Shown here: piece after piece, positions 1 to 23,666 of the stretch
Position numbering within the stretch: position 1 is the first letter of the stretch
Layout of the letters: every line of letters starts with the position of its first letter
Virus record (IMG/VR): IMGVR_UViG_3300019889_000231
Location: 1-23,666 of that record
DNA: 23,666 bases
DNA from: a virus
Direction: 5' to 3' (one strand)
Translations under genes and position numbers: made by a program
The notes under the pieces: model-generated
Databases searched by the model: none
What the model saw: only the letters and a program-made list of their open reading frames with translations
What the model was told of the DNA's origin: nothing

Positions 1-64
1 CCGTTCGCTCCCAGCTATTACAGCCGGCCAGTAAAACAAGAACCAACAGCAGAGATCGCTTCAT
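1..64 (-). CDS. Partial lipoprotein, N-terminus only
   Basis: Only the first 21 codons lie in the window; the gene runs off the left edge. The ATG at 62-64 follows a good ribosome binding site (GGAG, 7 nt upstream) and encodes MKRSLLLVLVLLAGCNSWERT. This is a classic lipoprotein signal: two basic residues, a Leu/Val-rich stretch and the lipobox LAGC, so the mature protein should start at Cys15 and be anchored in a membrane by lipidation. It starts 20 nt after the RusA gene and is probably in the same operon. Phage lipoproteins include Rz1-like spanins and superinfection-exclusion proteins; too little is visible to choose. Confidence 0.6.
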   Translation of the reverse strand, partial: MKRSLLLVLVLLAGCNSWERT

Positions 65-84
65 AAGGCAACTCCGGTAGTGCG

Positions 85-492
85 TTAACAGACAATAGAT
101 ACCTCCACGCGTTCCGGCACTCCATAGTGCTTTCTCGCGCTTACTTCGACCACTTGCGAATCATCCACATAGACAATTCCCGCCAGCGAGTCCAGGGTGC
201 TCCTCAAAAGTTTGTCAAGGTCCGGCTTTACTGTCATGTCGGCACGCTTCACGGACTTTGGCCTGCGAAAGTAAAACTCCAGCACCATGCTTACCGGCAC
301 ATCGAAGGCTGCAATCGGACGTTGCAGCCCCAGCCTGGACATCGCCTCCAGCGCCATCTGCGTCACATCATGGCGATAGGGCTTCATCTTGTCATTGGCG
401 CTGGTAATCATCGGCCGGCCTTTGTGCATGAACGCCTTAGTGGACCCCTGCGGCTCCGGACGCACATAGGCCACAAAATGAAACTGACTCAC
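85..492 (-). CDS. rusA: RusA-family Holliday junction resolvase
   Basis: A 135-residue endonuclease that should cut four-way DNA junctions made during phage recombination and replication. The RusA signature is clear: K89-P-D91-L-D93-K near the middle and a paired D110-D111 in YVDDSQV, matching the acidic metal-binding residues of the family; the hydrophobic VPVSMVLEFYFRRP strand before it is also typical. Length agrees with E. coli RusA (120 aa). I chose the GTG at 490-492, which overlaps the stop of the upstream HNH gene as GTGA and has GGAG 6 nt upstream; the frame stays open further upstream, but that part is HNH coding sequence in another frame. It is near the end of the leftward replication operon, a usual place for a resolvase. 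Confidence 0.9.
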   Translation of the reverse strand: MSQFHFVAYVRPEPQGSTKAFMHKGRPMITSANDKMKPYRHDVTQMALEAMSRLGLQRPIAAFDVPVSMVLEFYFRRPKSVKRADMTVKPDLDKLLRSTLDSLAGIVYVDDSQVVEVSARKHYGVPERVEVSIVC

Positions 493-1304
493 GCCAATCT
501 CCAAAACCTGAGAGCCGCCATCAGCCTGTCCAGAGGGATGATTCGCTTGGACTCGGCTATGAAACCCATAACATCGCCCTTTAACAGCGCCGGCTCCGTG
601 GAAGTCTTCTTGGAGTGGCATGAACGACACAGGCACGCTAAATTGATCTGGCTGTTTGGATCGGCCTCTCGATAGAACGTGGCTATTCGATAAGGAACAA
701 TGTGATCCACGCTGATCTTAGGCTCCGTTGCAGCCCCACAGCATACACAGGCATTGCCATCTGTAATCCTGGCCTCTGCTGAGGCGTGTTTCCATGTTGG
801 TCCGCGATCCTGCCTCCGGTTCCCGCGATACATGGGACTATTGACCCCAACCATATGCTTTCGCTGACACTCCTGGTTGCAATACATGCGACACGATCTC
901 TTTGTGTACTTGATAAAACTCCCCTCCTTACCGCACGAAAGACACGTAAACGGAGTCCTCTCCACTGCGGGGGAATCCGCTGCCGCACACCGCGTGGAAC
1001 AATATTTTTGGGCAAGACGTTGCACCTTGAAACTGCCTTGACATACCGGACATCTCCGCGTGCGCCGTTCCAGGCTTTTCTTTCTAAGGCATTCTGGGCT
1101 GCAATATTTGAGCGCGTTTCTGTTCGCGAATACCTTCCCACAGTAGCTGCATTTCCTGTTGCGGCTCTTGTCCCGGCTGGCGTACCAACACGTCGATGAG
1201 CAATAACGACCTGAGATTCTACTGATCTCACGCACAAAACGAGTGGCCTCTTTACCGCATGTGAGACAGGTAAATGAAACTGTTGGACTGGGAAGTCTAG
1301 GCAT
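489..1304 (-). CDS. HNH endonuclease with tandem zinc ribbons
   Basis: A 271-residue protein with two parts. Residues 10-150 carry about four repeated Cys-pair modules (patterns such as TCLTCG...YCSSTC, KCSYCG...YCSPEC, RCPVC...YCSTRC, TCLSCG...YCNQEC), each a likely treble-clef or zinc ribbon. Residues 155-240 form an HNH nuclease: the NSPMYRG lead-in, a CVCCG zinc knuckle, the catalytic VDHIVPYR and then NLACLCRSCHSKK. Standalone phage HNH proteins are usually much shorter; the repeated ribbons probably bind DNA. The ATG at 1302-1304 has AAGG 8 nt upstream; a GTG three codons earlier is too close to that site. It sits between an unknown gene and rusA and could be a homing, packaging-linked or recombination nuclease. 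Confidence 0.8.
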   Translation of the reverse strand: MPRLPSPTVSFTCLTCGKEATRFVREISRISGRYCSSTCWYASRDKSRNRKCSYCGKVFANRNALKYCSPECLRKKSLERRTRRCPVCQGSFKVQRLAQKYCSTRCAAADSPAVERTPFTCLSCGKEGSFIKYTKRSCRMYCNQECQRKHMVGVNSPMYRGNRRQDRGPTWKHASAEARITDGNACVCCGAATEPKISVDHIVPYRIATFYREADPNSQINLACLCRSCHSKKTSTEPALLKGDVMGFIAESKRIIPLDRLMAALRFWRLA

Positions 1305-1322
1305 TGGCCCCACCTTCTCAAA

Positions 1323-2045
1323 CTACGCGAGCGTATCGGCGTGCGTTTCAGCATGTTTCGTCCCTACGCTCAACGCGATCTCATACGCCCTGCGATTACT
1401 CATGCCTTCGTACTGCTCAAACTCGCATTCGGCCATCATGAAAAACGCCGAAAGTACCTCAATCTGCGCCTCGCGACCTTCGACGCCATAGAGCACCCCG
1501 GCCGCACTCAAGGCTTCGTCAATCATCTTGCGAGCGCCACGGGTGGGATTGAGTGCCATCCGTTCGTTGCGCTCCAGATGCTGCCCGGCAAACTCCTCTT
1601 CGATCATTTGCAGGAATCCGTCCGCACTCAAAGTCTTGGCCGCCTCGATCACCTTGGGATCTTGGCGAACCTGGGGAGAGAGTCTTTGCAGGGTCATCAC
1701 ATTGCACCGCGGCATCTCCTCTAACTCCGCTATCGGCACGTCGGTGATGTCCTTCAACGCCTTCATCGCGCAATACGCAGCAGAACGGGATACCAGAGTG
1801 GCATCCGCCAACCAGCTACTGAACGACTGAAAGAAGTTTCCCGTCTCCGGGTCCACCAGTTCCCGCCACAGCGACCGGTCACTCATCTCTACACATATGA
1901 GGCCAAGCTCGATGAAGGATCGCCTGTGCTGCCGTTCCAGATCGCGCACGCGTGCATCCAGTATCCTGGCCACCTCGGCATCCGGCATGGCCGTAAGGTC
2001 CACTTGTCCATTTAATGGACTATTCAACTTCCGTTGCGATGGCAT
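1323..2045 (-). CDS. Phage protein of unknown function, 240 aa
   Basis: I do not recognise a family with confidence. The start is well supported: AGGGAGGG lies about 7 nt before the ATG. The protein is mostly helical, with a charged region around residues 25-45 (DARVRDLERQHRRSF), then FQSFSSWLADATLVSRSAAYCAMKAL at about 75-100. That segment resembles the fold of phage proteins with a helix-turn-helix near SWLxxxxxxSRxxAYxxM, and loosely parallels the central part of the plus-strand protein at 6940-7605. The C-terminus is acidic. It lies inside the replication operon, overlaps the preceding 73-aa gene by 26 nt and is followed after 18 nt by the HNH gene. A DNA-binding or replication-accessory role is possible but only inferred. 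Confidence 0.6.
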   Translation of the reverse strand: MPSQRKLNSPLNGQVDLTAMPDAEVARILDARVRDLERQHRRSFIELGLICVEMSDRSLWRELVDPETGNFFQSFSSWLADATLVSRSAAYCAMKALKDITDVPIAELEEMPRCNVMTLQRLSPQVRQDPKVIEAAKTLSADGFLQMIEEEFAGQHLERNERMALNPTRGARKMIDEALSAAGVLYGVEGREAQIEVLSAFFMMAECEFEQYEGMSNRRAYEIALSVGTKHAETHADTLA

Positions 2046-2241
2046 CGATGTCCCTCCCTAGCTTGTAGTTGTCGGCCTGCTGTGCGCTGAATGGGTGCTC
2101 GACTGAACCCGTGTAGTGCGTCTCCCCGCCATCCCGGACTCCAAAGCATCCGGAACAATGGCCGAATGGCGAATTGGCCATATCGCTCCCGGTAGCCGGC
2201 TGGCGCGGCACCCACGGCTTCTCAACTCGCTTGCGCTTCAT
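2020..2241 (-). CDS. Small protein of unknown function, 73 aa
   Basis: A short gene with a strong ribosome binding site (AAGGAG 7 nt before the ATG), which is the main reason to accept it. It overlaps the end of the methyltransferase gene by 20 nt and the start of the next gene by 26 nt, typical of coupled phage genes. The N-terminus is basic (MKRKRVEKPW), and a Cys-His cluster (HCSGCF) lies near residue 28. The acidic C-terminus ends in ATEVE. No family is recognised. Confidence 0.6.
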   Translation of the reverse strand: MKRKRVEKPWVPRQPATGSDMANSPFGHCSGCFGVRDGGETHYTGSVEHPFSAQQADNYKLGRDIDAIATEVE

Positions 2242-3418
2242 CGAAAGACTCCTTCAGCCTTCGCGCTATCAACTCCGGAATTTGGGGCACGACAGAATTG
2301 CCGAGTGCTTTAAGCCGGTTGACGCGCTCTGGGACTCCGTGGGCAACTCTGGGAATATCCGGCTCCTGAATCCAGTGCCTCGCACCTACTCCACCACCGT
2401 CCAATTCGGCGGATAGCCCATCAACCATTCGACCCATAGGGGATTCAGCGATCCGCTGCCCTGTCTCGCCTGAGTCGCGTGATCCAGCCGGTCGTTGTGC
2501 CGGCTTCGCCCATTCTTCCGGGTCAACGCCGCTGGCGATGATCCCTTGTGCATCGTGGAGCATGGCGTCGGCCAAGTCCTCACGGCCGTCTGAAGATTCG
2601 GGCCGCCATCCCCATGTAGCCCTGCTCCCGTGTGACAATTCCCGTGCGGCGTAGGCCACTTGTAGTGACTGTTCGGATTGCCACGCACCGCTTGAATCAA
2701 GTCTCCCCGGCCGCCCCTGTCCGCATCCGCGCTGCGTATCGTCGGCCACATCCGCTCCCCCGTCACAGCCACCTCGCGCAGACTCAAGCCACGCTTCCCG
2801 TCCGGCATCCTCGCCCCACCAGCTACGTCGCTCGCCTGCGGGGTAGGCCACAATCCAGATACGGTCCCGCTTGTGCGGTGCGCCAACGTCGGCAGCGGAT
2901 ATAACCTGCCATTCCGCGTCATACCCGATTTCGGAAAGGTCTCCGAGTACTCGCCCCATTCCCCGTCCAAGCAGAGCTGAGACGTTTTCCAAGAGCGCGA
3001 AGTCGGGTCGTAGTTCGCCAATGATGCGACAGGCATGGAACCACAGTCCGCTGCGTTTTCCGTCGATTCCGGCGCGGAGTCCTGCGTTGCTGATGTCCTG
3101 ACACGGCCAGCCGGCGCAGATGCCGTTGACTCGGGCGAGGTTTCTTGCTCCAGCGAATCGCACGTCTGTGACTCGTCTATCTGCATCGGGAAAATGCCTC
3201 CGTAGGACTTGTCTGCAATACGCATTCTTTTCAACCTGCCAGACCGTCCGAAACCCAGCTCGTTCAAACCCGAGATCAAAACCGGCAATTCCGGCAAAGA
3301 GACTGCCAATCGTTGGCCTCGCGGGTTTGGCGTCAACGCAGAGCGTGCAACAACATGGCTCATTTAGGCAGCCTTGACATATTCCGCAAACCCCACAGTT
3401 ACCAGAGCGGGTCTTCAC
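2222..3418 (-). CDS. DNA (cytosine-5) methyltransferase
   Basis: A 398-residue enzyme that should move a methyl group from S-adenosylmethionine to carbon 5 of cytosine. Visible motifs in order: motif I IGSLFAGIAGFDLG (37-50), motif IV with the catalytic Cys in AGWPCQDIS (C106), motif VI LLENV (142-146), motif VIII APHKRDRIWIVA (180-191) and motif X RLKALGNSVVPQI (368-380). Residues 8-27 add an unusual Cys-rich stretch. The region between VIII and X, where target recognition should lie, has repeated VAY/VAD/LAD segments instead of a well-folded-looking domain. The start is GTG, overlapping the previous stop as GTGA. It probably protects phage DNA from host restriction. A second long frame covers the same DNA (see 2386-3363). 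Confidence 0.9.
   Translation of the reverse strand: MKTRSGNCGVCGICQGCLNEPCCCTLCVDAKPARPTIGSLFAGIAGFDLGFERAGFRTVWQVEKNAYCRQVLRRHFPDADRRVTDVRFAGARNLARVNGICAGWPCQDISNAGLRAGIDGKRSGLWFHACRIIGELRPDFALLENVSALLGRGMGRVLGDLSEIGYDAEWQVISAADVGAPHKRDRIWIVAYPAGERRSWWGEDAGREAWLESARGGCDGGADVADDTQRGCGQGRPGRLDSSGAWQSEQSLQVAYAARELSHGSRATWGWRPESSDGREDLADAMLHDAQGIIASGVDPEEWAKPAQRPAGSRDSGETGQRIAESPMGRMVDGLSAELDGGGVGARHWIQEPDIPRVAHGVPERVNRLKALGNSVVPQIPELIARRLKESFDEAQAS
2386..3363 (-). CDS. Overlapping reading frame inside the methyltransferase gene
   Basis: A 325-codon frame on the same strand, in another phase, wholly inside the methyltransferase gene. It begins with ATG, has AAGG 8 nt upstream, and has no stop for 978 nt. 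From about residue 83 its product looks like sequences often found in or beside phage cytosine methylases: DYNP-like YDPTSRSWKTSQ, then FPKSGMTRNG, four WPTP-type motifs (residues 172, 206, 236, 264), and LNPLWVEWLMGYPPNW at 306-321. Both frames therefore look family-like over the same bases. It may be a real overlapping gene, the product of programmed frameshifting, or a composition shadow that has become conserved. I recall the family from memory; the sequence alone cannot show expression. Confidence 0.45.
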   Translation of the reverse strand: MSHVVARSALTPNPRGQRLAVSLPELPVLISGLNELGFGRSGRLKRMRIADKSYGGIFPMQIDESQTCDSLEQETSPESTASAPAGRVRTSATQDSAPESTENAADCGSMPVASLANYDPTSRSWKTSQLCLDGEWGEYSETFPKSGMTRNGRLYPLPTLAHRTSGTVSGLWPTPQASDVAGGARMPDGKRGLSLREVAVTGERMWPTIRSADADRGGRGDLIQAVRGNPNSHYKWPTPHGNCHTGAGLHGDGGPNLQTAVRTWPTPCSTMHKGSSPAALTRKNGRSRHNDRLDHATQARQGSGSLNPLWVEWLMGYPPNWTVVE

Positions 3419-3663
3419 TGGATGACCACCCGCAGCGGTGACGTTTCCAGCATCTCGCGCATCACCTGCTTGCGCTGCTTACCCATGCGAACGTGCGCCA
3501 TGCGGCGCCGGTTCTCGTTGTCCAACTCCATAAACATGAGTGCGTGCTTAGGACAGTAAATTGAGTCTCCGGTAATTAGCTTGTGGCAGTACCGTGCTCG
3601 CCGCTTGTCGTTACCCTTGACCAGCTCCCACTCGCATCCGGCATTCAGTTGGCTCTTTTTCAT
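3415..3663 (-). CDS. Small Cys/His protein, probable zinc binder
   Basis: An 82-residue protein. I chose the ATG at 3661-3663, with GGAGG 4 nt upstream, over an upstream in-frame start that lacks such a site. Residues 9, 25 and 37 are Cys, with His at 26 and 40 (AGCEWE, RYCHKL, IYCPKHA), suggesting a single zinc site. The second half is basic and rich in Arg, Lys and Met. The end overlaps the methyltransferase GTG by 3 nt. It may bind nucleic acid; no family is recognised. Confidence 0.65.
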   Translation of the reverse strand: MKKSQLNAGCEWELVKGNDKRRARYCHKLITGDSIYCPKHALMFMELDNENRRRMAHVRMGKQRKQVMREMLETSPLRVVIQ

Positions 3664-3774
3664 CACGCCTCCGCCACACTCATAGAAATGGGTTGTACGT
3701 TTTCCAAAGTGCCCGGTCACAAAACTCCGCGCAGTTCACAAACAAATTTCTCGCCCAAACTAAAATGCGGATCG

Positions 3775-5454
3775 TCATTGCGCTTTCTCCTTGGGTGGCT
3801 TGTAGGGAATCAATGGGGGCACCTTGCGCGGTCCTACAGGGCATCCGCATGGCTCTAATCGCAGCGAGCCGTCACCATCTATCGGCTTCCAGTACACCGG
3901 GCGGTGCGGTTTGCCAGCCTTGGTCTCAAACTCCGTCTTGCGTACCTGCTCGTCGTCATCGTCCCCGGCTTCGGAGTTGATCCCGATCGACCACTCCGCC
4001 CAGCCATGAATCGCGGAGGCGCCGCGGATGCGATTAAACAACGGCCCATCGGTGTTCTTGTTCAGGTGGTGAATCAGCGCTACCTGGCATCCGGATTCAT
4101 GCTCGATACGGGTCAATCCGGAAAGCACCTTGGCAATCTGGGAGTTGTCGTTTTCATCTCCCAGATGCAGCCGGCGAAACACATCGAAGACCGCAAACTC
4201 GATGTGGAAGTCACGCAGGGTTTCGATCATCGCGTCCAGATGCGCTTCCTGGTCCAGATAAAACTCCGGACACTGCGCCACGCTGCTGTAGTACATCCAA
4301 CCGTTCACATCGGAGGTGCAGCCCTTGCCGGCCAGCAGCCGTTTGTAGCGGGGAATCGTAGTCTCCGGATGATCCTCGCGGGATACGTACATCGTCTTGA
4401 CCCGCCGCTCGATGTCGATCCCCAGCCAAGGCTCACCGGAAGCCAGCGATAGGAGTAGATCCAGCACCGCAAGACTCTTGCCGACTTTAGGATTGGCGAC
4501 AATCAATCCGTTGGCGCCAGAGTGAATTACTCCCGGAATGATCCAGGACGTATGGTCTTCGTAGTTGGCAGCAAACTCCGAAAACTCCACTGCAATGGCA
4601 GGCTTTTTGGGCAAGAGGAGATCCGATTTCAGCAGGTCTTTTGCGGTGCGAATGCGCTGTAAAAGCTCTTCCGGCTTGTGCGTCTCCAGGTAATCGTAGA
4701 CATCCGCCTTCTCCGGAAGGTCTTCGAAGTCAATGGACCGGATGGACGCGACCGGGTACTTGCTGACGCTGGCCAACACTTCATCGCGATGCCGGCGCCC
4801 TGATTCGTCGTTGTCCACCAGAACGACAACGTTCTTGCCGGCAAGGTAAGCGGAATAGGCGTCCTGCCAGCTTCCCGCACCATTCGGGGTGCAGGTTGCC
4901 ACCATGTACAGTTTGCCGCTGGCCTGCCATTGCGTGCGATTCAGTCGGTCGGCGGCCTTCTCTCCCTCGACAATCAGCACCGACTGCGCCGTGACCACGC
5001 TGGGCAGGTTGTACAGCACCTTCGGCCTCGTTCCTTTCCACTCCCAACCTCCCCCCGGAGCGGGCTGGCGGAATTGGAAGGTTTTGTGATCGTCCTTAAT
5101 GAGCCGGTATTTTTCGAATAGGAGCCTCCCTGACGCGTCGAAGTAGGAATATGAGGCTTGGATACCTTTCCTCAACAGCAACGCGCCCAGCGGGCAGCCA
5201 GTGGCCCTGGCGACGGTCTCTACCGCTTGCTCCCATCCGCAGTTCGCAATAAGCATCTCCAGTTTGATAATTCCACCGCCTTGTGCGCACTTGGAATGGC
5301 AGTACCAGAGGCCGGTGCGGAGATCGAAAGCGAAATTGGGGTTCTTGCCGCTGTGGATGGGGCAGGCGGTGCGGAACCTGTGGCCGGACGAGGACCGCTT
5401 TCCGCCGAGGGCGCGGGCGGCATAGGTTTCTATTTGTGCAGGAGTGAGTTCCAT
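3775..5454 (-). CDS. Phage primase-helicase (CHC2, TOPRIM, RecA-like ATPase)
   Basis: A 559-residue replication protein combining primer synthesis and DNA unwinding. Residues 31-63 form the primase zinc finger (C31, H34, C52, C56). A TOPRIM domain follows, with VLIVEGEKAAD (E164) and VVVLVDNDESG (D214, D216), the metal-binding residues. Residues 305-470 form a RecA-type ATPase: Walker A ANPKVGKS (320-327), Walker B FAVFD (420-424) and LIHHLNK (460-466), like the RepA/AAA_25 helicase group. The ATG at 5452-5454 shares one base with the initiator stop (TGATG) and has AGGA upstream; the 13 extra codons upstream are initiator sequence. It should act with the initiator directly before it in the operon. 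Confidence 0.9.
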   Translation of the reverse strand: MELTPAQIETYAARALGGKRSSSGHRFRTACPIHSGKNPNFAFDLRTGLWYCHSKCAQGGGIIKLEMLIANCGWEQAVETVARATGCPLGALLLRKGIQASYSYFDASGRLLFEKYRLIKDDHKTFQFRQPAPGGGWEWKGTRPKVLYNLPSVVTAQSVLIVEGEKAADRLNRTQWQASGKLYMVATCTPNGAGSWQDAYSAYLAGKNVVVLVDNDESGRRHRDEVLASVSKYPVASIRSIDFEDLPEKADVYDYLETHKPEELLQRIRTAKDLLKSDLLLPKKPAIAVEFSEFAANYEDHTSWIIPGVIHSGANGLIVANPKVGKSLAVLDLLLSLASGEPWLGIDIERRVKTMYVSREDHPETTIPRYKRLLAGKGCTSDVNGWMYYSSVAQCPEFYLDQEAHLDAMIETLRDFHIEFAVFDVFRRLHLGDENDNSQIAKVLSGLTRIEHESGCQVALIHHLNKNTDGPLFNRIRGASAIHGWAEWSIGINSEAGDDDDEQVRKTEFETKAGKPHRPVYWKPIDGDGSLRLEPCGCPVGPRKVPPLIPYKPPKEKAQ

Positions 5455-6215
5455 CAGTCCTGCTCGTCCATGTAGCTCTTTGCGTTGAACCACGTTGCCG
5501 GATGCGGGATGAAGTGCTGCTCTTTGGCCTGGAGCTTCTGTTTGACCTCTGGGCTGGCTGCGTACTCCTCCGTCTTCGCCAGCAGCACTTCGTAGGCTTC
5601 CTGGGCAGGAAGGGCTTCCGTGAAGTCGCCTTTGTAGATTCCCATCAGGGCGGCTCGGATGGCTTTGTGCGCTGTCCCTCTCGCCTTCTTCCGGGGGTAC
5701 GCCTGGTAGATCCCCTCCACCTGCTCATCCGAGAACGGGATTTCTCTTTTCTTGGTCGTGAGACCAAGAGAGAGATTCTCTCTCTTAGAATAAGAGGTAG
5801 GAATTACCCTTTGGGGAATTCCAATGGAATTACCCTTTAGGGAGTTCGCGATTTCCACCCTGGCGATCAAATTCTCCCAATTGAGGGAGATGTGCTTCAC
5901 GGTATTTGTGTCGCGTTTGAACACATCCGTGATGATCAAACCGCGCTTTTCCAACTCGGCGCAGCAGCGGTCAAACTGTTTCGGTGACATGCAGCACTCG
6001 TCCTGCCATTGCTCCCGGAAACGAGCAATCCAAAGGCGGCCGTCTCGCTCCACGTCATGCTTGGAATTGCCTGTTCGGTCGGGAAGGAAGTAGTAGACGA
6101 TCTGGCTGAGGAGTACGCCGGCTGCGATGTCGCCGGCTATGTCGATGTAGCAACGCTTCACGTCGATCACGTCGCGTGAAGAACGTTCCCAAGCAATAAA
6201 GTCATTGGTAAGCAC
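5454..6215 (-). CDS. Phage replication initiator, winged-helix plus C-terminal domain
   Basis: A 253-residue protein of the phage replisome-organiser type. Residues 15-45 (DVIDVKRCYIDIAGDIAAGVLLSQIVYY) match the start of many phage replication winged-helix proteins; residues 60-100 contain a recognition-helix pattern (MSPKQFDRCCAELEKRGLI). After a linker, residues 168-253 form the C-terminal domain with YPRKKARGTAHKAIRAAL and the HPATWFN motif common to phage initiators. It should bind the origin and recruit helicase. The likely start is GTG at 6213-6215, behind a GAGAGGA site 9 nt away. The linker DNA carries iteron-like repeats. It is the first gene of the leftward replication operon, directly before the primase-helicase. 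Confidence 0.8.
   Translation of the reverse strand: MLTNDFIAWERSSRDVIDVKRCYIDIAGDIAAGVLLSQIVYYFLPDRTGNSKHDVERDGRLWIARFREQWQDECCMSPKQFDRCCAELEKRGLIITDVFKRDTNTVKHISLNWENLIARVEIANSLKGNSIGIPQRVIPTSYSKRENLSLGLTTKKREIPFSDEQVEGIYQAYPRKKARGTAHKAIRAALMGIYKGDFTEALPAQEAYEVLLAKTEEYAASPEVKQKLQAKEQHFIPHPATWFNAKSYMDEQD
5749..5890. other. Candidate replication origin inside the initiator gene
   Basis: In the linker part of the initiator gene lie two 17-bp direct repeats that differ at one base: GGAATTACCCTTTGGGG (5800-5816) and GGAATTACCCTTTAGGG (5826-5842), 26 bp apart start to start. They are flanked by inverted repeats: CTTGGTC/GACCAAG with a 4-nt loop (5751-5768), a 9-bp AGAGAGAGA/TCTCTCTCT (5767-5785) and TCTCCC/GGGAGA (5873-5890). 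Lambda-type phages keep their origin, with iterons, inside the initiator gene between its two domains; the layout here is the same. Function is inferred. Confidence 0.45.
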
Positions 6216-6241
6216 GGAGGAAAGTCCTCTCCCATAGATTC

Positions 6242-6367
6242 CCCTGCGATGGCAGGGAGGTTGGGAGGGGGTGGCACTCAGAACGAGTGGGACTCCACCC
6301 CTTTAAACCTACGCGAGCGGCAGGTGTCCGGTGATCAAGCCGAACACCACCAAATTAACTCCGCTCG
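6242..6367. promoter_or_regulatory. Strongly folded leader before the replication operon
   Basis: The 157-nt gap between the regulator gene and the initiator gene holds four inverted repeats: CCCTGC/GCAGGG with a GATG loop (6242-6257); GGGGTGG-CACTC/GAGTG-CCACCCC with a 5-nt bulge (6268-6301); GGTGT-CGG/CCG-ACACC with one-base bulges (6323-6348); and an outer CGAGCGG/CCGCTCG that encloses the last (6314-6320 with 6361-6367). In the leftward mRNA this would be the initiator leader. There is no clear T-run, so a simple terminator is not obvious; attenuation or protein binding are alternatives. Confidence 0.5.
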
Positions 6368-6372
6368 ATTAT

Positions 6373-6705
6373 TTAGGCAAGTCGCTTGCTCTTTTTTCTG
6401 CTTTTCCTCGGAACCGGAAGCTGGCCGGTGGACGCTGGCGGCTTCTTGGGAGATGGCGGCCCTTTCGCGGGCCTGCCCAATCTCATTTGAGATAAATGCT
6501 CGATCTCCTCCGGGGTGGCGCCCAGCTTCTCCGCAATTCCCTGGGCGTGCTCGTCCAGATAGTACGTTACGGCATTATGTACCTGAACAGCGACAGGTAT
6601 GCCGGTTAACCTTTTGCATTCAAGTAGTTGGTCATTCAGCGGAACGCTGATGCGAACAAATTGTCGTCTTTGCACGGAAAATGGCGGCTCCTGGCGCGAT
6701 ACCAC
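6373..6705 (-). CDS. Ribbon-helix-helix DNA-binding regulator
   Basis: A protein of up to 110 residues. Residues 14-50 (QFVRISVPLNDQLLECKRLTGIPVAVQVHNAVTYYLDEH) fit a ribbon-helix-helix fold: a short beta strand with alternating polar residues, then two helices, as in CopG/Arc-type repressors. The C-terminal 40 residues are Pro/Lys-rich and basic (PSPKKPPAS...RKSRKKSKR), probably a non-specific DNA contact. The start is uncertain: GTG at 6703-6705, or GTG ten codons later with AGGAG 12 nt upstream. It is divergent from the gene at 6940 and upstream of the replication operon, so it probably controls one or both; a TTGACA box lies on its strand at 6768-6773. Confidence 0.65.
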   Translation of the reverse strand: MVSRQEPPFSVQRRQFVRISVPLNDQLLECKRLTGIPVAVQVHNAVTYYLDEHAQGIAEKLGATPEEIEHLSQMRLGRPAKGPPSPKKPPASTGQLPVPRKSRKKSKRLA

Positions 6706-6839
6706 ATTTGGGTTATTGTGTGTTCGTAATCAAACAGGCAACAAATGTGCGCCCCCGTGTGGTCACCTGTCAACGAGTAACTTACATCCGTACACATTGG
6801 TCACTTGCCAGCCGTCAGAACCGCCAGATTGTCTCCATA

Positions 6840-6885
6840 TTGTCCTGATAATCAGAATTTGATATACATTTGTCTACAAGTGTAG
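6840..6885 (+). promoter_or_regulatory. Sigma70-like promoter with palindromic operator
   Basis: TTGTCC at 6840-6845 and TATACA at 6863-6868 are separated by exactly 17 bp and point toward the gene at 6940. Just downstream, across the expected transcription start, lies the palindrome CTACA-AG-TGTAG (6874-6885). A copy of ACATTTGT at 6866-6873 is matched in inverted orientation by ACAAATGT at 6741-6748 on the other side of the divergent region. These are candidate operator sites for the neighbouring ribbon-helix-helix protein. Confidence 0.4.
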
Positions 6886-6939
6886 GCTTACTGTGTATTC
6901 ATCTTCATTCAAAGATTCAAAGGAGAAAGGCAACCCCTC

Positions 6940-7605
6940 ATGGCGACAATGGCGAAGTTAGGTCCAACACTAAACCTCGAAAGCATCCCCGGATGGGGAG
7001 GGCTGCAGGAGCGAGAGCAAAATGTTATACGGGACCAGACTCGACTGCTGTTCGAAACCATTCATGAAACTGGCAAGCAACGTCTCAAAATTGGTGAACA
7101 CCTGTTCCGATTGCGAGAAATTCTAAAACCTCACCGCGGCATGTTTGAGCGTTATCTAAAAACCTGCCGCTTCTCAAGGCCTACTGCCTTTAGGATGATG
7201 GACGATTACAACGCGGCTAGAACCATTCTCCCCATGCCCATCATGCAAGTGGCTCTCATGCGGCCAAATCAAAGACTCGACGCCAAGATGATCAAGGCCA
7301 GCCCTCCTCCGAAAACCAATGACATCACCGAAATCAACAAGTACCTGGACACCATGACCCGTAAGAGCCGAGCCAAGCAAATTCGGGACGCGGAAAACGA
7401 TCCGGATGTCATGAAGAAACAAGCATTCAACTCGGTCAGGAACTTCTATGACCGATTACCCAAAGGGCGCGGCCGGATCAACTGGATAAGAGACGTGTCC
7501 GCCATGCTGTTAACCTACGGCGGCGTGGACGACGCTGTAGCCCCTATAGAGATTCCAGACGGCATGGTGAATGTCCTGGGCCGTCCACGTAAGCTGCAAG
7601 CGTAA
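6940..7605 (+). CDS. Protein of unknown function, probable HTH, 221 aa
   Basis: A rightward gene starting at ATG 6940, with AAAGGAG 14 nt upstream (a second ATG follows three codons later). Residues 35-85 (LLFETIHETGKQRLKIGEHLFRLREILKPHRGMFERYLKTCRFSRPTAFRMMDDYNAAR) have the pattern of the DUF3102-like phage proteins: a helix with GExLxxxxxxL, then a helix-turn-helix ending in SxxTAxRxMxxY. This suggests DNA binding, probably regulation. The rest is basic and not recognised. It is read from the divergent control region and followed by a small gene in the same direction, opposite to all neighbours. Confidence 0.6.
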   Translation: MATMAKLGPTLNLESIPGWGGLQEREQNVIRDQTRLLFETIHETGKQRLKIGEHLFRLREILKPHRGMFERYLKTCRFSRPTAFRMMDDYNAARTILPMPIMQVALMRPNQRLDAKMIKASPPPKTNDITEINKYLDTMTRKSRAKQIRDAENDPDVMKKQAFNSVRNFYDRLPKGRGRINWIRDVSAMLLTYGGVDDAVAPIEIPDGMVNVLGRPRKLQA

Positions 7606-7659
7606 GAAGTGGCCTCCAGGCTTCACTGGGGGCCATTCTACGTTCGGAGGAGAAGGCTC

Positions 7660-7914
7660 ATGGGCAAGACAATGGAGTACAGGGGATACACCAGCACCGC
7701 TCGGAAGGGAATGGGTCAAATGAGCGATTACAGTATTGAGCAAATTGCGGACGAGATTCGTCGCCTGCTTGCACTAGATGGCGACAAGGCGGTGCGGATG
7801 AGTCTGCCGGATCTCGAAGCGGGCAAGGATGCTGAGGACATAGAGGCTGAGATCCGCGCCTGCCTGACTCCGGAAGAGAATGCGCGGCTGGTCTTCACTG
7901 CTATGACCAGATAA
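7660..7914 (+). CDS. Small acidic protein of unknown function, 84 aa
   Basis: The ATG at 7660 is preceded by GGAGGAG about 7 nt away, which fixes the start better than the upstream in-frame codon at 7609; a further ATG at 7720 also has a possible site (GGAAGGGA). The C-terminal half (SIEQIADEIRRLLALDGDKAVRMSLPDLEAGKDAEDIEAEIRACLTPEENARL) is helical and acidic. The last 14 nt overlap the end of the convergent PIN toxin gene, so the two transcripts are partly antisense. No family is recognised. Confidence 0.55.
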   Translation: MGKTMEYRGYTSTARKGMGQMSDYSIEQIADEIRRLLALDGDKAVRMSLPDLEAGKDAEDIEAEIRACLTPEENARLVFTAMTR

Positions 7915-8287
7915 CCTTCAGACCCTTGTACTTTTTGAACTGCCGGTCTGAGCCAATCAGGGGTATGTCCTCGGCCAGTGCCGTCGCGATCAATATGCGA
8001 TCAAAGGGGTCACGGTGATGCAATGGCAGATGACACAGCTTGTAGGCGTGATTTGCTTCAAACGGAAGAATGGTGAGGCGAAGATCGCGAATGGCTTGAC
8101 GTATCTCGGCTTCGCCCATCGACGCCTTCTTGATGCTCGTTTTGAGCGCAAGCTCCGTGATGGAAATTACGCTCACGAAGTTGATTGACTCCGCATCCTC
8201 AAGCAATGCTATGACGCGAGGCGGAAGTCGTCCCTCCGCACGATAGGCGTGCACGATGACTTGCGTATCGAGCAGGAAGCGCGGCAT
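7901..8287 (-). CDS. PIN-domain ribonuclease toxin (VapC-like)
   Basis: A 128-residue PIN protein, the toxin of a type II toxin-antitoxin pair. The four acidic positions of the family are present: D7 (LLDTQVIV), E45 (SITELALK), D93 (HHRDPFDRILIATA) and D113 (LIGSDRQF). Length and the PFDRILIATAL motif match the Phd-partnered group of PIN toxins. Such enzymes cut RNA and stop growth when the antitoxin is lost. The ATG overlaps the antitoxin stop by one base (TAATG), so translation is coupled. In a prophage it may help keep the element in the host or act against other phages. Confidence 0.9.
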   Translation of the reverse strand: MPRFLLDTQVIVHAYRAEGRLPPRVIALLEDAESINFVSVISITELALKTSIKKASMGEAEIRQAIRDLRLTILPFEANHAYKLCHLPLHHRDPFDRILIATALAEDIPLIGSDRQFKKYKGLKVIWS

Positions 8288-8535
8288 TAGTAATGCCCCA
8301 TGACGAAGGCGTCCGCTTCCTCGTCCGACATCGGGTCAAGCCAGTGCGGATCAAAGATTTTCACCTTGCCCTTGCCAGTGCCGAACTTCGGCTTGGGCTT
8401 TTCCTGTGGGCGCGATGGCACCAGATCGGCTACCGGCGTGTTGTAGCGACAAATGGTGATGCGCTCTCCCCTGGCCACCCTGGCGAGCAGTTCTTGGAAG
8501 TGCGCCTTGGCGTATGTGGTTTTGACGTTTTCCAT
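8287..8535 (-). CDS. Phd/YefM-type antitoxin
   Basis: An 82-residue antitoxin encoded just before the PIN toxin. Residues 5-45 (KTTYAKAHFQELLARVARGERITICRYNTPVADLVP) are the Phd/YefM DNA-binding fold: a strand, the AKxxFxxLL helix, then RGExIxIxRxxxPVAxLVP. The C-terminal part (PHWLDPMSDEEADAFV) is the likely toxin-neutralising tail, with the DPMSDEEADAF pattern common in antitoxins of PIN toxins. The ATG at 8533-8535 has no ribosome binding site, and a -10 box sits only 6 nt upstream, so the mRNA is probably leaderless. The protein should repress its own promoter. Confidence 0.9.
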   Translation of the reverse strand: MENVKTTYAKAHFQELLARVARGERITICRYNTPVADLVPSRPQEKPKPKFGTGKGKVKIFDPHWLDPMSDEEADAFVMGHY

Positions 8536-8541
8536 GAAACA

Positions 8542-8550
8542 AGTATAGCA
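8542..8550 (-). promoter_or_regulatory. Extended -10 promoter for a leaderless antitoxin mRNA
   Basis: On the minus strand the sequence TGCTATACT forms a TGn extended -10 element, ending 6 nt before the antitoxin ATG. No good -35 is seen. Transcription would begin at or next to the start codon, giving an mRNA without a leader, in line with the lack of a ribosome binding site. Confidence 0.5.
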
Positions 8551-8560
8551 AATGTGGGTC

Positions 8561-8746
8561 TTACTCCCGGACCAGCAAACGGCGTCCTTCCCCCGGCCCC
8601 AGGGTGCATTCCAGCTTCAGGAAGTGCTCTTCGCAGAGACACAAATGGAGAACCTGGTGCGGTGGCCGCGCCACGTACAAAGCGACGCGGCGTCTGGGTT
8701 CGGGCATCCTGACGCACACGTCGCAAATGGGCTTGGTAAGTGGCAT
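8561..8746 (-). CDS. Small zinc-binding-like protein, 61 aa
   Basis: The ATG at 8744-8746 shares one base with the stop of the HNH gene (TGATG), as with other coupled pairs here. The protein has ICDVC at residues 8-12 and CLCEEH about 25 residues later, a plausible four-ligand zinc ribbon. The rest is basic. It is the last gene of the leftward recombination operon. The Cys layout is visible; function is unknown. Confidence 0.6.
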   Translation of the reverse strand: MPLTKPICDVCVRMPEPRRRVALYVARPPHQVLHLCLCEEHFLKLECTLGPGEGRRLLVRE

Positions 8747-9216
8747 CACGCACGCCGAAGCATGCGGCGAAGGTTCTTGTGTTCTTGCTTATGGCATGGA
8801 TCGCAAAGCCACATTACCTCTAGCGGCTTACTGTAGTCCGGGTGGTGGCCCTCGATCTTGCCAGAACCGCCACATCGCTCACAGTGATCCGGCCTGCTGA
8901 GGCGCCCATCCCGCACGGCATTGTTAACAGACGTTGACGCCTTCTTTTTGTGCGGATTCCTTGCGTCCCACGCCTGCTTGCTGCGACCGCCTGAAACGGG
9001 TACCCATGTTCTCTCTGGCGTGAGACGTTCCATTCGTCTCGGCCTGTTGCGGTCGTACTCGCGGATGCGCTCCAGGTTCTTGTTGCGATGCTCCAGCGCA
9101 TCACGCCGGCAGCACGCTTTGCACTTGTTCAGGTGGCCGTCTCCCATCATCGGATGACGATAGAAGTCGGCCACCGGTTTAATCAGTGAGCATGAGATGC
9201 AACACTTTTCGTCCAT
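8746..9216 (-). CDS. HNH-like phage zinc protein
   Basis: A 156-residue protein with two metal-binding parts. The N-terminal module (residues 5-37: CCISC, then KCKACCRR after 25 residues) is a zinc ribbon common in phage HNH-type proteins. The C-terminal part (112-146) has CERCG, the EGHHPDYSKPLEVMWLCDPCH segment and QEHK, the layout of a compact HNH/treble-clef nuclease with paired His 124-125 as likely active site. The middle is basic. It starts 2 nt after the SSB-like gene, in the recombination operon. Nuclease activity is inferred from the fold; a structural zinc protein is also possible. Confidence 0.75.
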   Translation of the reverse strand: MDEKCCISCSLIKPVADFYRHPMMGDGHLNKCKACCRRDALEHRNKNLERIREYDRNRPRRMERLTPERTWVPVSGGRSKQAWDARNPHKKKASTSVNNAVRDGRLSRPDHCERCGGSGKIEGHHPDYSKPLEVMWLCDPCHKQEHKNLRRMLRRA

Positions 9217-9218
9217 GA

Positions 9219-9758
9219 TCAGAACGGAATTTCCGATTCATCGATCTCCAGCGCGTCACCGGGTACCAGTACCGGCTCCTTCTTCTTCCCCTTGCCCGCC
9301 AGCGCCTTGCCGAAGAGCGCATCCAGTTGCCGCATCTCGCGAGACTCCAGCGGCTTCAGCTCCGGTAGCTTGGCCGTGCGGGCAACAGACCACCGCTCCC
9401 GCATGTTGCCTTCCTGGTCGGCTTCGTGGGTGCAGAGGAAATCGAACGTCTTGCCCACAAACGACTGGTGCTCCGGATGGCCGGGGTCCAGTGCGCCGAA
9501 GGTGGAACCTTCGTACCCCAGAGTCTCCAGCGATGGCACCACGTACTCCACCGTTTTCTCCGTAATTGCCATGTAGATCGACCGCTGGAACTGGTTGCGG
9601 TGCGGAGTGTAGCTGGTGGGGTCGCGAGGATCGGCCACGCCTAATACCCTGATGGTCAAGACGAACTGGAACGTGCCCGTAGCGGCCTTGGTAAGCCCCT
9701 GCTGAAGTACTTCCCCTACGTGAATGCCCTGATCGTAATGCGGTCCCTTTGACGCCAT
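9219..9758 (-). CDS. SSB-like phage protein with acidic DESEIPF tip
   Basis: A 179-residue protein. The body has beta-rich segments (TFQFVLTIRVLGV, RSIYMAITEKTVEYVV, KTFDFLCTHE) compatible with an OB fold, and residues 145-160 are a basic, flexible linker. The last residues DALEIDESEIPF closely match the acidic tip of bacterial SSB (ending DDDIPF), which recruits repair and replication proteins. Together with the neighbouring Sak4-like ATPase this suggests a phage single-strand DNA-binding protein, or one that mimics the SSB tail. I do not recognise the body as a standard SSB, so the assignment rests on the tip and the context. The ATG overlaps the previous stop (TAATG). Confidence 0.6.
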   Translation of the reverse strand: MASKGPHYDQGIHVGEVLQQGLTKAATGTFQFVLTIRVLGVADPRDPTSYTPHRNQFQRSIYMAITEKTVEYVVPSLETLGYEGSTFGALDPGHPEHQSFVGKTFDFLCTHEADQEGNMRERWSVARTAKLPELKPLESREMRQLDALFGKALAGKGKKKEPVLVPGDALEIDESEIPF

Positions 9759-10669
9759 TAGTTGGCCTCCTTTGCAATTTCCGGCTTCGTGTCGATCTTC
9801 TTCTTGGCTTCAGCGAATGCGGCCGAGAGATTCCGGAACGCCTCTACAGGGCTGTCGCCCATCTCGATTTCATCGGGCAGCCCATAGCGGTTCTTCACGT
9901 CGTACACCGGATTCTCTGCGGACGTGTACAGCATCCGGGTGGACATCTGCGCGGCCTTACCCTTCTTCCCCGGCTTGGCCACTCCACCCTTTGCATCGGA
10001 AACCACCACTTCGTAGTCTCCAAACATGGTGGCGTCCAGCCAGCCCTTCACCACTGCCCAGGTGCGGTCGTTCAATTCAGGCACCCACTTGTCGTAGTCA
10101 GCACCCACCGGATTCTTGAAGCCCTTCGTCCTGCCGTGCATCAACAGCAAAATGGTCATGCTCTTCTCCTCACGCAGCCGGTCCAGCTTGTTCAGGAAGA
10201 GCCGCCACGGGGCCAGCGCTACCTCATATCCACGCTTGTATCCCTCGAATCCGCCCTCGCCCCACTCATCGCTGAATTCGACGTGGCAGGTGTGTTCGTG
10301 GCAGAGGCGCTCGGCACCGTTCACCGTATCCAGGCACAGTGTCCGGTACTCGTGGGCTGAGGACAGGAGCAAGTCCAGCGCTGCATCCAGGTCTGCCCAG
10401 TCCTTCAGTTCCGGCAGGTATGGCGTCTCCGGTAGCTGGCCGGCATCGATCAGGGTAAGAAGTCCTGTCTCGCCTCGCGTCATCAGGAAAATGGGCTTGG
10501 GGAAGTAGGCTCCGATGCTGGTCTTCCCGAAACCACCCTTGGCGTACAGGCCGATTCGTTTTGCTTGTGGTTTGCTCTTCGACAGAATGTCCGACAGAGT
10601 GAAGATTCTGGACGGTAGCGAACTGGACCCCGATGGCCTAGGCGCTCTTACCGGTGGCTGCGCATTCAT
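9758..10669 (-). CDS. Sak4-like / AAA_24 phage ATPase
   Basis: A 303-residue RecA-fold NTPase. Walker A is AKGGFGKTS (residues 43-51), followed by the YFPKPIFLMTRGETGLLTL strand; Walker B is YRTLCLDTVNG (108-117). The short core and the lack of RecA's long extensions match the AAA_24 group, which includes the Sak4 single-strand annealing proteins. These proteins pair homologous DNA strands and are known to work with a phage SSB, which fits the next gene. The ATG at 10667-10669 has AAGGAGA 5 nt upstream. Exact activity is inferred from family and context. Confidence 0.75.
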   Translation of the reverse strand: MNAQPPVRAPRPSGSSSLPSRIFTLSDILSKSKPQAKRIGLYAKGGFGKTSIGAYFPKPIFLMTRGETGLLTLIDAGQLPETPYLPELKDWADLDAALDLLLSSAHEYRTLCLDTVNGAERLCHEHTCHVEFSDEWGEGGFEGYKRGYEVALAPWRLFLNKLDRLREEKSMTILLLMHGRTKGFKNPVGADYDKWVPELNDRTWAVVKGWLDATMFGDYEVVVSDAKGGVAKPGKKGKAAQMSTRMLYTSAENPVYDVKNRYGLPDEIEMGDSPVEAFRNLSAAFAEAKKKIDTKPEIAKEAN

Positions 10670-10691
10670 GCTGCTCTCCTTGTGGTTGTGA

Positions 10692-10988
10692 TTACGGCGT
10701 CACTAGTCCAAACACTTCGATGGCCGCCTGAAGCCGACGCGTGTAATCCGCATTACGCTTCGGTGCCTGATCTGACCACCTATAGCGATGGGCCGGGAAC
10801 ACTTTTGCCTGATCGATTACGCCCAGCTTCACCAGCCTGAGTGTGTGCATTCTTGCCGTGCGTTCGGCCACGCGAGCGGCAGCGCTTATCTCGCGATTCG
10901 TGAGCCACACATCAGGCCACTCGCGAAGGGCAAGAGCCACCCGAACCTCATGCAGCGAAACTTCACTACGGTCAACGGTACTGTCCAT
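10692..10988 (-). CDS. Winged-helix DNA-binding protein, 98 aa
   Basis: Residues 15-70 fit a winged helix: a helix (EVRVALALREWPDVW), then LTNREISAAARVAERTARMHTLRLVKLGVIDQAKVFPAHRYRW, with a recognition helix followed by a short wing. This resembles ArsR/MarR-type or phage replication-type HTH proteins that ask whether a response to binding is inherited by a following gene. The site GGGAGG precedes the ATG. It lies between the nuclease and the Sak4-like gene and probably regulates the operon; the target is unknown. Confidence 0.65.
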   Translation of the reverse strand: MDSTVDRSEVSLHEVRVALALREWPDVWLTNREISAAARVAERTARMHTLRLVKLGVIDQAKVFPAHRYRWSDQAPKRNADYTRRLQAAIEVFGLVTP

Positions 10989-11005
10989 TTAATCGCCTCC
11001 CGGCG

Positions 11006-12073
11006 TTACCCAGCTCGCTGTTGCTCCGATTGCAGTCCCAAAAAGTAGACTTCAAGCGACTGATGAAATAGCGTCCCGAAAAAAAGAGCCTCAGACTCTT
11101 CCTCATCCATCGCTTCCAGGCCAACTTCGTACTTCAGGTAGTGGAGTTGCCTACACGTTTGGAACGTCCTGATTCTAGAATTTGTCAGAATGTCCAGACC
11201 GCGCCCTTCGCCCACAGGCAACTCTGGATGGACCCATTCCCTGGTGGCCCATTTTCCCGAATCGATGGTGTCGTGCTTCGAGCACAATCCCAGGAATTTG
11301 CAGGGCCGATTGAATGTAAAACAGGCGCCAGAGTTACGCGGCCAGCGGTTGTTGCGACGTGCGTGCAGGAGATCCTGGCCATGGCCCCACACGTCCCCGG
11401 CATACTCCAACATCTCCGAGTCCAGACGGGGAATCAGGCGACGCTGGTAGTGTCTTTCCGGACGCTCTACGCATACGTCCTCCACCAGTCGGCCGATGTA
11501 CATCATGAGCGTTTCCCGTTCGTGCTCTCTGACGTAGGCTTTGGAGTCTTCATCGAGCGGGGTGCCGAAGTACGCCGCCCCATCGAGTAACCGGGTTACA
11601 TCTTTCTTGAGAAGTAGCTTAGGAGCGATCTGGGGTTTTCTCATGGAATCCCACAGACCATAGTCGTATTTTTCGCCGTTGCACCATTCCAAGAGCAAAT
11701 AATGCGTTGGCTGGCTCTCAACAATAAGCTGCCGCCAGTACGCTCCATTGGGGTCACTGATGTCTTCCGAGGTTGTCTTGTGATCGACGACAACACGATG
11801 CCCGGTGGCCTCTTCGCGGGCCTTCACGTCCAGCTTGCCGGCGATCGAGAAGGACCGGCTCTTCGCTCCCGTCTCCGGATTCCACAGCGGAGCCGTGCGG
11901 ACTGATTCCACCGAATCGATGAGGTAGGGAGCCTGCCTCCAGCGATGGTCATATCCGTACATCATGCCGATGCAGCGGGCGGCAATCAGCCGGGTTTTCT
12001 CGTCTTTGTCCTGGAGGGTTGGGGTCAGAACTTCGATGGCAGCGTGTAGGGGACGATCGCTGATCTCTTTCAT
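11006..12073 (-). CDS. PD-(D/E)XK Fe-S nuclease with permuted order
   Basis: A 355-residue protein of the AddB/Cas4-like nuclease group. The core is IAGKLD82 and VVVD97-H-K99TTSEDI, the PD-(D/E)XK catalytic residues; C251, C258 and C264 (ACFTFNRPCKFLGLC) are three ligands of a 4Fe-4S cluster. In relatives I know, the protein begins with LTxSRxxxFxxC...GxxxHxxLE, the helix with the fourth Cys, and ends at HPEL. Here HPELP is at 282-286 and the would-be N-terminal piece follows it: ILTNSRIRTFQTC (C307) and FGTLFHQSLEVYF (332-344). No such piece precedes the core. The segments look circularly permuted but complete. It should process DNA ends for the recombination system encoded after it. Confidence 0.75.
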   Translation of the reverse strand: MKEISDRPLHAAIEVLTPTLQDKDEKTRLIAARCIGMMYGYDHRWRQAPYLIDSVESVRTAPLWNPETGAKSRSFSIAGKLDVKAREEATGHRVVVDHKTTSEDISDPNGAYWRQLIVESQPTHYLLLEWCNGEKYDYGLWDSMRKPQIAPKLLLKKDVTRLLDGAAYFGTPLDEDSKAYVREHERETLMMYIGRLVEDVCVERPERHYQRRLIPRLDSEMLEYAGDVWGHGQDLLHARRNNRWPRNSGACFTFNRPCKFLGLCSKHDTIDSGKWATREWVHPELPVGEGRGLDILTNSRIRTFQTCRQLHYLKYEVGLEAMDEEESEALFFGTLFHQSLEVYFLGLQSEQQRAG

Positions 12074-12291
12074 TTTCTCTTCCCTGGAACGATATGGGCG
12101 GTAGCGCGTATGAAGCCGAAGTGCCCCAGAACCTTTGGCCCCGGAGGACGCTCCCCTTGGTAGATGTAGTGGAGGTAGGTTCGCGATATTCCGATTTCGG
12201 CAGCGAATTCGGCTGGCGTCCTGTTGCCCTGCTTCCGCTTCAGGAATGCGATGAACTGCCGATCGGTCATGCCAAATAAATAAACTTGCAT
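12070..12291 (-). CDS. Small HTH regulator (Xre/Cro-like)
   Basis: A 73-residue protein (66 if it starts at the second ATG, 12268-12270). Residues 10-55 form a helix-turn-helix: FIAFLKRKQGNRTPAEFAAEIGISRTYLHYIYQGERPPGPKVLGHFGF, the Xre pattern of FAxxxGISxxYLxxIxxGxRxP. It probably represses the divergent promoter region at 12292-12492. The end overlaps the nuclease start as ATGA, so it is the first gene of the recombination operon and may control it. No good ribosome binding site is seen for either start. Confidence 0.8.
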   Translation of the reverse strand: MQVYLFGMTDRQFIAFLKRKQGNRTPAEFAAEIGISRTYLHYIYQGERPPGPKVLGHFGFIRATAHIVPGKRK

Positions 12292-12304
12292 TTCTTATCT
12301 GTCA

Positions 12305-12343
12305 ACAATATTGTGAATGGGCGGCAATTATCTCACCTGAGAT
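12305..12343. promoter_or_regulatory. Two palindromes between divergent regulators
   Basis: Just upstream of the HTH gene lie a perfect 10-bp palindrome ACAATATTGT (12305-12314) and a 6-bp inverted repeat ATCTCA-CC-TGAGAT (12330-12343), 15 bp apart. Their place beside an Xre-like gene and before an opposite gene makes them likely operator sites. Confidence 0.45.
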
Positions 12344-12410
12344 TACGGGAGATGGAATGGTTAGCTTTCGCAGGATATGTACCGCTTGCCGGAAACCAAT
12401 TGACTGGAGT

Positions 12411-12439
12411 GAAGAACGAGGGTTCTTCCATCTGGAAGA
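12411..12439 (+). promoter_or_regulatory. Two mutually exclusive hairpins in a leader
   Basis: GAAGAAC/GTTCTTC (12411-12417 with 12422-12428) and TCTTCC/GGAAGA (12424-12429 with 12434-12439) share bases, so only one can form at a time. They lie 50-80 nt before the gene at 12493. This could be an attenuator-like switch, or simply a set of overlapping protein sites. Confidence 0.3.
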
Positions 12440-12492
12440 CAATAGCCCGCTATGTCCGGATGCCAGTCCCGATCTGGAGGTCCAGGTTTTAC

Positions 12493-12849
12493 ATGCCTAA
12501 CATTCGAAACAAACGTAACAGCACGCGAGCATCGTTCTCTGTGGCCCTCGATGCGGCACAGGAGCGACTGGCCAAGGCTATCCAGGAACGCGCCCAGTGC
12601 CAGCACAAGCTCGCCATGCTACAGGCGGAGATACCGTCCCTCCAGCAGACCATCGTGGCCCTGGGGGGGCATCTGGAGGGCAGGGCGAAGCCTCTCCCGG
12701 TGACCTTCGATCTGGAGAGCACGCTTCAGAACGCGCCCAGTACCCCGCTGTGGAAAGAGCCGGATATGAACGGGGTGGCCAGCATCGTTCTTGGCCCAAA
12801 TGAAGCACCACCGTTGCCGAACCTGGGAAGCGATGAGGAGTGGAAATGA
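12493..12849 (+). CDS. Coiled-coil protein of unknown function, 118 aa
   Basis: I chose the ATG at 12493; the frame is open from 12286, but that part crosses the operator region and does not look protein-like. AGG lies 7 nt upstream and GGAGG 12 nt upstream. Residues 12-60 (ALDAAQERLAKAIQERAQCQHKLAMLQAEIPSLQQTIVAL) have the heptad pattern of a coiled coil. The rest is Pro-rich and acidic near the end. It overlaps the excisionase-like gene as ATGA and is probably in the same transcript, so it may be a partner or regulator of integration. No family is recognised. Confidence 0.6.
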   Translation: MPNIRNKRNSTRASFSVALDAAQERLAKAIQERAQCQHKLAMLQAEIPSLQQTIVALGGHLEGRAKPLPVTFDLESTLQNAPSTPLWKEPDMNGVASIVLGPNEAPPLPNLGSDEEWK

Positions 12850-13082
12850 GCCTCACGCATGAGCCGCACTACACACCAATTGAGCTGGGCGAAATATGGC
12901 ACTTGTCGCCAGCGATGATTCGCAAAGTCTTCGAGAACGAGGATGGCGTCCTCAAATTCGGAGAACTGCCACCAAGAGTTGGAAGAAAACTGAAGCGCTC
13001 CTACCTGACAATGCGTATCCCCTATTCGGTCGCGGAACGGGTCCACAAACAGCGGTCTACCAGACGGAGACTACGCGCCTGA
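12846..13082 (+). CDS. Excisionase-like small DNA-binding protein
   Basis: A 78-residue basic protein. The ATG at 12846 has AGGAG 5 nt upstream and overlaps the preceding stop. Residues 9-50 (YTPIELGEIWHLSPAMIRKVFENEDGVLKFGELPPRVGRKLKRSYLTMRIPYSV) match the MerR/excisionase winged helix: a start like YTPxELGExWxLSxxxIRKxFxxE, then a beta wing, then RIPxSV. The tail RVHKQRSTRRRLRA is very basic. It ends 26 nt inside the 3' end of the convergent integrase gene. Size, fold and position fit a recombination directionality factor. Confidence 0.65.
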   Translation: MSLTHEPHYTPIELGEIWHLSPAMIRKVFENEDGVLKFGELPPRVGRKLKRSYLTMRIPYSVAERVHKQRSTRRRLRA

Positions 13083-14310
13083 TGTGGGCATCATCCAGAG
13101 CCTTAACAAATGGCGCGTAATGCAGGTAGATCATTTTAGTGTCCACATGCCCCATCATCCGGGCAAGTTCTTCAGGTCGCTGTCCCGCAATAAGCTGTCG
13201 CACCGCAAATGTGTGACGCAGCATTTTCACGTTTGCATCCTTGGTCTGAACCTGTCCCCGCTTATCCCGTGTGGGTAGCTCGACGTATTCGATGCCAGCA
13301 GCATCGAGCACCGCAGAGACGCGCTTCGACCACTTCTCCTGGTCGTGCCTAAGCTTCAGTCCATCCGTCCGGAATGGCATCTCCGCAGTTGTGCCAGACT
13401 CCAGAGGAATATCCCGCAACTCTGCCGCCAGCGCGACGGAGATCGGGATCACCGCTTGCACGCCGGTCTTGAGCCTCTTGTACCGGTATACGTAGACCTT
13501 TCGTTTATCGACCATGGTGGCCTCGATCCTGCTTACTTCGAACAGCACGGCGTCGCTCACATCTGCTCCGGTATGGAGCAACAGATTAATGAATGCTCGC
13601 AACCGTGGAGCGTAGTTGCCTCTTCGAGCGATAGGCAAATTGCGGGGCATACTTGATTCCACGTTCGCAAACATGTCAGCTACCTGTGCATCGGTGTACG
13701 GTCCCTGAACGTGGTCGCCGTCCACCTTCGACCTATGGATGCTGGCGGCCGGGGATTGTTCAAGAACGCCGCGTTTCTCCCAAAACAAGAACATAGTGCG
13801 AACGCAACTCCACCTCTGCGCCTTCGTTGACGGCGCGTAATGGGACCACGCCGACGACGAGTACCAGCGTTCAAGATGCAGGGGTGTGATGCCTTGGACG
13901 TACTCAATTCCATGACGCTCGCCCCAGACGATCAACTTCCCCTTGAGAGTGACGTACTGCGCGATAGTGCTCGAAGTCTCTCCAAGGTCACGCTTCCGAC
14001 TTTCGATGAATAGCTTGCAAGCGTCCAAGATGGTCATCCGTCCGTGATCGCGTTTCGCGGAGGTCGCCCGCGCCGCCGCGATCTCTGGGTCCATACCACG
14101 CAGCGCATCGGATGCCATCCGCTCCGCCTCACTCCATCTCGGCGTGTTCAGAGATTTTCGGCTCTGTCTCCCAGTTTCCCTCCTCCAGAGGTAAATCCAT
14201 TTCGGACAGGAGCAGGTGTTGTATTCGGGATCACTGGCGCGTGAACAGTCAACTGAGTGCCGGGTGTATGCCCTCACGCTGCCATGCGCGGACTTCTGAA
14301 GGTTTTTCAC
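13057..14310 (-). CDS. int: Tyrosine recombinase (phage integrase)
   Basis: A 417-residue integrase if it starts at GTG 14308-14310; a TTG at 14356-14358 is possible, and neither has a clear ribosome binding site. The N-terminus has a Cys-rich arm-binding-like part (VDCSRASDPEYNTCSCPKW); the core-binding domain spans about 90-195. Catalytic residues by motif: K281 (RLKTG), R365 in the KMLRHTFAVRQL box (K362 where His is usual), H388 (MMGHVDT) and Y398 (LHYAPF). The first catalytic Arg, expected in TGxR, is Asp (HTGAD250VSDA). The substitution could disable or alter the enzyme. Position next to an excisionase-like gene supports a phage integrase. Confidence 0.85.
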   Translation of the reverse strand: MKNLQKSAHGSVRAYTRHSVDCSRASDPEYNTCSCPKWIYLWRRETGRQSRKSLNTPRWSEAERMASDALRGMDPEIAAARATSAKRDHGRMTILDACKLFIESRKRDLGETSSTIAQYVTLKGKLIVWGERHGIEYVQGITPLHLERWYSSSAWSHYAPSTKAQRWSCVRTMFLFWEKRGVLEQSPAASIHRSKVDGDHVQGPYTDAQVADMFANVESSMPRNLPIARRGNYAPRLRAFINLLLHTGADVSDAVLFEVSRIEATMVDKRKVYVYRYKRLKTGVQAVIPISVALAAELRDIPLESGTTAEMPFRTDGLKLRHDQEKWSKRVSAVLDAAGIEYVELPTRDKRGQVQTKDANVKMLRHTFAVRQLIAGQRPEELARMMGHVDTKMIYLHYAPFVKALDDAHIRRVVSVW

Positions 14311-14402
14311 AGCGGCAGGATAGCACCAACGTCCGGCCAGCGTACACAAAAATCTCAATTAGCGTGGAACCCCTATGCCTATTGAGTTTTACGCGAGCCG
14401 CA

Positions 14403-14434
14403 TTCGTATACGAAGTACCTTCCAGCCGTTCGTA
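14403..14434. promoter_or_regulatory. Palindrome TTCGTATACGAA upstream of the integrase
   Basis: A perfect 12-bp palindrome (14403-14414) lies just upstream of the integrase gene, and its half-site TTCGTA returns at 14429-14434. This is the shape of a repressor operator, or an arm-type integrase site. The surrounding 14359-14659 stretch has no gene that I can support. Confidence 0.4.
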
Positions 14435-14603
14435 GAACCGTAAGTTTATGATTCCGCTAGGGTGAAAATGGCATAAAAGGCACAGAAGTCACTCACTGAC
14501 GTGCAGCCAGTGTACAAGAGAATACATCCGTGTACGCTGGGAGTACTCCAACAACTGTCGCTTATCTGTGGCGAATCTCTCCCCGCAACCATCCACAAAC
14601 ACG

Positions 14604-14636
14604 AAGGGGGCGGCCAAAATTTCTGGCTACCCCCTT
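14604..14636 (-). terminator. Stem-loop after the 70-aa gene, possible terminator
   Basis: AAGGGGG (14604-14610) pairs with CCCCCTT (14630-14636), with an inner GCC/GGC stem (14613-14615 with 14625-14627). It lies 24-56 nt downstream of the leftward 70-aa gene's stop. There is only a weak T-rich stretch after it, so it may be a partly rho-independent terminator between this gene and the integrase. Confidence 0.4.
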
Positions 14637-14659
14637 GGGATGGTGCAGATGTCTAAGAT

Positions 14660-14872
14660 TCAGTAGCTGTAGTCGCCTGACTTTTCCTGATAGAACTTCT
14701 TCATCTCCAGCCTATCGCGCTCTGGATCGATTCCTGACGCCTCGATCTCCAATCTACTCTTCCAACCCTTCACTGGTGGCCAAGACACACCCCAAGCCTC
14801 CAGTTGCTTCCTGGTCCATCCAGGGCCGCCATTGCTTGTCTTTGCTGCCAAAATTTCTTCTCGTGTTGGCAT
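14660..14872 (-). CDS. Small protein of unknown function, 70 aa
   Basis: ATG at 14870-14872. The protein has a charged N-terminus (MPTREEILAA), then GPGWTRKQLEAWGVSWPPVKGWKSRLE, a short helix with Trp-Gly turns that resembles phage proteins with a WTRxQLExWGVxWPPxxGWKxxL pattern, seen next to homing or HNH proteins. The end is charged (DPERDRLEMKKFYQEK). No Shine-Dalgarno site is visible; the gene is fed from an AT-rich repeat patch and may be leaderless. Codon use and the natural sequence support a real gene. Confidence 0.6.
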   Translation of the reverse strand: MPTREEILAAKTSNGGPGWTRKQLEAWGVSWPPVKGWKSRLEIEASGIDPERDRLEMKKFYQEKSGDYSY

Positions 14873-14911
14873 ATGTAATATATGTAATAAATCTAATAAT
14901 ACTAATAATAC
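14871..14911. repeat. AT-rich patch with two pairs of 9-bp tandem repeats
   Basis: ATATGTAAT occurs twice in tandem (14871-14888) and TAATAATAC twice in tandem (14894-14911), in a stretch of nearly pure A/T (to about 14935) within a GC-rich genome. It touches the start of the 70-aa gene. It may be a promoter and operator, a DNA-unwinding element, or a site for integration host factor-like proteins. Confidence 0.7.
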
Positions 14912-15051
14912 TTAATACATATAAGCTTCTAATCCAATCGGACGGGAAGCGAGTTCAGGACAATGCGGAACCGGACGGCTAGGCTCATGAAGCTCCTAAC
15001 CTAACGGCTCCGCTGTGTTCTCGGCGCGGGTGAGCTGAGACGAGGCACAAC

Positions 15052-15130
15052 GTACTCGGAGGGAAGTTTATCTAAGGAGACTGTTTCCATCCTCCCGTAC
15101 CTAACGAGGTCTCCCTCGGGTGAGTCACCC
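15052..15130. other. Folded region in a gene-poor stretch
   Basis: Between 14936 and 15244 I find no supported gene. The DNA has GTAC-(2)-GGAGG paired with CCTCC-(1)-GTAC (15052-15062 with 15091-15100), GGAGAC (15077-15082) with GTCTCC, and the near-perfect palindrome GGGTGA-G-TCACCC (15118-15130). These could be a small RNA, a leader of the gene at 15245, or attachment-site structure; there is no further evidence. Confidence 0.3.
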
Positions 15131-15244
15131 AAACCGGAACCCCGAACGACCCTGGGACAACAATGACCTTTGGCTCGTCAGCGAATAATTCTCCGCCTTT
15201 TTATCACTGGTTGTGTTTCCATGCAAGTGGCAGGGAAGGAAATT

Positions 15245-15400
15245 ATGAGCGACGAAATCGAAGACTGGGAAAACGCCATTGCACGCGATGACCGGCGAGA
15301 GGCTATGCGGTCCGGCCTGCCTCAATCCTCACCAACCGTTCCCTTGACGCCTTCCGATGCAGTATTGCCTAGCCATTTATCTCAAAAGAGATTCCAATAG
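15245..15400 (+). CDS. Small acidic protein, 51 aa
   Basis: The ATG at 15245 follows GGAAGGAA. The protein begins MSDEIEDWENAIARDDRREAMRSG, a short acidic helix, then a Pro/Ser-rich tail. It is the first of a run of tiny rightward genes. Part of it (15311-15343) is a near copy of DNA at the end of the gene at 17583. No family is recognised. Confidence 0.5.
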   Translation: MSDEIEDWENAIARDDRREAMRSGLPQSSPTVPLTPSDAVLPSHLSQKRFQ

Positions 15401-15421
15401 GACTTTCCGGAGGCTCCAACG

Positions 15422-15586
15422 GTGCTGTTCCTTCTCGTCATCTTGATCCTCGTATTTGGCTTTGGTGGCTACCGCCTGGGGCCGGGGGTCGGCTACTACG
15501 GTGGCGGCGGTCTGGCGCTTATCCTGCTCATCGTCCTGCTGGTGATGTTGTTCGGCGGCGGCCTGGGATTCAATCACCGCTGGTAG
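15422..15586 (+). CDS. Small hydrophobic DUF3309-like membrane protein
   Basis: A 54-residue protein, below normal gene-calling size. It begins at GTG 15422 with GGAGG 8 nt upstream. Two hydrophobic segments (MLFLLVILILVFGFGG and LALILLIVLLVMLFGGG) flank a Gly/Tyr-rich turn (PGVGYYGGGG). This layout and length match the DUF3309 family of small membrane proteins, of unknown function. It sits in a membrane and lies just before another tiny membrane protein. Confidence 0.65.
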   Translation: MLFLLVILILVFGFGGYRLGPGVGYYGGGGLALILLIVLLVMLFGGGLGFNHRW

Positions 15587-15595
15587 GAGGCTTCC

Positions 15596-15760
15596 GTGTT
15601 GAGTTTGATCTTCCTCGTCCTTGCCCTGATCTGCTTCATCATCTCCGCCGCTGGCTACACGCCATCCCCACGCCCCATCAACCTCACTGCTCTAGGGCTG
15701 GCCTTCTGGGTACTCAGCATCCTGGTGGGTGGCGCTGGTGGTCACATGCTGCTCCGGTAG
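15596..15760 (+). CDS. Small two-segment membrane protein, 54 aa
   Basis: Starts at GTG 15596 with AGGAGG 5 nt upstream, 9 nt after the preceding gene. Two hydrophobic helices (SLIFLVLALICFIISAAGY and LGLAFWVLSILVGGAG) with a Pro-rich turn between them suggest a small inner-membrane protein. It is the same length as the DUF3309-like protein before it but is not obviously a copy. It might have a role at lysis or in the envelope; unknown. Confidence 0.6.
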   Translation: MLSLIFLVLALICFIISAAGYTPSPRPINLTALGLAFWVLSILVGGAGGHMLLR

Positions 15761-15765
15761 GGGAT

Positions 15766-16128
15766 GTGGCCCAGAAGATCCTTGTCGTCGATGACGATCC
15801 AGAGGTACGGCTGGCGCTGCAACTTCGCCTGGGGCACAGTGGGTACGTGGTGCTCTATGCCGTCAATGGAGCGAAGGCCATTGCGGATGCGGCGCAATAC
15901 GCGCCTGACTTGATCATCCTCGACATCGGGATGCCCATCGTCGATGGGTGGGCGGTACTGGAGCGGCTACGCGATAGCAAGATCCCGATCATCGTTCTCA
16001 GCGGCATCCACAAGCACGGCAATCGGGAGCGAGCCATGCTGGCCGGGGCCAGGGCCTTTCTCCAGAAACCCTTCGATGCCGGCCTGCTCATGGCAACCAT
16101 CGACTACGCAATAGGGGACAAATCGTGA
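15766..16128 (+). CDS. CheY-like single-domain response regulator
   Basis: A 120-residue protein consisting of only a receiver domain. It has the acidic pair D10-D11 in VVDDDPEV, the phosphoacceptor D53 (LIILDIGMP), S79 (IVLSG) in place of the usual Thr, and K101 (LQKPF). It has all that is needed to take a phosphate from a histidine kinase, and no output domain. The GTG at 15766 follows AGGGG closely. It is 5 nt after a membrane-protein gene and overlaps the holin-like gene as GTGA. A receiver gene in a phage cassette is unusual; it may tap into host signalling. Confidence 0.9.
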   Translation: MAQKILVVDDDPEVRLALQLRLGHSGYVVLYAVNGAKAIADAAQYAPDLIILDIGMPIVDGWAVLERLRDSKIPIIVLSGIHKHGNRERAMLAGARAFLQKPFDAGLLMATIDYAIGDKS

Positions 16129-16427
16129 CTGAAGCTGCAATGATTGCCATGATCGGCATCATCCCTACCACGTTGGCGGCGAGCACTGCCGCAGTGATTG
16201 GTATCCTGAATCGCAACACCATCAAAAAGGTGGAAACCAACGTAGACGGGAATCTGACCGAAGTGAAGAATCAGCTCGCCATTGCCATCGCAAACATTGC
16301 CCGCATGACCGAAGCGCTGGGCATTGCGCAAGGTGTGGCCGAAGAGAAAGAGCGCAACCGCTTGGCAGGTGACGCGAAGTACGCAGAAGGCGTCGAGGCG
16401 GAGAAGAGTCGCCATCCCGCCAGCTAG
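16125..16427 (+). CDS. Holin-like small membrane protein with coiled-coil tail
   Basis: A 100-residue protein starting at GTG 16125, overlapping the receiver gene stop. One hydrophobic N-terminal helix (residues 4-27, MIAMIGIIPTTLAASTAAVIGIL) precedes a charged helix (NTIKKVETNVDGNLTEVKNQLAIAIANIARMTEAL). This resembles many phage lysis-region proteins with one transmembrane helix and an NSxLxEL/VDGxLxxV tail. Holin activity is not shown and the family is divergent; no endolysin is nearby in the window. Confidence 0.55.
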   Translation: MTEAAMIAMIGIIPTTLAASTAAVIGILNRNTIKKVETNVDGNLTEVKNQLAIAIANIARMTEALGIAQGVAEEKERNRLAGDAKYAEGVEAEKSRHPAS

Positions 16428-16480
16428 CCTGGCTGCATCTATCTCGTACATAGGGACTTGCTCGACGGGCCGAGGGGGTT

Positions 16481-16489
16481 TGGTAAAAT
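16481..16489 (+). promoter_or_regulatory. Extended -10 promoter for the candidate RNA
   Basis: TGGTAAAAT at 16481-16489 is a TGn extended -10 element. It predicts a start near 16496, just before the first hairpin of the RNA at 16496-16720. No clear -35 is present. Confidence 0.45.
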
Positions 16490-16495
16490 GGGTTA

Positions 16496-16720
16496 ATCCC
16501 CGAGCCGAGTGAGTCGGCCCGAGGTTGCTGTACAAAGCCACTACTCTAATGCCACCAGAGTAGTAGCGCGGCGATCCACTGTAGCGGTACATGGATCGCA
16601 AGGTTGATGCGGATGCTCAGGTGCACTCGCAACTTCCTCCTTGTTGTGACTGAGATACCGATCCGGCTACTCGGAAGGTAGCCGGATCGGGCTGCTTATT
16701 AGGGCAACCTCGGTCTTTTC
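16496..16720 (+). ncRNA. Candidate multi-branched structured RNA, ~220 nt
   Basis: A dense set of perfect stems fits one structure. A 10-bp closing helix joins CCGAGGTTGC (16519-16528) to GCAACCTCGG (16704-16713). Before it is a hairpin GCCGA/TCGGC (16504-16508, 16514-16518). Within it are ACTACTCT/AGAGTAGT (16540-16564); GCGATCCA-TGTA/TACA-TGGATCGC with a GCGG loop (16571-16599); CTCAG/CTGAG enclosing TCGCAAC/GTTGTGA (16616-16654); and 13-bp CCGATCCGGCTAC/GTAGCCGGATCGG (16658-16690). TCTTTT follows the closing helix, as in a terminator, and an extended -10 box precedes. I do not recognise a known RNA (no tmRNA, 6S or RNase P signature). The alternative is a long leader for something downstream. 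Confidence 0.6.
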
Positions 16721-16859
16721 CGCTACTCCCCAAAAAACAGGCATATCTCCCACATCAGTCACAAGCACATCTCCGATTCTATCGGCGCACGGCTCTATGC
16801 AACAGGCCGAGGTGCCGGGTCAAACAACCTCACGGCGTCGAAGCAGAGAAGAATCGTCA

Positions 16860-17014
16860 CCTGCGATAGACTGGTCCCAGCAGCGGCGGCGCACAATTCC
16901 ATGGCCGGCAGTTTCCTTTCGAGGGACTCTACGTGCAGGAATCACTTCGGTGACTGGTTGCATGGGGCCGCTGCCTCAATCCTGCGATAACCTGATCCCC
17001 AGGCAGCGGCAGCG
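16860..17014. repeat. Imperfect direct repeat in a gene-free stretch
   Basis: From 16721 to 17203 I find no supported gene; the short open frames there have no family resemblance. The stretch holds an imperfect direct repeat of about 32 bp (16860-16891 and 16981-17014, both starting CCTGCGATA and ending in CAGCGGC-rich DNA), a 9-bp hairpin CCGCTGCCT/AGGCAGCGG (16968-17009) and a small TCAC-TTCG-GTGA hairpin (16942-16953). The hairpin half-site returns at 17594. Confidence 0.5.
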
Positions 17015-17092
17015 TGGAAGGACACGCGGCACATCTACCCAGAGACGACCCGTGGGGCACACAGGGCTGGAATCTGGGAGAGCCTGAACCCT

Positions 17093-17120
17093 AGTCGGTT
17101 ATCGAGGCCGGCCCGCTGCC
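17093..17120. repeat. Left copy of a direct repeat around an unknown gene
   Basis: This 28-bp stretch, ending GGCCCGCTGCC, is nearly repeated at 17575-17601 (about 24 of 28 positions, one gap). The two copies lie either side of the gene at 17204-17539. Together they look like the edges of an inserted segment. Confidence 0.5.
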
Positions 17121-17203
17121 AATAACCTCCGTCATTAAACTTCTGACACATCTCCTTTTTGGGGATGCGCTCGACGGGATACTCTGGTTTAGGGTGATCG
17201 GGC

Positions 17204-17539
17204 ATGATTGAAGCTGGCAATATTCGCGCTGAACTCTTGAGGACTCTACAGGATGAGCGGTCGCTTGATGAATTCGACGAATGGCTCACTCGGCATTCAT
17301 GGAATATGCATCGTGACTCATCGCCTGAGGCAATCGCTCTCGTAGGAGCGATCGAATCCGTGTTGGCTGACTTCGATAACGACAATATTGAGCACGACGA
17401 ATTGGTGGACCGGCTTAATCAATTGCTATATGGCGCAACACTCCGCGTAGTTCGATTTACCGGCAGCATGGGAAATGATCCTGTCGCTATATCTACTTCG
17501 GCTATGCCGTCTGTGATCAAGTTTTCGGTAGTGCTATAG
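17204..17539 (+). CDS. Protein of unknown function, 111 aa, possible moron
   Basis: ATG at 17204 with AGGG about 9 nt upstream. The protein begins MIEAGNIRAELLRTLQDERSLDEFDEWLTRHSWNM and continues with an acidic helical stretch (SVLADFDNDNIEHDELVDRLNQLL). This resembles small bacterial proteins of unknown function with an xFxDWLxxxxWN pattern and an SEDEL-like end. Its base composition is less GC-rich than the neighbours, it is read opposite to the genes downstream and it lies between two near-identical direct repeats, all of which suggests a moron-like insertion. Confidence 0.55.
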   Translation: MIEAGNIRAELLRTLQDERSLDEFDEWLTRHSWNMHRDSSPEAIALVGAIESVLADFDNDNIEHDELVDRLNQLLYGATLRVVRFTGSMGNDPVAISTSAMPSVIKFSVVL

Positions 17540-17574
17540 CTTCGATTAGCCGGGTAATCTCGCCGTAAACCGTA

Positions 17575-17608
17575 AGCCGGTATCAAGTCCGGCCCGCTGC
17601 CTCAATCC
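17575..17608. repeat. Right repeat copy, part of a dispersed family
   Basis: The right partner of the repeat at 17093. Its later part (CCGCTGCCTCAATCC, 17594-17608) also occurs exactly at 16968-16982. The stretch 17588-17623 matches 15311-15343 with a 3-bp gap and a few mismatches. This copy covers the 3' end of the gene at 17583, so the others may be remnants of that gene's end. Confidence 0.5.
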
Positions 17609-18509
17609 GCACAAACCGTTCCTTCCCCGGCTCCATCCCCGCATGACACTCCCGCTGGTAGACGCACGGGATCGGGAAGTCGCAGGTAGACAACTGCTGG
17701 TCCGGTAGCTCCGTCATGCCGGCCAGCCGCTCCAGCTTCCGCGCTGCCATGTCCCGCAATCTCTGCAATTCCACTTTCCCCGGCACCGGGATTTCCACCT
17801 TGAAACACACATCGCGAAGCACATCATCGTCCAGCATGGTCTGGAGCCACACCATGCGATCGATCTCGGCGCGGTCCTCCCTCCAGATGCGCTCCCAGGT
17901 GTCCCTGAAGTCTTCCGTGGTGGTGTGCTTCACCTTGCGGAATCGCAGCTTGTGATTCGTGGGATGGAGTAGCCCTTTCGTCCAGGGAGAATGGCGCCTG
18001 CCATCGCGCTGCACTCCCAGAATCAGGACCACCTGCTGCATCGGCATCTCGTAGGCCGCCACTTCTCCCAGCGAGTACCAGGAGCGGATCTCGGAGTAGT
18101 GACGATCGTCAGACCAGGAAGAAGCGAGCACGACCCTGCGTAGACGCGTTCCAGAGGGGTCAAGAAACGCTCCGGAGGTCCATCCTGTACTCAGAGGCTC
18201 CGGACGTGTCCACGGCTCTTCTCCGGGCTTCCTGATGGCGCTGGAGGTGATGTCAGCCAGGCAACTGTGATGCACGGCAGAATCGTAGATCTGATGCGAA
18301 TTGGTCTGCATCCCACGGTCCTTGGCGAGTTGCATGATCTCTTCGCCAGCCACCTCGCCAAAGTCGGTACGTTCGGCTTCCGTCACCGCGGCGGCGATCG
18401 CAGCCTGCAACATCTGTGTGCCATCCAGTCTGATGCGCTCCCAGTCGCGACCCCAGTACGCTCTTCTTTGGCACTGCTCGTAAGCGGATAGCAGGGATGC
18501 GGTGCTCAC
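17583..18509 (-). CDS. Fe-S nuclease-like phage protein, degenerate PD-(D/E)XK
   Basis: A 308-residue protein with the Cas4/AddB cysteine layout: one Cys near the N-terminus (LLSAYEQC13QRRAYW) and three at the C-terminus (C276, C282, C288 in TCDFPIPCVYQREC). The N-terminal SxxxxYxxCxRxAYW helix is also typical. The middle (SEIRSWYSLGEVAAYEMPMQQVVLILG) resembles the nuclease strand and the Q-x-x-Y-like helix, but the expected ExK is EIR, so catalysis may be lost or altered. The GTG overlaps the stop of the gene before as GTGA. It is beside the virion genes and may be an end-processing or packaging factor. The family call is inference. Confidence 0.5.
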   Translation of the reverse strand: MSTASLLSAYEQCQRRAYWGRDWERIRLDGTQMLQAAIAAAVTEAERTDFGEVAGEEIMQLAKDRGMQTNSHQIYDSAVHHSCLADITSSAIRKPGEEPWTRPEPLSTGWTSGAFLDPSGTRLRRVVLASSWSDDRHYSEIRSWYSLGEVAAYEMPMQQVVLILGVQRDGRRHSPWTKGLLHPTNHKLRFRKVKHTTTEDFRDTWERIWREDRAEIDRMVWLQTMLDDDVLRDVCFKVEIPVPGKVELQRLRDMAARKLERLAGMTELPDQQLSTCDFPIPCVYQRECHAGMEPGKERFVRIEAAGRT

Positions 18510-20848
18510 TGTGGTGCGGTTGATCCTGTCTCGATATCAAAGTGGGGCCTCAAGAGGTCTCTGGCTTCTTTGCGATTCTGCACCGGCTGATTCCCGACAG
18601 AGCCTGCTGCAAGAAACGCCGCTATCGCCGGAGAAACAGGAATGCCCTTCGCCTGCGCTTCCTTTGCTATCGCAGAGATGCTGCTGATAATCGTCACACC
18701 ATCCGCGCCGGGAATCTTTCTGAGCGCTGCCAGTTCTCCAGGAGGCGGCTGCGAAAGAAATTTCACTACGCGTGGATTCTCCAGAACCTTCTGCGCAAAC
18801 GCCTTGCCGCCCACATAGCTAGCCGCTCCAGCACGAAACACTACCGAGTGGCCGCCCCCATGACCAAGCACGTGCATGATCTGACCCACGATTGGCTCAA
18901 GGATTGCCGAAGAGGTCAGAATAGCGGCATCGTAGCCGGTGAAACCCCATGCCCTGGCACGCTTGTAAATCGCTTCTTCCCGTAAAGCTACTGTGTCTAC
19001 CGTGGGCTTCTCTATTGGCGTCAACTCGGGATTCGAAGGCCGTCCTTTCATCTTCGGCGGGTCCGGCAACTTTACCTGCGGCGCCCGCGGGTCCGGCGTA
19101 TCGACTGGAGGTTTCGGTAACGGCTTTAGTCCGGCACGCAACCTTTCTTCAGTCGGCATTGCCTTCAGCTTCGCCCGTGCCGCCACTACCCCCTTGTAGT
19201 CCTCAACCAGCGAAGGATCGTGCTTGGCTGCGGCATCCAGCCGCGCCTGCTCCTGTCGCTCCGTTACCGCATCCGCGTTAGCGTCTCCCTTGCGCTCACC
19301 CATCACGGTACGACGCGGAGTCCGCTCTTTCCCAAACGCTTCCATGTATTCGCGGGTCGCCTTCACGCCTCTTTCCAACTCAGGCGCGATGCCCAGTTCA
19401 ATCGCCCCTCTCGTTCGAGCCGCATTGAGCGACTTCAACACCTGTTTCATCTCTCCCAGCTTCACGCCTTCATACTTGCCGTCCGCGATGTTCTTTCCAA
19501 TAATCGACGTGGCGCGATGAATGTCTTCGAGCGAGGTCTTGACCCCTTTTTGGGGATCGAAGTCGATAGGCTCTGGTTCGAAGCCGTTGGACGCGGCAAT
19601 CTCGTCAATCTTGGCGCGACGTTCGGCTGGCAACTCCCAATAGTCGCCCTTGTAACCCTGGCTCTGCATAATCGCGGCCCGATCCTGCGCGTACAGGGAA
19701 TCTGGTGCTGCATCTTCCGCCGATGCGGTGATGTGTCGTAGCTCGCCGGCCGCTTCGGAATTGCGAGCGCTGATCTTTTCCAGATCCCCTGCAAGCCGAT
19801 CCACATCCACCGGAGTCTTTGCCTTCTCATGAAACGGTTCCCACTCCTGGTCCGTCGCCTTCTTCACGCTGGCTGCGGTGGCGTCTTCCTTCGTGAAGTA
19901 CGCATCCGTCTTTGCCTTCAGGTCGGCCTCTGTCTGCCGGCGAAGATCAAGCGTCTGCTCTGCGCCCTGGTTCAACTCCTGCACGCCCTGGTGTTCGGTC
20001 GCGTGAGTATCGACGGCCTCTTTGTTCTGCTGACGCACCCTGCCTACAGCCTCCTGGTGCGTCGCGGCCGCCTCCTGCTGTGCCTCCAGAGTGTCGTAGG
20101 CGTGCTCCATGTTCGCTTCCTCGTTACCCCGCGTAGCCTCGCGGATCGAGTCTGCGTGGCCTTCGACTGCCTGCCGGTTCTTCACACTTGCTGCCTGAGC
20201 AGTTTCATTCCCCTTCCTTACAGCGCCACGCACCTCATCAGCCACCACACCCCTGCCAGCACCGGCAATCACCTGCCCTGTACCCCGGAGATTGTTGGTG
20301 GCCACTCTACGGAAGTTCTTAATAGTCTTGCCTGCTGTTGCCCCGAGGACCGCTTGACCAACAAAGTTGCCGGTCACATAGGCGGGATGGTCAATCGCAA
20401 ATTGACCCTGCTCCGCCAACTCCTGCGTACCTTTCAGGTTTGGAACAGGCACCGGGATTCCACCCACGTTGCGATACGTCGGCATCACGTTCCGTATTTG
20501 CTTCAACAGTCCGGTTGCAAAAGATTCAATTGGATGCGCCAGCACTGCCTCGCCCGCCTGGGCGATACCCGTTGCAAACTGCTCAAGCTTGCCACTGAAA
20601 TCGTGCCGGTCTTCCTTGGCCCCCGGAGCAACGGACGCGTCCATCTTTCCCTGCACGCCTGCAACCTGTGCCCGCATATTCGCAATGAATCCGGGCGGCT
20701 TGGTGGCAGTGAGGTCTACAGAGTCCGCATAATTCGGATACTTGTCCAACACCTTCCTGCCGATCTCCTCATCGGACATAGAGCCGTACTGGGGATACTT
20801 GGTCTTGATCTTCTGACCGAACTGCGAGAGAGACATTTTGTCGGGCAC
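18506..20848 (-). CDS. Large virion-associated protein, 780 aa
   Basis: The N-terminus (LSQFGQKIKTKYPQYGSMSDEEIGRKVLDKYPNYADSVD) is a short repeat-like motif (IKxKYPxYxxxxDxxIxxKVLxKYPxY) found at the start of many phage virion and ejection proteins. Residues 200-340 are Ala/Glu/Gln-rich and helical, probably a coiled coil. Residues 620-760 hold several weakly hydrophobic Gly/Ala helices (DAAILTSSAILEPIVGQIM, ITIISSISAIAKEAQA-like). A role as internal or ejection protein that enters the cell with DNA is likely but inferred. The GTG at 20846-20848 has GGAG 8 nt upstream; an ATG four codons later lacks one. Confidence 0.55.
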   Translation of the reverse strand: MPDKMSLSQFGQKIKTKYPQYGSMSDEEIGRKVLDKYPNYADSVDLTATKPPGFIANMRAQVAGVQGKMDASVAPGAKEDRHDFSGKLEQFATGIAQAGEAVLAHPIESFATGLLKQIRNVMPTYRNVGGIPVPVPNLKGTQELAEQGQFAIDHPAYVTGNFVGQAVLGATAGKTIKNFRRVATNNLRGTGQVIAGAGRGVVADEVRGAVRKGNETAQAASVKNRQAVEGHADSIREATRGNEEANMEHAYDTLEAQQEAAATHQEAVGRVRQQNKEAVDTHATEHQGVQELNQGAEQTLDLRRQTEADLKAKTDAYFTKEDATAASVKKATDQEWEPFHEKAKTPVDVDRLAGDLEKISARNSEAAGELRHITASAEDAAPDSLYAQDRAAIMQSQGYKGDYWELPAERRAKIDEIAASNGFEPEPIDFDPQKGVKTSLEDIHRATSIIGKNIADGKYEGVKLGEMKQVLKSLNAARTRGAIELGIAPELERGVKATREYMEAFGKERTPRRTVMGERKGDANADAVTERQEQARLDAAAKHDPSLVEDYKGVVAARAKLKAMPTEERLRAGLKPLPKPPVDTPDPRAPQVKLPDPPKMKGRPSNPELTPIEKPTVDTVALREEAIYKRARAWGFTGYDAAILTSSAILEPIVGQIMHVLGHGGGHSVVFRAGAASYVGGKAFAQKVLENPRVVKFLSQPPPGELAALRKIPGADGVTIISSISAIAKEAQAKGIPVSPAIAAFLAAGSVGNQPVQNRKEARDLLRPHFDIETGSTAPQ

Positions 20849-22858
20849 TTAGAGGACTCCCAGCGGATCTTTTGCGGCATCGGCCGGCGTGTTCGCCTTA
20901 GCCTTGTCCCTCAGATCGCCGGGAGTGGAAGTCTTGTAAGTGTCCACCGTTTTCTGTGTCGCTTCCAACTCGCCCCTTGCGGATTCCAGAAACATTTGCG
21001 CCTGCTTCTCGCTCATCGTGCCGGAAACAATCCTGGCAAGGCCGCCTTCCAGCTTCATCGTGGCACCGCCCACATTGTTGACTAGCTGGATCTCAAAGTC
21101 CGATATACGACCCACTCGACCACGCAACCACGACATCACAATGCCCTGCGAAGTAACGGGATTAAAATTATCCACGGCACTCTTTACGCTTTCGTATGAA
21201 GTATTGGCGAGATCCCTGGCCTCTACCGCCTTTGTGTAGGCCGGGGTGATCTTCTTGTAGGGCAGGACTCGACCACCGGAGGGCTTGGCTCCGCCACCTG
21301 CGGGACTACCTCCACCACCTGCGGGACGCACCGTTTGCGTTGGAGCTGCGGGAGAGCCGTCAGCCGCAGACGAAGGCGCATGGGGAAATTTCTTCTCGCT
21401 GGCAAAAAACATCCTCTCTATATGGGGAGTGCCATCTAGGTCCGTGACCACCATATCGCGCCATCCCGTTCCGCTTGGAGTCTCCATCTCCTTCTTCTTC
21501 ACTATCGCAGCCGTTACCATATCTTCGGTGTAGCTTCCATTCGGCACACCGGGATTCATGGCACGCAAGAGCGTCCTGAATTCAGAATTCGACTCCGGCG
21601 CTGCCTTCGGTGGCGGAGGCGCGTATCCCGCCGCCATCAACTGATTGCGATGGTTCCCCTCAGCATCGATCTGTGGCTCTGACCATGTACCGTCTGCATT
21701 CGGGAATGGAGCGCCATTCCGTTGCCACCTGTCTGGCTTGTCTGCCGTGGCTCCAGGTTCGAGCTTGGCATGAATGCGAGCCGCCTGACGCTCTTCATCC
21801 GGCGTCAGTAGCCTTGGGAGGGGTCTAGGACCGCTCGCCGCCATCAGGTTGGCCTGCGCCTGTGCCATTAGCTGCTGGCGCGTCTGCGGGCCTTGTACGG
21901 TCCCGTATTGGCCCTGTGGAAGAGATAGGGAATCTCCCGGCATATCCAGCGGCGTGGGGTTGGCTGCAGCCATCGGATCGCCATTTTGGTCGGCATCGTA
22001 TGACGGTGCATAGACTGCATTCGCGCTGCCGTCATTTGTATACGCATGGGTTTTTCCAGCGTATGCGTTTGCCTCTTCAGCCGACTTGAAGGTGCCTAGA
22101 TGCTGTCGGGTTTGCCCGTAGTAAGCAGTAGCTGCATCTTCTAGCTGGCTCATCCCTGATTTATCTGGCATCTTGCCGTTGGCTGTCAGGAACTTTCCGT
22201 TCGCAATGGAGGGTACGAGTGCATACCCGGTGACACCCGGAGATCCCCAGGCTTGCGGAGAGCCGTCCTTGCCAACCGGCACCGTCATGCTAAAGATGCT
22301 GCTGCTACTGCCATCATCGTTTTTAATGCCGGGGCGGTGATTGACATCAATGTTGCCCCTCTGCAGCATTCCGGGGATGAGTTGACCCGCTAAGGGTCCA
22401 GTCTGGTAAGAGGTCGAAAGTTGACCTGTACCTGTCCTGGGGGGAGCGGACGGTGCCGCCCAGGAGGGTGCAGCCATCTTTTGCGGCGCAGCCTGAAGCT
22501 GCATCGCCGGAGTAGCGCTGATGGTCGGCGGTCCAGGCTGTACTGGCGGAGGCGCCGCGTGGTATCCCGGCACATGATCCAGCAACATGTGGCCGAACTT
22601 CTGCATTGCTGTGGGATTCTTGCTGGGATCGAATAGCTGGGTACGCGCCTGGATCGCATTCTTTAGTCCCAGACTCGCTTCTTCCCAGTCTTTAGTGTGC
22701 GGTGTCGTGAGAGCCAACTGCTTACGAAATCCAGTGATGTTGTCGTTGGCGTCACCAACGTTCAGTTGGAATTGCTCGTCGGACAGAGCCTGCTTTTGCA
22801 GAGCGCTGGCATTGGCCCGGTCCATCCCATAAGAAAACCCTGTACCGAATGCTCCCAT
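20849..22858 (-). CDS. Virion-associated protein with GNID-type domain, 669 aa
   Basis: Residues 168-275 hold a domain known from many phage internal and structural proteins: GNIDVNHRPGIKNDDGSSSS, then YALVPSIANGKFLTANGK and YYGQTRQHLGTFKSAEEANAYA; relatives read GNIDLxNRPxVxNxDGSIST...HLGxFxxxExAxxYA. The stretch 100-160 is Pro/Ala/Gln-rich and flexible, and 505-545 is Gly/Pro/Ser-rich; the last 140 residues are helical. It ends right before the next virion gene (TAA, then GTG). It is probably a particle component or ejection protein. No signal or membrane segment is seen. Confidence 0.6.
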   Translation of the reverse strand: MGAFGTGFSYGMDRANASALQKQALSDEQFQLNVGDANDNITGFRKQLALTTPHTKDWEEASLGLKNAIQARTQLFDPSKNPTAMQKFGHMLLDHVPGYHAAPPPVQPGPPTISATPAMQLQAAPQKMAAPSWAAPSAPPRTGTGQLSTSYQTGPLAGQLIPGMLQRGNIDVNHRPGIKNDDGSSSSIFSMTVPVGKDGSPQAWGSPGVTGYALVPSIANGKFLTANGKMPDKSGMSQLEDAATAYYGQTRQHLGTFKSAEEANAYAGKTHAYTNDGSANAVYAPSYDADQNGDPMAAANPTPLDMPGDSLSLPQGQYGTVQGPQTRQQLMAQAQANLMAASGPRPLPRLLTPDEERQAARIHAKLEPGATADKPDRWQRNGAPFPNADGTWSEPQIDAEGNHRNQLMAAGYAPPPPKAAPESNSEFRTLLRAMNPGVPNGSYTEDMVTAAIVKKKEMETPSGTGWRDMVVTDLDGTPHIERMFFASEKKFPHAPSSAADGSPAAPTQTVRPAGGGGSPAGGGAKPSGGRVLPYKKITPAYTKAVEARDLANTSYESVKSAVDNFNPVTSQGIVMSWLRGRVGRISDFEIQLVNNVGGATMKLEGGLARIVSGTMSEKQAQMFLESARGELEATQKTVDTYKTSTPGDLRDKAKANTPADAAKDPLGVL

Positions 22859-22864
22859 AATTTT

Positions 22865-23482
22865 TTACCAGCCATTCCCGCCGTACCCACCGTACCCACT
22901 ACGCCCACCACGCCCACGCATCATGGCTCCAAATGTGTCTGAACCCATTTGGTTCATTGCGGTGCCAAGCCCAAACCCCTCCATCGTGCCAATCCCGCTA
23001 CTGATCCCCTGACCCAGAATGCTGTTCGCCCAGTTCTTCATTCGCTCCTGCGAGAGTTGAGCCTCCTGGCCGTATCCCTGCATCCCGGCTTGGAGCAGAT
23101 TCTGCCCCATCGATCCCAGATTGCTCGCCGCACCCGTCTGCATCCCGCCAATCATGTTGATCATGTTGCCGCGGCCGGCAGCATCGATCCCTGCTCCAGC
23201 CGCTGCCGTTCCACCAGAACGCGTGCCAAACTGTGCAAGGGTATTCTTCGCCCCCTGTCCCTGTTGCTGATTGGCGGAAACAGCGGGTGCTAATGCCTGT
23301 CCAATCTTGGACGAATCGCCACTCAGGATCGACTTCCAGAACTTGTCGGCAGCGGAAATGTCGCCCGTACCCTGGCCGGCAGCAAAGCCTGCCAGCGAGC
23401 CAGTGGCGTTGATGTCTTTATTGAGGGTCGAATTTGCCCCACCAAAGAGGCTTGCAAAATAGCCGCTCATAGAAACCGCCAT
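22865..23482 (-). CDS. Virion-associated Gly/Ala/Gln-rich protein, 205 aa
   Basis: The start is either ATG 23480-23482 or ATG 23468-23470 (MSGYFASLFGGANSTLN, the more natural-looking N-terminus). The middle (KFWKSILSGDSSKIGQALAPAVSANQQQGQGAKNTLAQFGTRSGGTAAAG) resembles phage proteins with a GDxxKxxxALAPxxxxxxxQxxxAxxxLAxxGxRGGG core, seen in podophage virion gene clusters. The C-terminus is Gly-rich (GRGGRSGYGGYGGNGW). It is the first of three leftward virion-linked genes and lies 6 nt before the 669-aa gene. Function is unknown; an assembly or ejection role is inferred. Confidence 0.6.
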   Translation of the reverse strand: MAVSMSGYFASLFGGANSTLNKDINATGSLAGFAAGQGTGDISAADKFWKSILSGDSSKIGQALAPAVSANQQQGQGAKNTLAQFGTRSGGTAAAGAGIDAAGRGNMINMIGGMQTGAASNLGSMGQNLLQAGMQGYGQEAQLSQERMKNWANSILGQGISSGIGTMEGFGLGTAMNQMGSDTFGAMMRGRGGRSGYGGYGGNGW

Positions 23483-23553
23483 CCTTGGTCAGCGGCTCCC
23501 GTAGCCTTGGATGGCCACCGCTGCGTTATTGTAGCCCTTTTGCTAACCGCGCC

Positions 23554-23666
23554 TTAGTGAGTAAGCCAAGCGTATATTGTCCCGTTGAATGAACAAATCA
23601 CCGCTGCCGTAATGGTGCCACCACTAACATAGGCACCCATATAGGTCGGAAGTGTCGCATCGCTCA
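23554..23666 (-). CDS. Partial gene, C-terminal end only
   Basis: The last 37 codons of a gene that enters from the right edge. It ends SDATLPTYMGAYVSGGTI and then TAAVICSFNGTIYAWLTH before TAA. The short Gly/Ser/Thr beta-strand pattern would fit a tail or fibre-type structural protein. Too little is visible to assign it; 23483-23553 then holds no gene. Confidence 0.5.
   Translation of the reverse strand, partial: SDATLPTYMGAYVSGGTITAAVICSFNGTIYAWLTH

Follow-up and report, generated by a model that had tools for sequence, protein, structure and literature searches.

The locus described here raises the question of whether a single segment of viral DNA, read in two frames of one strand, supplies two conserved proteins, and what enzyme these proteins would form. 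The window, meaning the whole stretch of DNA that was analysed, is a virus record of 23,666 bases with a C5 methylase locus on its minus strand. This locus probably encodes a two-polypeptide C5 DNA methyltransferase made from nested genes, whose products would be paired like those of M.EcoHK31I.

Two open frames and the distribution of methylase motifs

The longer frame, ORF0 (2222..3418, minus strand, 398 aa), is the candidate catalytic (alpha-like) subunit of the methyltransferase, and its GTG start overlaps the stop of a 101-aa ORF upstream. It matches PF00145 with E=3.8e-42, the match being confined to residues 37-194, and is also assigned to the C5 DNA methyltransferases by NCBIfam and PHROGs (phrog_363, 245 bits). 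The second frame, ORF2 (2386..3363, minus strand, 325 aa as listed), is the candidate specificity (beta-like) subunit and is nested wholly within ORF0 in the +1 frame. The preliminary description of this DNA had reported a second frame of 325 codons with an ATG and a possible ribosome site, and this was borne out: AAGG lies upstream of the putative start ATG (3361..3363, minus strand). An alternative putative start, the ATG of codon 60 (3184..3186, minus strand), is preceded by GGAGG. No family match was found for ORF2 in Pfam or NCBIfam; its match to phrog_1008 (102 bits) confirms the tie to phage methylase-related proteins that the preliminary description had proposed.

According to the established C5-MTase nomenclature, five motifs can be located in frame 0, all on the minus strand: motif I (SLFAGIAGFDLG, 3269..3304), motif IV with the catalytic Cys (GWPCQDIS, 3089..3112), motif VI (ENV, 2981..2989), motif VIII (RDRIWIVAY, 2843..2869), just past which the constrained frame of the relatives changes, and motif X (ALGNSVVPQ, 2282..2308). 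P105, C106 and Q107 of motif IV are invariant in 64 homologues, and E144 and N145 of motif VI and G373, N374 and P378 of motif X are likewise invariant in homologues. The earlier statement that all methylase motifs are intact in the main frame is correct for these five but not for motif IX, the counterpart of which is in ORF2. Because single-chain C5 enzymes carry motif IX in the same chain and ORF0 lacks it, ORF0 is not classed as a single-chain enzyme. The catalytic motifs and motif IX are instead found in different open frames, as in a two-polypeptide C5 enzyme.

The motif IX-like segment of ORF2, LNPLWVEWLMGYPPNWT, is located at 2398..2448 (minus strand). With the motif IX profile of single-chain C5 enzymes, the best match in ORF2 falls exactly at this end of the protein, as a short and weak profile-profile match (probability 10-17%, E 0.0015-0.003); the canonical pattern used for comparison is RRLTP..E..R.QGFPD.WT. 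The ORF2 sequence LNPLWVEWLMGYPPNW in this segment shares its DNA with ESPMGRMVDGLSAELD of ORF0. In the window, ESPMGRMVDGLSAELD is a shadow of motif IX, because the conserved frame-0 pre-motif X segment, WIQEPDIPRVAHGVPERVNRL (2312..2374, minus strand), is distinct from it and sits 3' of the ORF2 stop. W349 of that segment is invariant in homologues, and E352 and P353 are conserved in at least 90% of them.

Four WPT(P/I)-headed modules of ORF2 (2563..2850, minus strand) represent the proposed target-recognition region, where only ORF2 is constrained in relatives. The motifs WPTP, WPTI, WPTP and WPTP start at residues 172, 206, 236 and 264, respectively, and their spacings of 34, 30 and 28 match the 28-34 residues given in the preliminary description. 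Their DNA encodes VAY190, VAD224, VAY254 and LAD282 in ORF0; together with LNPLWVEWLMGYPPNW over ESPMGRMVDGLSAELD, these motifs confirm the remark that the same DNA is read twice. At the other end of ORF0, a Cys-rich N-terminus (GNCGVCGICQGCLNEPCCCTLC, 3347-3418, minus strand) precedes motif I and is possibly metal-binding (AF2 pLDDT 50-55).

The AF2 model of ORF0 is confident at residues 31-195 and 371-397, the block from residue 371 having pLDDT 81-96. Residues 218-346 have pLDDT<50, and the recognition region has values of 33-46. Aligned with VIA to M.HhaI, the model gave Z 25.9 and rmsd 2.2 over 213 residues of the 327-residue chain, and Z 23.8 was obtained for M.HaeIII. The likeness to both enzymes concerns the large-domain fold; they differ from the window in that the recognition domain and motif IX are within a single chain. 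According to the model, ORF0 would consist of motif X and the equivalent of the M.HhaI large domain, and would lack the small domain. The structure of ORF2 was predicted with AF2 from 68 natural sequences, and the model is poor (mean pLDDT 58), apart from hairpins over dual-coding zone 1 (block pLDDT 62-80). ORF2 residues 1-109 are mostly of low confidence in this model and are perhaps untranslated. No PDB match was obtained when the model, too poor for searching, was compared by VIA-align with 8 chains. Apolipoprotein E matches of the ORF2 profile against PDB sequences (E 0.14-0.69) were taken as chance.

Conservation of the second frame and the location of constraint

A long second frame could be no more than a side effect of the codons chosen for ORF0 in G+C-rich DNA, without ever being translated, since the preferred codons for VAYP read WPTP in the +1 frame and ORF0 alone gives an ORF2 profile score of about 75 bits. 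Shuffles were therefore made in which synonymous codons are swapped and the protein and codon usage of one frame are kept. When the ORF0 protein was preserved, 4.7 stops were expected in the ORF2 frame and 0 were observed (P(0)=0.0005); 4 WPT motifs were observed against expectations of 0.24 for the whole span or 0.75 past motif VIII, and at least 4 were present in 0/4000 shuffles, for the whole span and the post-motif VIII part alike. When the ORF2 protein was preserved, 10.6 stops were expected in the ORF0 frame, which was stop-free in 0/4000 shuffles. The +2 frame contains 15 stops across the ORF2 span.

The same can be seen in relatives, although their lack of ORF2-frame stops is partly by construction, the regions having been bounded by open frames. 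After removal of near-duplicates (157 to 138 loci), ORF2 profiles were cross-validated by training on half of the loci and testing on the other half, with the window kept out of training. The ORF2 profile score exceeded that of 50/50 frame-0-synonymous shuffles in 137/137 loci. In the window, it reached 236-242 bits, whereas the shuffles averaged 76-80 and peaked at 98-111. The test was also split at motif VIII, for which 99/138 loci with the motif VIII landmark were kept. ORF2 exceeded 30/30 shuffles in 89/93 loci for the N part and 95/95 for the C part, and ORF0 did so in 93/93 and 93/95 loci, respectively. Additionally, the signal of the second frame persists in loci with 44-50% GC. All of the shuffle tests, the retention of the signal at this lower GC content and the inverted substitutions past motif VIII described below refute codon choice as the origin of ORF2 for the family, and this origin is extremely unlikely. 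By these comparisons, neither frame can be explained as a consequence of the other.

The C part of ORF0 in the window itself is not above shuffles, with 15.6 and 29.5 bits against means of 18.8 and 20.2 (maxima 34.7 and 32.8). Because frame 0 of the window past motif VIII scores like shuffles, the support for an alpha subunit in this part consists of its openness, with no stop where 5.3 were expected (P(0)=0.0005). This lack of sequence conservation, along with broken copies elsewhere (L087/L088 and L254), would also be expected if such a system were decaying into a pseudogene in the window. However, neither frame is interrupted there, contrary to expectation, and each checked motif is intact; decay is very unlikely.

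Substitutions were counted in 40 non-overlapping pairs of relatives with 70-97% DNA identity; the rates describe these relatives, the window itself being without a close relative for such a comparison. Changes silent in ORF0 only (SN) and in ORF2 only (NS) were distinguished. Upstream of ORF2, the SN and NS rates were 0.252 and 0.065 per site, and in the overlap as far as motif VIII they were 0.245 and 0.057. Past motif VIII, the overlap had SN 0.064 and NS 0.277, and downstream of the ORF2 stop the values were 0.28 and 0.038. Since the two rates invert past motif VIII and revert past the ORF2 stop, the constrained frame of the relatives runs from 0 to +1 and back to 0. Measuring constraint in both frames, as had been proposed, accordingly found both frames constrained, mostly in different segments.

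With finer bins (38 pairs, 2/40 having been dropped; 188/221 loci with the motif VIII landmark kept), two doubly constrained zones, some 45 and 30 codons long, can be distinguished. Zone 1 extends over about 16-60 codons ahead of the end of motif VIII, and its SN is ~0.135 compared with ~0.30 upstream. It corresponds in the window to ORF2 SLANYDPTSRSWKTSQLCLDGEWGEYSETFPKSGMTRNGRLYPL over the motif VI-VIII region of ORF0 (2893..3024, minus strand). Zone 2 comprises the final 30 codons of ORF2, including motif IX. Between the zones, constraint in relatives acts on ORF2 alone, and the N part of ORF2 outside zone 1 is weakly constrained. The suggestion of dual coding is thus upheld insofar as ORF2 is conserved and constrained, in shuffles and substitutions, well beyond the demands of ORF0, but it is confined to these two zones. 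Outside them, one frame is for the most part simply kept free of stops. Homologues with a broken or unconstrained second frame had been named as evidence against dual use: constraint is present in relatives, but a frame is broken in some loci (L012, L087/L088, L116 and L139). Taken at the level of sequence, these comparisons demonstrate that both frames are conserved and constrained, that the constrained frame switches at motif VIII and at the ORF2 stop in relatives, and that frame 0 is open through the recognition region.

Proposed initiation of ORF2 and the frameshift alternative

The constrained frame along the DNA follows the path that programmed frameshifting would produce. A single ribosome would read motifs I-VIII in frame 0, the recognition region and motif IX in +1, and motif X after a return to frame 0, yielding a single chain; frameshifting to swap the recognition region had also been suggested in the preliminary description. 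Several observations do not fit this path. Constraint on ORF2 already rises 16-60 codons upstream of the junction at motif VIII. Starts consisting of an ATG and a Shine-Dalgarno sequence were counted upstream of it in 140 loci over a span of fixed length, as counting that ends at stop codons inflates the contrast (306 vs 117 ATG). In the +1 frame, 79 were found vs 52.7 (sd 5.2) expected, and in the +2 frame 21 vs 26.6. Stops of the +1 frame upstream of the junction are depleted (79 vs 184 expected). The openness of frame 0 through the recognition region would be needless for a shifted path, and the fused relative L171 retains the zone-1 segment as protein, placed after motif VIII. Frameshifting is therefore unsupported and quite unlikely, and separate initiation of ORF2 is favoured because of the excess of +1 starts and the constraint on ORF2 upstream of the junction.

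Gene layouts in relatives and the proposed enzyme

Of 50,697 phage records searched by tblastn, 464 contained sequence resembling ORF2 and 1442 contained sequence resembling ORF0. For ORF2, 80 loci were kept from IMG/VR. In GTDB, 80 loci were obtained for the ORF2 of an Acinetobacter phage, with record titles naming Acinetobacter, Pseudomonas, Verrucomicrobia, archaeal MAGs and others. Both proteins were matched in 171/174 loci, of which 166 have the two overlapping in +1 phase, 3 in phase 0 and 2 without overlap. Motif classification of 336 sequences (335 loci and the window) assigned 233 to the nested form and 19 to a split form in which the +1 frame contains both motif IX and motif X. Motif IX was not found by regular expression in 46/336, although it is visible by eye in L005, for example. 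Smaller numbers have no catalytic part on the locus (11/336), motif IX in +1 with no motif X found (11/336), or motif IX in +2 (5/336). A clean fused form exists in L171, where a single chain of 723 aa holds motifs I-VIII, a domain resembling ORF2 in which several WPTP-type motifs occur, motif IX and motif X. The preliminary description had supposed that the frame in use may vary among relatives, and nested, split, fused and canonical forms do all occur.

Five further sequences that the classification labelled as fused (L077, L240, L266, L287 and L335) look like indel-shifted copies. An apparent indel puts motif IX in the frame of motifs I-VIII in L240, L287 and L335, and leaves motif X in a different frame in L287 and L335. 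In L170, about 850 extra bases (about 2747 to 3595), perhaps an insertion, part the catalytic region from motif IX. In the more distant methylases L089, L090 and L092, a motif IX-like sequence is seemingly in +1 and motif X is in frame 0, and judging from these loci the nested arrangement may reach past the ORF0/ORF2 family.

Since the relative sets were mostly selected by ORF2 similarity, a separate set of 80 loci was picked by motifs I-IV of frame 0 only. In this set, ORF2 reached at least 100 bits in the +1 frame in 59/80 loci; this threshold was used because a 25-bit cut-off (76/80) is unspecific, frame-0 shuffles reaching about 75 bits. A canonical motif IX was present in frame 0 in 5/80 loci, each with less than 50 bits for ORF2. 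These data bear on whether ORF2 has a function of its own, for example as an inhibitor or anti-restriction factor, and merely overlaps a complete methyltransferase. The lack of Pfam and NCBIfam matches for ORF2 would suit such a role. However, frame 0 is without motif IX and the small domain, a canonical frame-0 motif IX and a strong ORF2 never occur together in the 80 loci, and in fused or split relatives ORF2 sequence is continuous with motif X or with motifs I-VIII. An independent function is considered unlikely. The two-subunit model is supported, because the fused relative L171 and the split relatives carry the same parts.

In the proposed two-subunit enzyme, the alpha-like ORF0 would contribute the catalytic large domain with motifs I-VIII and the motif X helix, and its long, probably disordered linker would occupy the usual position of the small domain. 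The beta-like ORF2, read in the +1 frame, would have its own start within ORF0 and bring what the linker lacks, namely motif IX and a recognition region of WPTP-headed modules. The two chains would then pair into one active enzyme, as in M.EcoHK31I. We infer that each frame is translated, that the products associate with one another and that the target sequence is determined by ORF2. This recognition role of the nested frame is directly testable.

In multispecific phage methyltransferases, tandem recognition domains set the methylated targets. Among 190 relatives, 0-5 copies of a WPTP-like motif precede motif IX, and motif IX follows the first copy at a median distance of 41, 78.5, 115 and 174.5 residues for 1, 2, 3 and 4 copies, but of 144 for the 5-copy loci (n=2). 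These distances suggest a recognition region built from repeats. It is conceivable, though doubtful, that ORF2 is a stand-alone specificity subunit of WPTP modules of roughly 37 residues, whose number and order may set the methylated sequences; the overlap would then be old, with constraint alternating between the frames. A tie between module count and number of targets is speculation.

Among known split enzymes, M.EcoHK31I recognizes YGGCCR and M.AquI recognizes CYCGRG, and the gene for the small subunit of M.EcoHK31I lies inside that for the large one in a different frame. In PMC3404938, motifs I-VIII and X and a predicted recognition domain are assigned to the large polypeptide of M.EcoHK31I and only motif IX to the small one, and the small polypeptide of M.AquI is given motifs IX and X. 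M.EcoHK31I is termed naturally split in PMC3439449. The window would share this motif layout, its large frame carrying I-VIII and X and its small frame carrying IX. The predicted recognition domain of M.EcoHK31I is in the large subunit according to the same text, whereas in relatives of the window constraint points to the small nested frame. Because the constraint of relatives past motif VIII belongs to ORF2, the window is likened to M.EcoHK31I but not filed in its type. It would resemble M.AquI in having two polypeptides with motif IX in the small one, and the 19 split sequences also place motif X there; it differs in that the large frame carries motif X, past the ORF2 stop, and the overlap is almost complete. 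The locus would be assigned to the naturally two-polypeptide C5 methyltransferases and to no narrower type, as a form with a recognition region partitioned unlike the published M.EcoHK31I prediction.

Three annotated pairs of overlapping or adjacent 'DNA methylase' genes, Toaka gp83/gp82, KingMidas gp69/gp70 and K1G ORF31/ORF30, are frames of the ORF0/ORF2 family with the same +1 relation. The mycobacteriophage pairs (Toaka and KingMidas) are split, whereas the window is nested. K1G belongs to a different branch, and its motif IX reads LNPAHSRWLMGYPQEW. No prior report of a dual-frame methylase family was found in open-licence PubMed Central, including the accessible portion of PMC3711429. A different hidden frame, an endonuclease within a phage methylase insertion, is described in PMC11855218 and is not the ORF0/ORF2 arrangement. 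The nested layout is widespread among viruses and bacteria, but annotation often keeps frame 0 only, calls copies pseudogene or partial, or lists the second frame as hypothetical. Overlap is penalised in the annotation of Paenibacillus phages, as PMC6070908 states, and such a penalty may account for ORF2 often being missed. Protein databases may consequently lack the probable specificity half of methyltransferases from many phages and bacteria. The locus, as a probable naturally split enzyme whose relatives are fused, split or nested, also offers material on the origin of overlapping genes and on shifts of constraint between frames.

In E. coli chromosomes, L254 (2498-3259) and L256 (1363-2532) are annotated as pseudogene or partial methyltransferases; a stop lies nearby in both frames of L254, and both frames are present in L256. 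Elsewhere in the window, two adjoining large ORFs on the minus strand (18506-20848, 780 aa, and 20849-22858, 669 aa) have no PHROG match at 1e-3. Genes for an HNH endonuclease (489-1313), a primase/helicase (3775-5493) and an integrase (13057-14358), all on the minus strand, were identified by PHROGs, and these fit a temperate phage.

Follow-up and report, generated by a model that had tools for sequence, protein, structure and literature searches.

The putative exonuclease locus

The window, a stretch of 23,666 nucleotides of viral DNA (IMG/VR record IMGVR_UViG_3300019889_000231), carries on its minus strand a putative exonuclease gene that is followed by genes for a Sak4-like ATPase and a likely single-strand DNA-binding protein (SSB). 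The genes at the locus are, in the direction of reading:

12070..12291, minus strand: small helix-turn-helix (HTH) protein upstream of the nuclease, with a match to HTH_3; the last codon of this gene and the first of the nuclease gene overlap (ATGA)
11006..12073, minus strand: gene of 355 codons and a stop for a putative circularly permuted exonuclease of the four-cysteine PD-(D/E)XK type (Cas4/AddB-like), from profiles and an AlphaFold2 model
10692..10988, minus strand: small HTH-like protein between the exonuclease and Sak4, with only weak PHROG and Pfam HTH matches
9758..10669, minus strand: Sak4-like ssDNA-annealing ATPase (AAA_24; phrog_124 E 7.6e-26, PF13479 E 6.8e-26)
9219..9758, minus strand: likely phage SSB, from synteny and similarity with the 'single strand DNA binding protein' of the Tunturi phages, and with an acidic tail (ESEIPF)

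A single unbroken ORF of 355 aa spans positions 11006-12073 on the minus strand, the plus strand being closed. Since the stop of the HTH gene overlaps the start of the nuclease gene, a hidden N-terminal extension is unlikely and the N-terminus appears well fixed. On the other side, 17 bases separate the nuclease stop from the start of the HTH-like gene, after which comes the Sak4-like ATPase. The candidate SSB gave no Pfam or PHROG match with its own sequence. The other genes of the record are those of a phage, including RusA, an HNH nuclease, a C5 methyltransferase, a primase/helicase and a tyrosine recombinase.

Several other genes in the window deserve mention. A PIN-domain toxin with a Phd/YefM-like antitoxin (7901-8535, minus strand) lies close to an endonuclease VII-like gene. 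On the plus strand, opposite to the nuclease, positions 15766-16128 encode a lone response-regulator receiver domain (PF00072, E 5.8e-25), which is odd in a phage and may be host-derived. Finally, a 308-aa protein without a family match (17583-18509, minus strand) has an N-terminus (LLSAYEQCQRRAYW) and a C-terminus (CDFPIPCVYQREC) that resemble the staple of a natural-order four-cysteine nuclease, with no clear catalytic core between them. It is preceded by a 780-aa ORF (18506-20848), and Tunturi_2 gp39, an annotated 'exonuclease' to which it has a weak similarity (E 0.013), likewise follows large virion-type genes.

Order of the core and the N-terminal segment

The initial annotation proposed that the protein starts at the nuclease core, runs to the HPEL that normally ends the chain and then continues with the segment that is usually N-terminal. 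This order was borne out by PF12705 and phrog_1218, profiles from two independent libraries, both of which matched as two swapped stretches. Three parts can be told apart:

11216..12073, minus strand: residues 1-286, the core (D82, D97-H98-K99, Q121-Y125) with C251, C258 and C264 and the natural C-terminal HPEL (phrog_1218, hhalign)
11189..11218, minus strand: residues 286-295, a new linker with the natural C-terminal HPEL on one side and the natural N-terminal LTNS on the other, from the junction alignment
11009..11215, minus strand: residues 287-355, the moved natural N-terminal segment with C307 and the motif-I histidine H337 (PF12705, hhalign)

The match to Pfam PF12705 (E 3.9e-11, above the cut-off of the family) placed residues 297-346 at positions 3-51, the start of the profile, and residues 59-128 at positions 120-168; the moved segment as a whole was assigned to positions 3-54 (E 2.5e-8). 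In the match to phrog_1218 (E 5.7e-19), residues 19-266 fell on positions 85-331, and the tail alone, aligned separately as had been suggested at the outset, fell on positions 7-60 (E 3e-9), the protein being non-collinear with that profile. When the permuted family was compared by hhalign with the natural-order family, the core (260 columns, E 3e-50) and the tail (58 columns, E 6e-15) aligned in swapped order, values that are far from chance, while rotation of the permuted family in silico gave a single collinear alignment of 334 columns (E 3e-65). When the comparison was limited to distant relatives of natural order, 211 and 57 columns became 300 on rotation. These comparisons support the reading of the window protein as a circular permutation relative to its own superfamily.

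The junction was compared with L105, a relative of ordinary order that aligns with phrog_1218 in one collinear stretch (residues 2-353 to positions 5-354). L105 begins with MSSLPILTTSRQS and ends with VHPELADQASAA, and the junction of the window protein, VHPELPVGEGRGLDILTNSR, is the natural end fused to the natural start. The linker from HPEL to LTxS has 8-19 residues over the 66 permuted relatives described below, and the junction leaves both natural ends almost intact. The end of the permuted tail (SLEVYFLGLQSEQQRAG) and the new start (MKEISDRPLHAAIEVL) both fall inside a loop of L105 (LGLEAWWKTVGGLQTLAAGTVPLDAALAAM), which follows the motif-I helix and varies in length among natural-order relatives.

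AlphaFold2 models were obtained for the window protein (pLDDT 94.6, pTM 0.90) and for L105 (pLDDT 91.9, pTM 0.87). In L105 the elements run H9-17, H19-27, E30-32 and H37-56, then H82-99, E106-120, E127-143, E149-157 and onwards, and in the window protein H25-45, E50-64, E71-87, E93-101 and onwards, then H298-306, H308-317, E319-321 and H328-354; as modelled, the second order is a rotation of the first. The modelled permuted core has the RecB-like fold and aligns over 180 residues with AdnA (Z 9.7, rmsd 3.0 A) and also with the Argonaute-associated ACE1 (Z 8.1). In sequential alignment, residues 6-266 of the permuted model fell on residues 840-1039 of the AdnA chain, whereas residues 1-332 of the L105 model fell on 790-1039 (Z 16.2); the ACE1 alignment began at chain residue 73 with the permuted model and at residue 2 with L105. 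Thus the N-terminal 50-70 residues of the known nucleases are left unmatched in sequence order by the permuted model, as is predicted of a sequential aligner once the first 60-70 residues or so have been moved, and the models suggest that the tail would take the place of the natural N-terminal helices.

A Foldseek search of the PDB with the permuted model returned nothing at E under 0.001, as is to be expected of a sequential aligner given a permuted chain. In profile searches of the PDB the natural-order profile found nucleases and the permuted profile found none, which implies that permuted enzymes are under-reported by sequential searches, whether with profiles or with structures. Compared by sequence with the PDB, the permuted protein matched designed alphaRep proteins (residues 11-41, HEAT-like), judged to be a chance likeness of a helix pair, and had beyond these one weak unrelated match.

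The tail might instead serve a neighbouring subunit in a domain-swapped oligomer and complete the active site and cluster there, given that it is linked to the core by so few residues and that its end is free. Yet the tail is modelled with very high confidence in the monomer (block means of about 97), and no swap is needed for the parts to meet within one chain, since in ordinary members the first cysteine and the last three lie at one metal cluster, where the chain ends thus come together (PMC4176176). We regard such a swap as improbable.

Distribution and origin of the permuted order

Successive profile scans of viral contigs covered the best 80 of 115 relatives of the permuted alignment, and the order in each ORF was assigned by separate core and tail models. 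At least 66 distinct viral sequences from many samples had the permuted order, and at least 27 distinct relatives had the ordinary one. The initial annotation held the order to be unusual, which applies to the wider family, where the natural order is still the form, but does not extend to the close homologues (35-58% identity), which were permuted without exception. The permuted order has thus become fixed throughout a clade of phages. No relatives were found on plasmids or, with a few short patterns that make for weak evidence, on contigs of bacterial genomes.

The same permuted order and neighbours were found in gp59 of Tunturi_1 and gp56 of Tunturi_2 (51-52% identity, with 96% of the length aligned), which have no difference in architecture from the window protein. 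Both phages are complete isolate genomes (PP885685, PP887698) from the Acidobacteriota host genus Tunturiibacter; the proteins were deposited as plain 'exonuclease', and PMC11924767 is silent on permutation. Among predicted viral structures in BFVD, UniProt A0A6J5NSY1 of an uncultured Caudovirales phage, labelled just 'PD-(D/E)XK nuclease superfamily', matched the window model sequentially over its full length (TM 0.78/0.81, 352 columns) and is most likely another permuted member. The second-best viral match, A0A6J5MFE0 (280 aa; TM 0.55/0.68, 365 columns), might be a permuted relative of smaller size.

The ordinary order was found in actinophages such as Lauer, Muddy and FF47 and in a set of viral contigs (L105/L106, L102-L104, L108, L066) whose cores are as similar (E about 1e-45 to 1e-65) as those of the divergent permuted members and which mostly share the Sak4 context of the permuted clade. 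Two permuted genes (L045:3881-5263 and L107:1524-2624) have an insert, KIVLx..GxRV.., in common with natural-order L105, L106 and L108, and that of L045 also contains a CxxCxGxG-like cysteine motif.

In a tree built from the alignment after rotation, all permuted rows but L107 grouped together, and at most two changes of order were required. Two independent origins could account for the position of L107, a long branch that adjoins the natural-order group when the tree is unconstrained. Constraining the permuted rows to one clade gave a higher likelihood and was not rejected (p-AU 0.758), and one origin of the permutation is the simplest reading. Because the junction is an exact end-to-end one, we infer a route by duplication and fusion: the whole gene would have been duplicated in tandem and fused once, in an ancestor of the phage clade, joining the natural C-terminus in frame to the natural N-terminus, after which the first copy would have lost its 5' part and the second its 3' part, opening the new ends in the variable loop behind the motif-I helix. 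Joining the natural ends would cost little, since the metal cluster already brings them together.

A six-frame look, with lax thresholds, at the sequences on either side of the 66 permuted genes uncovered no upstream N-terminal remnant, no downstream core remnant and no duplication intermediate, which agrees with the original observation that no N-terminal copy lies upstream and no second core downstream. Phage genomes are mosaic, and a nuclease lacking its own N-terminal segment might have gained a homologous one at its C-terminus from another nuclease gene; at about 58 columns the tail is so short that its ancestry is hard to place, and its profile also strongly finds the distant DSL-LC01. 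However, one and the same natural-order sister group scores higher than distant groups do, both with the tail (113 against 79) and with the core (360 against 160), the near-intact ends at the junction argue against such a fusion, and the flanks hold neither donor nor remnant. We consider it a shade less probable even than the domain swap.

The four cluster cysteines and the catalytic residues had been read as all present in a new order, and the ten were indeed located in the window protein (C251, C258, C264, C307, H337, D82, D97, K99, Q121 and Y125). They include the RecB-like motifs, namely the motif-I histidine (H337), GxxD (D82), (D/E)xK (D97-H98-K99) and QxxxY (Q121-Y125). All four cysteines were invariant in 66/66 permuted rows, and the catalytic residues were conserved in essentially all of them, the exceptions being a D/E exchange at D97 and a few gaps, which most likely reflect truncated contigs. 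A metal cluster, either Fe-S or Zn, and nuclease activity are predicted from these residues; in a related protein of E. rectale (3L0A) zinc is bound, not iron (PMC3466216). It is known that PD-(D/E)XK members can lose activity, as in the RecC domain (PMC1185551), and the permuted proteins might have kept fold and cysteines for a use other than cleavage. The conservation of D82, D97/E, K99, Q121, Y125 and H337 speaks against this, as does a PF12705 scan, in which the exonuclease was the sole match in both complete Tunturi genomes and had no second in the 23.7-kb record, and we think an inactive relative very improbable. That mis-joined contigs or a wrong frame created the order, as might be feared with a metagenomic virus record, can be dismissed, given the uninterrupted frame, the 66 distinct sequences and the recurrence of the order in the two isolate genomes.

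Predicted function and relation to known nucleases

Sak4 lay downstream of the nuclease in 53 of the 56 permuted loci with room for it and in 24 of 26 such natural-order loci, and an SSB-like gene followed in 56/56 permuted loci with room. Sak4 anneals single strands, aided by its own SSB (PMC5928155), and the Cas4 protein Sso0001 was shown to be a 5'-3' ssDNA exonuclease (PMC3466216). This context and these activities suggest a role in resecting the ends of phage DNA for recombination by Sak4 and SSB, and within the module the gene product most likely acts as the exonuclease that resects ends. It would chew back the 5' ends of the phage DNA, a polarity that is itself deduced, so that SSB and Sak4 would be supplied with 3' single strands. 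In the permuted chain the metal cluster would staple the tail to the core, as it ordinarily staples the N- to the C-terminus. Taken as a whole, we find it very probable that the gene encodes a permuted four-cysteine nuclease of the RecB/Cas4/AddB kind that would have arisen by a single duplication and fusion and would resect DNA ends for Sak4 and SSB.

Natural circular permutations with both orders in close relatives and a shared gene neighbourhood are uncommon. Whether the main job of the metal staple is to hold the chain ends becomes testable here, as the ends are covalently joined and the four cysteines are still invariant. It is rather unlikely, though worth considering, that the single ancient permutation fixed in this large and diverse phage clade also changed how the enzyme works; if so, the basis would be that free ends now lie beside the catalytic motif-I helix and that a covalent bond replaces the two free ends at the cluster. 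Stability that no longer depends on the cluster, active sites formed by domain swapping or a tail newly used for docking Sak4/SSB would be examples of such a change.

A limited body of open-access literature (including PMC4176176, PMC5704561, PMC3466216, PMC7824862 and PMC1185551) held no precedent for a permuted four-cysteine nuclease of the Cas4/AddB type, and a permutation elsewhere in the PD-(D/E)XK superfamily may already have been mentioned. The closest known enzymes are the phrog_1218 exonucleases (Gordonia phage Lauer gp39, those of Mycobacterium phages Muddy and FF47, and the IMG/VR loci L105 and L066), which have the same motifs, four cysteines and length and, like the window gene, sit before Sak4 and SSB; in these the first cysteine and motif I come first, whereas in the window protein both come last. 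The nuclease domains of Cas4 (SSO0001, Pcal_0546), ACE1, AddB, AdnA/AdnB and Dna2 share the RecB-like fold and motifs, and Cas4 and AddB also have the four-cysteine staple. As for membership in CRISPR Cas4, PADLOC gave no match for the protein, no Cas model matched among the neighbours tested, and the gene is flanked by HTH, Sak4 and SSB genes rather than by cas genes. The canonical layout of Cas4 is one N-terminal and three C-terminal cysteines (PMC4176176, PMC3466216), and Cas4 and AddB alike carry the first cysteine on the N-terminal side and the other three on the C-terminal side without permutation. Unlike this canon of the iron staple, the window protein has three cysteines first and the fourth in its C-terminal tail, and it differs likewise from the matches to Cas4, ACE1, AddB, AdnA/AdnB and Dna2 in that these start at the N-terminal segment and follow the natural order. 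The kind of enzyme is known; what is new is its permuted architecture, a stable structural variant shared across a clade.

Follow-up and report, generated by a model that had tools for sequence, protein, structure and literature searches.

A convincing orphan structured element in a phage of a likely Acidobacteriota host, tentatively read as a stand-alone RNA

The segment 16496–16720 of a 23.7-kb virus record (the window, that is, the whole stretch of DNA analysed) was predicted to fold far beyond chance and makes a convincing orphan structured element. Its plus strand reached −105.9 kcal/mol, against −75.5 ± 4.6 kcal/mol for dinucleotide shuffles (z −6.6), and 0 of 200 shuffles were as stable. 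We tentatively read this element as a stand-alone structured non-coding RNA of about 220 nt from the plus strand, with a rough probability of 0.4; its transcription, its strand, its stability in the cell and a binding partner are what we infer.

The whole record was scanned on both strands in 208 non-overlapping tiles of 225 nt, which had a mean z of −0.4 (standard deviation 1.5). The tile of the element ranked first of 208 on the minus strand (z −6.6) and third on the plus strand (z −5.9). The 480 nt that follow the element showed only ordinary structure (z −0.8), so that the structure has a sharp limit on its 3′ side. No recognisable protein gene covers the segment, in agreement with a preliminary description that had placed it in a non-coding stretch.

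The plus-strand fold contains 73 pairs, 68 of them Watson-Crick and 5 G·U, and its non-overlapping helices take up nearly the whole segment. The predicted parts, with their pair probabilities, are as follows.

16504–16518, plus strand: 5′ hairpin of 5 bp with loop GUGAG, directly adjoining P1 (0.99)
16519–16529, plus strand: 5′ strand of the closing helix P1, CCGAGGUUGCU (1.0)
16537–16567, plus strand: arm A, a hairpin (0.996)
16568–16572, plus strand: 5′ strand of P2, which pairs with 16691–16695 and encloses arms B, C and D (0.71)
16573–16597, plus strand: arm B, a hairpin (0.999)
16598–16644, plus strand: arm C, an interrupted hairpin (0.77 at the base, 0.98 at the tip)
16658–16690, plus strand: arm D, a 14-bp hairpin, CCGATCCGGCTACT/GGTAGCCGGATCGG (1.0)
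16691–16695, plus strand: 3′ strand of P2
16703–16713, plus strand: 3′ strand of the closing helix P1, GGCAACCUCGG (1.0)

P1 consists of 10 Watson-Crick pairs and one U·G, has a span of 195 nt and is extended by pairing of 16531–16532 with 16700–16701. Inside it lie the four hairpins, arms A to D. Most plus-strand helices had pair probabilities of 0.98–1.0, and the soft spots were P2 and the base of arm C. The stability relative to the shuffles and to the other tiles, the pair probabilities near 1, the lack of a recognisable protein gene and the sharp 3′ limit all argue for a stand-alone RNA.

The helices named in the preliminary description, including the closing helix and the adjoining 5′ hairpin, were all recovered in place. 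It had also noted that 16519–16521 could pair in two ways, leaving room for switching. The alternative pairing does exist, but removing P1 was predicted to change the energy from −105.9 to −90.0 kcal/mol. Because the loss of P1 costs about 16 kcal/mol, there is no balanced switch on the plus strand, and the switching idea finds little support there.

The element had been described as matching no RNA that could be named, and this held in database searches: with Rfam 15, nothing in the window passed the gathering thresholds and nothing overlapped the element up to E 10. No tRNA or tmRNA gene was found in the element by ARAGORN. In being a branched RNA of a phage it would resemble GOLLD and ROOL, which occur in phages and prophages as large, branched non-coding RNAs with unknown function (PMC12286853). 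Those RNAs far exceed it in size, are often located close to tRNA islands and have covariation support, whereas the element has about 220 nt, no tRNA, no Rfam match and no homologue found. Retrons, group I introns and OMEGA RNAs were dropped as candidates, with Rfam as the models applied, as the genes recognised next to the element include no reverse transcriptase, homing endonuclease or IscB/TnpB.

This soil phage is related to the Acidobacteriota phages Tunturi_1 and Tunturi_2. With these Tunturiibacter phages it shares 52% identity in the Sak4-like protein, 51–52% in the exonuclease (11006–12073) and 51% in RusA. Since the Tunturi_1/2 isolates, which are podovirus-like, infect Acidobacteriota (PMC11924767), this protein kinship makes an Acidobacteriota host likely. 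Two IMG/VR phages, here L011 and L012, share the order of the late genes 22865–23482, 18506–20848 and 17583–18509, and 20849–22858 has a weak match in L011. The protein of 17583–18509 has two relatives in IMG/VR, and its alignment brought no further ones. An IMG/VR search for protein relatives of 20849–22858 (structural), ORF 16125–16427, the integrase, the primase-helicase and Sak4 returned none, and the Sak4 alignment reached only two Planctomycetes in the genome scan.

Homologues of the element were sought with a single-sequence covariance model (R1), which was run on Tunturi_1/2, on part of Tunturi_4 and, with filters off, on L011 and L012. Only short, low-scoring matches were obtained. 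The best unfiltered match (L016:12759–12864, E 0.008) covered the 5′ hairpin and P1; it was rejected because all internal arms were missing and the sequence was AT-rich. The 16-mer GGTTGCTGTACAAAGC had two matches in IMG/VR, which we took as unrelated chance matches, with no R1 match around either. In all, no convincing homologue was found in the phage records, the plasmids, Tunturi_1/2, part of Tunturi_4, the two related IMG/VR phages and 199 Planctomycetota genomes, a set outside which the Acidobacteriota genomes lie. The stand-alone reading is weakened by this result, which leaves no covariation to support the helices, and by the absence of the element from the two related IMG/VR phages. 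Pairing of the element to the phage's own transcripts was limited to one 12-nt complementarity (minus strand, 8806).

Little has been charted of the structured RNAs that phages of poorly cultured soil lineages carry. The element, if it is transcribed, would be an early candidate for a structured RNA of Acidobacteriota phages, and the Tunturi isolates are a cultivable related group. At present, by its predicted structure, it is a well-supported fold.

The preliminary description had given the element its own promoter, a claim that is no more than plausible. Two features precede the segment.

16460–16481, plus strand: upstream element GCTCGACGGG-N7-GGTTT, found by pattern search, with a second exact copy at 17169–17190
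16481–16489, plus strand: extended −10 box TGGTAAAAT, a putative promoter from which the plus-strand RNA would start, seen in the sequence and in a consensus scan

The extended −10 box is a good one and lies at the right distance, seven bases ahead of 16496, the putative start. Its −35 is poor, and the consensus match is no better than chance: 2 sigma-70 consensus sites were found in the region where 2.3 were expected. The upstream element occurs exactly twice in the window, the second copy lying 13 nt before the ATG of ORF 17204. A likeness such as that of the two upstream regions (16460 and 17169) was matched by 2–3% of shuffle pairs, and it is possible that the element and ORF 17204 share regulation. 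The position of the −10 box and the similar motif before the next plus-strand ORF favour a stand-alone RNA, while the chance-level promoter score counts against it. Two similar copies 121 nt apart, 16860–16878 (CCTGCGATAGACTGGTCCC) and 16981–16999 (CCTGCGATAACCTGATCCC), also have the look of extended −10 promoters.

As a stand-alone RNA, the element would be transcribed along its plus strand from the box at 16481–16489, with a start near 16496. Its 5′ and 3′ ends would be locked together by P1, with the 5′ hairpin beside it, and the result would be a compact, nuclease-resistant, branched particle. Such an RNA might bind a protein or the translation machinery and in this way act in trans; we favour no particular partner.

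The minus strand of the same segment reached −106.4 kcal/mol (z −7.05), a fold that the first reading of the sequence had missed. It has 80 pairs, 9 of them G·U, and shares 45 pairs with the smaller set of the plus strand. The strand that forms P1 is here taken up by an 11-bp 3′ hairpin, which is 4.3 kcal/mol better than the P1 form. Since the fold of the minus strand is at least as good as that of the plus strand, a point against the stand-alone reading, folding does not give the choice of strand, and it is mainly the promoter box that speaks for the plus strand. The minus strand also carries the signals of a small gene.

16636–16642, minus strand: perfect Shine-Dalgarno sequence AAGGAGG, partly paired in the minus fold
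16546–16626, minus strand: hydrophobic mini-ORF of 26 codons starting from GTG, VHLSIRINLAIHVPLQWIAALLLWWH, with AAGGAGG 9 nt before the GTG

A Shine-Dalgarno sequence of at least 6 bases with a hydrophobic short ORF was seen in 0.23% of dinucleotide shuffles, for a combination that had been noticed post hoc; for 7 bases of Shine-Dalgarno and a short ORF of any kind the share was 0.1%. These features suggest a type I toxin-antitoxin-like pair, which we consider unlikely and which is the main rival of the stand-alone reading. In it the minus strand would be a highly folded mRNA for the 26-residue hydrophobic peptide and the plus-strand transcript from the extended −10 its antisense RNA. The structure would bury the ribosome site, and translation would begin only after processing or once the antisense RNA was lost, as in hok/sok and aapA/IsoA. 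In keeping with such a lock, the GTG start codon is paired and buried in the minus fold and the Shine-Dalgarno is partly paired; the z of −7.05 of this fold and its larger number of G·U pairs (9 versus 5) point the same way. The mRNAs of the aapA genes are end-paired and translation-locked, encode peptides of about 30 residues and are overlapped by an antisense RNA; hok follows a similar design (PMC6733600). In the minus-strand reading, the element would share with this known design a buried ribosome site, a short hydrophobic ORF, a putative promoter on the opposite strand and, where the P1 form is adopted, 5′–3′ end pairing (PMC6733600). No sequence relationship to these systems was found. 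Several observations speak against the pair, beyond the post hoc nature of the first one. The plus strand has a hydrophobic mini-ORF as well, if a weaker one (22 codons from ATG 16613, with AAGG only). The minus-strand promoter candidate is weak (TAGAAT near 16781, with 3 mismatches in the −35), trimming of the ends in silico leaves the start codon closed, P1 is the worse of the two minus-strand forms, and the peptide has no known homologue.

There is also a small chance that both strands are functional. The minus strand would then be a locked mRNA for a membrane peptide of 26 residues, and the plus strand a structured antisense RNA with an extended −10 promoter of its own; together they would represent a compact class of RNA, so far undescribed, in Acidobacteriota phages.

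At the other end of the element, the preliminary description had claimed a terminator-like end, and this proved unsupported.

16714–16720, plus strand: tail TCTTTTC, not an intrinsic terminator by sequence and scan

No local GC hairpin lies ahead of this tail. The region contains 1 terminator-like site where 2.0 were expected, and this site is arm D with the tail GCTGCTTATT, which is not the end of the RNA. The lack of a terminator counts against a stand-alone RNA, and the phrase "complete RNA gene" in the preliminary description went too far: the terminator is absent, the promoter is plausible at most, and the strand is not told by folding. Arm D could instead serve the plus-strand operon that ends with ORF 16125–16427, whose stop lies on the same strand about 70 nt before the element. 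The element would then be a structured 3′ UTR that protects the mRNA end or provides a hairpin stop, for example arm D, with no separate RNA. This explanation would account for the one terminator-like site of the region. We hold it to be quite unlikely, as a closing helix that spans 195 nt makes the element far more elaborate than a terminator, terminator-like sites are no more numerous than chance predicts, and a promoter-like box stands between ORF 16125–16427 and the element.

The near-equal folding energies of the two strands (−105.9 and −106.4 kcal/mol) would be expected if the element acted as DNA, that is, if a cluster of palindromes formed single-stranded or cruciform DNA at a replication, recombination or packaging site. 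The high share of Watson-Crick pairs on the plus strand (68 of 73), the degenerate repeats and the integrase gene nearby fit this explanation. Next to the element, however, we recognised neither iterons nor a nicking motif nor a replication gene, and to our knowledge so branched a structure, closed by a helix over 195 nt, is atypical of DNA sites. We judge a role at the DNA level to be improbable. A 45-nt AT-rich near-palindrome near the integrase gene, at 14879–14923 (TATATGTAATAAATCTAATAATACTAATAATACTTAATACATATA), is a candidate attachment site or operator.

The element is placed in an accessory region between the integrase (13057–14358) and the end of the late block. It is part of a plus-strand cassette with the order 15422–15586, 15596–15760, 15766–16128, 16125–16427, element, ORF 17204.

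15422–15586 and 15596–15760, plus strand: two short ORFs whose products resemble membrane proteins by eye
16125–16427, plus strand: gene of an orphan 100-aa protein, with its stop about 70 nt before the element

The ORF at 15766–16128 encodes a response-regulator receiver domain that stands by itself, with no output domain, here on a phage, and overlaps the orphan 100-aa gene. The 3′ end of the late gene 17583–18509 (17587–17622) is echoed at 15310–15342, inside ORF 15170–15400 (E 6e-4). This repeat brackets the plus-strand cassette and may mark an insertion boundary. The C-terminal end of ORF 16125–16427 is echoed after the element, at 16834–16860, in an apparent remnant (GVEAEKNRH versus GVEAEKSRH; E 0.037). 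The echoes at 15310–15342 and 16834–16860, the latter borderline, suggest that the region was shaped by insertion or duplication.

In both related IMG/VR phages, CRISPR-like arrays lie close to the same late gene, at L012:7688–8503 and at L011:8248–8498 and 8951–9416 (listed as IMGVR_UViG_3300035696_000065 and IMGVR_UViG_3300038426_000231). The two phages have 11 and 12 repeats of 37 nt (GTTGCACCCAGCAGGTGCACTCAAACTGCGTTGCGAC; GTTGCATCTGCTCGATGCACTTCAACTCCATTGTGAC), with spacers mostly of 33–36 nt, and the repeats are degenerate at one end of the arrays and identical at the other. No Cas family was found by Pfam or PADLOC among 102 ORFs of the two phages. The GGTGCACTCGCAACT of arm C resembles the repeats (GRTGCACTYNNAACT), and among the loci compared this pattern occurred only there and in the arrays, although it was picked after the match had been seen. 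Arm C might on this ground be an RNA anti-CRISPR (Racr-like) or a solitary CRISPR-repeat mimic directed against the host CRISPR. The element would share with Racrs that it is phage-encoded, lies downstream of a predicted promoter and has one arm loosely similar to CRISPR-like repeats of kin phages. Racr calling, however, requires 90% identity to a CRISPR repeat (PMC10651486), and arm C falls below this against the repeats of the kin phages, a set that does not contain the host's own repeats. Racrs are moreover single repeat units and the element is a branched structure of 220 nt. The mimicry is striking by eye, but arm C went unreported, even at E 50, in a search with a profile built from 22 repeats; the reading is not supported and is extremely improbable.

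Beyond the identical-repeat end of the arrays, the two phages share a palindrome-like block (L012:8584–8600, TTGTGACCGCTGTCACG; L011:9496–9512, TTGTGACAGCGGTCACG), possibly part of a conserved leader. In L011, tandem repeats of about 80 nt (CCTGCGGTGGGGC...GCTGCATGCAATGCC) at 7900–8243 adjoin a CRISPR-like array.

Elsewhere in the window, 7901–8535 carries a Phd-type antitoxin gene (8287–8535; NCBIfam phd_fam, E 6e-7) together with a PIN-like toxin gene (7901–8287, a weak match). Two other tiles of the scan were unusually stable, 5696–5920 and 6146–6370 (z −5.9 on the minus strand; −4.7 and −4.6). The former lies inside ORF 5454–6215, and the latter covers the start of that ORF and sequence upstream of it.
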